NCBI GenBank assembly: GCA_017404545.1
Contig: JAFRCC010000005.1
Location: 70,227-134,226, forward strand
Direction of reading: 5' to 3'
DNA from: Clostridia bacterium
Lineage (GTDB): Bacteria; Bacillota; Clostridia; TANB77; CAG-508
DNA length: 64,000 nucleotides
Shown here: positions 1-64,000 of the stretch, piece by piece
Position numbering within the stretch: position 1 is the first letter of the stretch
Layout of the letters: every line of letters starts with the position of its first letter
The notes under the pieces: model-generated
What the model was told of the DNA's origin: nothing
The model's database searches: none
What the model saw: the letters and a program-made list of their open reading frames with translations, nothing else
Translations under genes and position numbers: made by a program

Positions 1-31
1 CAGAATTCAAAAATAGTTAAAAATATTAAAA

Positions 32-71
32 ATACTATTTTCTAGGATTTTTAGAAAATAGTATCTTTTTG
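32..71 (+). terminator. Probable intrinsic terminator of an upstream gene
   Basis: A perfect 13-bp stem (32-44 with 52-64) with a 7-nt loop is followed by C and five T. It is AT-rich but has the right shape for a rho-independent terminator. The gene it serves would lie left of the window. Confidence 0.55.
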
Positions 72-205
72 TTTATATTCAAAAAGTTCTAAAAAATTCT
101 AAAAAAATCGAATATTTTGTTCCGCAAAATGTTCCGAAAAACGGAAAGCTATTATTTAGCAAGACTTTCAGCAAATTTCGAAAAAATAAAAGGAGAACTA
201 TTGCT

Positions 206-346
206 ATGAATTTTATACCTTACAAAGTAAATGAGGTTTTAGATAATGTCTTTTATCAAATTCCAAAAGAACTATTGGTAAATTCTATATATAATAATGT
301 ATCTTCTATAAAATTCCATAAATTAAATCACCTCTATCAATTATAA
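206..346 (+). pseudogene. RepA_N-type replication initiator remnant (46 codons)
   Basis: A short reading frame starts with ATG 8 nt after a perfect AGGAGAA ribosome binding site (191-197) and stops after 46 codons. Residues 15-33 read NVFYQIPKELLVNSIYNNV. This resembles the start of the RepA_N replication-initiator domain of Firmicutes plasmids, phages and integrative elements, which typically has FYQIPKEL followed by a NPKY-like stretch. Everything downstream of that segment is missing. I read it as the leftover 5' end of a plasmid or element rep gene. It could instead be an expressed micro-peptide, because the ribosome binding site is still good. The family call rests on about 20 residues. 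Confidence 0.45.
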
Positions 347-375
347 TTATACCCTAAAAATTTAAAAAAACGTCA

Positions 376-424
376 AGTTATCGACCACTTTTTAATATAT
401 ATCGCTTGAAAATGGTCGATAACT
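376..424. repeat. Perfect 12-bp inverted repeat
   Basis: AGTTATCGACCA (376-387) is repeated in inverse orientation at 413-424, with 25 nt between. There is no T-tract, so it is not an obvious terminator. It lies just after the rep remnant and may be a relic of replicon DNA. Confidence 0.6.
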
Positions 425-634
425 CAATGCTTTTTATCTACATTTTTGAAAAAAGTTGTAATTTTGTAATCTATAACTTCTGCAACAACGCTTTTCTCAT
501 GTTTTGTATAGGATTATTTAGAAATTAAATATTGCTTCTCTTCTATTTATTATCTCCAGTTTGTATTACAAATATAAGATTTATCGTGTAATTCTTATAT
601 ATTTTGAATTACCTATTGATACGTCTAGTACGTG

Positions 635-712
635 TCAATTTCCACTATCTATATTTATAGAGCCAGTAAAGTCATTTCTTTTAGCTTTTCTATCTAAATA
701 GTTTAAAAATTC
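635..712 (-). pseudogene. MobL-family relaxase fragment
   Basis: Read on the minus strand, the segment gives EFLNYLDRKAKRNDFTGSIN and then a stop at 635-637. MobL relaxases of Firmicutes carry a similar Y-[ML]-DR-x-(3,4)-NDFTG segment near the N-terminus. The match is short and sits among frame breaks, so it can only be a dead fragment. Together with the RepA_N-like piece on the other strand it suggests a former mobilisable replicon inserted here. The family call is tentative. Confidence 0.3.
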
Positions 713-1211
713 AAGTATATATTTTGATTATAAATTAGGAAATAACAGCGTAATTATATAAGATAATTCCTCATCTCTTTCTTTTCTGTCTTGATTGCGA
801 AGGTAATAAGCTCTATATTGTTTTCGATATGATATCCATAATTATATATATTTATAATTACTTATTCAATTCCATATCTTTTCTCAAATTCAGTTGGCAG
901 TGGATGTTGCATATCAGCAAACATTAATATCACTAAGATAATGAATAAAAATAGTAAAACCTTAATAACACGCAATGCAAAAAAACATTTTTTTCGATTA
1001 AGTTTTAACACACTTTTGATAATTTTATTGTACTTAAAAATCTTTTACGTATTTTCTTTAAAAAATTGTAAAAAGCCTATATAGTTATTTTGTAAAGGAA
1101 AGCATGAAAAATTACAGATTAATTAAAAAATAATAGCTTGCATTTAATATGCAAAATATGTAAAATAAATGTAGATGACTAATAAGCAAGAGATAAAAGG
1201 GAGGAAAAGTG

Positions 1212-1574
1212 ATGTTTGAGGATTTTATAGGGAAAAAAGTTACATTATATTTAATGAGTAATCCAGAAGATACATATGTAATAACTGGAACAATTATTAC
1301 ATCAAATGAATTATCAACGATAATTGAAGTAGAAGAGAGAAAAAAATTTGGAGAAATAAAAAGAATTAAGAGAGCAATAAATAATAGATATATAACATTT
1401 ATTGACCTTCTTGAAGAAACAGTAAGGTCACAAAAGCAAGTAAAATTTCCTAAAACAATTAAAGAAGATAATGAAAATACGCAAAATACTCATAACGAAG
1501 AAAAAAATGAAGAAGAAAATACTACAATAGAAGATGTAAAAAATGAAGAAAATAATAATGCAAAAGAAGATTAA
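1212..1574 (+). CDS. Small protein of unknown function with acidic tail
   Basis: The product is about 120 residues. I do not recognise the family. Residues 1-70 form a compact, mixed basic/acidic region beginning MFEDFIGKKVTLYL, which could be a small beta-barrel (SH3- or Sm-like). Residues 75-120 are a Glu/Asn-rich, low-complexity tail that is probably disordered. ATG at 1212 is preferred over the GTG three bases earlier because GGGAGG (1199-1204) lies 7 nt upstream of it. The gene stands alone between the decayed region and a terminator at 1577, upstream of the fatty-acid operon on the same strand. No signal peptide or membrane segment is visible, so it is probably cytoplasmic. Confidence 0.75.
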   Translation: MFEDFIGKKVTLYLMSNPEDTYVITGTIITSNELSTIIEVEERKKFGEIKRIKRAINNRYITFIDLLEETVRSQKQVKFPKTIKEDNENTQNTHNEEKNEEENTTIEDVKNEENNNAKED

Positions 1575-1576
1575 AA

Positions 1577-1604
1577 ATGGTCCCAAGTATGGGATCATTT
1601 TTTT
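1577..1604 (+). terminator. Intrinsic terminator
   Basis: An 8-bp stem (1577-1584 with 1591-1598, one G-T pair) and a 6-nt loop are followed by a T-tract. It separates the small unknown gene from the fatty-acid operon. Directly after it lies a short dyad, TGACT-GATG-AGTCA (1604-1617), which could be an operator but is too short to claim. Confidence 0.75.
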
Positions 1605-1679
1605 GACTGATGAGTCAGAAGTAGAAATAATTTCAATTTTATGATATAAAGTATACTTGATTAAATAGGAGTGAAGATG

Positions 1680-3398
1680 ATGAGTAAAAAGATATACGAA
1701 TGTATGAAAATAAACAATCTGAAAGATATGTTAGATAAGACAAAAACATTATATGCTAACGATATAGCATATAAAATAAAAGTTAAAGAAAGAGAATATA
1801 AAACTTATTCACATAAAGAAATAAGAGAAATGGTAGATGCATTAGGTACAGCTTTAATTGATATAGGACTTAAAGGAAAAAGAATTGCTGTTATAGGTGA
1901 TAATAGGATGGAATGGGAAATCGCATACTTATCTGTTGTTTGCGGAACTGGCATAGTAGTACCACTTGATAAATCCTTACCAGAAAAAGAGCTTGAAGCA
2001 CTAATAGAGCGTTCTGAAGTCGAAGCTATATTTTATCAAAAAAAATATGAGGATAGTGTAAAAAGAATAAAATTAATAGAAAATAATAAATTAAAACATT
2101 TAATCTCCATGGATAACATAGAGCATAAACAAGGTATTTATTCTCAATTTGAACTTATTGAAAAGGGAAAAAATTTAATAAAAAGTGGTAACAAAGATTT
2201 TATAAATGCAGAAATAAATTCTGATGAAATGAGCATAATGCTGTTTACATCTGGTACAACTTCAGCATCAAAAGTTGTTGCACTCTCTCATAAAAATATA
2301 TGTTCAAATCTAATGGCATTAGGTAGTATTTTAAATGTTCAAAGAGGCGATGTAGTATTATCTGTACTTCCGGTTCACCATGTGTTTGAATGTACAGTAG
2401 GTTTTTTATTTTCACTATATAAAGGTGCACAAACAGTATTTTGTGACGGAATAAGGCATATTGCTGAAAATATAGTAGAATATAAAGTTTCAGTAATGTC
2501 TTGTGTACCAGGAATATATGAGGGAATTCTTTCAAATGTATCTAAGCGATTAAAAAAAGAGGGCAGATTGGAAGAAATATTGAAAAAGGAAGAGCAATAT
2601 GAAAACTGCTCTATGGAAGAAAAAAGAGAGATTTTTAAAGATATACATGAAATGTTTGGAGGAAATATAAAAACCTTAATATGTGGAGCAGCTGCTCTAG
2701 ACCCTAAAATTGAAAGAAAATACAGACAATTGGGATTCCCTTTAGTACAAGGGTATGGTTTAACAGAAACTTCTCCAGTTGTTGGTGTTGGAACAGAAAA
2801 AGAATATAAACTAGGTTCAATAGGAAAATCGGTTCCTGGCGTTGAAGCAAAAATCGTAGATGCTAATGGCGAAGGAATCGGTGAACTTGTAGTAAAAGGT
2901 CCAAGCGTTATGCTCGGATATTATAAGAATGAAGAAGCAACTAGAAATGCAATTGAGGACGGATGGTTTCATACGGGAGATTTAGCACAAATTGATGAAG
3001 AAGGTTATATATTTATTCGTGGAAGAAAGAAAAGTGTAATTGTACTTAAAAATGGAAAAAATATTTTTCCAGAAGAAATTGAAAATTTAGTAAATAAAAT
3101 TGAAGGCGTTAAAGAATCATTTATTTTTGGAAAACAGCTATCAGATGATCAAAACGATATAAAAATAAATTGTAAAATAGTATTTGATAGGTCGGTAGTG
3201 CAAAATGCATACAAAGTTATAGAAGATAAAGAAATTAACCAAGCATTATCAAACAAAATAAAAGAATTAAATAGAGCTATGCCTGCGTACAAAGCCATTA
3301 GAGGTCTAATTTTTTCCGAAGATCCATTAATAAAAACAAGTACAAATAAAATTAAAAGACAGGAGAATCTAGATGCAATTAGAAAATTTGAATTGTAA
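1680..3398 (+). CDS. AMP-forming acyl-CoA/acyl-ACP synthetase (FadD-like)
   Basis: This is an ANL-superfamily adenylating enzyme of about 572 residues that would activate a fatty acid with ATP and pass it to CoA or ACP. The adenylation motifs are in order: the P-loop-like FTSGTTSASK (about residues 188-197), QGYGLTETSP (about 358), GWFHTGDL (about 430) and the hinge/A10 region RGRKKSVIVLKNGKNIFPEE (about 448-467). ATG at 1680 (or 1677) is preferred because the upstream GTG at 1671 overlaps the AGGAG ribosome binding site. It overlaps birA by 26 bp and heads the fatty-acid operon, which suggests recycling of exogenous or released fatty acids into the same pathway. Whether the acceptor is CoA or ACP cannot be told from sequence. 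Confidence 0.88.
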   Translation: MSKKIYECMKINNLKDMLDKTKTLYANDIAYKIKVKEREYKTYSHKEIREMVDALGTALIDIGLKGKRIAVIGDNRMEWEIAYLSVVCGTGIVVPLDKSLPEKELEALIERSEVEAIFYQKKYEDSVKRIKLIENNKLKHLISMDNIEHKQGIYSQFELIEKGKNLIKSGNKDFINAEINSDEMSIMLFTSGTTSASKVVALSHKNICSNLMALGSILNVQRGDVVLSVLPVHHVFECTVGFLFSLYKGAQTVFCDGIRHIAENIVEYKVSVMSCVPGIYEGILSNVSKRLKKEGRLEEILKKEEQYENCSMEEKREIFKDIHEMFGGNIKTLICGAAALDPKIERKYRQLGFPLVQGYGLTETSPVVGVGTEKEYKLGSIGKSVPGVEAKIVDANGEGIGELVVKGPSVMLGYYKNEEATRNAIEDGWFHTGDLAQIDEEGYIFIRGRKKSVIVLKNGKNIFPEEIENLVNKIEGVKESFIFGKQLSDDQNDIKINCKIVFDRSVVQNAYKVIEDKEINQALSNKIKELNRAMPAYKAIRGLIFSEDPLIKTSTNKIKRQENLDAIRKFEL

Positions 3399-3948
3399 TT
3401 TCCTTGGTAAAACATTTAGTTTTTATGAAGAAATTGATTCAACACAAGATGAAATATGGAGACTTATAAAAAAAAATGAAATAGAAAATGGGCAACTTGT
3501 TGCAACAAATATCCAAACAAACGGAAAAGGAACACACGGAAGAACGTGGCATACAGATGAGGTAAACAATGTAGCATTTTCCTTTTATATAGAAATGAAT
3601 ACCAATGTAGAAGTACTTGAAGGAATTACGTACGAAATTGCAGAAATATTAGTAAATATTTTTAAAGCAAAATATAATGTACAAATAAAAATAAAAGAGC
3701 CGAATGATCTTGTTTGTAATGGGAAAAAAATTGGAGGGATATTAACTGAAGCTAAAATATTAGCTAACCAAGTAAAATACTTAGTAATAGGAATAGGAAT
3801 TAATACTAACAAACTATATTTTTCAGATGATATAAAGGATATAGCAACATCAATAAAAAAAGAATTTAATATTGAGATAAACTCATTAGAGTTTATCTCA
3901 GAATTTTGCAACAAATTTGAAAAAATAATCCAAAAGAGGAGTGAATAA
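3373..3948 (+). CDS. birA: Short biotin-protein ligase
   Basis: This enzyme joins biotin to the lysine of AccB through biotinyl-AMP. The product is 191 residues, shorter than most: it lacks the N-terminal helix-turn-helix of repressor-type BirA and also most of the C-terminal beta domain. It keeps the catalytic core, with IDSTQDE near residue 16, the biotin/adenylate loop GKGTHGRTWH, KEPNDL in place of the usual KWPND, and IGGILTE followed by VIGIGINTN. Start ATG 3373 has AGGAG 7 nt upstream, inside the preceding gene, so translation is probably coupled. Its place just ahead of the fab/acc genes fits a role in loading AccB, encoded about 3 kb downstream. With no DNA-binding domain it should not act as the biotin repressor. 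Confidence 0.88.
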   Translation: MQLENLNCNFLGKTFSFYEEIDSTQDEIWRLIKKNEIENGQLVATNIQTNGKGTHGRTWHTDEVNNVAFSFYIEMNTNVEVLEGITYEIAEILVNIFKAKYNVQIKIKEPNDLVCNGKKIGGILTEAKILANQVKYLVIGIGINTNKLYFSDDIKDIATSIKKEFNIEINSLEFISEFCNKFEKIIQKRSE

Positions 3949-3950
3949 AA

Positions 3951-4895
3951 ATGAAAATAGGATTTTTATTTCCAGGTCAAGGAAGTCAATACGTTGGCAT
4001 GGGAAAGGACATTTATGAGGAATATGAGGAAGCTAAAGAAGTATACTCTATTGTTCAAAAAACTACAGAGTCCAATATAACAGAAATTTCTTTTGATGGA
4101 CCTGAAGAAATATTAAATCAAACACAAAATACACAAATGGCTATACTAACAGAAAGTATGGCAATTGTAGAGATTTTAAAAAAGAACAATATAAGTGCTG
4201 TTGCTAATGCTGGATTAAGCTTAGGAGAGTATTCAGCATTAATAAGTTCAGGAACAATTTCACTTGAAGACGGAATAAAAATAGTACAAAAAAGAGGAGA
4301 GCTAATGCAAAATTTAGTTCCAAGTGGAAATTGGAAAATGGCAGCAATACTTGGGTTAGATGAAGAAAAGGTTGAAGAAATATGTAGAGCAGTAAAGTCT
4401 GGTTTTGTTGTTCCAGCTAATTTCAACACAATTGGTCAAATTGTTGTTTCTGGGGAAGAATCTGCTGTTTCAGAGATAGAAGAATTGGCAAAAAATGCAG
4501 GCGCAAAAAAAGTGATGATTCTAAATACTGCAGGACCATTTCATACAGAGAAATTAAGAAAAAGCGCTGAGGCTTTGAAGAAAGAACTAGAAAAATACAA
4601 ATTTAATACTGAAAATGCTAACAAAGTATATAAAAACCTTGATGGAAAAAAATATAGTTCAAATGAAAATTTTGAAGAGGTTTTGTCGAATCATATTATT
4701 AATCCAGTTAGATTTGCAGATATTCTAAAAAATATGTACGACAATGGAATTGATTGTTTTGTGGAAATTGGTCCAGGAAAAACATTATCAGGATTTGTAA
4801 AAAGAATGAAATTTGAAAGAGAAGTAAAGATAATAAGTATTAATGATGTTCAGTCTTTAAAAGCAGCAATTGAAATTTTAAAGGAGGAAATTTAA
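3951..4895 (+). CDS. fabD: Malonyl-CoA:ACP transacylase
   Basis: FabD moves malonyl groups from CoA to acyl carrier protein, supplying the extender unit for fatty-acid synthesis in the cytoplasm. The 314-residue product has FPGQGSQYVGMG at residues 7-18, the nucleophile motif GLSLGEYSA with Ser90, the catalytic His in AGPFHTEKL near residue 200, and EIGPGKTLSGF near the C-terminus. Length is normal for the family. It starts 2 nt after birA and ends directly against the fabG start codon, so the genes are tightly coupled. Confidence 0.96.
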   Translation: MKIGFLFPGQGSQYVGMGKDIYEEYEEAKEVYSIVQKTTESNITEISFDGPEEILNQTQNTQMAILTESMAIVEILKKNNISAVANAGLSLGEYSALISSGTISLEDGIKIVQKRGELMQNLVPSGNWKMAAILGLDEEKVEEICRAVKSGFVVPANFNTIGQIVVSGEESAVSEIEELAKNAGAKKVMILNTAGPFHTEKLRKSAEALKKELEKYKFNTENANKVYKNLDGKKYSSNENFEEVLSNHIINPVRFADILKNMYDNGIDCFVEIGPGKTLSGFVKRMKFEREVKIISINDVQSLKAAIEILKEEI

Positions 4896-5630
4896 ATGAA
4901 TAAAGTAGCCTTTGTAACTGGTGCAACGAGAGGAATTGGAAAGCAAATTGCATTAACATTATCAGAAAATAATTATGATGTTTGTTTAAATTATAGAAAA
5001 GAGAATGAAGATTTAAATAATATAAAAAATGAAATTGAAAAGAATGGTGTAAAATGTTATGCGGTTCAAGGTGATGTTTCAAATTTTGATGATTGTAAAA
5101 GAATGGTAGAAGAAATTATAAACGAGTTTGGAAAAATCGACGTATTAGTTAATAATGCAGGAATAACAAAAGATTCTTTAATTATGCGTATGAGCCAAGA
5201 AGATTTTTGTAGTGTTATTGATATAAATTTAACAGGAACATTTAATGTAACTAAAAATGTAGTATCATACATGATGAAAGCTCGTAGTGGAAAAATAATA
5301 AATATATCTTCAGTAGTTGGTATTACAGGAAATGCAGGACAAACAAATTATGCTGCGTCAAAAGCTGGAATAATAGGATTTACAAAAAGCCTAGCAAAAG
5401 AAATTGGATCTAGAAACATACAGGTAAATGCAGTAGCACCGGGGTTTATTGAAACTCAAATGACAGATGTATTAAGTGATTCGGTAAAAGAAGAAATTTC
5501 AAAATCAATTCCATTAAAGAGAATGGGAACAGTAAAAGATGTTGCAAATTTAGTTAAATTTTTGGCGTCAGACGAAAGTTCATATATAACAGGGCAAGTA
5601 ATTAATGTTGATGGCGGAATGGTAATGTAG
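4896..5630 (+). CDS. fabG: 3-oxoacyl-ACP reductase
   Basis: FabG is an NADPH-dependent short-chain dehydrogenase that performs the first reduction of the elongation cycle. The 244-residue product shows the nucleotide-binding TGATRGIGK at residues 9-17, NNAGIT, the catalytic Ser in ISSVVG, YAASKAG (Tyr and Lys of the catalytic set) and the C-terminal ITGQVINVDGGM. AAAGGAGG lies just inside the end of fabD. The start codon follows the fabD stop without a gap. Confidence 0.96.
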   Translation: MNKVAFVTGATRGIGKQIALTLSENNYDVCLNYRKENEDLNNIKNEIEKNGVKCYAVQGDVSNFDDCKRMVEEIINEFGKIDVLVNNAGITKDSLIMRMSQEDFCSVIDINLTGTFNVTKNVVSYMMKARSGKIINISSVVGITGNAGQTNYAASKAGIIGFTKSLAKEIGSRNIQVNAVAPGFIETQMTDVLSDSVKEEISKSIPLKRMGTVKDVANLVKFLASDESSYITGQVINVDGGMVM

Positions 5631-5668
5631 AATATTTATAGTTAGATAATTAAGGAAGAGGATTAATA

Positions 5669-6913
5669 ATGGAAAAAAGAGTTGTAATTACGGGAATGGG
5701 AGCAATTACTCCAATAGGAAATAATGTTGAAGAAATGTGGAAAAGTATTGAAAGTAAAAAATGTGGAATAGGGGAATTTACACTTGTAGATGGAAGTAAA
5801 TTTAAAACAAAATTTGCAGCTGAAGTTAAGAATTATGAACCAACAGACTATTTTGAAGCTAAGCAAGCAAAGAGATTTGATAGATCGTCACAATTCGCAA
5901 TTATAGCTGCAAGAGAAGCTTTGATTGATAGTGGTATTACTAAAGAAAATACAGATTTTAATAAAATTGGAACATATGTTAGCTCTGGAATTGCAGGTTT
6001 AACCACAATTCAAGAACAATGTGAAATATATGCGTCTAAAGGAAATACACGAGTTTCGCCATTATTTATACCAATGGGAATTGCAAATATGCCTGCAGGC
6101 AATGTTGCAATAGATTTAGGATTAAAGGGAGAATCTATTTCGATTTTAAGCGCATGTGCCTCATCAACACATTCAATTGGAGAAGCATACAGAGCAATTA
6201 AACATGGTTATGAAGAGGTTATTTTGGCAGGAGGAACGGAAGCACCAATTTGCGATGTGGGAGTTGCAGGATTTGAAAATATGAAAGCTTTAACACATGC
6301 AACAGAATTAGATAGAGCCAGTATTCCATTTGATAAAGAAAGAAGTGGTTTCGTAATTGCAGAAGGTGCTGGAGTTATAGTACTTGAGGAGCTTGAACAT
6401 GCTCTAAACAGAAATGCGAAAATATATGGTGAAATAGTTGGTTATGGTGCATCAACAGATGCATATCATATTACATCGCCAGATCCAGAAGGAATAGGTG
6501 GAGCTAGAGCAATAAAAAGAGCAATAGAAGATGCGGGCTTACTTCCTGAACAAATTGATTATATAAACGCTCATGGAACATCAACACATTTAAATGATTC
6601 AACAGAAACTAAAGCAATAAAAATAGCACTAGGAGATAATTACAAAAATGTTATGGTTAGTTCAACAAAAGGAAATACCGGACATTTATTGGGAGCAGCC
6701 GGTGCTGCGGAAGCAATTATCTGTACTAAGGCAATTCAAAATGATTTTGTACCACCTACAATTAATTACAGAGAAAAAGATGAAGAGTGTGATTTAGATA
6801 TAGTTCCAAACGAACCAAGAAATAAAGAAATAAATATTGCTATGTCAAATTCTTTAGGTTTTGGCGGACATAATGCAAGTATTATTATAAAGAAATATAA
6901 AAGGGAGGTATAA
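5669..6913 (+). CDS. fabF: 3-oxoacyl-ACP synthase II
   Basis: FabF condenses malonyl-ACP with the growing acyl-ACP. The 414-residue product has the active-site Cys163 in SACASSTHS, the first catalytic His in [11 protein letters not shown] (about 304) and the second in [11 protein letters not shown] (about 340), plus the glycine-rich tail FGGHNAS. It is the only condensing enzyme in the cluster. The initiating FabH is not present in this window and must be encoded elsewhere or replaced. A 38-nt gap with a GGAAGAGG site separates it from fabG. Confidence 0.96.
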
Positions 6914-6914
6914 A

Positions 6915-7367
6915 GTGGAATACGAAAAAATAAAGCAATTAATGGAAGATATGGGAAATTCTAAACTAACAACGTTGGATATTGATTTCCCAGATGGAAC
7001 AAAAATTAGTATGAAAAAAGAATTTTCAAATGGAAACAGTTGTGAGAAGAATATAATAGAAAATAATGAGGAGTATGTAAATACAGAAGAAACTATTGTA
7101 AATAAAGAAATAGTAGGCAAAGAAACTGAAAATAAAAAAATAATTAAAGCTCCAATGGTAGGAACATTTTATTTAAAGCCATCACCTACATCTGATCCCT
7201 ATGTTGAAGTAGGTAAAAATGTAAATATTGGTGATACAGTATGTATTATAGAAGCTATGAAGCTCATGAATGAGATTGAATCAGATGTTTCTGGAAAAAT
7301 AGTAGAAATTCTTGTAAAAGATGGAGAACCAGTGGAATATGGTATGCCATTGTTTTCAGTAGAATAA
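6915..7367 (+). CDS. accB: Biotin carboxyl carrier protein of acetyl-CoA carboxylase
   Basis: AccB carries carboxybiotin between AccC and the AccAD carboxyltransferase. The 150-residue product has a variable N-terminal part, an acidic linker (about 45-75) and a biotinyl domain with [12 protein letters not shown] and the biotin-accepting Lys116 in EAMKLMNE. The start is GTG, chosen because GGGAGG (6903-6908) is 6-7 nt upstream. The birA gene of the same operon provides the modifying enzyme. Confidence 0.95.
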
Positions 7368-7379
7368 TAGGAGAAAAAT

Positions 7380-7802
7380 ATGTTAAACAAAGAAGAAATA
7401 AAAGATATTATCCCTCAAAGAGAGCCATTTTTATTGATTGACGAAGTAGAAGATTTTGTAGCAGGAGAGAGCGCTATCGCATACAAAAACGTTAATGCAG
7501 ATGAGTGGTATTTCAAAGGGCATTTTCCAGGTAATCCAATAATGCCTGGGGTATTAATTGCAGAAAGTTTGGCACAAACAGGTGCTGTTGCTATCTTATC
7601 GATGGAAGAAAATAAAGGAAAAAATGCATTATTTGGTGGAATTGATAAAATGAAATTTAAAAAAATGGTTGTTCCTGGAGATAGAATGAAATTGGAAGTA
7701 AAAATTATAAAAAGAAAGGGCCCTATAGGAGTAGGTGAGGCTATTGCTACTGTTAATGAAAAAATTGTAGCAAAAGGAGAGCTTACTTTTGCGGTTGTAT
7801 AA
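7380..7802 (+). CDS. fabZ: 3-hydroxyacyl-ACP dehydratase
   Basis: FabZ removes water from 3-hydroxyacyl-ACP to give trans-2-enoyl-ACP. The 140-residue hot-dog-fold protein has the family signature GHFPGNPIMPGVLIAES with catalytic His48 and Glu62. Its place between accB and accC matches the common Firmicutes order accB-fabZ-accC. Confidence 0.96.
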   Translation: MLNKEEIKDIIPQREPFLLIDEVEDFVAGESAIAYKNVNADEWYFKGHFPGNPIMPGVLIAESLAQTGAVAILSMEENKGKNALFGGIDKMKFKKMVVPGDRMKLEVKIIKRKGPIGVGEAIATVNEKIVAKGELTFAVV

Positions 7803-7813
7803 GGAAGTAAAAA

Positions 7814-9163
7814 ATGAAAAAAATATTGATTGCAAATAGAGGTGAAATTGCAGTTAGAATTATAAGAGCATGTAAAGAAATGAATATAAAAACAGTTGCT
7901 ATTTACTCAGAAGCAGACAAAAATTCATTACATACAAGACTTGCAGACGAAGCAATATGCGTAGGCCCTGCCCCATCTAATAAAAGCTATTTAAACGAAA
8001 AAAATATAATAGAAGCAGCAAATATAACAAAAGCCGATAGTATTCATCCTGGGTTTGGTTTTTTATCTGAAAATTCAAGATTTGCGCAAATATGTGAAGA
8101 ATCAAATATTAAGTTTATTGGTCCAAAATCTAAAGTAATAGATTTATTAGGAAATAAATCCAATAGTAAGGAATTAATGAAAAAAGCAGGTGTCCCTATT
8201 ATTCCTGGTTCAGATGGTGATGTAAAAAGTGTAAAAGAAGCAATTGCAGTATGTAATAAAATAGGGTATCCAGTAATGATTAAAGCCGCAGCAGGCGGTG
8301 GTGGAAAAGGTATAAGGGTTGTAAATTCCGAGGACGAACTTGAAGCAAATTATAATATAGTAAAACAAGAAGCTAAAATATCTTTTTCAAATGATGAAGT
8401 ATATATTGAAAAATATATAAAAAAACCAAGGCATGTTGAAATTCAAATATTGGCAGACGAATATGGAAATATTGTACATTTAGGTGAAAGAGATTGTACA
8501 GTTCAAAGAAATCATCAAAAAATAATTGAGGAAACACCATCTACTGCTATAGATGATAAATTGAGATCAAAGATGGGAGTAGCTGCAATAAAAGCAGCTA
8601 AGATTGCAGGATATACAAGTTGTGGAACTGTTGAATTTTTAGTAGATAGCGATAAAAACTTTTACTTTATGGAAATGAATACAAGAATTCAGGTTGAACA
8701 TCCAATAACAGAGATGAGAACCAGTATAGATATTGTAAAAGAGCAAATTAAAATAGCTGCTGGAGAGCGAATAAAATTTAAACAAAAAGATATAAGATTT
8801 GATGGCTATGCTATTGAATGTAGAATAAATGCAGAAAATCCAAATAAAAATTTTATGCCATGCCCAGGACAAATATTAGATATAAACCTACCAGGAGGCA
8901 ATGGAATTAGAGTTGATACTGCAATTTACAATGGGTATACAATTCCACCAAATTATGATTCTATGATAGCAAAAATTATTGCGCATGGGACAACAAGAAA
9001 TGAAGCTATTAGTAAAATGAAAAGAGCTCTGGAAGAGCTTGTTATAGATGGAATCGAAACAAATATAGATTTCTTGTTTGAAATTATAAGAAATCCAAAC
9101 TTTATAAGAGGAAACTTTGATACATCATTTATTGAAAGTGAGATTTTAAATAAGAATAATTAG
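7814..9163 (+). CDS. accC: Biotin carboxylase subunit of acetyl-CoA carboxylase
   Basis: AccC carboxylates the biotin on AccB using ATP and bicarbonate. The 449-residue product has the N-terminal IANRGEIAVRIIRACKE, the ATP-grasp glycine-rich loop AAGGGGKGIR (about 159-168), ERDCTVQRNHQK and the metal-binding MEMNTRIQVEHPITE. Length is standard. Confidence 0.97.
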   Translation: MKKILIANRGEIAVRIIRACKEMNIKTVAIYSEADKNSLHTRLADEAICVGPAPSNKSYLNEKNIIEAANITKADSIHPGFGFLSENSRFAQICEESNIKFIGPKSKVIDLLGNKSNSKELMKKAGVPIIPGSDGDVKSVKEAIAVCNKIGYPVMIKAAAGGGGKGIRVVNSEDELEANYNIVKQEAKISFSNDEVYIEKYIKKPRHVEIQILADEYGNIVHLGERDCTVQRNHQKIIEETPSTAIDDKLRSKMGVAAIKAAKIAGYTSCGTVEFLVDSDKNFYFMEMNTRIQVEHPITEMRTSIDIVKEQIKIAAGERIKFKQKDIRFDGYAIECRINAENPNKNFMPCPGQILDINLPGGNGIRVDTAIYNGYTIPPNYDSMIAKIIAHGTTRNEAISKMKRALEELVIDGIETNIDFLFEIIRNPNFIRGNFDTSFIESEILNKNN

Positions 9164-9197
9164 AGTATTTACAGAAAGAAAGGGAATATTTTAAATT

Positions 9198-10046
9198 ATG
9201 GTTATTGATAAAATAAAAAAAAGAGAAGGTGGAGCTCAGACTAATAAAAGATCAAGCGTAGATATACCTATTGGAAAATGGGTAAAATGTGATAAGTGTA
9301 AAGAAATAATTTATAAAGAATTAGTTAGAGAAAATTTGAACATTTGTCCTAATTGTGGTCATTATTTTAGGATACATATTGGTAGAAGAATTGAGCAAAT
9401 TCTAGATGAAAATACATATAAAAGGTTCGATTTAAATATAGATACAACTAATCCATTAAATTTGGAAGATTATCCAAAGAAAATAAACTCGCTAAGAGAA
9501 AAAACTGGATTAGAGGAAGCTGTGGCTTGTGGTACAGGCAAAATAAATGGTGAGGATGTTGTAATCTGTATAATGGATAGTGCATTTCTTATGGGAAGCA
9601 TGGGAGTTGTAGTTGGAGAGAAGATTACCTATGCAATTGAACAGGCTGTTGAAAAAAAATTACCATTAATAATTTTTTCTGTATCTGGTGGGGCTAGAAT
9701 GCAAGAAGGAATTTTTTCTCTAATGCAAATGGCAAAAACAACAGCAGCATTAACTAAGTTAGATGAAGCAGGATTGCTATACATATCTGTTTTAACAGAT
9801 CCAACTTATGGCGGAGTTACTGCATCTTTTGCAAGCTTAGGAGATGTTATTTTGGCTGAGCCTCATGCAATGATTGGATTTGCAGGGCAAAGAGTCATAG
9901 AGCAAACTATAGGAGAGAAACTACCAGAAGGATTCCAAACAGCAGAATTTTTATTGGAGCATGGTTTTATAGATAAAATTGTAGAACGTAAAGATTTAAA
10001 AAATACTCTTTATAAACTAATAAAACTTCATAAAGGAGGCAAATAA
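9198..10046 (+). CDS. accD: Acetyl-CoA carboxylase carboxyltransferase beta subunit
   Basis: AccD forms, with AccA, the carboxyltransferase that makes malonyl-CoA. The 282-residue product has the N-terminal four-cysteine zinc ribbon (CDKC and CPNCG, about residues 31-53) followed by the crotonase-like core with [10 protein letters not shown]. It ends 2 nt before accA, as expected for subunits made in equal amounts. Confidence 0.96.
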
Positions 10047-10048
10047 TT

Positions 10049-10867
10049 ATGAAGTCGAAGATGAGTGCATGGGAAAAAGTTGAAATTGCAAGATCACCTA
10101 AAAGAAAAACAGCTCTGGACTATATAGAAGAAATATTTGATGATTTTATGGAGTTACATGGTGATAGAGCATACAAAGATGACAAATCAATTGTATGTGG
10201 GTTAGCTAATATAGGAGAACAAAACTATACAATAATAGCTGAGCAAAAGGGGAGAAATACTAAGGAAAATATTGAAAGAAACTTTGGTATGCCCAATCCA
10301 GAAAGTTATCGTAAAGCGATTAGATTTATGAAACAGGCAGAAAAATTTAATAGACCAGTAATTACTTTCATAGACACAAAAGGTGCTTATCCTGGAATAG
10401 GTGCCGAAGAGAGAGGACAGGGTGAAGCAATTGCTAAATCTATGTTCGAGATGGCTAAGTTAAAAGTTCCGGTTATTGCAGTTGTTATTGGAGAAGGTTC
10501 TAGTGGAGGCGCACTTGCAATTGGAGTAGCCAATAGAGTTATTATGCTTGAAAATGCAATATATTCTATATTATCACCAGAGGGATATAGTTCTATATTG
10601 TGGAAAGATTCAAGTAGATATGAAGAGGCAGCTGAAAAAATGAAATTAACAGCTGATGATTTATACAAAGCAAACATAATAGATGCAATTATCAAGGAGC
10701 CTAGAGAAGTAGATAATGAAGACTTTAAAAAAATAGCAAAAAAAATAAAAAAAGAAATTATTAGTTCTGTTGAAAAAATAAGTAAGCTAAGCAGAGATGA
10801 AATTGTTAATGAAAGATATAACAAATTCAGAAATATGGGCGAATATAGGGTCAAAATTAAAAATTGA
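10049..10867 (+). CDS. accA: Acetyl-CoA carboxylase carboxyltransferase alpha subunit
   Basis: AccA is the partner of AccD. The 272-residue product shows the family's FDDFMELHGDRA-like segment, QKGRNTKEN, FIDTKGAYPG, GEGSSGGALAIG and SPEGYSSILWKD. It begins directly after accD with AGGAGG inside the end of that gene. A 60-nt gap with a fresh ribosome binding site then leads to fabI. Confidence 0.96.
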   Translation: MKSKMSAWEKVEIARSPKRKTALDYIEEIFDDFMELHGDRAYKDDKSIVCGLANIGEQNYTIIAEQKGRNTKENIERNFGMPNPESYRKAIRFMKQAEKFNRPVITFIDTKGAYPGIGAEERGQGEAIAKSMFEMAKLKVPVIAVVIGEGSSGGALAIGVANRVIMLENAIYSILSPEGYSSILWKDSSRYEEAAEKMKLTADDLYKANIIDAIIKEPREVDNEDFKKIAKKIKKEIISSVEKISKLSRDEIVNERYNKFRNMGEYRVKIKN

Positions 10868-10927
10868 AAAAGACACAATAATTTTTTTAATAAAAGGCAT
10901 CGTCCATAAAATTAAAGGAGGAAAAAG

Positions 10928-11701
10928 ATGTTATTACAGGATAAAAAAATTCTAATAATGGGTATAAGAAATAAATGGAGTATTGCATATGGGATTGCAA
11001 AATCTGCATATGATAATGGAGCAAAATTAATATTCACATATATGGGTGAAGAGAACAAAGATAAAATTGAAGCGTTAATTGCAGAGTTTGAAGGAAGTAA
11101 AGCATATGTTTGTGACGCTGCTTCTGAAGATGAAGTTGTTAGAGCAGTATTTTCTAAAATTAAAGAAGAGAATGGTAAGATTGATGGAATTGTTCATGCA
11201 ATAGCACACGCAAATACGGAGGATTTGCATAACGATTTTATATATACAAGTAAAGAAGGATATGCACATGCTATTGATGTAAGTGCTTATTCATTTGTAT
11301 TAGCTGCAAGAATGGCTAAGGAGCTTGATATGTTTAATGAAAATGCAAGTCTTGTTACATTAACATATCATGGTTCTACAAAAGTATTAGATGGATACAA
11401 TGTTATGGGAGCTGCGAAAGCAGCGCTAGAAGCTAGTGTGAGATATTTAGCAGAAAATATGGGAAAAGAAGGCATGAGAGTAAATGCAGTATCTGCTGGA
11501 CCTATTAAAACGTTATCTGCTAAAGGAATAAAGGATTTTTCATCAGTACTTACTGTTGTTGAAGAAAAATCGCCACTACATAGAAATGTTACAACAACAC
11601 AAGTTGGAAATGTTGCTGCATTTTTATTAAGTGAAATGTCTGATGCAATTACTGGTCAAGTAATATATGCAGATAGTGGATATAATATTATGGGAGTTTA
11701 A
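10928..11701 (+). CDS. fabI: Enoyl-ACP reductase, FabI type
   Basis: FabI performs the last reduction of each elongation round with NAD(P)H. The 257-residue product has the FabI-type nucleotide site [14 protein letters not shown], the catalytic Y-(6)-K in [25 protein letters not shown] and the C-terminal [13 protein letters not shown]. Many Clostridia rely instead on the flavin enzyme FabK, so the FabI type is a useful taxonomic and drug-target note. It is followed by acpP at 13 nt. Confidence 0.94.
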
Positions 11702-11714
11702 GGAGGTGATTATA

Positions 11715-11957
11715 GTGAACGAAGAAGAAATATTTGAAAAGGTAAAATCAATAGTTGTAGAGCAACTTGGAGTTGATGAAGCGAATGTTAAGAAGGAAGC
11801 AACATTTGTCGATGATTTGTCTGCAGACTCATTAGACATTGTTGAATTAATAATGGGAATAGAAGAAGAGTTTGAAATTGAAATTCCGGATAGCGACGCA
11901 GAAAAAATTGTTACGGTTGGAGATGTAGTTGATTACATAAAAGACAAGAAAAATTAA
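11715..11957 (+). CDS. acpP: Acyl carrier protein
   Basis: ACP carries the growing acyl chain on 4'-phosphopantetheine. The 80-residue acidic product has the attachment site ADSLDIVEL with Ser39. The start is the GTG at 11715, since AGGAGG (11701-11706) lies 8 nt upstream. In-frame codons further upstream belong to the end of fabI. It is the last gene of the operon, closed by a strong terminator. Confidence 0.96.
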
Positions 11958-11963
11958 TTTTTA

Positions 11964-12007
11964 AAAAATAGCAGTTACAAAGTGTTATATTTGTAACTGC
12001 TATTTTT
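11964..12007. terminator. Bidirectional terminator between acpP and ttcA
   Basis: A perfect 18-bp stem (11964-11981 with 11990-12007) has an 8-nt loop, A-tract on one side and T-tract on the other. It can end transcripts from both converging genes. Confidence 0.9.
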
Positions 12008-12731
12008 AATTCTCAATATCATCTAAAGTCCAACCTTTTATATTACTACGTTTTATTGCACCGTACATATTTGCCCTAACTCTAGGTATATCTTTCTGAA
12101 AATCGAAAATAAGTTGTTTCATATCTTCACGTTTCGAGTTACCATCCATTGGGCAAACCTTTTGCATAATTGGTAAGTTATTTTTCTTAGCAAAACTTTT
12201 TATATATTTTTCAGGTGCGTATATTAATGGTCTAATTAATGTTATTTTTGACCTATCCATATAGCTTTTTGGAGCAAATGTTGAGATTGAGCCACCATAC
12301 AATAAGTTAAGCATGAAAGTTTCAAGAACATCATCTTCATTATGACCAAGAGCTATTTTATTGCATCCTTCTCGTATAGCAACACTATTTAAAATACCTC
12401 TTCTTAAGTTAGCGCAAAGAGAGCAAGGATTTTTTTCATTACGTACATCGAAAACAATTTGCTTAATATCTGTTTTTTCATCAATATATTTAATTTCCTT
12501 TTCTTCACATAATTTGGCTAATGCAGATGTATCAAAATTATCAAATCCAGGGTTAATTGTTACTCCAATTATTTTAAATTTTTTTGGAAAAAAGATTTGA
12601 AGATTTTTTAATGCAAGTAGCATAGTGGTAGAATCTTTTCCTCCAGACAATGCAACAGCAATTTTATCACCATCATCAATCATATTATAATCTTCAATTG
12701 CTTTTCTCATATAACTTAATATTTTTTGCAT
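12006..12731 (-). CDS. ttcA: TtcA/TilS-family ATP pyrophosphatase, tRNA thiolation
   Basis: The 241-residue product belongs to the N-type ATP pyrophosphatases that thiolate or lysidinylate tRNA. It has the PP-loop ALSGGKDSTTM (about residues 28-38), the CxxC of CSLCANLRRG and GHNEDDVLETFMLNLLYGG. These point to TtcA, which makes 2-thiocytidine at tRNA position 32 with an iron-sulfur cluster. A related tRNA-sulfur enzyme cannot be excluded. The ribosome binding site AAGGAG is about 13 nt from the ATG, which is somewhat long. It converges with the fatty-acid operon. Confidence 0.85.
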   Translation of the reverse strand: MQKILSYMRKAIEDYNMIDDGDKIAVALSGGKDSTTMLLALKNLQIFFPKKFKIIGVTINPGFDNFDTSALAKLCEEKEIKYIDEKTDIKQIVFDVRNEKNPCSLCANLRRGILNSVAIREGCNKIALGHNEDDVLETFMLNLLYGGSISTFAPKSYMDRSKITLIRPLIYAPEKYIKSFAKKNNLPIMQKVCPMDGNSKREDMKQLIFDFQKDIPRVRANMYGAIKRSNIKGWTLDDIEN

Positions 12732-12904
12732 AAATAACCGAAATCTCCTTATAAAATATAAAACATTATAGCATATTTTTTCAGGTGAGTAAATATAATA
12801 TAATTATATGGAAAATGGAAAGTCAAAGTTTGTTTAATCTAGCTTGTACAGTAGCTGGATTAACATCAGAAATCAATAATTATCAAAAAAAAAGAATATT
12901 TCTG

Positions 12905-12933
12905 TTGACTTTGAATAAAATAAATAGTATAAT
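12905..12933 (+). promoter_or_regulatory. Promoter of the initiator tRNA gene
   Basis: TTGACT (12905-12910) and TATAAT (12928-12933) with 17-bp spacing end 15 nt before the tRNA. Confidence 0.8.
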
Positions 12934-12948
12934 AAATAAGTGATACAT

Positions 12949-13024
12949 CGCGGGGTGGAGCAGTTGGCAGCTCGTTGGGCTCATAACCCAAAGGTCGGTA
13001 GTTCGAGTCTACCCCCCGCAACCA
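12949..13024 (+). tRNA. Initiator tRNA-fMet (anticodon CAT)
   Basis: A 76-nt cloverleaf with encoded CCA. The first base C1 faces A72, leaving the unpaired end typical of bacterial initiator tRNA. The anticodon stem carries three consecutive G-C pairs (GGG...CCC) flanking the CTCATAA loop. Both marks separate it from elongator tRNA-Met and tRNA-Ile(CAT). It is a single-gene transcript with its own promoter and terminator. Confidence 0.96.
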
Positions 13025-13030
13025 CAATAG

Positions 13031-13064
13031 AGCCGAAGGCATTAAGCCTTCGGCTTATTTTTTT
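13031..13064 (+). terminator. Terminator of tRNA-fMet
   Basis: A perfect 10-bp GC-rich stem (13031-13040 with 13046-13055) and a 5-nt loop are followed by a run of T. Confidence 0.93.
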
Positions 13065-13065
13065 A

Positions 13066-13094
13066 TTGAAAAATTCATTAGTATGTGATACAAT
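13066..13094 (+). promoter_or_regulatory. Promoter of HPr-like gene A
   Basis: TTGAAA (13066-13071) and TACAAT (13089-13094) have 17-bp spacing, immediately after the tRNA terminator. Transcription should start near 13101, leaving a 5' leader of about 150 nt. Confidence 0.75.
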
Positions 13095-13100
13095 AAGTAA

Positions 13101-13251
13101 TCAGAAGGGTTTTACCTAGTTTCTGTTAGCAATATCTGTTTGAAATTAGAATGGTATTCTGGTTTTGTGGTCAGATGCAGATGAAGCAATAGATATTTAT
13201 TTTTATAGCATATTAATTTCAAATTCAGTTAAACATTTGGAGGGATTCAGA
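13101..13251 (+). ncRNA. Structured leader RNA A of HPr-like gene
   Basis: The leader shares blocks with the leader of the second HPr-like gene (15280-15402). CTAGTTTCT occurs at 13116-13124. A stem pairs TATCTG (13133-13138) with CAGATG (13178-13183). GGTCAGAT lies directly before the 3' strand of that stem. In the other copy the stem is TATCCG/CGGATA, so both strands changed while pairing was kept. I do not recognise a known riboswitch class. It may be a protein- or ligand-responsive control element for HPr-like genes. Confidence 0.55.
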
Positions 13252-13563
13252 ATGATTGAACAAACCGTAAAAATTGTAAATCCTGAAGGATTACACGGGG
13301 AGGTTGCAAAGTGTATGGTAGACTGTGCATGTAGCTTTAAAAGTGATGTGTACATGGAAAAGAAACTTCACCGGGTAAATGCAAAATCGTATTTAGGAAT
13401 TATAGCGTTGGGCGTCATGGAAAATGATGAGGTTGTACTTTTGATTGACGGTTGTGATGAAAACAAAGCTGTGGACTGTTTAACAAAAATCATCAATTCA
13501 GGATTTGAAGATAAAGCGTTAATAAGTGAAATTGAAGCATTAAAACGAAAGACCTATTGCTAA
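13252..13563 (+). CDS. HPr-like phosphocarrier protein A
   Basis: The 103-residue product has the HPr fold of the sugar phosphotransferase system. The phosphorylatable His15 sits in NPEGLHGEV and the regulatory Ser46 in NAKSYLGI, both at exactly the classical positions. The usual Arg17 next to the histidine is Glu here, and HAR has become HGE, so transfer of phosphate to enzymes II may be altered or lost. It may be a regulatory HPr like Crh or a specialised carrier. ATG 13252 with GGAGGG upstream is the start; in-frame codons before it belong to the leader. Codon 41 is an in-frame CGG, one of only two normally read CGG codons in the window. The gene is a single transcription unit with its own promoter, leader and terminator. 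Confidence 0.85.
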   Translation: MIEQTVKIVNPEGLHGEVAKCMVDCACSFKSDVYMEKKLHRVNAKSYLGIIALGVMENDEVVLLIDGCDENKAVDCLTKIINSGFEDKALISEIEALKRKTYC

Positions 13564-13567
13564 AAGT

Positions 13568-13601
13568 AAAAAGCTTCTGCTGAAATATGCAGAAGCTTTT
13601 T
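13568..13601 (+). terminator. Terminator of HPr-like gene A
   Basis: A perfect 13-bp stem (13568-13580 with 13589-13601) and 8-nt loop end in a T-run. Confidence 0.9.
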
Positions 13602-13676
13602 GAATGCGTGCCAAATGCACAAATATATAAAAATCCAAATAGATAGAAAATTCTATTTATTCTGATTTTATAATTT

Positions 13677-14525
13677 TTATACAAAATCTAAATCACTTAC
13701 GTCAACTTTTCTTTCGTATCCTATTTTTTCATAAATATGGTTACTTATAGGATTTGAATCATCAGTAAACAAAACACAATATTTAGCTCCATCATCAAGA
13801 AATTTTTTTGAAACTAAGTACACCAAATTATATGCATAACCTTTTTTTCTTTCTTCCTTGGGAGTATATACTCCGCTAATAGTTTTCCCATATAGTAGCT
13901 TTCTGGTACTAACTGTTTGTGCAACAATTTTACCGTCTTTTTCAAGAACATAATAGTCCTTTTCTAAATTTTTATAAAAACTTTCTTCTAGATATTCATC
14001 ACTTTTTTCTTCGTGCAAAGCTTCTTTATGAAAATCTTTAGAAAACTGTTTTAATACAACTTTATCATTTTCTGTAGCTTTCCTACATATAACATCACTT
14101 CTCAGATGAGGTTCAGCTAAATGCTCAAGCAGTAAAATTCTCATTGGAATGCGTAGTTTAGGCTTCTGATGAGATATTTCACAATAATAATTGGCAAATT
14201 TTTTGGCAATTTCACTTTCTGTGTTAACACCAGGAAGGCAACTATTAATTTTATAAATTTCTTTAGCTACAAATTGGTATAGTTCATCTGATTTATTATT
14301 GGTTGGGCTATACATTAAAAGTTTCCATGGTTTCCTGTATAACATAATTAATTCAGTCTTATTTTCATTTTTTATACTAGCAAGTATCCAATCATCATCA
14401 ATATCTATGTTTAACGAATCTTGACAATTTCCAACTATCAAATTATTTAGCCATTCCTTTTCTAATAGTAAATTAAGATTTTCATTAGTAAAATCCTGAC
14501 CATTTGTATAATGAACAAATTCCAT
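13677..14525 (-). CDS. GNAT-family N-acetyltransferase
   Basis: The 282-residue product has an N-terminal domain of unknown role and a C-terminal GNAT domain (about residues 140-282). The acetyl-CoA motif region reads SGVYTPKEERKKGYAYNL, and the terminal beta strand/helix is NHIYEKIGYER. The substrate is unknown. The start is taken at 14525 because GAAGGTGA lies 4-5 nt upstream; the frame is open 13 codons further but without a binding site. It lies between the two HPr-like genes on the opposite strand. No motif links it to them functionally. Confidence 0.8.
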   Translation of the reverse strand: MEFVHYTNGQDFTNENLNLLLEKEWLNNLIVGNCQDSLNIDIDDDWILASIKNENKTELIMLYRKPWKLLMYSPTNNKSDELYQFVAKEIYKINSCLPGVNTESEIAKKFANYYCEISHQKPKLRIPMRILLLEHLAEPHLRSDVICRKATENDKVVLKQFSKDFHKEALHEEKSDEYLEESFYKNLEKDYYVLEKDGKIVAQTVSTRKLLYGKTISGVYTPKEERKKGYAYNLVYLVSKKFLDDGAKYCVLFTDDSNPISNHIYEKIGYERKVDVSDLDFV

Positions 14526-14746
14526 AAAATCACCTTCTTTTAATAATTTTAAATATCTTATCATAAATCATTTAACAAATAAATAATTTTTTACAGCTTT
14601 GTAAGATCAATTGTAAAATTAAATGTAAATCATAGAAAAAATTGCATAATTAATAAACCTAATTACATTTGAATTTTTGGTGTAAGACTAAATGCAATTT
14701 GGAAAAAGTGGTGTATGAACTTGCAATTGTTTCGATGATAGAATGA
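14526..14746. other. Spacer with possible insertion-sequence end
   Basis: No gene is visible. The stretch lies downstream of the IS30-family remnant on the minus strand, where the element's terminal repeat would be expected, but I could not define matching ends on the two sides. Confidence 0.35.
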
Positions 14747-15229
14747 TTATTTAAGGCGTGATGGTGTGATGTTTACATCATCCTTCTTTATTTCCTTAAT
14801 ATTCAATCTATCTAAAATTCTTTTACCATACATGAATTTAAAGACTTCATATGGTGTTTTTCCGCTTAATTTTTTTTCTTGAGAGTGAATTATAAGCCCA
14901 GTGTTTTCAAAGATAAATGTTTGTATAAATGGTCCTGATTGTGAATTATAGACTGTATCCATTTCCGTGGTTATCATTTCTGGATTTAAAATTTTAAATC
15001 TCAAATAATCTTCGTATTTTCTTCCTGTGTAATTATCTGGTTCAGCACGTTTCTTTAACTTCTTTTTCTTTCTCACTTTTCTTCTTACTTGTCTTTTTAA
15101 AGATTACAAGTGTATCATGATATTTTGGTGAGCTTTTTTTCCATCATAAATATAATGGCCCTTAGTGCATTTTTTAAGTTGGGACAATTATTGCATGCAC
15201 CAATATTGCGGTCTCTTCGTAAACATGAT
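14747..15229 (-). pseudogene. IS30-family transposase remnant, internally deleted
   Basis: Read on the minus strand from about 15229, one continuous frame with in-frame stops gives fragments such as KKCTKGHYIYDGKKAHQN, then a basic stretch ending KKKKLKKR, then ITTEMDTVYNSQSGPFIQTF. The last contains the first Asp of the DDE catalytic core. The frame then jumps to the C-terminal part, GKTPYEVFKFMYG, and ends at 14747. IS30-type transposases put about 150 residues with the remaining catalytic residues between those two segments, so a large internal deletion has occurred. A frame of about 109 codons remains open but cannot encode a working enzyme. The remnant stops about 15 bp before the promoter of HPr-like gene B. 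Confidence 0.7.
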
Positions 15230-15244
15230 TTTTTTTGTAAAATG

Positions 15245-15273
15245 TTGAAATTAATTAAAATTAGTGATATAAT
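15245..15273 (+). promoter_or_regulatory. Promoter of HPr-like gene B
   Basis: TTGAAA (15245-15250) and consensus TATAAT (15268-15273) have 17-bp spacing. The predicted start is near 15280, giving a leader of about 123 nt. Confidence 0.82.
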
Positions 15274-15279
15274 ACACAA

Positions 15280-15402
15280 TTGCTAGGCGAGGTGTCTAGT
15301 TTCTATTTTGATATCCGTACAGAGCAGACGAGAGTTTGTTTAAGGTTCAGATCGGATACAACAATGGAAAGTTATAGTCAAATTAATACAGGAGGAATCA
15401 AC
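15280..15402 (+). ncRNA. Structured leader RNA B of HPr-like gene
   Basis: This is the counterpart of the leader at 13101. It has CTAGTTTCT at 15296-15304, a stem TATCCG (15312-15317) with CGGATA (15353-15358), and GGTTCAGAT just before the 3' strand. Spacing between the stem strands is 35 nt here and 39 nt in leader A. The C-G and T-A pairs here replace T-A and T-G pairs in A, which supports the stem. Confidence 0.55.
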
Positions 15403-15696
15403 ATGACTGAAGAAATCATCAAAGTAAAAGTTCCTAATGGATTACACGGACGGAACTTGAGTATCCTTATCGATTCGGCAATGCGTTTTGAAAGCGCTAT
15501 CTGGATTGGCAAAGATGGTCGCCAGGTAAATGCTAAATCACTTATGGGAATGCTCACACTGCATGTAATGTACGGAGATGAAATTGAGATTATGGCGGAT
15601 GGCTCTGATTCGAATGAAGCTGTTGAGCTTATTGCGGAGTTGATTCGCACAAACTTCTTGGACAAGTCGGTAATTGACAAAAGACACAATAACTAA
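15403..15696 (+). CDS. HPr-like phosphocarrier protein B
   Basis: The 97-residue HPr-fold protein has His15 and Arg17 in NGLHGRNLS and Ser46 in NAKSLMGM. It is the more canonical of the two paralogues, keeping the active-site arginine. The start is ATG 15403 after AGGAGG (15390-15395). Base composition is richer in G+C than neighbouring genes, which hints at transfer. Arg17 is encoded by CGG, the second of the two normally read CGG codons in the window. If that codon triggered a +1 shift, translation would stop three codons later. Likely a PTS phosphocarrier or regulator. No enzyme I or HPr kinase is nearby. Confidence 0.87.
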   Translation: MTEEIIKVKVPNGLHGRNLSILIDSAMRFESAIWIGKDGRQVNAKSLMGMLTLHVMYGDEIEIMADGSDSNEAVELIAELIRTNFLDKSVIDKRHNN

Positions 15697-15757
15697 CCTT
15701 GTTGACACAAGTAAGGGGTCACTGCTGTATTGCAGAGGCCCCTTGGTTATTATATAC
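15688..15757 (+). other. Three-way-junction-like RNA structure after HPr-like gene B
   Basis: Sequence around and after the stop codon can fold with an outer helix (AATAAC near 15689 with GTTATT near 15745). This encloses a small hairpin CTTGT-TGAC-ACAAG and a larger one closed by AAGGGG/CCCCTT with inner CTGC/GCAG. No T-tract follows, so it is not a simple terminator. It may protect the 3' end or slow polymerase ahead of the tRNA promoter. Confidence 0.45.
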
Positions 15758-15776
15758 AGATTTACAAGCAGAACTA

Positions 15777-15805
15777 TTGAAACAATAAAAAAAATATTAT
15801 ATAAT
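15777..15805 (+). promoter_or_regulatory. Promoter of tRNA-Arg
   Basis: TTGAAA (15777-15782) and TATAAT (15800-15805) have 17-bp spacing and lie 11 nt before the tRNA. Confidence 0.8.
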
Positions 15806-15816
15806 ACAATACAGAT

Positions 15817-15893
15817 GTGTGTGTAGCTCAGTAGGATAGAGCGACGGTTTCCTAAACCGCAGGTCGGGGGTTCAATTCCCTCCACGCACACCA
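15817..15893 (+). tRNA. tRNA-Arg (anticodon CCT)
   Basis: A 77-nt cloverleaf with encoded CCA. The acceptor stem is GTGTGTG with CACGCAC, and the anticodon stem CGGTT/AACCG holds the TTCCTAA loop. It reads AGG, and no other Arg codon by strict pairing. No tRNA for CGG is in the window, which matters for the CGG observations. Confidence 0.95.
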
Positions 15894-15922
15894 TTTTTTA
15901 TTACAGAAGAAAGGGTTTTTTT

Positions 15923-16408
15923 ATGGATATGCATGAAAAATATATGAAGATTGCGTTAAAGGAAGCGCAGAAAGCATATGATAAAAGAGAAATACCTGTT
16001 GGTGCTGTGATAGTTAAAGATGGCAAAATTATATCAAGGGCTCACAACCTTAAAGAAATAAAAAACGATACAACTAAACATGCAGAAATATTAGCAATAC
16101 AAAAAGCTAGCAAAAAATTGGCTAGTTGGAGGTTGGAAGATTGTGAAATGTATGTTACATTAGAGCCATGTAGTATGTGTGCTGGAGCATTAATACAGTC
16201 AAGAATAAAAAAAGTATACATTGGAACCATGGATTATAAAACAGGTGCATGTGGATCTGTACTTAACTTATTAAATGGTTTTAAATTTAATCATAGTGTA
16301 GAGATTGAAACAGGAGTATTAACAGAAGAATGCGAAAAGATACTAAAGGAATTTTTTAAAAGCTTGAGGGCAGATAAAAAAATATTAAAAGAAAGGAAAT
16401 CTATATAG
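15923..16408 (+). CDS. tadA: tRNA-specific adenosine deaminase
   Basis: TadA converts A34 of tRNA-Arg(ACG) to inosine, so that one tRNA reads CGU, CGC and CGA but not CGG. The 161-residue product has the zinc/proton-shuttle motif HAE (His53, Glu55) and PCSMC (Cys83, Cys86). It lies directly after tRNA-Arg. Its presence means CGG depends on a separate tRNA with CCG anticodon. The stop overlaps the GTG start of the next gene by one base. Confidence 0.94.
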   Translation: MDMHEKYMKIALKEAQKAYDKREIPVGAVIVKDGKIISRAHNLKEIKNDTTKHAEILAIQKASKKLASWRLEDCEMYVTLEPCSMCAGALIQSRIKKVYIGTMDYKTGACGSVLNLLNGFKFNHSVEIETGVLTEECEKILKEFFKSLRADKKILKERKSI

Positions 16409-17160
16409 TGGTTAATAAAAAAATTCAGAGAATAAAATTTATTATTGCTGTAATTGTAGTGTTAATTGCTGCTTTGTTTGTTGGAATAAGCATACACAAC
16501 TATAATAAAACGGGGGAGAAGAATATGCCATTCCAATTATCTGAGTTAATAATAGTAAGTACTGCAAGAAAGTATGAAGGAGAAGCATTAACACCAATTG
16601 AAAATAATGGTTCAATATGGAATTTTGATGTTGTACAGAATAACGATGTATATATTGAAATAAAAAATAATGCAAAAGAAAATGAAAAAATAAAAAATAT
16701 AAAAATTTCAAATGTAGAAATTACACAGAACCCAAATAAAGGCTCTATAAAAGTATATATGCCAAATAGTGTTGATGGCTCGAGATATACATATACAGAT
16801 GAGTATGAAGTTTCAGAAAGTTTAACATATAGAGGTTCCGAAGAAAATAGCTATAAGGATTTATATATAAATAGAAATGGGGGAAAATTAAGTATTAGTT
16901 TTGCTAATAAGGAGTTAGGACAATATTCATCTGGTGAAGATATGGAAGTAACATATGATGGAAAAATGTTAGCAAAAATGGGTTATACGGATGAAGATTT
17001 AAAATTTAGTATTGCTTTTGACTTAACTATTGAGCTTGAAGATGAAAGAGCTTATATAGGAAGAGTTGAAGCAGAAATTAATTGTGATGGATTGGTTGAA
17101 AATGGAACATCGCAAATAGATATTACAGATTTTTCTAATGTAATATTCAAAAGAGTTTAA
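16408..17160 (+). CDS. Membrane-anchored protein of unknown function
   Basis: The 250-residue product has one N-terminal membrane segment (about residues 12-30). The rest should lie outside the cell and is rich in predicted beta strands. It contains no motif I can assign. Translation starts at GTG overlapping the tadA stop, with AAAGGAAA upstream, so the two are translationally coupled. It is closed by the terminator at 17162. Confidence 0.75.
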   Translation: MVNKKIQRIKFIIAVIVVLIAALFVGISIHNYNKTGEKNMPFQLSELIIVSTARKYEGEALTPIENNGSIWNFDVVQNNDVYIEIKNNAKENEKIKNIKISNVEITQNPNKGSIKVYMPNSVDGSRYTYTDEYEVSESLTYRGSEENSYKDLYINRNGGKLSISFANKELGQYSSGEDMEVTYDGKMLAKMGYTDEDLKFSIAFDLTIELEDERAYIGRVEAEINCDGLVENGTSQIDITDFSNVIFKRV

Positions 17161-17161
17161 C

Positions 17162-17224
17162 AAAGAGCAACGTTTCTATTTCGTTTAATTTTTATTTGAA
17201 CGAAGTAGTGACGTTCTTTTTTTT
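17162..17224 (+). terminator. Long-stem terminator after the tadA operon
   Basis: An imperfect stem of about 20 bp (around 17162-17187 with 17196-17218, one bulge and several G-T pairs) is followed by a run of eight or more T. Confidence 0.75.
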
Positions 17225-17234
17225 CAAAAAACAC

Positions 17235-17263
17235 TTGATTAATATAGAGAAACATTATATAAT
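17235..17263 (+). promoter_or_regulatory. Promoter of SRP RNA
   Basis: TTGATT (17235-17240) and TATAAT (17258-17263) have 17-bp spacing, ending 7 nt before the RNA. Confidence 0.8.
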
Positions 17264-17269
17264 CCCAAT

Positions 17270-17428
17270 GGTATGAGAATAACACTGGCTCTTGTATGGA
17301 GGGTAATTTCAATAATAGCCTATGAACCTTGTCAGGTCCGGAAGGAAGCAGCAATAAGTAGATACTGTTATGTGATAATTACTTTCCATAGAGGAGTTAG
17401 GAGAATATATGTCTCATACTATTTTTTT
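17270..17428 (+). ncRNA. ffs: Signal recognition particle RNA
   Basis: The RNA component that works with Ffh to target membrane proteins. The conserved domain IV is visible near 17326-17360, with the asymmetric loop and GGAA tetraloop core (GTCAGGTCCGGAAGGAAGCA). The ends pair: GTATGAGA (17271-17278) with TCTCATAC (17412-17419), followed by a T-run that ends transcription. At about 150 nt it is longer than the 4.5S form but shorter than the B. subtilis scRNA. It sits just before dnaX, a frequent arrangement in Firmicutes. Confidence 0.92.
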
Positions 17429-17448
17429 AGAGAAAGGAGTGTTTGTGA

Positions 17449-19131
17449 GTGTCATATACAGCTTTGTATAGAAAGTACAGACCAGCAACTTTTGATGAAG
17501 TAGTTGGGCAAGATCACATTACAAAAACTCTAAGAAATCAAATAATATCGGGAAGAGTAGGACATGCATATTTATTAAATGGAGGAAGAGGAACTGGAAA
17601 AACATCATCAGCAAAAATTTTAGCAAGAGCAATTAATTGCTTAAATCCGGTAAATGGAAATCCGTGCAATGAATGTGATATATGTAAGGCTGCTTTAAAT
17701 GGTTCGTTAACTGATATTGTTGAAATGGATGCAGCTTCTAATAATAGTGTTGAAGATATTCGTTCAATTAGGGATGAAGTAAATTTTCTACCAACTATTG
17801 CAAAATATAGGGTTTATATTATAGATGAGGTTCATATGCTTTCAATAGGTGCTTTCAATGCTTTATTAAAAACTTTAGAAGAGCCACCAGAGCACGTAAA
17901 ATTTATATTAGCTACAACTGAACCGCAAAAACTGCCTGCAACAATTTTATCAAGATGTCAAAGATTTGATTTTAAAAAATTATCACCGGCATACATAAAA
18001 CTTAGACTTGAATACATATGTAAAAGTGATAATATAGATATAGACCCAGATGCTTTAAATACAATTTCTATACTTGCGGAAGGTGCGATGAGAGATGGAA
18101 TAAGCATATTGGAAAGATGTTTACAAGAAGAATCTGGCAAAATATCAAACGAAATGGTAAAAAAATTAGTCGGATTACCAAAAATAGAATCAATAAATAA
18201 AATATTAAACAATATTTTAGATTACAATGTGGAAGACTCATTAAAATCTGTAAATGAAGTGTTAGACGATGGAAAAGATATTTCGAATTTAATATGGGAA
18301 ATTATTAAATTTGTACGAGACATATTGGTATATAAAACAACCGGAAACATAGATTTATATAACGATGATGAGAAAGAAAAAATAAAAATTTTAGCAAATA
18401 AGAGCACGAAAGAGCAACTTATGGATATAATTTTCTATTTATCGGAATTATCAAATGAAATAAAAATGACAACACAAAAAACAATAATGTTTCAAGTTGG
18501 TATAATGAAGTTATGCAAAAACAATATAGATACTGAAGTGAAGAGCAATGTTGTTGCAGAAACTCCAATTGCAATTAAAGTTTCAGATAAACCAGCAGAT
18601 TTTAGCGAGATTGATAGTAGAATTTCAAATCTAGAAAATAAATTACAAAAAACTGTAAATGCTGTACAAAAATTAATTTCAAATCCAGGAGTTATCAACA
18701 ATTCTGCAAAAAATGTGGATAATAACACAGAAAAAAAAACTAATATTGTAAGTAGAAGTTCAGAAAATCAAAATTTGAAAAATATATTAACAACAAATAA
18801 AAGTGATGTTAAAGTTGAATGCTGGGGTAAAGTTGTAAGTAATATCAAAGAATCAGGAAAGGTAATGCTTTATTCTAATTTAGCAAATTCTAATGCTTGT
18901 GAGTTAAATGATATGACAATTGGAATTAGTTTTCCGGAGGGGTTAACACCATTTGGAAAATCAGTAATAGCAAAATCTGAGAATCTATCGGAACTTACAA
19001 AGTTAGTTTCAATGGAGTATGGTAAACCAATGCAAATAAGATTGATAGATAGCGAAAACGAGGCAGCTAATAATTCTACACTAGATAGTATTGTAAAAGA
19101 TTTAGATTTGCCACTAAATATTATAGATTAA
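17449..19131 (+). CDS. dnaX: DNA polymerase III subunits gamma and tau
   Basis: DnaX is the clamp-loader ATPase that loads the sliding clamp. The 560-residue product starts at GTG 8 nt after AAAGGAG. It has Walker A NGGRGTGKTSSAK (about 44-56), a zinc-binding cysteine cluster CLNPVNGNPCNECDIC (about 64-79), Walker B IIDEVHML and the sensor 1 region LATTEPQKL. The C-terminal third is the variable tau region. An A9 run at 18731-18739 is followed directly by TAA in the -1 frame. Slippage there would give a product of about 430 residues, the usual gamma size. It is in an apparent operon with ybaB and recR. Confidence 0.95.
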   Translation: MSYTALYRKYRPATFDEVVGQDHITKTLRNQIISGRVGHAYLLNGGRGTGKTSSAKILARAINCLNPVNGNPCNECDICKAALNGSLTDIVEMDAASNNSVEDIRSIRDEVNFLPTIAKYRVYIIDEVHMLSIGAFNALLKTLEEPPEHVKFILATTEPQKLPATILSRCQRFDFKKLSPAYIKLRLEYICKSDNIDIDPDALNTISILAEGAMRDGISILERCLQEESGKISNEMVKKLVGLPKIESINKILNNILDYNVEDSLKSVNEVLDDGKDISNLIWEIIKFVRDILVYKTTGNIDLYNDDEKEKIKILANKSTKEQLMDIIFYLSELSNEIKMTTQKTIMFQVGIMKLCKNNIDTEVKSNVVAETPIAIKVSDKPADFSEIDSRISNLENKLQKTVNAVQKLISNPGVINNSAKNVDNNTEKKTNIVSRSSENQNLKNILTTNKSDVKVECWGKVVSNIKESGKVMLYSNLANSNACELNDMTIGISFPEGLTPFGKSVIAKSENLSELTKLVSMEYGKPMQIRLIDSENEAANNSTLDSIVKDLDLPLNIID

Positions 19132-19146
19132 GAAAGGATGATTATT

Positions 19147-19491
19147 ATGTCAAAAAGAGGAGGTTTCCCAGGTGGAATGGGAGGTTTTGGAGGGATGAAC
19201 CTAAACCAATTAATGAAAGAAGCAAAAAAAATGCAAGCTGATATAGAAAAATCGCAAGAGGAGCTAGGAAATAAAGAATTTTCTGCAACAGCAGGTGGTG
19301 GAGCAATAGAGGTTGTTGTTTCTGGAAATAAAGTAATAAAATCGATGGTAATAAAACCAGAAGTTGTTGATCCTAATGATGTTGAAATGCTACAAGATTT
19401 AATAATAACTTGTGTAAATGAAGCTATGGGAAAAGTTGATAGTGCACAAGCATCAGAATTAGGAAAATATAATATTCCAGGAATGATGTAA
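19147..19491 (+). CDS. ybaB: YbaB/EbfC nucleoid-associated protein
   Basis: A small DNA-binding protein of about 114 residues conserved between dnaX and recR in many bacteria. The N-terminus is Gly/Phe/Met-rich, then MKEAKKMQADIEKSQEEL forms the helical part, and the central strands include ATAGGGAIEVVVSGN. ATG 19147 is taken because AAAGG is about 9 nt upstream; an earlier in-frame ATG (19138) overlaps that site. Confidence 0.93.
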   Translation: MSKRGGFPGGMGGFGGMNLNQLMKEAKKMQADIEKSQEELGNKEFSATAGGGAIEVVVSGNKVIKSMVIKPEVVDPNDVEMLQDLIITCVNEAMGKVDSAQASELGKYNIPGMM

Positions 19492-19500
19492 ATATAAAAA

Positions 19501-19534
19501 AAGGAACATCCGTAAAGTGCATGTTCCTTATTTT
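19501..19534 (+). terminator. Weak hairpin between ybaB and recR
   Basis: A perfect 9-bp stem AAGGAACAT/ATGTTCCTT (19501-19509 with 19521-19529) and 11-nt loop are followed by only a short T-rich stretch. It may act as a partial terminator inside the operon. Confidence 0.5.
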
Positions 19535-19563
19535 CGTAACAGAGAAAGAAAAGAGGTCGGAAG

Positions 19564-20163
19564 ATGTCATACTATTCACCATCAATAGAAAAATTAATAG
19601 AAGCATTTGAGAAATTACCAAGTATAGGAAATAAAACAGCAGCGAGATTGGCGTTTTATATGTTAAACTGCAGTGAAGAAGAAGTTTCAGATTTTGTTAA
19701 TGCAATTACAAATGCTAAAAAGAACTTAAAGTATTGTTCAGTATGTTACAATATATCAGATACAGACCCATGTAGTATTTGTTCAAATGCTGGAAGAGAT
19801 AAGTCTACAATATGTGTTGTTGAAGACGTAAAAGATGTTGTGGCAATGGAAAAAACACATGAATTTAAGGGTGTATATCATGTATTACATGGTTCAATTT
19901 CACCAATGAATGGAATTGGTCCAGATGATATAAAAATAAAAGAATTGTTAGCAAGATTAATGGAGGGAACAGTTAAAGAAGTTATTATTGCAACTAATCC
20001 TAGAGTAGAAGGAGAAGCAACAGCAATATACTTATCCAAATTAATTAAGCCAATGGGAATTTCAGTTACGAGAATTGCACACGGAATACCTGTTGGCGGA
20101 GATTTGGAATATACAGATGAAGTAACTCTTAGTAAGGCTTTGGAAGGAAGAAGAGAACTATAA
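19564..20163 (+). CDS. recR: Recombination protein RecR
   Basis: RecR acts with RecF and RecO to load RecA on gapped DNA. The 199-residue product has the helix-hairpin-helix [14 protein letters not shown] (about 18-31), a four-Cys zinc motif CSVC...CSIC (about 59-75) and a Toprim domain including [12 protein letters not shown] and [12 protein letters not shown]. Length is standard. Confidence 0.95.
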
Positions 20164-20165
20164 AA

Positions 20166-20191
20166 AAACGAAGGATTTTATTCCTTCGTTT
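20166..20191. terminator. Terminator between converging recR and glycosyltransferase
   Basis: A stem of about 9-10 bp (AACGAAGGA, 20167-20175, with TCCTTCGTT, 20182-20190) with a 6-nt loop is flanked by A-rich and T-rich sequence. It can serve both strands. Confidence 0.8.
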
Positions 20192-20199
20192 CTTCTATA

Positions 20200-21351
20200 T
20201 TATAAAGAGCCTACAGTTGTTCTATTATTTAAAATTATGTCGCAAATATCACGTGTAGCAAATATATGTGATATTTTTTTTGCGTTTTCTCCCATTTTTT
20301 CAAGTATATCTGGGGAATTTAATAAATTATTAATAACTAAATCCGCATTATCAAAAGGTTTTATCCAAATAGCTGCACCGGATTGCTCTAAAAATTCTGC
20401 ATTTTCTTCTTCTTGACCAGGAATTGGATTTATAATAAGTATTGGTAACGAAGATGCTAAACTCTCAGACGAAGTTAAACCACCAGGTTTAGTTACAACT
20501 AAACTTGAAATACTCATAGCCTCAGGGACATTAGATATATAATCAAAAATTTTGAGCTCTGGCGGATTACCAAGTTGGCTCGATACCTCCATAAATGCTT
20601 CATTCATTTTTTTATTTTTGCCAGAAATTGCAATAATTTGATAGTTATCAAGATGTTTTGTTAATGCTGTTAAAATCGATATTGTAGGATCTTTCCCAAG
20701 ACCAAATTCGCCTCCACCAAAAAATAAAATTATTTTTTTGTCAGGAACTAAACCGAACGATTTAATAATTTCCTGCTTATCAAAATTCTGCAAGAATTTT
20801 TCAGATAATGGAATCCCAGTTGCATAAACTTTATTTTTTGCAATACCGAATTTATTTACTAAGTCATCACGCATTTTTTCGTGTGATACAAAAAAGTAAT
20901 CACCATATGTACTCCCTACAAGCCATTGATCATGCGGAGCAAAGTCGGTTAGAATGGTTGCTAATATACAATTTATTTTGTTTTTCTTTTTTAGGTAACT
21001 AATCATTTGAGATGAAAACATGTGTGTTGAAATTATAATATCTGGGGAATATTCAGCAACCAAATGATATAATTTTCTAGCCATAAATTTATTTGTTCCA
21101 TTACTAATTTTAGATAATGTACCTTTTTCTGAATTGTAATATACTTTTTTCCATAATCTGGGTGTGGTTGTAGTTATTTTTTTATAAGCACTTGTGCTAA
21201 TTTTATTTATAGTTTTATTAATGTATTCTATACAGTCGACAATATTTGTTTCAATATCTTTGTAATGGTTATCTATATAATTTTTAATAGCGTTAGCAGC
21301 TGAACTATGTCCACCACCGTATTTTGCATATAGTATTAGAATTTTTTTCAT
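20200..21351 (-). CDS. Diacylglycerol glucosyltransferase (UgtP/MGDG synthase family)
   Basis: The 383-residue product is a GT28-type glycosyltransferase that probably adds glucose to diacylglycerol for membrane glycolipids or a lipoteichoic-acid anchor. It shows the N-terminal KKILILYAKYGGGHSSAA typical of the MGDG-synthase group, TDFAPHDQWL, the nucleotide-sugar region FFGGGEFGLGKDP, and VVTKPGGLTSSESLASSLP. The start at 21351 has GAAAGG about 10 nt upstream. The 36 codons upstream in the same frame lack a site and encode no recognisable domain. The exact sugar and the number of transfers cannot be read from sequence. Confidence 0.87.
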   Translation of the reverse strand: MKKILILYAKYGGGHSSAANAIKNYIDNHYKDIETNIVDCIEYINKTINKISTSAYKKITTTTPRLWKKVYYNSEKGTLSKISNGTNKFMARKLYHLVAEYSPDIIISTHMFSSQMISYLKKKNKINCILATILTDFAPHDQWLVGSTYGDYFFVSHEKMRDDLVNKFGIAKNKVYATGIPLSEKFLQNFDKQEIIKSFGLVPDKKIILFFGGGEFGLGKDPTISILTALTKHLDNYQIIAISGKNKKMNEAFMEVSSQLGNPPELKIFDYISNVPEAMSISSLVVTKPGGLTSSESLASSLPILIINPIPGQEEENAEFLEQSGAAIWIKPFDNADLVINNLLNSPDILEKMGENAKKISHIFATRDICDIILNNRTTVGSL

Positions 21352-21447
21352 AATTTTGAGCCTTTCATAAATAATATATAAAAATTTTAACATAATAAAA
21401 TAAAAACAACAAGTTAATTTTATTGCGATTTGAAAGGATTTGATAGG

Positions 21448-22833
21448 GTGAATATTCAAAATAATAAAGTAAAAGAGCTAGCAAAAAGAATAAGAGCTAA
21501 ACGTATGTATGTATTTATAGCATTACTTATTTTAGTTATTGTGTATGTTATTACTCGTATGTACGAAGAAAAAAAGTCATACAGAACAGCCATAGAAAAT
21601 AATTATAACATGGCTTTTTATCAACTGGTAGATAATATACAGGATGTAGAGGTACATTTAGCTAAGGCTTTAATTTCAAACTCTCCAGAAAAGGGGACAG
21701 AAACTTTAACATATATTTGGAAAGAAGCGAATCTTGCACAAACTTATTTATCAATGTTGCCAATAAGTAGTTCAGAGCTTGAAAATACAGCTAAATTCTT
21801 AAATCAAGTTAGTGACTATAGTTATGCTTTAACAAGTAAAACCTTAAACAATAAAGAGCTGTCACAAGAGGATTTAAATAATCTAGAAAAGCTGCATAAT
21901 TTTAGTTATGATTTAAAGAATATATTAAATCAGTTGTCTGTTGATTTAAACGATGGGAAAATATCTTGGAGTGAACTTACAAAAGAAAAGAATCCGGCTT
22001 TTGCCCAAGAAGTAAGCAATATTACAAAAGATAGTTTTGCTTTTGTTGAAGAAAATTTTCATGAATATGCTGGATTGATATATGATGGTGCATTTTCAGA
22101 GCATATGACTAATCCAGAGCGTAAAGGATTAACAGGAGAAAATATAGATGAAAAAACCGCAAAAAATGTGGCAATAAAAATGATTGGAGAAGATAGAATA
22201 AAGAAAATAGATTTGAATGGTGTCACAGAGAATGCTAATATAGAATCATACGACTATACGGTTGAGTGTACCGATAATAATTTATGGTGGATGTCGGTAT
22301 CTAAAAAAGGTGGCCATATTGTATCTATGAATAGTAATAGAAGTGTATATAGTGAAAATTTGGACGAAGACCAAGTAAGCATGTATGCAGAGGAATTTTT
22401 AAATAAAAATGGGTATACAAATATGAAAAAAACATATTTTTCAAAAAGCAATGGAATAGAAACAATAAATTATGCCTACGAACAGGATGGAATTACAGTT
22501 TATCCAGATTTAATAAAAGTAAAAGTTGCTTTAGATAATGGAGAAATTTTGGGAATAGAAACTACGGGATATCTTAATTCACATACAACTAGAAGTATTC
22601 CAGAAGTTAAAATATCTAAAGATGAAGCAATTGAAAAAATAAATAGTAATCTAGATATCTTGTCTGTTGACATGGCAATTATTCCAACAGAATTTCAAAC
22701 AGAAATTACCTGTTGGGAAATAAAAGGAAATGTAAATGAACGTGAATTTTTAGTATATATAAATGTAGAAAATGGAAAAGAAGAAGACATATTAATGATT
22801 TTAAACTCATCAGAAGGAACACTTACAATGTAA
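21448..22833 (+). CDS. ypeB: Spore germination protein YpeB
   Basis: YpeB is a membrane protein of the spore that in Bacillus is required for the cortex-lytic enzyme SleB. The 461-residue product has an N-terminal membrane segment (about residues 20-38), then MAFYQLVDNIQDVEVHLAKAL, typical of the YpeB N-terminal domain, and PepSY-like repeats in the C-terminal half (including a DEAIEKIN segment). GTG 21448 is chosen because AAAGGA lies 9 nt upstream. The usual partner sleB is not next to it. The gene is good evidence that the organism makes endospores. Confidence 0.9.
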   Translation: MNIQNNKVKELAKRIRAKRMYVFIALLILVIVYVITRMYEEKKSYRTAIENNYNMAFYQLVDNIQDVEVHLAKALISNSPEKGTETLTYIWKEANLAQTYLSMLPISSSELENTAKFLNQVSDYSYALTSKTLNNKELSQEDLNNLEKLHNFSYDLKNILNQLSVDLNDGKISWSELTKEKNPAFAQEVSNITKDSFAFVEENFHEYAGLIYDGAFSEHMTNPERKGLTGENIDEKTAKNVAIKMIGEDRIKKIDLNGVTENANIESYDYTVECTDNNLWWMSVSKKGGHIVSMNSNRSVYSENLDEDQVSMYAEEFLNKNGYTNMKKTYFSKSNGIETINYAYEQDGITVYPDLIKVKVALDNGEILGIETTGYLNSHTTRSIPEVKISKDEAIEKINSNLDILSVDMAIIPTEFQTEITCWEIKGNVNEREFLVYINVENGKEEDILMILNSSEGTLTM

Positions 22834-22848
22834 ATTAAAAAGTTAGTG

Positions 22849-22888
22849 AAAACCTCCTTGTTAAATTTATGAAAAACAAGGAGGTTTA
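22849..22888 (+). terminator. Hairpin after ypeB
   Basis: A perfect 13-bp stem (22850-22862 with 22875-22887) and 12-nt loop. The 3' tail is only weakly T-rich, so termination efficiency is uncertain. Confidence 0.65.
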
Positions 22889-22967
22889 ACCTATAATAAT
22901 ATAATATTTTATAAAAAACAGTGGCCCTACATTATAACATATGCAGACTAAAAAAAGCAAATTTTCA

Positions 22968-22996
22968 TTGAAATAGAAAATAATTAGTGCTATAAT
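22968..22996 (+). promoter_or_regulatory. Promoter of the J-domain gene
   Basis: TTGAAA (22968-22973) and TATAAT (22991-22996) with 17-bp spacing. No CIRCE-type heat-shock operator is seen nearby. Confidence 0.8.
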
Positions 22997-23030
22997 TTTG
23001 GCAGATGAATATTAGGAGGACGTCAAACAG

Positions 23031-23924
23031 ATGATTTTTAAGAATTACTATAAACTGTTGGATTTACCTAAAAATGTAAAATCAACACAAGATGAAATAA
23101 AAACTGCGTACAGAGTTCAGGCAAAAAAATACCATCCAGATGTAAATATACAAAATAAGGCAGCAGAAGAGCGTTTTAAAGATATAACAGAAGGATACAG
23201 AATTCTTTCAGATCCTATTCAGAAAAGGAAATATGATAGGACATGGAATAATTACGTAGGAAGAAAATTACATAAAGAAAAAATGGCTCAAAAAGAAGTT
23301 AGGGCGAATGATATTGTAAATATGTTCTTTGGAAAGAATGTTACAAGTAAAAAGGTCGAAGCAAAGACTCCACTAAAAGGTGAGAACATTGAAACCACCA
23401 TAGAGCTATCTGTTAAAGAAGCTTTTGATGGAACAGAAAAAAGAATAAGTCTTGCATCTAATGAAGGCAAGAATAAAAATATATTACTAAAGATTCCTGC
23501 AGGAGTAAAAGATGGCAAAAAGATGAGAATCGCAGGAAAAGGTAAAAAAGGAAAAAATGGCGGAAGTGATGGAGACCTAATAATTGAAGTTAAGATTGTA
23601 GATAGTGGGATATTTAAGCTTGTAGGGAATGACATAAATGTTAAATTATTTTTAACACCATGGGACGCTGCACTTGGATCCAGAGTAGCAATTGATGGAA
23701 TAGATGGTCAATTTTCGATTATTGTTCCAAAAGGAACACAAAATGGAGATAAAATTTCTATCCCAAATATGGGGTACTACAAGGATGGAAAGAATAGGGG
23801 AAATTTAGTTGTAAGTGCGGAAATACTAATTCCTAAGAAACTTTCAGATGAAGAAAAGAGATTATTTACGGAGCTAAAGAAAAAATCAAGTTTTAATACA
23901 AAAAACATAGTGAACATAAAATAG
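23031..23924 (+). CDS. DnaJ/CbpA-type J-domain co-chaperone
   Basis: The 297-residue product has an N-terminal J domain (about residues 3-72) with the HPD motif in KKYHPDVN, which stimulates DnaK. It lacks the cysteine zinc-finger domain of true DnaJ. The C-terminal substrate-binding half is DnaJ-like (GENIETTIELSVKEAFDGTE, IPAGVKDGKKMRI). This layout is that of CbpA-type proteins. It lies directly upstream of the coupling-protein operon, but a promoter at 23928 separates the two, so a role in substrate unfolding for secretion is only a guess. Confidence 0.9.
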   Translation: MIFKNYYKLLDLPKNVKSTQDEIKTAYRVQAKKYHPDVNIQNKAAEERFKDITEGYRILSDPIQKRKYDRTWNNYVGRKLHKEKMAQKEVRANDIVNMFFGKNVTSKKVEAKTPLKGENIETTIELSVKEAFDGTEKRISLASNEGKNKNILLKIPAGVKDGKKMRIAGKGKKGKNGGSDGDLIIEVKIVDSGIFKLVGNDINVKLFLTPWDAALGSRVAIDGIDGQFSIIVPKGTQNGDKISIPNMGYYKDGKNRGNLVVSAEILIPKKLSDEEKRLFTELKKKSSFNTKNIVNIK

Positions 23925-23927
23925 CGG

Positions 23928-23957
23928 TTGACAATAATTAAAAATAGATGATATAAT
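23928..23957 (+). promoter_or_regulatory. Promoter of the VirD4 operon
   Basis: TTGACA (23928-23933) and TATAAT (23952-23957) with 18-bp spacing start a likely transcript through 24021-28194 to the terminator at 28201. Confidence 0.82.
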
Positions 23958-24020
23958 GTCCTTTGTATTAAATGCTAAAGATAAACTATGAGGAGTCATA
24001 GGGAAGGGGTGTAATATTGT

Positions 24021-24539
24021 ATGGAATATATACAGGGTAAACATTTTAGTATAACGGATCCAAAGAATACAAACACAGTGATTTATGAAATAATAAAAAA
24101 CGATCATTCAAAAATTAAGAATGTTCCTAAATATTCAATGGAAAGACTAGATACTATTGAAGAGCTAAGAAATGAAGGAACAAAAAGAACATACTTTGTT
24201 GATATACCAAAAAAATCGGGTAATCAGCTTTTGTTTCTGACTTTCGGAAATGGAAAGGTAACTGTAAATCAAGGAGTTCTTAAGGATGATGAGATAAAAT
24301 TTGTTAGAAAACCGGTTCCAATGAAATTTGATACAATATATAAAAATACTGAAAGCGAATATTATAAAGAATACAATTATACACCAAATATGAAAAGGCA
24401 AATTTCTATAGTTGATCCTGAAAATGGAGAAGAAGTTAAGCCGATTTTATATTATGATAATAAAACTAACGAAATTAAAGGAAAATGCAAATTAAAACCA
24501 AATAAAACATATTTGGCATTTCAATTAAGATTATCTTAA
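24021..24539 (+). CDS. Unknown protein, first gene of VirD4 operon
   Basis: The product has 172 residues, is soluble and has no signal sequence. I do not recognise the family. It is mixed alpha/beta in appearance, with many charged residues and several Tyr. A GGGGTG site lies upstream of ATG 24021. Co-transcription with the coupling ATPase suggests an accessory or substrate-recruiting role, which is inference from position only. Confidence 0.7.
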   Translation: MEYIQGKHFSITDPKNTNTVIYEIIKNDHSKIKNVPKYSMERLDTIEELRNEGTKRTYFVDIPKKSGNQLLFLTFGNGKVTVNQGVLKDDEIKFVRKPVPMKFDTIYKNTESEYYKEYNYTPNMKRQISIVDPENGEEVKPILYYDNKTNEIKGKCKLKPNKTYLAFQLRLS

Positions 24540-24558
24540 AATATTAGGAGGATATTAT

Positions 24559-24921
24559 ATGGATGGATCTATAGTTATAGCAAAATCTGGATCTAAAGTA
24601 ATTAATTTAGATGCAGTACAATGTGGCGTTGCTAAAGAAAAAAATAGGTTTAGTTTTTTTGCAAAAGCTGTACGTAAGATTAAAGAAAAGGGAGAAAATT
24701 TAACTGAAGATGCACCACTAAAAGTTGAGAAAGTTAAAAGTAACTTGGTTGTTGAAAAAGATGATGTGTATGCACGTATGAGCGTAAAAGATAAAAAGGC
24801 TGTTACAATAAAAGGGTCCGAGTTTAAGCCAGATAAATTAAAAAAAGAACGATTAGACATGCAATTCTTGGAAAAGTACGGAGAAAAATCTAAAAAACCA
24901 AGAGCTACTAAAAGTAGATAA
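24559..24921 (+). CDS. Small basic protein of unknown function
   Basis: The 120-residue product is Lys-rich with a strongly basic C-terminal end (KSKKPRATKSR), no membrane segment and no known motif. AGGAGG lies upstream of the ATG. It is the second gene of the VirD4 operon. The basic tail could bind nucleic acid or acidic membrane. Confidence 0.7.
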   Translation: MDGSIVIAKSGSKVINLDAVQCGVAKEKNRFSFFAKAVRKIKEKGENLTEDAPLKVEKVKSNLVVEKDDVYARMSVKDKKAVTIKGSEFKPDKLKKERLDMQFLEKYGEKSKKPRATKSR

Positions 24922-24949
24922 TCGATGAAACAAATGAGAAGGTGAAAAA

Positions 24950-35715: not shown

Positions 35716-36381
35716 ATGGATAATAATATTGATTGGGAACCTCAAAATGTGGCAAATCTTGCTGAGGCACTTTCAAAAATTGGTAATGAATATCGTTCAA
35801 AAATAGCAAACATATACTATTTTTTCAATAAAATTGGCCAAGACCAGAAATGGATAGGAAAAAATTATAATTCAATTGTAGATGATATAATGAATAAGTC
35901 AAGAAATACGTTTGAAGAATGGGCAAATTATTTACAATATATAGTTCCAGAAACAATATATACAATTGCTAATATGCAAGCTAGTATTGGAGGAGGAACG
36001 ATAGATTTTTTTATTTATCAAAATAGCGATGAAATAAGAGCTGTAGAAGATACAGTAGAAAAAGCCGATGGTAGTATGATAATAAATTATGAGGAAGTTA
36101 GGAAGGTAATAAGTAATAATATAGCATCAGAGTCAAGCGCAGCTATATCAAAATTACAAGAGTACTATATGCAATTTGAAATGTTGGGAACATTGAATGG
36201 TAATGAAGCTATAATAATTATGTATGAACAATTGGACAACTTAATATCAAAAAACAAAGCAATATTGAATACTTTTATTGAAGAGATGGAAAATTCTGTA
36301 GAAATGTCTATTAGAAAAACAGAAATTACTAATACTCAGACAATACTATTGGCAGATAAAATATTGTCCATTTTAAATTAA
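35716..36381 (+). CDS. WXG100-like protein, third copy
   Basis: The 221-residue product is a paralogue of the preceding gene, with DWEPQNVANLAEAL at the start and QKWIGKNYN at the turn. ATG 35716 follows AAGGGG. In-frame codons upstream overlap the terminator and are not coding. It is more diverged in the middle (residues 85-125) than at the ends. Encoded just downstream of its partner, it is likely co-exported by EssC. Confidence 0.82.
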   Translation: MDNNIDWEPQNVANLAEALSKIGNEYRSKIANIYYFFNKIGQDQKWIGKNYNSIVDDIMNKSRNTFEEWANYLQYIVPETIYTIANMQASIGGGTIDFFIYQNSDEIRAVEDTVEKADGSMIINYEEVRKVISNNIASESSAAISKLQEYYMQFEMLGTLNGNEAIIIMYEQLDNLISKNKAILNTFIEEMENSVEMSIRKTEITNTQTILLADKILSILN

Positions 36382-36413
36382 AAATATAGATTACGAAGCC
36401 TTATAAAAAAGGG

Positions 36414-36448
36414 GAGCATAATATAATTTAATATTATGCTCTTTGTTT
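36414..36448 (+). terminator. Terminator ending the type VII locus
   Basis: A perfect 11-bp stem GAGCATAATAT/ATATTATGCTC (36414-36424 with 36431-36441) with a 6-nt loop and T-rich tail. Confidence 0.85.
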
Positions 36449-36568
36449 GTATTTTAGGTACAAATATTAAAATCTACTTGTTTAAAAAAATGATTTATGA
36501 TACGATAACCTCTAGAAAAGCAAGTGTAACCAGCAATCTAAAAATATTGTGGCAATTCGGAGGAAAAA

Positions 36569-38287
36569 ATGAGTACAAACTTATCAAGCGAGAAACGAGA
36601 AATTATATTAAATAATATAAAAATAATGAGAGAAAAGCTTCAAGATGAACCAGAGCTAGTAACAACACTAAATGAGATAGAGCATGAATTAAAAAGAAAA
36701 AAATATGGCCTAGTGTGGGAGAATCATGAAGAAAAAATAGATCAAGAAATAAAAGATAAAATACCTGTTTTTGTAGAAGATAGTAATTTAGAAATAAAAA
36801 TTGATGAAACAAAATCAACCAATTTTATACTTGAGGGAGATAATTTACATAGCTTATATCTTTTAGAAAAAACACATAGAAATAGAATAGACTTAATAAT
36901 AATAGATCCACCATACAATAGGGGACTAAATGATTTTATATATGACGATAATTATATTGATAAAGGAGATTCATTTAAACATAGTAAATGGATTTCTTTT
37001 ATGAATAAACGTCTATACATGGCTAAAAAGTTATTAAAGGATAACGGAGTTATATTTATAAATATTGACGACAATGAGCTTGCTGGTCTAAAACTATTAT
37101 GTGATGATATATTTGGCGAAGAAAACTTTGTTGCATGCTTCCCATGGCATAACAGAACTTCAGTGCAAAATGATACAGATATAAGTATTAACCATGAATA
37201 TATATTAGCGTATGCTAAAAAAAGAAGAATTGCAAATAGAAGATTAAAAGCTAGTAATGAAGATTTATGGTATAAAACAGATGATTTTGTAATTCAACCA
37301 AAGGAAACAGATTCAAGTAAATATGCTAATCCAGATAACGATCCACGTGGTTTATGGAAAGCAGATCCATTTGATGCACCTAACATAAGACCAAACCTAA
37401 CGTATGAAATAGTAAATCCAGTTACGGGAGTAAAGTATTTACCACCAAAAGGAAGATGCTGGAGAACGGAACAGGAAAAATTTCAAAAGTTACTTGAGGA
37501 TAAAAGAATAGTATTTGGAAAAAATGGGCGTTCAAAGCCACAACTAAAAGTATTCTACAACGAAGTAAAAATGAAAGGTGAGATACGAAATAGCTGGTTT
37601 GATAGCGATTTATACGATACATCTACAAATGGAAAAAAAGAGCTCTTATCAATCTTACCAGATAAGAAAATTTTTAATACACCAAAGCCAGTAGCACTAT
37701 ACAAAGAAATTATAAAAATGGCAATTTCTCCTAAAGTTAAAAATCCTATAATATTAGATTTTTTTGCAGGATCTGGTACAGTAGGGCAAGCTGTATTAGA
37801 AGAATTTCAAGGTAAGGATGCAAGTTTTATTTTATGTAATAGTAATGAAAGCAATATATGTAAAGATATAACTTACGAAAGAATTAAAAGAATTATAACT
37901 GGTTATGAGAATCAAAAAAAAGAAAATGTAAAAGGAATAGAAAGCAATTTAAAATATTATAAAATTAATTACATAGATAAAATGAGGGCTGAGGATGAAA
38001 GTTACTACGTAGAAAACGAACTGCAAAAATTTTTGAAAGAGTTAATCCAACTAGATAATATGAATAGTACTGATAATGGATTAATAGAGCTATTATTATC
38101 TGATGATGATATTGATGAATTCTTCGGCAACAAGCAACGTTTAAATAAATGCAAAATTGTATATATAAGCAGTAATGCTTTAATTACGGAAGAGCAAATT
38201 GAAGAATTTGAAAAAAGAAATATTGAAGTACAATATGTACCAGAGCTTTATTATGAAAAAGAGCTAAACGATATTAATCAATGGTAA
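36569..38287 (+). CDS. mod: Type III DNA methyltransferase (Mod)
   Basis: The Mod subunit methylates adenine at an asymmetric site and gives the restriction enzyme its specificity. The 572-residue product has the catalytic motif IIIDPPYNRGLND (about 110-122) ahead of the AdoMet-binding motif LDFFAGSGTVGQA (about 395). This is the beta-class order of type III Mod proteins. The central region (about 190-330) is the expected target-recognition part. ATG 36569 follows GGAGG. It is followed after 40 bp by res, with AAAGGAGG between. Confidence 0.93.
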   Translation: MSTNLSSEKREIILNNIKIMREKLQDEPELVTTLNEIEHELKRKKYGLVWENHEEKIDQEIKDKIPVFVEDSNLEIKIDETKSTNFILEGDNLHSLYLLEKTHRNRIDLIIIDPPYNRGLNDFIYDDNYIDKGDSFKHSKWISFMNKRLYMAKKLLKDNGVIFINIDDNELAGLKLLCDDIFGEENFVACFPWHNRTSVQNDTDISINHEYILAYAKKRRIANRRLKASNEDLWYKTDDFVIQPKETDSSKYANPDNDPRGLWKADPFDAPNIRPNLTYEIVNPVTGVKYLPPKGRCWRTEQEKFQKLLEDKRIVFGKNGRSKPQLKVFYNEVKMKGEIRNSWFDSDLYDTSTNGKKELLSILPDKKIFNTPKPVALYKEIIKMAISPKVKNPIILDFFAGSGTVGQAVLEEFQGKDASFILCNSNESNICKDITYERIKRIITGYENQKKENVKGIESNLKYYKINYIDKMRAEDESYYVENELQKFLKELIQLDNMNSTDNGLIELLLSDDDIDEFFGNKQRLNKCKIVYISSNALITEEQIEEFEKRNIEVQYVPELYYEKELNDINQW

Positions 38288-38327
38288 AACCTAGGGAAAA
38301 AATACATTCAAAAGGAGGTTGAATTTA

Positions 38328-40523
38328 ATGAAAGATATAAAATTAAAAGATTTTCAAGAACGATGCGTAGAGGAGCTACTAGAGCAAACTGCATTTGGAG
38401 AGCAGGAAGAGATTTTACTCCAAGCACCTACGGGAAGTGGAAAAACTGTAATTTTACTTGAATATATAGATAGATTTTTAGCAGAACACGAAAGTTATGT
38501 TTTTATATGGCTTACACCAGGATCTGGAGAGCTAGAAGAGCAAAGCATGAAAAAAATGCTTGAGCTGCTTCCTAATAGAGAAACAAAAACACTTGAAGAT
38601 GCTCTAAATACTGGATTTGAAAAGCAAGACACAGCATTTATAAATTGGGAAAATGTAACTAAAAAAGGAAATACAGCTCTTAAGGAGCTTGAAAAAAGCA
38701 ACCTGTATGATCGAATAGAGCAAGCAAAAGAAGATGGCATAAAATTTATTGTTATAATAGATGAGGAACACAGAAATAAAACAGAAAAAGCAGAGGGAAT
38801 AACACATTTATTTAATTCAGAACACATAGTAAGAGTATCTGCAACAACCAAAAGAAACGATGAAGCATATAATATTAAAATAAGTGAAATGGAAGTTATT
38901 AATTCGGGGCTTATAACAAAGTCGTTATATATAAACCAAGGGATTGAAAACAACATTGTTCTAAACAATGAAGTAGAATATTTATTAAAACTCGCAATAA
39001 ATAAAAGAAGAGAGATAAGGAATTGCTGCACCGCAAATGGTATAAATTACAATCCATTAGTAATAATTCAGTTACCAAGTATGAGCGAAGAGCTAATAGA
39101 GCAAATTGAGCAGTTTCTTAAGGAAGAAGGATTTACCTACGAGAATAAGCTTTTAGCAATATGGCTAGCAGATAGAAAAGAAAATATTGAGGATATAAGT
39201 AAAAACAATGCAGAGCAATGTTTTTTAATTATGAAACAGGCAATTTCAACAGGTTGGGATTGTCCAAGGGCAAAGGTACTTGTTAAAATTAGAGAGAATA
39301 TGCATGAGGATTTTGAAATACAAACATTGGGTAGAATAAGAAGAATGCCAGAGGCAAAACACTACGGAAATGAACTTTTAGATAATTGTTATTTATATAC
39401 TTTTGATGATCAATATACAGAAAGTGTTAAACAAGAGCTTGGTAGAAGTGCCGCTAATGTAAAAGCTTTATTTGTAAGGGACGAATATAGAAAATTTAAA
39501 CTAACTAAGGAAACAAAGAATACCGAGGCAGATAACTTTGCACCAAGAGAAGCATTCCTTGCAATTTACGAGTATTTTATGGATGAGTACAAACTTACCA
39601 ATCCTGAAGAAAACAGAGCAAAACTTGAAGAAGTAGGATATAATTTTAACCAAAATATAACCAACGAAATTGTTCAAGGAAATGCTGTAGAAATAAACAA
39701 AAAAATATTTGTAAAGAGCGAAAAAATACGTATTCAAAGTACAGTAGATACATATAAGAATGGTTTGGATTTAAGGCATTCAATTAATGTAATAGCATCA
39801 AGAATTGGAATGATTTATCAATATTTATCTCCAATTTTACAACGTTTGTTTTTAGGGAACATTGAGTTTCCACAAAAAATATTAAAATTAAATAAAAAGG
39901 AGTTTTACGCATTTATAATTAATAATGAAAGAAAGTTAGAATTTGATATTTTAGACGCTGTTATTCAAAAAAGAGAGCAAAGGGTAAAACTTCAAAAAGA
40001 ATTTAAAAAAACAGAAGATTTCTATTTTCCAGAGAGGATTACAGTTAAGTACAATAAGAAGGATAGCTCAATTTCAGAAATGAGTAAAAATGTGTATTAT
40101 GGATATCCATCAACAACAATAAAATCTAGTTGTGAAGAAAAATTTGAAAAATATTGTGAAGGATCTAATAAAATTAAATTTTGGTATAAAAATGGTGAAT
40201 CTTCAGAAGAGTTCTTTTCAATTGTATATCTAGATAAAATGAATAAAGCCTGGACATTTTATCCTGATTACATTGTAGGCGACACAGCAGGTAATACATG
40301 GATAATTGAAACTAAGGGGGGAGAAGATTTATATGGTCATTCAAAAAATATAGATATAAAGGTAGAAAACAAATATCAAGCTTTAAAAGTTTATGCTGAG
40401 AAATATAATTTAAAGTGGGGGTTTATACGAGATATTGATGATTTAATATTCATATCTAATGGAAATGAATATATTGAAGATATGAAAGATCAGAGCTGGA
40501 CGAATGTAAAATTTTATTTATAA
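38328..40523 (+). CDS. res: Type III restriction enzyme (Res)
   Basis: Res is the ATP-dependent motor and nuclease of the type III complex. The 731-residue product has helicase motif I APTGSGKTV (about 32-40), motif II IIDEEHRNK (about 141), motif III VSATTKR and motif VI QTLGRIRRMPE. A C-terminal PD-(D/E)xK nuclease is visible as FYPDYIVGD...WIIETKGGED (about 640-665). The length is somewhat short for the family but all parts are present. The pair would restrict incoming DNA and may be a cargo of the variable region between the type VII locus and rpsU. Confidence 0.92.
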   Translation: MKDIKLKDFQERCVEELLEQTAFGEQEEILLQAPTGSGKTVILLEYIDRFLAEHESYVFIWLTPGSGELEEQSMKKMLELLPNRETKTLEDALNTGFEKQDTAFINWENVTKKGNTALKELEKSNLYDRIEQAKEDGIKFIVIIDEEHRNKTEKAEGITHLFNSEHIVRVSATTKRNDEAYNIKISEMEVINSGLITKSLYINQGIENNIVLNNEVEYLLKLAINKRREIRNCCTANGINYNPLVIIQLPSMSEELIEQIEQFLKEEGFTYENKLLAIWLADRKENIEDISKNNAEQCFLIMKQAISTGWDCPRAKVLVKIRENMHEDFEIQTLGRIRRMPEAKHYGNELLDNCYLYTFDDQYTESVKQELGRSAANVKALFVRDEYRKFKLTKETKNTEADNFAPREAFLAIYEYFMDEYKLTNPEENRAKLEEVGYNFNQNITNEIVQGNAVEINKKIFVKSEKIRIQSTVDTYKNGLDLRHSINVIASRIGMIYQYLSPILQRLFLGNIEFPQKILKLNKKEFYAFIINNERKLEFDILDAVIQKREQRVKLQKEFKKTEDFYFPERITVKYNKKDSSISEMSKNVYYGYPSTTIKSSCEEKFEKYCEGSNKIKFWYKNGESSEEFFSIVYLDKMNKAWTFYPDYIVGDTAGNTWIIETKGGEDLYGHSKNIDIKVENKYQALKVYAEKYNLKWGFIRDIDDLIFISNGNEYIEDMKDQSWTNVKFYL

Positions 40524-40610
40524 AAATGCAGACAATAGCTTTTTCTCTGACTGGATTAAATAAAAAATGTTAAATTGTAACTATTTTTTGAAAAATAAAC
40601 AAAAGATGTA

Positions 40611-40640
40611 TTGACAAGATTAAATGAACTAATATATAAT
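40611..40640 (+). promoter_or_regulatory. Promoter of rpsU
   Basis: Consensus TTGACA (40611-40616) and TATAAT (40635-40640) with 18-bp spacing. Confidence 0.87.
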
Positions 40641-40708
40641 ATTAAACGTACATAAGAATTGTACATCCCAAGCAAGACTAATTGCAATGCCGGAAGGAGG
40701 GGAATGTT

Positions 40709-40879
40709 ATGTCAGAGATTAAAGTAAAAAATGGAGACGTTGAAGCAGCATTAAAAAGTTTCAAGAGACAATGTGCTAGAAACGGTGTTTTACAAGAAGT
40801 GCGTAAAAGAGAACACTACGAAAAACCTAGCGTAAGAAGAAAGAAAAAGTCAGAGGCTGCAAGAAAGAGAAAATTCTAA
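40709..40879 (+). CDS. rpsU: Ribosomal protein S21
   Basis: The 56-residue, highly basic product shows the S21 family pattern: [20 protein letters not shown] in the middle and [14 protein letters not shown] at the C-terminus. ATG 40709 is preferred because GGAAGGAGG lies upstream. S21 binds the small subunit near the anti-Shine-Dalgarno region. It forms a short unit with a terminator before yqeY. Confidence 0.96.
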
Positions 40880-40898
40880 TATAATTTAAGATTTATAT

Positions 40899-40929
40899 AA
40901 AGGGGTAAACAGGTGTGTTGCCCCTTTTT
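40899..40929 (+). terminator. Terminator or attenuator after rpsU
   Basis: AAAGGGG (40899-40905) pairs with CCCCTTT (40921-40927), with further internal pairing, followed by a T-run. It limits read-through into yqeY. Confidence 0.85.
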
Positions 40930-41011
40930 GTAATGTTTTGGAGAAAATTTAAAAAAATACCAACAAAACACAAAAAAATAACATCTAAAGTATAGGGAGA
41001 GGGGTAAAAAT

Positions 41012-41452
41012 ATGTTAAAAGAAAAATTATTAGAAGATTTAAAACAATCAATGAAGGATAAAAACATTAATAGAAAAAATGTTGTTCAAATGGTTAGAGC
41101 AGCAATACTTCAAAAAGAAAAAGATAATAATATTGAGTTAAACGATGAACAAATAATGGAAATAATTGCCAAAGAACACAAAAAAAGAGAAGAATCAATA
41201 GATGACTACAAGAAAGCAGATAGACAAGATTTAGTAAACCAAATACAAGAAGAAATTGATGCACTTGCAGAATATCTACCTAAAAAGATGGAAAAATCTG
41301 AGATTGAAGTTATTGTAAAGGAAATTATAGCAGACTTAAATGCTACTTCAATGAAAGACATGGGAGCAGTTATGAAAGAGGCAAAGGCTAGATGTGGCTT
41401 AGCTGCAGATGGTAGAGACATAAACCAAATTGTTAAAGAAATGTTGACTTAA
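41012..41452 (+). CDS. yqeY: YqeY/GatB-like domain protein
   Basis: The 146-residue product is the stand-alone helical domain related to the tail of the GatB amidotransferase subunit, conserved next to rpsU in Firmicutes. Recognisable parts are MLKEKLLEDLKQSMKDKN at the start, VVQMVRAAI, AEYLPKKM and the C-terminal MGAVMKEAKARCGLAADGR. The exact role, possibly tRNA-related, is unsettled. Confidence 0.93.
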   Translation: MLKEKLLEDLKQSMKDKNINRKNVVQMVRAAILQKEKDNNIELNDEQIMEIIAKEHKKREESIDDYKKADRQDLVNQIQEEIDALAEYLPKKMEKSEIEVIVKEIIADLNATSMKDMGAVMKEAKARCGLAADGRDINQIVKEMLT

Positions 41453-41522
41453 AAAGATTATTGTAGTAAAATTAAAATAACATCTGACATAGTTGAATTT
41501 TGTCGAAAGGGAGGGGATTAAC

Positions 41523-41901
41523 GTGAAAAAAGCTTGTATTTCAATAATTAATATAATACTAATAATTTGCTTGTCCGTTTGTCTGTTTCTTCCCGTAAAG
41601 TATAGCTATGCAGAAGAACTTAATCCAGATAATTATGGAACACCTGGAGATACAGGATCAGACTACGACACAAATTTTATAGACCGATATGCAAGTAAGC
41701 TATCTTATTTATTTTTCACGGTTGCTATTATCATAGCGATAATTTGTGTAATGTTTGTCGGTATAAAATACATAACAGCAGGTGTAGCTCGGAAAAGCGG
41801 ACTACAAAAAGGACCTTATTCCAATGGCAGTAGGTGCTTTTATAGTTACATTTCTTGGCGTAATTCTATCAATCATTGCTAAATTAGGCGAAAGCATATA
41901 G
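41523..41901 (+). CDS. Type IV secretion pilin 1, +1 frameshift at CGG
   Basis: This is a VirB2-like pilin or channel protein. GTG 41523 follows GGGAGGGG. A signal-like segment (residues 4-25) ends near YSYAEE. A second hydrophobic helix (about 62-82) ends in GIKYITAG. The zero frame then reads CGG at 41790-41792 and runs into unrelated sequence ending at 41882. One base forward it reads KADYKKDLIPMAVGAF and a third hydrophobic helix, ending ESI at 41901. This matches paralogue 3 (KAEYKKALMPVAVGVG), which has no break. The joined length is about 125 residues, equal to the paralogues. Either recoding or a single-base lesion explains it. The CGG pattern favours recoding. Confidence 0.8.
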
Positions 41902-41919
41902 GATAGGAGGCGGAATTTT

Positions 41920-42310
41920 ATGGGAATAATAAAAAAATTTGCCATAGTAATTGCAATTGCTATTGTTTGTATGCTCATAGTTATGCCTCAAAAAGTTAAT
42001 GCAATTGATATGACAGGAATAATGGATGGTGCTGACAATTTTATCAATAGTGCAGAAGACAGGGAATTATTTAATAAAGATAAAGAAAAAGAGCGGCATA
42101 GATCAAGTATATTTTACAATGCTGACAATAGGGATTGTGCTAGCAATTTTGGTCGGTTCAGTTCTTGGAATTCAATTTATAACATCTGGCGCTATAGGAC
42201 AAGCTAAAGTAAAAGAAAAATTAATTCCATTTGCTCTTGGCGCATTTGTAATATTTGGTGCATTTGGTATTTGGAGAGTAGCATATAATTTGCTAAACGA
42301 TTTTTTTTAA
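41920..42310 (+). CDS. Type IV secretion pilin 2, +1 frameshift at CGG
   Basis: The second VirB2-like paralogue. The signal-like N-terminus (residues 5-24) ends near VNAID. The zero frame reaches CGG at 42094-42096 (codon 59) and then goes into unrelated sequence to 42207. One base forward it gives IDQVYFTMLTIGIVLAIL, GIQFITSG, KVKEKLIPFALGAF and a final hydrophobic helix, ending at 42310. The joined product is about 129 residues. The break sits before the second membrane helix, a different place from pilin 1, so the two lesions are not one inherited event. AGGAGG lies upstream of the ATG. Confidence 0.8.
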
Positions 42311-42358
42311 TTTGTTATTATTATTTATATTATATAAATATAAAAGGAGGAAAAGAAT

Positions 42359-42727
42359 ATGAAGAAAACAGTAAAGATTTTAGCAATAGTTTTATTATCT
42401 ATTATGATGTTATTTGTAACTGTGCAACCAGTTAGTTATGCGAGGGATGCATCGGAGATAATTAATGAGGCAACCAAGGAGCCAACTGATAAAAAAGCTG
42501 ATACAAGTGGACTTAACAATGTTGCTCAAAATGTAATCAATATAATTTGGATTATTTCAATTATTGTAGCAATTGTTGTTGTTATGGTTATAGGTATTCA
42601 ATTCATAGTTGGTGGTACTCAGCAAAAAGCGGAATACAAGAAGGCATTAATGCCAGTTGCAGTTGGTGTTGGCTTAGTTGTATTTGGTACATCTATAGTA
42701 AAATTCTTATTCAGTATGAATGGATAA
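42359..42727 (+). CDS. Type IV secretion pilin 3 (uninterrupted)
   Basis: The third VirB2-like paralogue, 122 residues, in a single frame. It has a signal-like segment (about residues 5-26, ending PVSYAR), a hydrophobic helix WIISIIVAIVVVMVIGIQFI, a short basic turn QQKAEYKKALMP and a second helix. The turn aligns directly with the frame-corrected sequences of pilins 1 and 2. It contains no CGG codon. AAAGGAGG lies upstream of the ATG. Probably a subunit of the secretion pilus or a membrane channel ring. Confidence 0.82.
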   Translation: MKKTVKILAIVLLSIMMLFVTVQPVSYARDASEIINEATKEPTDKKADTSGLNNVAQNVINIIWIISIIVAIVVVMVIGIQFIVGGTQQKAEYKKALMPVAVGVGLVVFGTSIVKFLFSMNG

Positions 42728-42739
42728 AAAAATTGAATG

Positions 42740-42775
42740 TAGGGGGTGTTAAGCAAAAGCTTACATCCTCTTTTT
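42740..42775 (+). terminator. Terminator after the pilin genes
   Basis: GGGGGTGTTAAGC pairs with GCTTACATCCTC (one bulge, some G-T pairs) around an AAAA loop, followed by five T. Confidence 0.75.
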
Positions 42776-42812
42776 ATATTATAGGGAATTCCTACGGAAT
42801 TCCCTATAATAT
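42776..42812. repeat. Perfect 17-bp palindrome
   Basis: ATATTATAGGGAATTCC (42776-42792) and its exact inverse (42796-42812) are separated by TAC. It directly follows the pilin terminator. It could be a second terminator, a protein-binding site or a mobile palindromic element. Confidence 0.8.
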
Positions 42813-43196
42813 AAAGGCTTCGCCAACATTGCACACAAAATTTAATATATAAATTTTGGCGCACGAACAATTACGCGAACATTTGCATTAAATTTTATCT
42901 TTTGCAATTATCATAATGTCCGCTATTGTTCTATTATAGAATAAAAAAATAAACATTGCATTATTGGATTATAAAATGTATTCTCATTGCTAGGGAAATA
43001 ATATGTTAGAGAATATATTTTATAGTTTAATATTAAAATGTTAAATAAATGTCAAATAAATGTAAAAATAGATTGAGAGGTAAATGTTATTAAAAATCCC
43101 TAGATGTTTTATATAGGTATATGAGTTAATACATTGTTTGACTTTATATTTAATAATAATTAAATTATTTATAAATGCATTAACAGGAGGTAAAGT
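42813..43196. other. Gene-free region before prgI
   Basis: About 380 bases with no credible gene. A small dyad AAAATTT/AAATTTT lies near 42837-42857. A promoter candidate TTGACT (43138-43143) with TAAATT (43161-43166), 17-bp spacing, stands close to prgI. The remainder is AT-rich with no recognised motif. Confidence 0.45.
43138..43166 (+). promoter_or_regulatory. Probable promoter of the prgI-virB4 operon
   Basis: TTGACT and TAAATT with 17-bp spacing, 30 nt before the PrgI start codon. Confidence 0.5.
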
Positions 43197-43676
43197 ATGG
43201 GAACGTATAATATTCCAAGAAATACAAAAGGTGAAGGAAGACTTTTTTATATATTTTCAACCAAAGCACTATTGTGGACGGTTGGAGGACTTATGCTGGG
43301 GGTTGTTATAAAAACAATTCTAAAATACATAGGTTCACTATTTAAGGCAGCAGGTGCATTTAATATTGTTGGAATTATTTTAACAATTATACTTGCCTTA
43401 CTAGGTTTTGTAATTGGAACGTTTAAAATGCCAAAGAACGAAAGATTTGAGATAACCAAAAAAGCGGCTGGAATTGGCTTAGACAAAGTATTAATTGAAT
43501 CAATAAAATTTAAGTTAAATCGTGTGAAGCTATATGTATACGATACGGATGAACTTTCTAGAGAAGAAATTGAACATGAGCTGGACGAAAAAGAAAAGAA
43601 CGAAGAAAAAGAAGAAAAACTTAGAGCTGAGCAAATAGAAAAAGCAAATAGAAATAGAAGGGGGTATATCAGATAA
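43197..43676 (+). CDS. prgI: PrgI-family type IV secretion membrane protein
   Basis: The 159-residue product has two membrane helices (about residues 24-45 and 52-80) and a charged cytoplasmic tail. PrgI proteins of Gram-positive conjugation systems take the place of VirB3 and always sit just upstream of the VirB4 ATPase. The sequence opens with GTYNIPRNTKGEGRLFYIF, in line with that family. AGGAGG precedes the ATG. Its stop overlaps the next start by one base. Confidence 0.85.
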   Translation: MGTYNIPRNTKGEGRLFYIFSTKALLWTVGGLMLGVVIKTILKYIGSLFKAAGAFNIVGIILTIILALLGFVIGTFKMPKNERFEITKKAAGIGLDKVLIESIKFKLNRVKLYVYDTDELSREEIEHELDEKEKNEEKEEKLRAEQIEKANRNRRGYIR

Positions 43677-45019
43677 TGGATAACTTTTTATTATTAGCTG
43701 TTGCTGGAATACTTATTGTTGTTGCAATACTAGCAGCAGTACTTGTTTTTATGACAATGAAAGAAAAAAGCCAAAAGAGCAATGCATCAGGAGCTAAAAA
43801 AGTGGATGATGAATTGGAGACAGCAAGAGCAAAAAAATCAATGTTTAAATTTATGGAATTTGATGGCGTTGAAGATAACATGATAGTTCAAGACGGAGGA
43901 AAAAGATACTTAATGGTACTAGAGTGTAAAGGCGTTAACTACGATTTATTATCTGAAGTTGAAAAGAATGGTGTTGAGCAAGGTTTTATAAGTTTCTTAA
44001 ATGCCCTTAAATTTGAAGTGCAATTATATATTCAAACTAGAAAAGTTAATTTAGCCCAAAGCACAATGCGATACAGAGAGCGCTTAAAAATAATTGAAAT
44101 GGATATGAGGGAAGAAGAGCAAAAGTATCAAAACCTACTAAGAAATCCAAATGCGACCAGAGATGAAATTGTAAAAGGACAAAAAGAGGTAGCTAAAAAG
44201 AAAAATTTATATGAATATAGTAGAGATATTATAGAAAATACAGAGCAAATGAGTGAAGATGCAGACTTAACAACAAAAGAATACTACATAGTTGTTCCTT
44301 ACTACACAGATGAAATAACATCAGCAGGTGACTACGATAAAAGAGAAATAGGCAGTATGGCTTTCTCTGAATTATATACAAGAGCACAATCATTAGTAAG
44401 TGCGTTAACAGAATGTGATGTAAGAGGTAGAATATTAAATTCAAAAGAGCTTATAGAGCTATTATTTATTTCATATAATAGAGAGCAACACGATACATAC
44501 GATTTTGATGAATACATAGATAATTCTGGATACGACTCATTCTATTCGGTTGCACCAGATGTACTAGAAAAAAGAATGAAAGCATTAGATGATGAAATAG
44601 AGCGCAAGGCCAAAGATAAGGCAATTGAAGCATATAGAAGAGTAAATAGAAGAACAGAATTAAGAATTCAGGCAATTCGTGATAGAGAAGAAAATATGAA
44701 AGAATACATAAATCAATTAGCAGAAGAAGCCCTTGATTCACAGGCTAGTGTAATGGGAAAAAGCAAAGCGGAAGAATCGAAAAAAGAGCTTGAAGTTATG
44801 GATAAAGAGCTAGAAGAAAAGAGAGCAGCAAGAAAAGCAAAAATGGAAAGAGCTAATGGTGAAAATAACAACAATAATGCAGATGAAGAAGCAGCAAGAG
44901 CAGAAAGAGCTAAAAGAATAAATAATTTATCAAGAGAAGAAAAGATAAAATTAGCTCAAAGGCTTAAAAAGAAAAGAATGTTGAAAGAAATGGAGGCAAA
45001 GAAGAATGGCGAAAACTAA
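43676..45019 (+). CDS. Type IV secretion membrane protein of unknown family
   Basis: The 447-residue product has one N-terminal membrane helix (about residues 3-27) and a large cytoplasmic part. Residues 55-300 are mixed alpha/beta and contain a segment LMVLECKGVNYDLLSEVEKN. This recalls the N-terminal domain that VirB4 proteins of other systems carry fused to their ATPase. Residues 300-447 are strongly coiled-coil-like and rich in Glu, Lys, Arg and Ala. It overlaps virB4 by 14 bp, so equal production and direct contact with VirB4 are likely. The comparison with the VirB4 N-domain is my inference. Confidence 0.72.
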   Translation: MDNFLLLAVAGILIVVAILAAVLVFMTMKEKSQKSNASGAKKVDDELETARAKKSMFKFMEFDGVEDNMIVQDGGKRYLMVLECKGVNYDLLSEVEKNGVEQGFISFLNALKFEVQLYIQTRKVNLAQSTMRYRERLKIIEMDMREEEQKYQNLLRNPNATRDEIVKGQKEVAKKKNLYEYSRDIIENTEQMSEDADLTTKEYYIVVPYYTDEITSAGDYDKREIGSMAFSELYTRAQSLVSALTECDVRGRILNSKELIELLFISYNREQHDTYDFDEYIDNSGYDSFYSVAPDVLEKRMKALDDEIERKAKDKAIEAYRRVNRRTELRIQAIRDREENMKEYINQLAEEALDSQASVMGKSKAEESKKELEVMDKELEEKRAARKAKMERANGENNNNNADEEAARAERAKRINNLSREEKIKLAQRLKKKRMLKEMEAKKNGEN

Positions 45020-46964
45020 TTTATTAGGAAAGAAAAAAGATGACAATAGCGAGAAAGTTGAGCAAGAGCTTAAGAGACGTATTATTAGAAAGAAAACAAT
45101 AAAAGAAATGATTGCTCCAACAGGAATTGATGCCTCAAGCTTGGATCACATTGAAATTATCTCAACAACAGATAGATTTGCAAGAAGTTTTTTCGTTGCT
45201 AATTTACCACGTATGTGTACGTTCCCAGAGCTATTTAGAGATATGTACACGTTTGGAGATATAAATACTTCTGTTTATATTAATCCAATTCTTGAATCTA
45301 CATCTCAAAACGACTTAAACAGAACAATTAACGAGTTAGAAACAGAAAGAATTTTGGCAGAAGATAGAGGAAACATAAACAGAGCAAGATTGTTAGCGCA
45401 AAAAAGAATGGAAACAGAGCAACTAAGAGATGAAATTGCAGCAGGATTTAACAAAATGTTTGAAGCAACAATTGTATGTACACTATTTGCATACGATTTA
45501 AAAGATTTAGATACATACACACGTTTACTTTCAACAGAAATGGCAAAAAGTTTGGTTGATATAAAATCAGCCTGGGCGAACCAAGACGATGCTTTTAGAA
45601 GCAACTTACCATTAATGAGAAAAAAAATTAATGAAAAACATTTATTTGACAGGGAATCTATTGGAACAGTGTTCCCATTTACATCATCAGAAGTAGGACA
45701 TTCATCTGGAATACCACTTGGATATAACTTACAAACGGGAGTACCAATTTTATTTGACAATTTCCACGAGTCACTAACAAACTATAACATGGTTATATTT
45801 GCTAAATCGGGTGCCGGTAAATCTGTAACAATGAAAACTTTAATTTCTAGATCTGCCGTTTTAATGGGAATTGAAAGTTTGGCACTAGATGCTGAAGGTG
45901 AGTATTCAATTGTGGCCGAGAGTTTAGGTGGCACTAACGTTGTTATCAGCCCAAGCTCAGATACAATTATTAACCTTTTTGATATAGAGGTTGAAAACAT
46001 TAAAGATGAAATAACAGGAAGAGAGCGTGAAGTTCTTAATGTTGAAAGTAAAATAGAAGACGTTACACAAGCTCTTCTTACAATGGCAAAAGGTAGTACA
46101 AGAAGTAAAGAAGTAAACGAGCTTACAAAACAGATTATTGCAGAATCTGTTGGAGATGAATATGCAAGACTTGGTATTACAAGTGACCCTCAAAGCCTAT
46201 ATGTTAGCGAATCTGCAACAATAGTTGATGGTAGAATTGTAAAAGAAAAGAAAGAGCTTCCTACAATTGGAAGTTGGTATAGACAAATATGCGAAAAAGC
46301 TGCCAACAATACAAACTCAGATTACCAGTTCCACTATAGTTATTTAATAAAAGTTATGAAGCAGTATACAAGAGAATATGATGGTCAGATGGCTTATTTT
46401 GATGGTCAATCTACAATAGATTTACTTGACGAGTCTCCATTTATAAACCTTGATATTTCGCAGTTAGAGGAAAGATTTGCAAGACCACTTGCTCAGCAAA
46501 TATTACTTTCTTGGATTTGGGAGAAATATGTTAAGAAGAATAGTGAAGATAGAAAGAAAGCTAGGAAAAAACGTGTGCTTGTGGATGAGGCATGGATGTT
46601 ACTTCCATATCCAGAAGCTGTAGATTTCTTAAACACAATGGCAAGACGTGCCAGAAAAAGAAATGTATCTTTGTCTATAATTTCACAAAGATTCCAAGAC
46701 TTTTATGAGAAACAAGAAGTGCAAGCCGTTTTAACTTCTTCAGATACAAAGTTATTTTTAGCACAAGATAAATCTGAAATTGAATATGTAAAAGAAGTGT
46801 TCAAGTTGAGTGAAGGTGAAGCAAGCTTTTTAACTACATGCCAAAGAGGTCAAGGGCTTTTAAAAGTTGGACAAGATTCAGCTCTAATTTCTATTAGACC
46901 AACGGCTAAAGAGTTTGAGTTTATGGAAACTAACCTAAATAAGGTTGTAAGTAGGCAAAGATAA
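45006..46964 (+). CDS. virB4: VirB4-type secretion ATPase
   Basis: VirB4 is the core energising ATPase of type IV secretion. The 652-residue product has an N-terminal VirB4 domain (about 1-240) and a C-terminal RecA-like motor. Walker A is FAKSGAGKSVTMK (about 263-275) and Walker B is KRVLVDEAWMLL (about 522). The following ARRARKRNVSLSIISQRFQD is typical of the family. Cytoplasmic, at the inner face of the membrane. It is uninterrupted and has no CGG codon. Confidence 0.94.
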   Translation: MAKTNLLGKKKDDNSEKVEQELKRRIIRKKTIKEMIAPTGIDASSLDHIEIISTTDRFARSFFVANLPRMCTFPELFRDMYTFGDINTSVYINPILESTSQNDLNRTINELETERILAEDRGNINRARLLAQKRMETEQLRDEIAAGFNKMFEATIVCTLFAYDLKDLDTYTRLLSTEMAKSLVDIKSAWANQDDAFRSNLPLMRKKINEKHLFDRESIGTVFPFTSSEVGHSSGIPLGYNLQTGVPILFDNFHESLTNYNMVIFAKSGAGKSVTMKTLISRSAVLMGIESLALDAEGEYSIVAESLGGTNVVISPSSDTIINLFDIEVENIKDEITGREREVLNVESKIEDVTQALLTMAKGSTRSKEVNELTKQIIAESVGDEYARLGITSDPQSLYVSESATIVDGRIVKEKKELPTIGSWYRQICEKAANNTNSDYQFHYSYLIKVMKQYTREYDGQMAYFDGQSTIDLLDESPFINLDISQLEERFARPLAQQILLSWIWEKYVKKNSEDRKKARKKRVLVDEAWMLLPYPEAVDFLNTMARRARKRNVSLSIISQRFQDFYEKQEVQAVLTSSDTKLFLAQDKSEIEYVKEVFKLSEGEASFLTTCQRGQGLLKVGQDSALISIRPTAKEFEFMETNLNKVVSRQR

Positions 46965-46997
46965 GGGTTTTAACATACTAATTAAGTTACATAATAA

Positions 46998-47026
46998 TTG
47001 ACAAAGCGCCCAAAAGATAGTAAAAT
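46998..47026 (+). promoter_or_regulatory. Promoter of the virB6 operon
   Basis: TTGACA (46998-47003) and TAAAAT (47021-47026) with 17-bp spacing. The expected start (about 47032) falls inside the palindrome at 47028-47055. Confidence 0.7.
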
Positions 47027-47027
47027 T

Positions 47028-47055
47028 AAGGTAAACCCAAAACTGGGTTTACCTT
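47028..47055. promoter_or_regulatory. Operator-like 12-bp palindrome over the virB6 transcription start
   Basis: AAGGTAAACCCA (47028-47039) and its exact inverse (47044-47055) are separated by four bases. Its position just after the -10 box is classical for a repressor site. A second possible helix, CCTTGAGTAAAAC (47052-47064) with GTTTTACTTAAGG (around 47089-47101), shares the CCTT bases with the palindrome. The two RNA hairpins would therefore exclude each other. Confidence 0.6.
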
Positions 47056-47147
47056 GAGTAAAACGAGAGTTTTGAAAACAAAATTTTGGTTTTACTTAAG
47101 GTAGATAATAGAATGTATTTTATGTAAAAATAAAAGGAGAAAGAGAT

Positions 47148-49832
47148 ATGAAAAGAAGTATTTTTAGTAAACTAAAAAAATCTTTAATCGTAACAATGAT
47201 TTTTATTACGATAGGTATCGCGATGCCTAAAAAGGCCAAAGCAGATATAATTAATGATTTCGTAGATTTAGTTTTACATATACCGGATGGTGTTATGTAT
47301 GTTATCGATCATACATTTGGTGGATCAATTGAATTTACCAGTGAGGAATTAGATTTAAATAATGCTGATGATGGAGGAAGAGGTGAAGTATACAATTTTA
47401 TTGTTACACCATACGAAATTTTTTCTTCTGGAAGATATGTAGACTATGGGACTTTTTATGACACAAACATGGGATGGTTAGATATCAACTTTTTTCCTGA
47501 TAAACCCATTGTATCAGCTAATACTTCAGTTTCATCAGAAATACTAGCTCCTGTAGTAGGTAATATATATATATCATTAAGAAATTTAGCAATGGTTTTA
47601 ATGTTGTTAGTTATTCTATATATTGGTATTAAAATTTTAATATCAAGTATTGCTGCACAACAAGCTAAATATAAACAACTTTTAATGGATTGGTTAGTTG
47701 GTTTCTGTTTACTATTTATTATGCATTATATCATGTCAGGTATAGTAAATTTAAACACTATAGTTGTAAACTTATTAAGCAATGACGAAGGAGATTCGTA
47801 TTACATTGGCGTTTCAGAATTAAAAGGCCAATTTGGGGCAACATCTAGGTGGCTTGATGTGTTAGATGATAAAGATTCGATGCTAAATGGTAGTAGTTTT
47901 GAAAATTTTAAAAGGAACAGACTTATTGTAGAAGGCGGTGATAGTTCAACATCCGTTTATAGTGTAACGGAAAGTGGAGTTGATACTGGTTACTTAAATC
48001 TGAATGGACAAAATAATAGAGGATACAAGGGTGGTAGTGTAGACCTAAGCAAATGGGGCAAGAATGGAGAAATATATCTTGCAGCAACAATATATAATAC
48101 AGGGTCAGATCAACACAAAAATAAAGCAATTATAAAGTTGAATGCGATGAGTTATGTTAGAACAATATCTAGTTTCGCAAGCGGATCAGAATGGTTTAGT
48201 GGGGGTCAAAACAGAAAAGTTCATTTTTATGAGAATGCAACAACAATAGAGGCTTCATTATCAACCGCAATGGGATACTCCGCATTATATCTTTGTCTAG
48301 TTATTGAAACAATAATGTTTTTATTTACATATGTTAAGAGGGTATTACAAATGGCATTCTTGACTATGATTGCACCTATAGTAGCATTAATGTATCCTGT
48401 TGATAAAATTGGAGATGGTAAAGCTCAAGCTTTTAATACGTGGTTTAAAGATTATCTGTTCAATGTTTTAATTCAGCCAATGCATTTATTATTGTACACA
48501 GTATTTATTGTTGCAGCTGGAGAATTGATATCTAAAAATATTATATATGGTTTAGCTGTATATGGATTTATGATTCCAGCAGAGAAGTACTTTAAGAAGA
48601 TTCTTGGATTTGATAAGGCATCTACAGGTGGTGGTGGACCACTTGGAGGGGCAGTTGGCCATGGACTTGCAATGGATGGACTTGGAAAACTTGCTGGTAT
48701 CGGTCCTGCTGGAAGAGGCGGAAAAGGTGGATCTGGCGGAGATGGAAAAGGAAAATCTAAGATAAAGACAAAGAAAAACGAAGCTGGAAGTAGTCCTGCT
48801 CCACTCGGATCTGGCGAAGGCGGAGTACCTGGCGCATCAGGTGGTATCGGAGGTTCATCTTCAGCTGGCACAGGTGCAGGAGGAAGATCAGGGAATAGAA
48901 CAGCAGGAAGTAGGACAGCAGGGAATGGAGGAACAAATAGGAGAAATCCTAATGCTGGTGGTGCCAAACCAAGAAGTAGAGATAAAAGAGCTAGAGGTGT
49001 AATTGGCAAGAAGGTTGCAGGAGCACTAACTGGTGGAAAATATGACCATCTAAATACAAGAAATGGTTCTTGGGCTGAAGTTGGAAGACACGTATTAGGA
49101 AGAGGTCTAGGTAGAATGGTTACAAGAGGCGCAGGTGCGGTTTTAGGTGGAGCTGTAGGTGTAACAGCAGGTATTGCAACAGCAATGGCAACAGGCGATA
49201 TTAACAACATATGGAAAGGTACTGCAGTTGGAGCAGGTGCTGGAAATAAGATTTCATCTAACTTGTATGACAGAGGTGCAGATTTTGTAGAAAGCTTTGC
49301 TAGTGAAATGAAACAAGAACTTGCAAATGAAAATTCAGATGAAGGTAAAGAAATGACTCAAAGAATACGTAATGAAGAAGCTTTCGAAAAACTAGATGAT
49401 GATATCGAAATAATGGATGATGATAATCATGATTCAAGATTCAATAATCAAAGTGACAAACAAGTAGCAATTGATACAGTTAAAAGATATGCGCAATATG
49501 TTGATTTTGACAACATAAAAGATGTAAAAGCAATGACAAACATTAGAGCGGCATGTCGAGATGCTATGGGTGAACATGAGGATACTGCTGTTGAAATATT
49601 CAACGAAGCAAAAGGTTTTGATGTTGAAACACATAGATCATCTTTCTTAAGAAAGAAAATGAGACAGGAATTAGGGTCATCATTCGATGCCAAATTAATT
49701 GAAGATTTAGCATCAGGTAAAGTTAGTATAACAGATCCATCTATTAGCTCAAATACCAACCTTGTAAATGCGTACCGAAATGCTGTAGAACGTGCGGATC
49801 TTGTTGAAAGTGTACAACAAAAAATGAAGTAA
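47148..49832 (+). CDS. virB6: VirB6/TrbL-like polytopic channel protein
   Basis: The 894-residue product has a signal-like N-terminus (about residues 10-30, ending PKKAKAD) and a first membrane block near 140-205. An extracellular loop of about 170 residues follows. A second membrane block near 375-480 contains TYVKRVLQMAFLTMIAPIVA, typical of the VirB6/TrbL core. After it comes a long Gly/Ser/Arg-rich linker (about 495-620) and a charged C-terminal domain (about 700-894) that is probably cytoplasmic. The start follows AAGGAG. It begins a separate operon with the lytic and VirB8-like proteins. Confidence 0.85.
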   Translation: MKRSIFSKLKKSLIVTMIFITIGIAMPKKAKADIINDFVDLVLHIPDGVMYVIDHTFGGSIEFTSEELDLNNADDGGRGEVYNFIVTPYEIFSSGRYVDYGTFYDTNMGWLDINFFPDKPIVSANTSVSSEILAPVVGNIYISLRNLAMVLMLLVILYIGIKILISSIAAQQAKYKQLLMDWLVGFCLLFIMHYIMSGIVNLNTIVVNLLSNDEGDSYYIGVSELKGQFGATSRWLDVLDDKDSMLNGSSFENFKRNRLIVEGGDSSTSVYSVTESGVDTGYLNLNGQNNRGYKGGSVDLSKWGKNGEIYLAATIYNTGSDQHKNKAIIKLNAMSYVRTISSFASGSEWFSGGQNRKVHFYENATTIEASLSTAMGYSALYLCLVIETIMFLFTYVKRVLQMAFLTMIAPIVALMYPVDKIGDGKAQAFNTWFKDYLFNVLIQPMHLLLYTVFIVAAGELISKNIIYGLAVYGFMIPAEKYFKKILGFDKASTGGGGPLGGAVGHGLAMDGLGKLAGIGPAGRGGKGGSGGDGKGKSKIKTKKNEAGSSPAPLGSGEGGVPGASGGIGGSSSAGTGAGGRSGNRTAGSRTAGNGGTNRRNPNAGGAKPRSRDKRARGVIGKKVAGALTGGKYDHLNTRNGSWAEVGRHVLGRGLGRMVTRGAGAVLGGAVGVTAGIATAMATGDINNIWKGTAVGAGAGNKISSNLYDRGADFVESFASEMKQELANENSDEGKEMTQRIRNEEAFEKLDDDIEIMDDDNHDSRFNNQSDKQVAIDTVKRYAQYVDFDNIKDVKAMTNIRAACRDAMGEHEDTAVEIFNEAKGFDVETHRSSFLRKKMRQELGSSFDAKLIEDLASGKVSITDPSISSNTNLVNAYRNAVERADLVESVQQKMK

Positions 49833-49853
49833 TATATTATAAAGGATATAATA

Positions 49854-50870
49854 ATGATTAGAGATTTTTGGATTAGTATTAATGAAAAATATCAAAGAAA
49901 TAAAACAGTAATCTGGTTTATTGTAATGGCTGTAACTTTATTTATAATAGTTACGCGAAATATGGATAAAATGGCTAGTTCAACCAGAGGTAGTAGTGTG
50001 AATTCTACTACCTCTGGAAGTGTTTCTAATGATGAGAAAATTGATGAGATTGTAAGCAAGACGGAAGATAATTACGAGCAAATAAAAGAGCAAATGCAAG
50101 ATGTTAATATTACTGAAGAAGATTGTATTAAGCTATTTGTTAAGTTATGTAATAGTGGCAAAGTAGATTCTGCATATCAATGCTTAACAAATGAGTGTAA
50201 GGAAGAATTATATCCAACAAAACAAGATTTTATAGATGAATATTATAGTGTTATTTTTAAAACCAGTAAGAATTACGAAATTACTGAAGTTAAAAATGAT
50301 ACTTATAAAGTAAAATATACTAACGATGTAATATCAACTGGAAATGAAACTAGTTCAAATAGTTCAGTAATTGACTATATTACAATTAAAAACGGAAAAG
50401 TTAGTATATCAAATTTCATCGGAAAACAAAGTATAAATATTACTTCAATTGCACCATATTTTACTATATATATTGATGAAAAATTGGTTTATATGGACCA
50501 TGAAATATACAAAGTTAGGGCAAAAAATAATACAAGGGCAGATATATATTTAAATGATGCAGATAATAGTAATTTATACCTAAAAGATTCATATAACAAT
50601 GTATATAGTATAGATACAAGCAGTATGTATGATAGTGATTATTTAATTACTTCTAAAACAGAAAAGAGCGTAGATCTTACATTTAATATTAATTATGCAG
50701 AAAATACACAAATAACAGAAATGAGTTTGGGAACTATGAAAATAGAAAATAAAGAGTATCTTGATAGTACATCGGAAGTGGTAAATCCACAAACGGGTAA
50801 TAGAGAATATGAAAAGGTAAAAACTAATTATCCAGAGCAATATAGCTGGAATATTAAATTTACAGAATAA
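49854..50870 (+). CDS. VirB8/TcpC-like anchored protein
   Basis: The 338-residue product has one membrane helix (about residues 21-36) and an extracytoplasmic part. The segment KLFVKLCNSGKVDSAYQCLT, followed by a TKQDFIDEYY segment, matches a repeated unit also found twice in the protein encoded at 59196. It resembles NTF2-like folds of VirB8/TcpC proteins. A perfect 13-bp inverted repeat lies within the coding sequence at 49984-50017. The most likely role is a scaffold around the channel. Confidence 0.7.
   Translation: MIRDFWISINEKYQRNKTVIWFIVMAVTLFIIVTRNMDKMASSTRGSSVNSTTSGSVSNDEKIDEIVSKTEDNYEQIKEQMQDVNITEEDCIKLFVKLCNSGKVDSAYQCLTNECKEELYPTKQDFIDEYYSVIFKTSKNYEITEVKNDTYKVKYTNDVISTGNETSSNSSVIDYITIKNGKVSISNFIGKQSINITSIAPYFTIYIDEKLVYMDHEIYKVRAKNNTRADIYLNDADNSNLYLKDSYNNVYSIDTSSMYDSDYLITSKTEKSVDLTFNINYAENTQITEMSLGTMKIENKEYLDSTSEVVNPQTGNREYEKVKTNYPEQYSWNIKFTE
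49984..50017 (+). repeat. Intragenic 13-bp inverted repeat
   Basis: CCAGAGGTAGTAG (49984-49996) and its exact inverse (50005-50017) flank an 8-nt loop in the Ser/Thr-rich linker of the VirB8-like gene. No T-tract follows. It would form a stable mRNA hairpin about 130 nt into the gene. Confidence 0.75.
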
Positions 50871-50897
50871 AATGCAGAATGAAAGGAGGTGACACAT

Positions 50898-53800
50898 ATG
50901 GAAGAAGATGAGAACAGAGGGCAAGTAAGCCAAGAATCAATGGAAGATTCAGCACAAAGTACTATGGATGCAATACAAACAGGTGCTAATGCTATTGATG
51001 ATGCAACAAGTGGTATTAGAGAAAAAGGCAAAAAGTATTTAGGTGATAAACTTAAAAGTACCAAAATGGGTAAAAAAGTGGAAAAGGCCAAAGCAAAAGC
51101 TAGAGCCGTTGCAGATGAAGCTGAAAAAGGAACTAAAAAAGTAGTAAAAGGTGCAACAACTCTAGGTACTGGAGCTGCATTATCTGGATTAGGAACTGCA
51201 ACGCATGCAGCTGGTGCTTCAATGAGTGCAGCCGGACAAGCAATTACGGCTTCAACATTAGGAATTGGAGCAGCCATTGGCGAAACAATGGATGCTATGG
51301 GTAAAGGAATGCAAAAAGCTGGTCAATCCATGGTTAAGGGCGGAAATAAACTTATGAAAAAGGGTACCGAAACCATGAAAAAGGGTACCGAACAAATTGC
51401 TAAGGCACCAATGGCAGAGCCTGGTAAATCGTCAAGCTCAGATGGTGCTGATGGACCAATTCCAAAACCAAAAATTCCTGGGATTAGTGGTACTGTAAAG
51501 AAAAATGGTAAGAAAACAGCAAAAAAGGTAAAAAAATTTATAAAAGAGCACCCATATATAGCGTTAGGAATTCTAGTAGTTATTATATTACTTGCTTTTA
51601 TAATATTTATGGTACTTGGAGTTTCATCTACAGTAAATAGAGGAAAATATGTTGAAGGTGACCTTTCAAATGTTCCATATGTGGTTAACCAATTAGCTGT
51701 ACAGAATATAGAAGTTTTTTCAGATGGAAGTGGAGGATACACGTATGGTTTTGTGGACGAAAATGGAAATCCACGTACATTTGATGAAACCGTAGACAAT
51801 ATATTAGAAATTTTAAAGAAAAATGAATCTAGTGCTCTTTCTGATATGGGAACAACAGATGATGAAAGAAAAGAATTTTTAAAACTATTAATTAAAGCTG
51901 AAGTAGCTACACAATATCCAGATTTAACAGTAGAAGGTACAGGAACATATAGCGATTTTTCAACAGCCTCTGGTATAACTGTTCAAACAACTGGAAAGGA
52001 CTTTGTTGTAGCAACAGATGCGGCAAATGCAGCAAATGTGCTAGATGAAGCAGGATTAACTGCCGCTGTTACTAATTCAGATTTAGGAGAGCAAGCAAAA
52101 CAAAATGTTTTAGGTGTAGTACCAGATTTAGTTAGACTTCAAGATCAATATAAGGTAAATGCAGTATTTTTAATTGCAGCAGCCAGAACAGAATCTGGAT
52201 GCGGTACAGGGTGGGATTTAATAGACCCAAGTACATATAACTGGCTAAGTGTTAAAGGTAGTGAAAATGGTGGTTATGTAGATAGAAACGGAACATCATG
52301 GAATAAGTTTAGTAGTTATGCAGAAGCTACGGAATCTTGGTTTAAATTAATAACGGGTAGTGATTACTATTTTAAAGCAGGAAAATATACTGTAAAAGAA
52401 ATAGCACCGACATATTGTAATACAGAATGGGGCGAAACAGTATGCAGATATATGGAAGAATTTTATGGTTATGCTGGTGCATCTAGTGACCGTGAGATTG
52501 CAGCTGTAAGCAATACTACTGTAGCAGCAAGTCCATCACAGAGCCAATCTAGTATAGCTCAATGGGGATGGGTAATACAAAACGAAGATATAAACGCATA
52601 TTATTACGAACATGGATATGGTAATATTACATATGATTCTCCATATGTAAATGGATACATAACTCAAGACGGAAAGAATTACATAGTTGTTTCAAACTCA
52701 ACTGGATGGTACATTGGACAAGGCGTACAATTGTATTCTGGTGGAGCATGGAACGATTTTAATATAAACTTATTGAAAAATCATGGAGTTGATACAAGCA
52801 ACATACAAGTAGGAAGTACGATAGATGCAAATGTTGTTGACTTAGTATCGCAAGAAATTTTTGAATATAAAAAGAATGAAATAAAAAGCCAGTCTATGGC
52901 AAAAGGATTAAGTTTAACAGAAAATCAAATAGTAGCATTGGTTGATATTTCGTACTTAAATGGTAACGTTGATGCGCAATTAAATAATATAGCAACATAC
53001 GGAGCAGATAGCGAAGAATTAGCAAATACTTCTGGTTTTGCGGCATGTAACGAAAATGATACACCAACAAGTAGAGAACAGGCTACATGGAAATTATTCC
53101 ATTACGGAAAATACGAAGCTAGAAGTGGAAATCCATACGATCCAAGTTACTTTGGTGGATCTCCAGCAGATTCTGAAGCAAGTACAAATTCTAATTCTGC
53201 AAGCAGTGGTAATGCTAGCTCAGGTACATCAAATAGTGGAATTGCGCAAGCTGGTGGAGTTGATGCAAATGGTGTTACAATTACATCTGGAGGAAATATA
53301 GACTTTTTAAATTACGCAATAGATTGTCATGCTCTAGTAAGAGAAGAAGAGTTCTACTATGGCCAGGGAAGATCGTTACCTGTAACAAGGAACGATAGGC
53401 TAGGGTACATAGATTGTTCTTGCTATGTATCAATGGCACTTGATGCATATGGGTTAAATGATTGGAGTAGTTATCCACACCAACTTACAGCTAGTGGTGG
53501 ATCACTTGTAGCATATGCAAGAGAAAAGAATTTTGATTTTATATATGAAGGTAGCGCATCTAGTATTAATGAAATTCCAGATATACAATCTGGAGATATT
53601 GTACTTATGCCGGGACATACACAAATATTTTATGGATATACAAGCTCGGGTGAATCTGTATGGTTAAACTGTGGTTCTACAGATAGTATTTTAAAACAAG
53701 AAGGTGATGAGCATGGCTGGTACGCTACACCTATAACTTATGTAATTAGGGTCCCTGGTGGATCTGGAAATGGATATTCTGGAAATAGATATTCAAGAAA

Positions 53801-56800
53801 AGCTGTACAGGTTTTAACAAATAACGAGGATAGTGTAGAAGGTAAGATTAAGATAAAGAGAAAAGATAGCTCTGGCAAAGAAATTTGGCTAGAATATATA
53901 GATGAAGGATCTTTCGATAGTATGATTCAGTCGAATAATTCAAATGTTATGAACTACTATACCTTGAAAAAAGGTGCATCAACAACTAATAATAGTGCCG
54001 GCAGTACAACTAGTGGTACAACAGGAAGTGCAACGTTAACTGGAAGTGATGCAAAGGAGCAAATTTGGAATTTTTTAATTGATAGTGGGCTTACAGAACA
54101 AGGTGCTGCTGGATTAATGGGAAATATAGAAGCAGAATCAGGATTTAACTCTATGTGTGTTGAAGATGATTGGGCTAGGTCCGACAGAATGGAATTTGAT
54201 ACAGAATATACAAGAAAAGTTGATAGTGGAGAGATTTCTGAGTCTACATTTGTAACTACAGGAGGAATTAATTCAGGAGATAAGGGGTATGGCCTTGTTC
54301 AGTGGACAACGCAAGATAGAAAGCAAAACTTATATAATTACGTTAAATCAAAGGGAACATCTATTGGCGATTTACAAACGCAACTAGAATTTTTAGTTCA
54401 AGAGCTCCAGACATCATATAGTGCTGTTTGGAATGTAATTACAACATCTAACGATATTAATGAGTGTAGCGATGTTGTACTTAAAAAATTTGAAATACCA
54501 AGAGATATTACTGGACAAACACCAAAAAGAAGACAAAATGCATCTAATATATATTCTACGTATATGGGAACAAGAACGCCTGGAAGTGGTAATAATACGG
54601 CTACGACAGGTTCAACCTCAACGAGTTTAAGCACAAATAACCAGAGCACAAGTAGTGTGGCAAACTCATCTGGAGCATCGAATACGATTGATGGAAATAA
54701 TTATCCGCTAGCATACTATGCAATGTGGCTAACACATGCTAGTTATAGCGGATGGGGAACTGTTGCATACCATTATGGATACGCATCTTCAGATTATCGT
54801 ATGCCAGATAAAGATCATATAAAAATTGAAAATGTTGAAGGATATAAGAACGTTGGACCAGGAGTTTTAATTGATAGCTCTTGTATAGAGAGATTTAAGA
54901 AATATGGTGTTGATGTATCTAATATGGGAGTAGGAGATATATTAGACGCAGAAATCGTAATGAAAGTTTCAATGGATGAATTCTTTGAGAAAATAGAAAA
55001 AGTAAAATCTCAAGCACAAAGCCGCGGTGTTACACTTACAGATAATCAAGCTGCAGCACTAGGAAGCTGTATGTATAGTACAGGTAATATTAATAGTTTC
55101 TGGAAGCTATATGACCAGTATGGAAGTGTTGAAGAGGCTGCGGAGCATTATACACATACTAGTGGAAATTCAGATGTTAGTGAGAGATTTTATCAAGTAG
55201 ATAGATCAATTACAGATAGTGAACTTGAATCAATGAAATCTCAAAATACTGATTTAGCAAAATCAGCTTCAAGATATTTAATGTTCAAGTATGGAGATAT
55301 TAGATCACCAAGAGAGAACTTTAATCAAGCGGCAGAAGATTTGAAATCTGGTAAACTAAAACTTGGTGGTGTAAATGGAAGTGCTAGTTCTTCAAGTAAT
55401 GCTACTACAACTACTCAAATTACTACAACTTCTAATAACACTACAAGTGCAGCAGCTGCTGCACCATCACCAGAGATGGCTTTATATAAAGGTGACGGAT
55501 ATGACTTTAATAGATTTTGGATTATGACCATAAGCTACGAAGATTGGGATGTATATTCTTATCGTATGAATTTACCAGATAATGTAACATACGAAGGTGG
55601 ATATAATGTAAAGAAGAAGATTTCAGAAGATAGGCAAACTTATATTGTTGGTAGAGATGAGCAAGGAAATCCTGACGTTGGTATGGGAGTATGGCTTGGA
55701 AGTGGAAGCAGTAATTTTGAAAGATTTGAAAGCCACGGAATTTCTGGTAGTAGTTTGGTACAAGGTTTCTTAGTATCGTGTGACATCACAGACCAAGTTT
55801 CTCAAGAAGAATTATTGGATTGTGTTGAAAAAGCTAGAAAAGATGCACAGAAGAATGGTGTAACATTAAAGGAATATCAGTTACAGGCTGTTGCAGATGC
55901 ATATTATAACTATGGTTCAAATGCTAAATCTTGTAAGAGTTTCTGGACATTATATAAGCAATATGGTGAATCTGATGAACTTGCAAAACAATGTGGAATA
56001 TTTAATTATGTGCCAGAAAATACAACATATGAATCACTTCAAAGCCTAGGCCATGGAACTTCAAGAAAATCATCGAGATGGATGTTATTCAAATATGGTA
56101 AGTATATACCAAGACATAAAGCTTATTATGGAAATGAATTAGAGCTAAATATAGCAGGAGCTACAACAGCAACAGTATCGTTTGATAACTTCCTATTCCT
56201 TGGAGATTCAAGATATGTAGGAGTTAAGAGCGAACTTGAGGCACTTGGAAGCAATGTTTCTGTATGTGCAGTAAGTAGCTCTACAGCAAAAGATTGGAGT
56301 AGTATAATTGATAGTGGATCTGGAACAGTTTTAAGTACAAGTATAACATTGCCAGATTCTGCATCTGGAGTTTCTGTAATGCTAGGAGCAAATTCTGGAG
56401 CATATCAAATTCCTGAATTAAAAGAAGTAATGGAAAAATTACATACAAGATATCCTAGTGCCAAAATTTACTTTAACAGTGTATACCATTTAGGCTCTAA
56501 TTACACATATGCAAATGTTGATGATACAATAGCAGGATATGATAGAGTAAACGAAGAAATGAAAACATTCTGTAGTTCAAATAGCGATTGGGCTGTGTAT
56601 GTAGATATTACAAATGGTTTACATGATGAAAATGGATATTTAAAATATCCAGATGATGAAGGAATTCACTTAGTAGGTGAGGGTAAGACAATACTGGTTG
56701 ATAACATTAAAACAAATATTAAAGGTGCAGTAAGTGCTACAGCAGCATCAAGTGCAAATAGTGAGGCTAGTGAAGGAACTGCATCTTCAAGTACATATGT

Positions 56801-59180
56801 TATAGCTGTTGCAAGTTACGACAAAAAAACAGTAACAAGTGTAGATTCATACCAGTATGCATATACAAAAGTTATATCTACAAATAGTGGTACAACTGGA
56901 TATGGCTCTCAATTTTCAAGTACGCCTGCTGGAAGAACAACATCGAATACAACGTTAACATACAAAACAAGTTACATAGATTATCAGCCAGCTGTAAAAA
57001 ATCATACAATGTTTTTTGATTTCTTGTGGGCATTATTTATAACGACAGGAAATAAAGGATTTATCCAAGAAATGGCCCAAGAAGCGATGGATAGTAAACT
57101 TGAGATAACGGTGTATGAAGATACAAAAGTAACGCAAAATGTTTCAACATCAACGCTACAACCAAAAATACAATACATGAAAGATGGAAGTACAGCATAC
57201 GAAGATCACTACAATGGAACAAACACAACTACTACAACAAACACGATAGTATCATCTAAGGGATGTTTAACTTTAGCAAATGTATGGAACATGGAATACG
57301 AAAATAATGCAAAATCATATAGTGAATTTAAATCAAAATCAAAGGAAAAAGTTAGGGAGAAAATTGAAGATGATGATAATATAGTAAAGATACTAAGAAA
57401 AGGTAATAGAGCAGACAGATTATCCAAAGAGTATTACTTATTAGAAAGAATGTTAGGAGACAATGCTCGTGTATCACATATGATTGATATATTTAAGTAT
57501 TATGTAGGTATTGCGCTAAAAGTGCCAAAAGAAAAGCTTGGAATTTCAACAAGTAATATTATAGATACAAACCTATTCGATCTAAGCAATTCAGAAAATA
57601 CATCCACGGTGAAAGTATTGTTGTACACTAGATTAAATATTTCAGAGTCTGAGAAAGAAATGATGTATAAAGCAGTTGAGCAAATGACAGCAGGTTTCCC
57701 AGATGACGATAAAAATACACAAAGAAAGAAATATATAGCATCTGTTATACTAAATAGAGCATTATCATCAAAATTCCCAGATAGTGTTGCAGATGTATTG
57801 AATCAAACGGGTCAATTTCCAAATTATGATCCAACAGCTCAATCTGCTGAAGCAACCTATTCGGATAGTACAAAAGCTGCTGTTGACGCAGTAATTCAAG
57901 GTGGAGATTGTGCTAAGTATAGTGTATACTTTAATACTCCATCTGGAGCAGAAAAGTTAAAATGGGATACTAAATACCAAAAGACATTTAACGATGGTGA
58001 TGAATCTGATAGTTCATATACGTACTATACGGATGATGCAATAGTTAAAGAATTACAATCATTTGAAGTAAGTGTGGCAGCCGGAACTACAATGCCTTCA
58101 GATACTGCACAAAAAATAGTAGCTTGGGCTGAGGCACAAGTTGGTAAATCTTCATTCTATAACAGCTACCAGAGCAAATCGCAAGTATCAACAAACTATT
58201 GTGCAGCCTTTGTAGAATGTGCATACTACGAAGCAGGACTTGGATATTATGGAGGTAATGCTATGGATTTACCTCATCCAAATCAAATACAATTTAATGA
58301 TGATGGAACAGTAAATTATTCTAAGATACCAGTGGGGGCAATACTTGTATCTAAAGGCGTACCAGTAGATGGCGTAGAATACGGACATGTATGTTTATAT
58401 GTTGGTAATGGATATGTAATTGAAGCTGGAGGAAGTACAATTCAAAAGAAACCAGTAGATGATTCTTTTGGTGGAAAAGGTCACAATTGCGCACCTTTCG
58501 TAGGATGGGGATTTGCAGTTGAAGATCAAGATGCAGCATATCAACAATTAGTAATAAAAATTGGTGGAGGAAGCGTTGGAAATTATCCTGAGGGATGGAC
58601 ACAAAACGAGCCACAGGGAAGCGAAGTAAACGCAACTGGTGTTGAAGGTTATTATGTTGCAAACGGAAGGCAATATGCTGTGTATGCCCAAGGTTTTAAT
58701 GATGTTTGGGGAGGTATGCCTTATTCAATGCAAACTTTTGGATATTCTGCATGTGGAGCAACATCAGTTGCAATTATTGCAAGCGCAGTAGATCCAACTG
58801 CTACTCCAATTGAAACGGCACAAGCTATATATAGTGGTTTAGGATTAACGTATGGAAGTAGAACCACAGCTGTTACATCTCACGAAGGTTTATCAAAAGG
58901 TTTGGACGCTTATGGTATAAAACATGAGTGGAGGTATAATGCAAGTACACAAGATGTTATTGCACATTTACAAAGTGGCAATCCAGTTATTGTAAATGTA
59001 CATAGTACAATAGGAAATAACTACTATAGTGGACATTATGTAACGCTATTAGGAATAAATGCTCAGGGAGAAATTCTACTAGGAGATCCAGCAGGTGGTG
59101 GAAATAACTCAGGATATTTCGATCAATCTAAGATTTTTCCACTACCAGAGCATGGAATATGTTTCATATATTATGACTAA
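50898..59180 (+). CDS. Giant multi-domain cell-wall hydrolase of the type IV system
   Basis: A 2760-residue protein, far larger than the VirB1/TcpG-type lysins of known systems. Approximate layout: 1-215 cytoplasmic Lys/Ala/Gly-rich region; 218-243 membrane helix; 395-525 glucosaminidase-like (AARTESGCGTGW); 550-740 lysozyme-like 1; 798-955 NlpC/P60-like (DCSCYVSMAL, GHTQIFYG); 1050-1225 phage-tail-lysozyme-like (LMGNIEAESGF, YGLVQWT); 1268-1471 lysozyme-like 2; 1534-1741 lysozyme-like 3; 1761-1945 SGNH esterase-like (FLGDSRYVG, EGIHLV); 2245-2365 SleB-like hydrolase; 2402-2541 NlpC/CHAP-like (NYCAAFVE, GHVCLYVG); 2582-2760 C39-like peptidase (YSACGATS, GHYVTLLGIN). Ser/Thr/Asn linkers join them. 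ATG 50898 is taken since AAAGGAGG stands 8 nt upstream. It could open all three bond types of peptidoglycan during apparatus assembly. Domain calls are by eye. Confidence 0.85.
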   Translation: MEEDENRGQVSQESMEDSAQSTMDAIQTGANAIDDATSGIREKGKKYLGDKLKSTKMGKKVEKAKAKARAVADEAEKGTKKVVKGATTLGTGAALSGLGTATHAAGASMSAAGQAITASTLGIGAAIGETMDAMGKGMQKAGQSMVKGGNKLMKKGTETMKKGTEQIAKAPMAEPGKSSSSDGADGPIPKPKIPGISGTVKKNGKKTAKKVKKFIKEHPYIALGILVVIILLAFIIFMVLGVSSTVNRGKYVEGDLSNVPYVVNQLAVQNIEVFSDGSGGYTYGFVDENGNPRTFDETVDNILEILKKNESSALSDMGTTDDERKEFLKLLIKAEVATQYPDLTVEGTGTYSDFSTASGITVQTTGKDFVVATDAANAANVLDEAGLTAAVTNSDLGEQAKQNVLGVVPDLVRLQDQYKVNAVFLIAAARTESGCGTGWDLIDPSTYNWLSVKGSENGGYVDRNGTSWNKFSSYAEATESWFKLITGSDYYFKAGKYTVKEIAPTYCNTEWGETVCRYMEEFYGYAGASSDREIAAVSNTTVAASPSQSQSSIAQWGWVIQNEDINAYYYEHGYGNITYDSPYVNGYITQDGKNYIVVSNSTGWYIGQGVQLYSGGAWNDFNINLLKNHGVDTSNIQVGSTIDANVVDLVSQEIFEYKKNEIKSQSMAKGLSLTENQIVALVDISYLNGNVDAQLNNIATYGADSEELANTSGFAACNENDTPTSREQATWKLFHYGKYEARSGNPYDPSYFGGSPADSEASTNSNSASSGNASSGTSNSGIAQAGGVDANGVTITSGGNIDFLNYAIDCHALVREEEFYYGQGRSLPVTRNDRLGYIDCSCYVSMALDAYGLNDWSSYPHQLTASGGSLVAYAREKNFDFIYEGSASSINEIPDIQSGDIVLMPGHTQIFYGYTSSGESVWLNCGSTDSILKQEGDEHGWYATPITYVIRVPGGSGNGYSGNRYSRKAVQVLTNNEDSVEGKIKIKRKDSSGKEIWLEYIDEGSFDSMIQSNNSNVMNYYTLKKGASTTNNSAGSTTSGTTGSATLTGSDAKEQIWNFLIDSGLTEQGAAGLMGNIEAESGFNSMCVEDDWARSDRMEFDTEYTRKVDSGEISESTFVTTGGINSGDKGYGLVQWTTQDRKQNLYNYVKSKGTSIGDLQTQLEFLVQELQTSYSAVWNVITTSNDINECSDVVLKKFEIPRDITGQTPKRRQNASNIYSTYMGTRTPGSGNNTATTGSTSTSLSTNNQSTSSVANSSGASNTIDGNNYPLAYYAMWLTHASYSGWGTVAYHYGYASSDYRMPDKDHIKIENVEGYKNVGPGVLIDSSCIERFKKYGVDVSNMGVGDILDAEIVMKVSMDEFFEKIEKVKSQAQSRGVTLTDNQAAALGSCMYSTGNINSFWKLYDQYGSVEEAAEHYTHTSGNSDVSERFYQVDRSITDSELESMKSQNTDLAKSASRYLMFKYGDIRSPRENFNQAAEDLKSGKLKLGGVNGSASSSSNATTTTQITTTSNNTTSAAAAAPSPEMALYKGDGYDFNRFWIMTISYEDWDVYSYRMNLPDNVTYEGGYNVKKKISEDRQTYIVGRDEQGNPDVGMGVWLGSGSSNFERFESHGISGSSLVQGFLVSCDITDQVSQEELLDCVEKARKDAQKNGVTLKEYQLQAVADAYYNYGSNAKSCKSFWTLYKQYGESDELAKQCGIFNYVPENTTYESLQSLGHGTSRKSSRWMLFKYGKYIPRHKAYYGNELELNIAGATTATVSFDNFLFLGDSRYVGVKSELEALGSNVSVCAVSSSTAKDWSSIIDSGSGTVLSTSITLPDSASGVSVMLGANSGAYQIPELKEVMEKLHTRYPSAKIYFNSVYHLGSNYTYANVDDTIAGYDRVNEEMKTFCSSNSDWAVYVDITNGLHDENGYLKYPDDEGIHLVGEGKTILVDNIKTNIKGAVSATAASSANSEASEGTASSSTYVIAVASYDKKTVTSVDSYQYAYTKVISTNSGTTGYGSQFSSTPAGRTTSNTTLTYKTSYIDYQPAVKNHTMFFDFLWALFITTGNKGFIQEMAQEAMDSKLEITVYEDTKVTQNVSTSTLQPKIQYMKDGSTAYEDHYNGTNTTTTTNTIVSSKGCLTLANVWNMEYENNAKSYSEFKSKSKEKVREKIEDDDNIVKILRKGNRADRLSKEYYLLERMLGDNARVSHMIDIFKYYVGIALKVPKEKLGISTSNIIDTNLFDLSNSENTSTVKVLLYTRLNISESEKEMMYKAVEQMTAGFPDDDKNTQRKKYIASVILNRALSSKFPDSVADVLNQTGQFPNYDPTAQSAEATYSDSTKAAVDAVIQGGDCAKYSVYFNTPSGAEKLKWDTKYQKTFNDGDESDSSYTYYTDDAIVKELQSFEVSVAAGTTMPSDTAQKIVAWAEAQVGKSSFYNSYQSKSQVSTNYCAAFVECAYYEAGLGYYGGNAMDLPHPNQIQFNDDGTVNYSKIPVGAILVSKGVPVDGVEYGHVCLYVGNGYVIEAGGSTIQKKPVDDSFGGKGHNCAPFVGWGFAVEDQDAAYQQLVIKIGGGSVGNYPEGWTQNEPQGSEVNATGVEGYYVANGRQYAVYAQGFNDVWGGMPYSMQTFGYSACGATSVAIIASAVDPTATPIETAQAIYSGLGLTYGSRTTAVTSHEGLSKGLDAYGIKHEWRYNASTQDVIAHLQSGNPVIVNVHSTIGNNYYSGHYVTLLGINAQGEILLGDPAGGGNNSGYFDQSKIFPLPEHGICFIYYD

Positions 59181-59195
59181 AAAGGGGGTTTTATT

Positions 59196-60569
59196 ATGAG
59201 GAATAGTAAAAAGAAAATAATACTTGCTATAATAATATTATTAGTTGCAGTTGTTATTATCTTGATTGTTGGAAAAAAGAAAAAAGAGCAACCTTATAAT
59301 GAAACTCCTGTAGATATATATGGAGAATATCAAAAGAATAGAGAAACAGAAGGAAAATCTGCAAAAGATGAGGTCGCACGTGAGGAAGATAATATGAATG
59401 AATATATGACAGTGCAAAGTATTGTAAGCAAGTTCAATAGAAATGTATTGTATTTGAATGCTACAGCAGAAGATTTAGATTTAATTGTTACGAAAAATCA
59501 AGAAGCAAATGTACTTGCTAAATATAAGCAAGAAGGTACAGACTTTATAAAAAATGTTTTAGCTCCAAATTACAAAACCAAATATTCTGTGGATGACAAA
59601 TACATAAACAATATGTTAGCAAATTATTCAAAGTTGAATTACGTTATAACAGATATGTATGTTATTGAAGATTCGGAATATATAAATACATATTTTGTAT
59701 ATGGATTATATGGAGAAACAGAATTTAACTTTATAATAGTACTAGATAGGTATAATAACACATACCAAATATATTTAAACAATTATTTTAAAGAGCAAGG
59801 ATATTCAAAATCTAATATTAATTCAATGAAAACATTGAATATTTCTAGTATAGAAAACAATGGCAGCAATACATTCCAATACAGAAATATTGAAAGAGAG
59901 CAAGTTGCTCAAATATATTATGATGAATACCTAGATATTATAAAAAATAATAAAAAAATTGCATACAATATGCTCGATTCTGAATACAAAAAAGCAAGAT
60001 TTGATACGATTGAAAAGTTTAATGATTATGTGAAAAATCTTCCTACTGGAAATAAAGCCAGAATGGCATCGTATACAATAACTCAAGGTGATGGATACGA
60101 TGAGTATTTGTGCAAAGATGCGCTGGGTAATAACTTTATTTTTAAAGTTACTGGCGCAATGAAATATTCGGTAATATTAGATACATACACAACTAATGTT
60201 TTAGCATATGAAAATGAGTATAAAAATGCAAGCGCTGAGAAGAAAGTGAAACTTAGTTTTAATAGATTCTTTGAATGCATAAACAATAAAGATTACGAAA
60301 GAGCATATGGTTATTTAAATAAAACATTTAGAGAAAATGAATTTCCAACACTGGATGAATTTAAACAGTATGTTGAGTCAAATTGGTTTAATGTAAACAG
60401 CTTTACTTATCAATCTATGGAAGTAAGCGTAAACGAAACATATAGTGTATATGGAACGATTCATGATTATGAATTAGAAGGTAGTTATGATGCAGGATTC
60501 TTAAATAAAACATTCTATATTAAATTGGGTTCAGACTATAATAACTTTGAAGTTTCATTTGGAAAATAA
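59196..60569 (+). CDS. Membrane-anchored protein with two VirB8-like repeats
   Basis: The 457-residue product has an N-terminal membrane helix (about residues 8-24). Two copies of an NTF2-like unit follow in the C-terminal half, one around residues 245-285 (YDEYLDIIKNNKKIAYNMLD) and one around 350-395 (FNRFFECINNKDYERAYGYL, then a segment with FPTLDEFKQYV). The same unit occurs in the protein at 49854. This architecture is like TcpC/VirB8 scaffolds of Gram-positive secretion. It begins 15 nt after the hydrolase gene with AAAGGGGG upstream. Confidence 0.72.
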   Translation: MRNSKKKIILAIIILLVAVVIILIVGKKKKEQPYNETPVDIYGEYQKNRETEGKSAKDEVAREEDNMNEYMTVQSIVSKFNRNVLYLNATAEDLDLIVTKNQEANVLAKYKQEGTDFIKNVLAPNYKTKYSVDDKYINNMLANYSKLNYVITDMYVIEDSEYINTYFVYGLYGETEFNFIIVLDRYNNTYQIYLNNYFKEQGYSKSNINSMKTLNISSIENNGSNTFQYRNIEREQVAQIYYDEYLDIIKNNKKIAYNMLDSEYKKARFDTIEKFNDYVKNLPTGNKARMASYTITQGDGYDEYLCKDALGNNFIFKVTGAMKYSVILDTYTTNVLAYENEYKNASAEKKVKLSFNRFFECINNKDYERAYGYLNKTFRENEFPTLDEFKQYVESNWFNVNSFTYQSMEVSVNETYSVYGTIHDYELEGSYDAGFLNKTFYIKLGSDYNNFEVSFGK

Positions 60570-60595
60570 TATTTACTTAAAGGGGAGGATGTATT

Positions 60596-62101
60596 ATGGA
60601 AAATAAAACGAATACAACGGATAGAATTGTACAAACTGTTCAACAAGAGCTAACAGAAAGATACGATGTAGAAGAAGATATTAGGGAATTGATATTGTCT
60701 ATGCAAGAGTATAAATCATTACCTATAACAACTCCAAATTCTGAGCACGAAGTTAGTTTAGTTCTAGAAGACGTTGTTCTAATTACAAAGGAAAAAACTT
60801 TGAGAAATGGTGAGAAAATTCCAGTATATGAGCTTTTCGGTGAAAATGGAATTAAAATACTAGAAACTCAAGATGATGGAATGATGAAATTTGATAAAGA
60901 AATATTTGATGACCTAATTAAGAGCAAAATAAAGGCTATTGAAGATGCTGGTTATGAAGTTGCTGGCGTAAATACTATGGATGAAAGTGGAAAAATTGAA
61001 TCTTTCTTTGAACTAATAAATGGGAAAGTAACAGCAATTAATAAACATCAGAAAGAGCGTATAGATAATGCAGAAGATAGAGCTAGCGTTATGGAAGATA
61101 TAAATGGAGAAACATCTGATCCAGACATTGAAACAAGCGAAATAAGTGATAATGAGCAGAGCATGCAAAATGAACAACAAGTTCAAGAACAAATGAGTAA
61201 AGATTTAGGCTTTTCAATATTCCAAATGACAAAAGTTGATGACCCAATATTTAGAATGAATAATCCTCAAACTAGAGGTAATGACTTGTATGTTGTTTAT
61301 ACTCATAGCGGAGAGGTTCAGTTTGTTACAGGCTCTGATGGACATTATGAAACGATGGAAGGTTTTAAAAATAGTGGAAGAGCCTCTGGAAGAACAACTA
61401 GAATATTAAATGACGAAGACTCTTTAGAAGATAACGAGATTAATACATATGGCGAAATATATCCAACTAACAGGGATGATATAAGGTATACGATAGAAAG
61501 GGGCCAATATGGCGAGATAAAACTTGTAGAGCAAGTAAGATATGAGGGAAATAAAATGTCTGAAACAGATAAATGGATATCTCGTGAGGTTGAAACATCA
61601 AATACAAATTATTTGGATAAGAACAGAGAAGGAGCAGAAAATAGCAAAAACATTACCGCTAGAACTTTCAACAGATCAAGTACTAATACAGATGCAAACA
61701 AGTATGGCAGTTATAATGGAAAAGGTGGATTATCTGAAGTTGGAAAAACTATGAAAAATAATAAGCCAACACGCACAAATATGGAGAGTTTGGCTGCAGA
61801 TGAAAACCAAAGATATGATGAAGCTAAAAAGATGGTAGTAGATGCTGCTAATAAAACCGGAGCATCATTAGATCCCGATACTGAGGCTGCTATAGATAAA
61901 AGAGTTCGAGATATTGTAGATTATATGAATGAACCATTTACAGAAGATATTGCTGAACAAGTGTTAATTGAAGTAAAAATGCAAATTGCAGAGCAAAAAA
62001 GGGCTAATACTCCAAAACCACCAGAAGAGGATGACTATGAGCAAGAAGAAGGTAGAAGTAGACTTGATGAAGAATTTCAAAGAAAAATGAATAAACGTTA
62101 G
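60596..62101 (+). CDS. Soluble protein of unknown function, end of type IV operon
   Basis: The 501-residue, highly charged product has no signal or membrane segment. Residues 1-150 look folded. A disordered Glu/Asp/Asn/Gln-rich stretch follows (about 150-205), then a second folded region (about 205-330) with RDDIRYTIERGQYGEIKLV. The C-terminal region is Lys/Glu-rich and helical. I do not recognise a family. As the last gene of the operon and a cytoplasmic protein it may be a substrate, substrate adaptor or regulator. GGGGAGG precedes the ATG. Confidence 0.72.
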   Translation: MENKTNTTDRIVQTVQQELTERYDVEEDIRELILSMQEYKSLPITTPNSEHEVSLVLEDVVLITKEKTLRNGEKIPVYELFGENGIKILETQDDGMMKFDKEIFDDLIKSKIKAIEDAGYEVAGVNTMDESGKIESFFELINGKVTAINKHQKERIDNAEDRASVMEDINGETSDPDIETSEISDNEQSMQNEQQVQEQMSKDLGFSIFQMTKVDDPIFRMNNPQTRGNDLYVVYTHSGEVQFVTGSDGHYETMEGFKNSGRASGRTTRILNDEDSLEDNEINTYGEIYPTNRDDIRYTIERGQYGEIKLVEQVRYEGNKMSETDKWISREVETSNTNYLDKNREGAENSKNITARTFNRSSTNTDANKYGSYNGKGGLSEVGKTMKNNKPTRTNMESLAADENQRYDEAKKMVVDAANKTGASLDPDTEAAIDKRVRDIVDYMNEPFTEDIAEQVLIEVKMQIAEQKRANTPKPPEEDDYEQEEGRSRLDEEFQRKMNKR

Positions 62102-62102
62102 T

Positions 62103-62145
62103 AAAAAGACCTATGATGATTTAATGATTGTCATAGGTCTTTTTT
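62103..62145 (+). terminator. Terminator of the type IV secretion operon
   Basis: A 14-bp stem (62103-62116 with 62131-62144) with a 14-nt loop ends in a T-run. Confidence 0.9.
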
Positions 62146-62177
62146 GTGCAAATGTTAATTGCTCGCTATTATTCCTC

Positions 62178-62207
62178 TTGAATATTTTTCCACAATAGTA
62201 TTATAAT
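62178..62207 (+). promoter_or_regulatory. Promoter of the M16 peptidase genes
   Basis: TTGAAT (62178-62183) and TATAAT (62202-62207) with 18-bp spacing, 33 nt before the start codon. Confidence 0.75.
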
Positions 62208-62240
62208 ATGATATGAAATTTGACAGTCTAGGAGGAAAAT

Positions 62241-63506
62241 ATGGATTACGAGAAAATAAAATTAAAGGATGGAGTTACCATTCATAAAATTAATACAACT
62301 AAGTTTAAAACAAATCTATTTGCTATATTTTTAACAACACCCCTTACTAGGGAAAATGTTACTAAAAATGCATTAATTAGCGCTGTGCTAAGAAGAGGTA
62401 CAGAAAATTATAAAAGTCAAAATATAATAGCCAAAGAGCTTGAAAATATGTATGGTGCAAGTTTTGATTGTGGCATAGATAAAAATGGTGATAATCAGGT
62501 ACTTAAATTCTATGTTGAATCTATAAATGATGATTTTTTACCAGAAAAATATAATTTGGCTGAAAAATCATTAAAATTACTTGTAGATGTTGTTACAAAC
62601 CCACTTGTTGAAAATAATGGTTTCAAAAAGGAATTTGTTGATGTTGAAAAAAATACTCTAAAACAAATAATTGAAGGGAAAATAGATAATAAAGGAAGAT
62701 ATGCATTAGATAGATGCTTTGAAGAGATGTATAAGGGTGAGCCATATGGTTTATATAAATATGGATACGTTGAAGATCTTGATAAAATAAACGAAGTAGA
62801 TTTGTATAATTATTACAAAGAGTTAATTTCAAATTGTAAAGTAGATGTGTTTATATCTGGATTTGATATGCCTAATTCAGGTGAGAATCAAATATTAGAC
62901 ATTTTTAAACCGAGAACTGCAAATTACAAAGTTATGACAAATTTATACATTGAAAATAAAATTGACGAGCCTAGAGAGGTCATCGAGAAAATGGATGTCA
63001 CTCAAGGTAAATTAATGATTGGAATGGACGTTTTAAAGCTAAAAAAAGAAAATAGGCCAGCTGCTTCTATGTATTCTGTTGTACTTGGAGGTGGTGCAAA
63101 TTCTAAGCTATTCCAGAATGTTAGAGAAAAGGCAAGTCTTGCGTATACGGCAGGTGCATCATATATTAAGGCAAAAAATAGTGTTTTAATTAGATGTGGA
63201 ATAGAAACAAAAAATTACAAGAAAGCTCTTGATTTAATAAAAGAGCAGCTTAATCAGATAAAAAATGGAGATTTTTCAGAAGATGATATAAATAGTGCAA
63301 AGCAGTTAATTCTTGCATCATATAAGAGCATTAAAGAAACACAAGATGGAGAAATAAATTATTATTTCTCACAAGAATTATCTGATGAATTTGTTAGTAT
63401 TGAGAAAAACATTCAAGATATAGAAGCTGTTAATAAGGAGCAAATTGTTGAAATTGCTGACAAAATTGCATTAAATACAATATACTTTTTAACAGATAAT
63501 AATTAA
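62241..63506 (+). CDS. M16-family peptidase-like protein (YmfF type)
   Basis: The 421-residue product has the two-domain M16 fold but no HxxEH zinc motif at the expected place (the region reads ALISAVLRRGTENY). It is therefore probably the inactive partner in a pair with the next gene. This matches the ymfF-ymfH pairs common in Firmicutes. The C-terminal part shows LGGGANSKLFQNVREKASLA, typical of the R/Y-containing M16 C-terminal domain. AGGAGG precedes the ATG. Confidence 0.87.
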   Translation: MDYEKIKLKDGVTIHKINTTKFKTNLFAIFLTTPLTRENVTKNALISAVLRRGTENYKSQNIIAKELENMYGASFDCGIDKNGDNQVLKFYVESINDDFLPEKYNLAEKSLKLLVDVVTNPLVENNGFKKEFVDVEKNTLKQIIEGKIDNKGRYALDRCFEEMYKGEPYGLYKYGYVEDLDKINEVDLYNYYKELISNCKVDVFISGFDMPNSGENQILDIFKPRTANYKVMTNLYIENKIDEPREVIEKMDVTQGKLMIGMDVLKLKKENRPAASMYSVVLGGGANSKLFQNVREKASLAYTAGASYIKAKNSVLIRCGIETKNYKKALDLIKEQLNQIKNGDFSEDDINSAKQLILASYKSIKETQDGEINYYFSQELSDEFVSIEKNIQDIEAVNKEQIVEIADKIALNTIYFLTDNN

Positions 63507-63536
63507 GAAATTTAGAAAGGATATATTAATAGATTT

Positions 63537-64000
63537 ATGGAAGTTATAGATTGTTCAATAATAAAGGAAAAAGCTTATGTTGATAAGCTAGACAATGGAT
63601 TAAAGGTTATTATTGTACCTAAAAAGGAAACCAACAAAAAATACATTATATGGGGAACAAATTTTGGGTCGAATGATAATAGATTTATTTATCCAGAAAC
63701 AGGTGAAGAGGTTATTGTTCCTGATGGAGTTGCACATTTTTTAGAGCATAAAATGTTTGAACAACCAAATGGAACAAATAGCTTAGATACATTAATGTCT
63801 CTTGGTTTGGATGCAAACGCATATACAACAAACGATCATACTGCATATTTATTTGAATGTAGCGATGATAGTACTTTTTATAAGGGTCTTGACGAATTTA
63901 TGGATTACGTGCAAAGTCCATATTATACAGATCAAAACGTGGAGAAAGAGAAAGGAATCATTGGCCAAGAGATAATGATGTACGATGATGATCCTGGATT
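63537..64000 (+). CDS. M16-family zinc peptidase (YmfH type), cut by window end
   Basis: The partial product (about 154 residues) contains the M16 zinc motif HFLEH in GVAHFLEHKMFEQPNGTN, with the downstream Glu region EKEKGIIGQEIMMYDDDP. This is the active partner of the preceding gene. The gene runs past 64000. The start is uncertain: ATG 63537 is about 15 nt from the only GAAAGG site, longer than usual. Confidence 0.87.
   Translation, partial: MEVIDCSIIKEKAYVDKLDNGLKVIIVPKKETNKKYIIWGTNFGSNDNRFIYPETGEEVIVPDGVAHFLEHKMFEQPNGTNSLDTLMSLGLDANAYTTNDHTAYLFECSDDSTFYKGLDEFMDYVQSPYYTDQNVEKEKGIIGQEIMMYDDDPG

Follow-up and report, generated by a model that had tools for sequence, protein, structure and literature searches.

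How T4SSs of Gram-positive bacteria cross even a single thick wall, to say nothing of a second one, is poorly understood. The VirB1 homologues described so far have one to three modules, and inactive homologues such as lactococcal Tra11 and Trs15 are proposed to act as adhesins (PMC12857230). According to the same review, TraG of pIP501 and Orf14 of Tn916 (ALPHA/BETA VirB1) are membrane-anchored and cut both glycan and peptide; TraG has two modules, the intracellular part of TraG and Orf14 is short or missing, and both belong to mobile elements. PrgK of pCF10 (VirB1 DELTA), encoded on a conjugative plasmid, has a long intracellular N-terminus, one helix and three extracellular wall-hydrolase modules (LytM, muramidase and CHAP). 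Only its muramidase was active in vitro and the fully extended protein reaches about mid-wall, as reported for it (PMC11323569). A monoderm-type T4SS that is chromosomal, lineage-wide, mostly without relaxase and proposed to be co-opted is described for Patescibacteria, where VirB1 homologues are mostly unlinked to VirB4; the accessible text of that paper contained no ten-module lysin (PMC12102498).

Here we describe a lysin with ten hydrolase-like modules, encoded in a chromosomal T4SS within a 64,000-nucleotide stretch of a Clostridia genome (the window). Like PrgK it combines a long predicted intracellular N-terminus, a single helix and extracellular wall-hydrolase modules, and PrgK's MUR module and one window cassette both belong to the phage-tail lysozyme (phi29 gp13) family. 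It shares predicted membrane anchoring and the combination of glycan- and peptide-cutting module types with TraG and Orf14 as well, but not their short intracellular part or mobile setting. The sequence-only reading had remarked on a module number far above that of described T4SS lysins, and the comparison with the two or three modules of VirB1 homologues, within the reviewed text (PMC12857230), agrees. The DELTA class is defined by three extracellular domains and an intracellular N-terminus; the window protein has the intracellular part but ten modules, and because its module number does not suit the definition it was not filed in a published class. By analogy it would nevertheless work like a large VirB1. 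The ten-module lysin is, among the complete relatives compared, the most extended form of a fast-reshuffling and probably wall-opening part of a T4SS that occurs order-wide in uncultured gut Clostridia. A literature search, with most subscription journals and preprints outside its range, found no published account of the lysin family or of the order's T4SS.

Gene, modules and catalytic residues

The open reading frame lies on the plus strand, ends at 59180 and has no internal stop. Translation from the ATG at 50898 gives 2760 aa and from a GTG at 50889 2763 aa; since AGGAGGTGA, a good ribosome site, directly precedes the ATG, 50898 is the likely start. There is one hydrophobic segment, at about residues 217-243 (hydropathy maximum 3.45), with a K-rich stretch on its N-terminal side, from which the positive-inside rule places the N-terminus in the cytoplasm. 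The predicted topology is thus that of a membrane anchor with an extracellular catalytic part. Open reading frame, start and hydropathy agree with the 2760-residue, single-helix protein first read from the sequence. That several genes were joined into this frame by an assembly or fusion artefact is close to negligible in probability: the source genome is in draft state, with 31 contigs, but the closest copy, in the congener G015, matches residues 1-1226 and 1766-2760 with 58-63% identity, and the C-terminal block is common to G003, G010 and G001, each separately assembled. We rejected the artefact because the arrangement recurs in these independent assemblies. A recent internal duplication was rejected as well, since self-BLAST (E 0.01) gave the full-length match only; a repeat search found no DNA repeat longer than 46 nt. 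The three GH24-like copies are old.

Table 1. Regions of the lysin and T4SS genes of the window
Feature	Residues	Position	Strand	Basis
Pilin-like protein		42359..42727	+	NF045849 1.9e-4, below cut-off
PrgI/VirB3-like protein		43197..43676	+	PF12666 E 0.0039, below cut-off
VirD4 coupling ATPase, 6.3 kb downstream of dnaX		25392..27029	+	T4SS-DNA_transf 3.5e-77
VirB4-type ATPase		45006..46964	+	TraG P-loop 4.2e-16
VirB6-like polytopic protein		47148..49832	+	weak pLS20_p028 / Mbov_0396 matches, 5 hydrophobic segments
338-aa single-TM protein preceding lysin, positional VirB8 candidate		49854..50870	+	syntenic in relatives
Lysin: N-terminal cytoplasmic region (predicted), A/K/G-rich	1-217	50898..51548	+	translation, hydropathy
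Lysin: single membrane helix, N-in predicted	~218-243	51549..51626	+	hydropathy
Lysin: S1, conserved non-catalytic scaffold element	253-344	51654..51929	+	family HMM
Lysin: GH73 glucosaminidase-like cassette (E432)	403-523	52104..52466	+	Pfam, LytB fold match
Lysin: GH24-like lysozyme module A	561-745	52578..53132	+	family HMM, weak fold match, alignment
Lysin: CHAP/NlpC-like cassette A (C840, H907, N924)	807-940	53316..53717	+	family HMM
Lysin: J, conserved non-catalytic scaffold element	978-1024	53829..53969	+	family HMM
Lysin: phage-tail-lysozyme cassette (E1080)	1049-1222	54042..54563	+	Phage_lysozyme2, phi29 gp13 fold
Lysin: GH24-like module B, without E and D	1282-1472	54741..55313	+	family HMM, alignment
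Lysin: GH24-like module C	1546-1741	55533..56120	+	Phage_lysozyme 1.6e-4, alignment
Lysin: SGNH esterase-like cassette	1760-1942	56175..56723	+	PAF-AH and OatA fold matches, residues
Lysin: U, conserved ~250-aa non-catalytic scaffold domain	1985-2230	56850..57587	+	family HMM
Lysin: SleB/Hydrolase_2 cassette (E2261)	2236-2374	57603..58019	+	Pfam 2.2e-10; low pLDDT
Lysin: CHAP/NlpC-like cassette B (C2435, H2497)	2398-2548	58089..58541	+	Pfam, family HMM, congeners
Lysin: C39-like peptidase cassette (C2619, H2713, D2730)	2580-2747	58635..59138	+	Pfam 2.7e-12
457-aa single-TM protein following lysin, positional VirB8-like candidate		59196..60569	+	syntenic in relatives

Besides its ten hydrolase-like modules (GH73, three GH24-like, two CHAP/NlpC-like, phage-tail lysozyme, SGNH, SleB and C39) the lysin has three conserved elements without hydrolase match, S1, J and U (Table 1). 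Pfam families above their curated cut-offs were Phage_lysozyme2 (2.4e-33), Peptidase_C39_2 (2.7e-12) and Hydrolase_2/SleB (2.2e-10), and Phage_lysozyme passed by 0.2 bits (22.5 against 22.3). Glucosaminidase (24.5 against 30.2 bits), Lipase_GDSL_2 (20.9 against 32.9) and NLPC_P60 (18.2 against 23) fell below cut-off in the lysin itself, and congener copies exceed these cut-offs, with 34.8 bits for GH73, 39.3 and 36.7 for GDSL and 29.6 and 33.9 for NLPC. The three GH24-like and two CHAP/NlpC-like copies were detected by HMMs built from the lysin family, whose E-values are optimistic because the models were made from these same sequences and searched in small sets. In J, G982 is found in 17 of 17 rows and R988 in 16 of 17. 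No Pfam or NCBIfam family matched by the window lysin falls on U, and among PDB sequences this domain matched nothing with an E-value below 9.

AlphaFold2 models were compared with known structures. The GH73 model matched LytB (Z 17.8, rmsd 2.4 over 153), the tail-lysozyme model phi29 gp13 (Z 16.6, rmsd 2.1 over 139) and the SGNH model PAF-AH (Z 18.5) and the OatA catalytic domain (Z 18.1, rmsd 2.2 over 152). The match of GH24-like A to the T4-type endolysin 7m5i was weak and may reflect a common arrangement (Z 7.5, rmsd 2.9 over 119). The models of CHAP-A, SleB and U were poor, with low pLDDT (below 60 for U). The SleB, CHAP-A, CHAP-B and C39 modules are putative assignments from sequence likeness; a PDB sequence search with the whole lysin returned SleB alone, at E 0.054. 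Pfam, family HMMs, congener copies and fold matches together bear out the earlier count of about ten wall-degrading or peptidase domains, and the profile searches did not assign most segments to non-catalytic folds. Structure prediction supported the GH73, tail-lysozyme and SGNH folds and left CHAP-A and SleB at low confidence.

Catalytic residues were counted over all rows of each iterated alignment, some of which are other copies within the same protein. The GH73 residue E432 is present in 15 of 15 rows, SleB E2261 in 5 of 5, and tail-lysozyme E1080 in 11 of 14, the missing rows being, by eye, C-terminal fragments that end short of it; among glycan-cutting domains, GH73 and the tail lysozyme thus keep their catalytic residue. 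Conservation is similar for CHAP-A (C840 13/14, H907 14/14), CHAP-B (C2435 19/21, H2497 20/21) and C39 (C2619 15/17, H2713 17/17); CHAP-B of the congener lysin L037 lacks both Cys and His. In the SGNH module, with residues named after the SGNH blocks, S1771 and N1832 each occur in 10 of 11 rows, H1924 is present in the window lysin but not in all rows, and the acid residue is ambiguous between E1921 and D1920. The GH24-like modules were judged against the short relatives L038, L061 and L062, all with a canonical E...D...T, which we take to have the residue roles of T4 lysozyme. Module A keeps E563, with N600 in place of D and Y605 in place of T; module C keeps E1548 and D1587, with D1593 in place of T; in module B both E and D are gone, and it is probably non-catalytic. 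By alignment seven modules are intact, GH24-like A and C are partial and GH24-like B is lost, so that most modules have not lost their catalytic residues. Three lysozyme-like modules had been read from the sequence: they were detected as such, but between one and three of them are probably weak or non-catalytic.

T4SS genes around the lysin and across the order

The row VirB4, VirB6-like protein, 338-aa protein, lysin and 457-aa protein repeats in relatives. The lysin stands downstream of VirB4, between the VirB6-like gene and further T4SS genes, and is therefore read as a VirB1-type (PrgK-like) wall-opening subunit; VirB4 and the VirB6-like gene directly upstream give it the gene context of a VirB1. 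The window VirB4 matched the CD1110-family VirB4 model with 1.4e-60 but did not reach the cut-off set for it. PDB sequence searches with the 338-aa and 457-aa neighbours gave nothing credible. A phage endolysin or tail lysin was rejected because the neighbours are T4SS genes. In a phage collection 17 records matched single modules only (the tail-lysozyme stretch in 16, the C39 stretch in 1), and in a plasmid collection a single record matched the tail-lysozyme stretch only. A lysin-based search of genome contigs for relatives gave 19 pattern matches, none of which was confirmed. A CD1108 family mobile element protein (NF045974) showed a weak likeness around the membrane helix of the relative L045 (E 4e-4; 20 bits, where the cut-off is 100), with 2 of 30 lysins matching and the window lysin not among them.

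The island lies between dnaJ and a gene for an M16 peptidase in at least four species of the genus, the window's (G000) and G015, G003 and G001. The last three share the window's order, which is dnaX, dnaJ, VirD4, a type III methylase/restriction pair, VirB4, lysin and M16 peptidase gene; the slot after VirD4 is variable and holds an FHA gene and an FtsK-like gene in the window. Across the order VirB4 was matched in 76 of 96 genomes (E <= 1e-40), or in 74 of 96 if only the window's type is counted, which excludes G002 and G037 at 30-32% identity; window-type VirB4 is 56-97% identical in the listed pieces. VirD4 occurs in 91 of 96 genomes and 49 of 49 genera, and in 34 of the 41 genomes that have it on one contig with dnaX the two lie within 15 kb on one strand. 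When GTDB species genomes were scanned with VirB4, at least 499 relatives were confirmed; among 80 of these the titles are Clostridia, Clostridium sp., Clostridiaceae or Eubacteriales, some naming gut sites or animal hosts, and the relatives are draft assemblies.

When 48 VirB4 proteins were placed in a tree, the families f4 and f5 each formed a single clade (100/100). Family f1 forms two, one mostly with one VirB6-like gene and the other with several, so the history within f1 was not purely vertical. The window's genus occurs in both f1 clades and G015 has one copy of each, its second VirB4 being 69% identical. The relaxase survey covered PF03432, PF01076 and PF03389, and PF02486 in six genomes (found in 0/6). 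Of the 153 matches to the first three families, one, a partial match at 11.5 kb, lay within 20 kb of a window-type VirB4; 34 of the 74 genomes with such a VirB4 had no match to these three families at all. The window's own contig had none either, and relaxase genes are present elsewhere in its genome. The T4SS thus appears to be a chromosomally fixed system of the whole order, and it is almost never near a detected relaxase. The conjugation setting first assumed for the lysin is made doubtful by the fixed place in four species, the order-wide VirB4 and VirD4 and the near absence of neighbouring relaxases.

Cassette turnover among relatives

The parsed set consisted of loci L034 upward and 80 of the at least 499 confirmed VirB4 relatives; open reading frames that lacked a scaffold element, were open-ended or were shorter than 500 aa were left out, as were rows with identical ends. 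Judged by length, the contigs of L113, L114, L115 and L152 seem to be those of G003, G001, G010 and G040 again. The parsing gave 81 complete, non-identical scaffold-bearing lysins with a median length of 968 aa. Five have no cassette, 27 one, 31 two, 10 three, 3 four, 1 six, 2 seven, 1 eight and 1 ten, numbers that are lower bounds for the relatives since M23, M15, GH3 and SLT domains were outside the count. Most of these lysins have one or two cassettes (58 of 81). Around the conserved scaffold there are 32 different cassette orders, with cassettes placed in the S1-J and J-U intervals, within U and behind it. The window lysin is the longest and richest of the set, and the next by cassette number are all from congeners: G015 with 8, G010 and G001 with 7 each and G003 with 6. 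An unusually thick wall had been suggested as the reason for so many activities; this explanation is weakened by relatives whose machine is the same and which make do with one or two.

Between G000 and G015 the lysin is 59% identical over 2415 sites, with a dN/dS of 0.218 (0.08-0.27 per region), and is therefore under purifying selection. The values for VirB4 were 97% and 0.019, for VirD4 89% and 0.080, for DnaX 85% and 0.071 and for VirB6 53% and 0.347, all dN/dS values being rough since dS is near saturation. In this pair the cytoplasmic motors are nearly frozen and the surface parts change fast.

Proposed role and competing readings

We propose, with a probability of roughly 0.78, that the lysin opens the wall as the VirB1-type subunit of a chromosomal T4SS of an order of gut Clostridia, built as an S1/J/U scaffold with inserted cassettes. 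The N-terminus would lie in the cytoplasm and the single helix would anchor the protein in the membrane, while S1, J and U, to judge from their conservation, may hold it at the T4SS channel. The hydrolase cassettes would be inserted between and after these elements. Glycan strands could be cut by GH73, the tail lysozyme, SleB and possibly GH24-like A and C, peptide bridges by CHAP-A, CHAP-B and C39, and the SGNH module could remove lysozyme-blocking acyl groups such as O-acetyl. Together they would open the wall locally, as a hole or duct. Wall-binding, spacing or regulatory functions are most likely for GH24-like B and perhaps also for A and C, and a chain of ten modules could reach further into the wall than PrgK.

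How many of the cassettes cut is the point on which a somewhat unlikely alternative differs: most would be wall-binding, adhesive or regulatory, with only one or two active, as in PrgK and as proposed for Tra11/Trs15. In PrgK the muramidase module alone is reported to be active (PMC11323569), inactive VirB1 homologues are proposed as adhesins (PMC12857230), and the losses in GH24-like A (D), GH24-like B (E and D) and CHAP-B of L037 point the same way. Against it, key catalytic residues are kept in seven of ten modules, most of them in nearly all rows, and the lysin is under purifying selection. Given that two of PrgK's three modules are inactive in vitro, the module number may still overstate the number of enzymes. 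It is quite unlikely that the protein is chiefly a weapon whose modules attack neighbours' walls on contact, with shuffling that follows the wall chemistry of prey or competitors. Such a weapon would explain the wide range of bond types, the fast cassette turnover and the far faster divergence of surface parts than of VirB4; the SGNH module could de-acetylate foreign peptidoglycan, and the relaxase-poor setting leaves room for a non-DNA substrate. The lysin is however membrane-anchored and nothing points to its release as a free toxin, an immunity gene was not identified, its scaffold and syntenic place are those of a T4SS subunit, and most relatives have one or two cassettes.

The wall-opening subunit could also be the ordinary but large lysin of a mobile integrative conjugative element. 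The distant likeness of VirB4 to CD1110, a family of conjugative elements, the relaxases elsewhere in the genome, the second VirB4 of G015 and the two VirB4 clades of the genus would suit such an element. We consider it improbable in view of the constant place of the island from dnaJ to the M16 peptidase gene in four species, the single supported clades of f4 and f5, the order-wide VirD4 with its closeness to dnaX, and the rarity of matches to the three main relaxase families surveyed near VirB4. Rather tentatively, we suggest that the entire order keeps a core-genome VirD4-VirB4 T4SS that is no longer mobile and makes contact-dependent deliveries of DNA or protein to neighbours; its cassette-shuffling piercing enzyme would track the walls crossed, and the window would hold its most extended state.

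The larger point would be that a whole order has a T4SS in its core genome and equips it with a shuffling wall cutter. Such an apparently fixed system, with a VirB4 more conserved than DnaX in the two closest genomes compared, raises the question of what these bacteria exchange. With one to ten cassettes in 32 orders on otherwise conserved machines, the family is a natural experiment on which enzymes are needed and whose wall is cut. The cassettes may in addition provide wall enzymes for gut Clostridia. Pfam over 30 lysins additionally finds M23 (5), GH3 (3), M15 (3) and SLT (2), and the pool is therefore wider than the window's set; among the congeners, G003 has an added GH3 domain and G015 an Abhydrolase-like one.

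Lysin variants and C39 domains outside the lysin

In the lysin of the congener G001, the CHAP-B cassette, counterpart of a C-terminal putative peptidase in the window lysin, has lost both Cys and His; judged from its sequence, this is a cassette decaying in place. Another relative, G024, encodes two giant lysins close together on a single contig.

C39 domains also occur in two other proteins. The domain of the 368-aa protein of congener G015 is 47-48% identical to the lysin C39, and by eye the helical N-terminus of this protein is WXG/LXG-like in appearance. The combination of such an N-terminus with a lysin-like C39 domain suggests that cassettes may be shared between the lysin and another secretion route. 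In the 617-aa protein encoded in the window's own genome the C39 domain is 47-50% identical to that of the lysin, and its catalytic Cys is replaced by Ala.

Features in the window and in related loci
Feature	Location	Coordinates	Context
Lysin	L037 (G001)	8337-13877	
Giant lysin, 1918 aa	L039 (G024)	3169-8922	
Giant lysin, 1756 aa	L039 (G024)	10749-16016	
368-aa protein, helical N-terminus and C39 domain	L066 (G015)	4559-5662	
617-aa protein, signal-peptide-like N-terminus and C39 domain	L064 (own genome, contig C3)	7571-9421	
501-aa protein	window	60596-62101	after lysin block
FHA-domain protein, then 1263-aa FtsK/SpoIIIE protein with one helix	window	28426-33082	inserted after VirD4
Type III methyltransferase and restriction-helicase pair	window	36569-40523	

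VirB4 types and the position of VirD4

The G015 genome carries both VirB4 types, on contigs C3 and C9 (loci L034 and L058), with 97% and 69% identity of the copies to the window VirB4. Loci of the second type contain several large VirB6-like genes.

The T4SS coupling ATPase VirD4 neighbours dnaX, a core replication gene. Across the dnaX regions of the order, family f5 has VirD4 ca. 1-3 kb upstream of dnaX; in family f1 it is mostly located ca. 6-13 kb downstream.

Other genes in the window

The FHA and FtsK/SpoIIIE pair has no homologue in the compared stretches of the congeners G015, G003 and G001. PADLOC returned mad8/SspH-like matches for this pair, which could be T7SS EssC-like or, given these matches, a defence ATPase. 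A Pfam search with the 501-aa protein gave no match; among the loci compared, its counterparts were found in the same three congeners only. Locus comparison showed that congeners keep the type III methyltransferase and restriction-helicase pair at the equivalent position.
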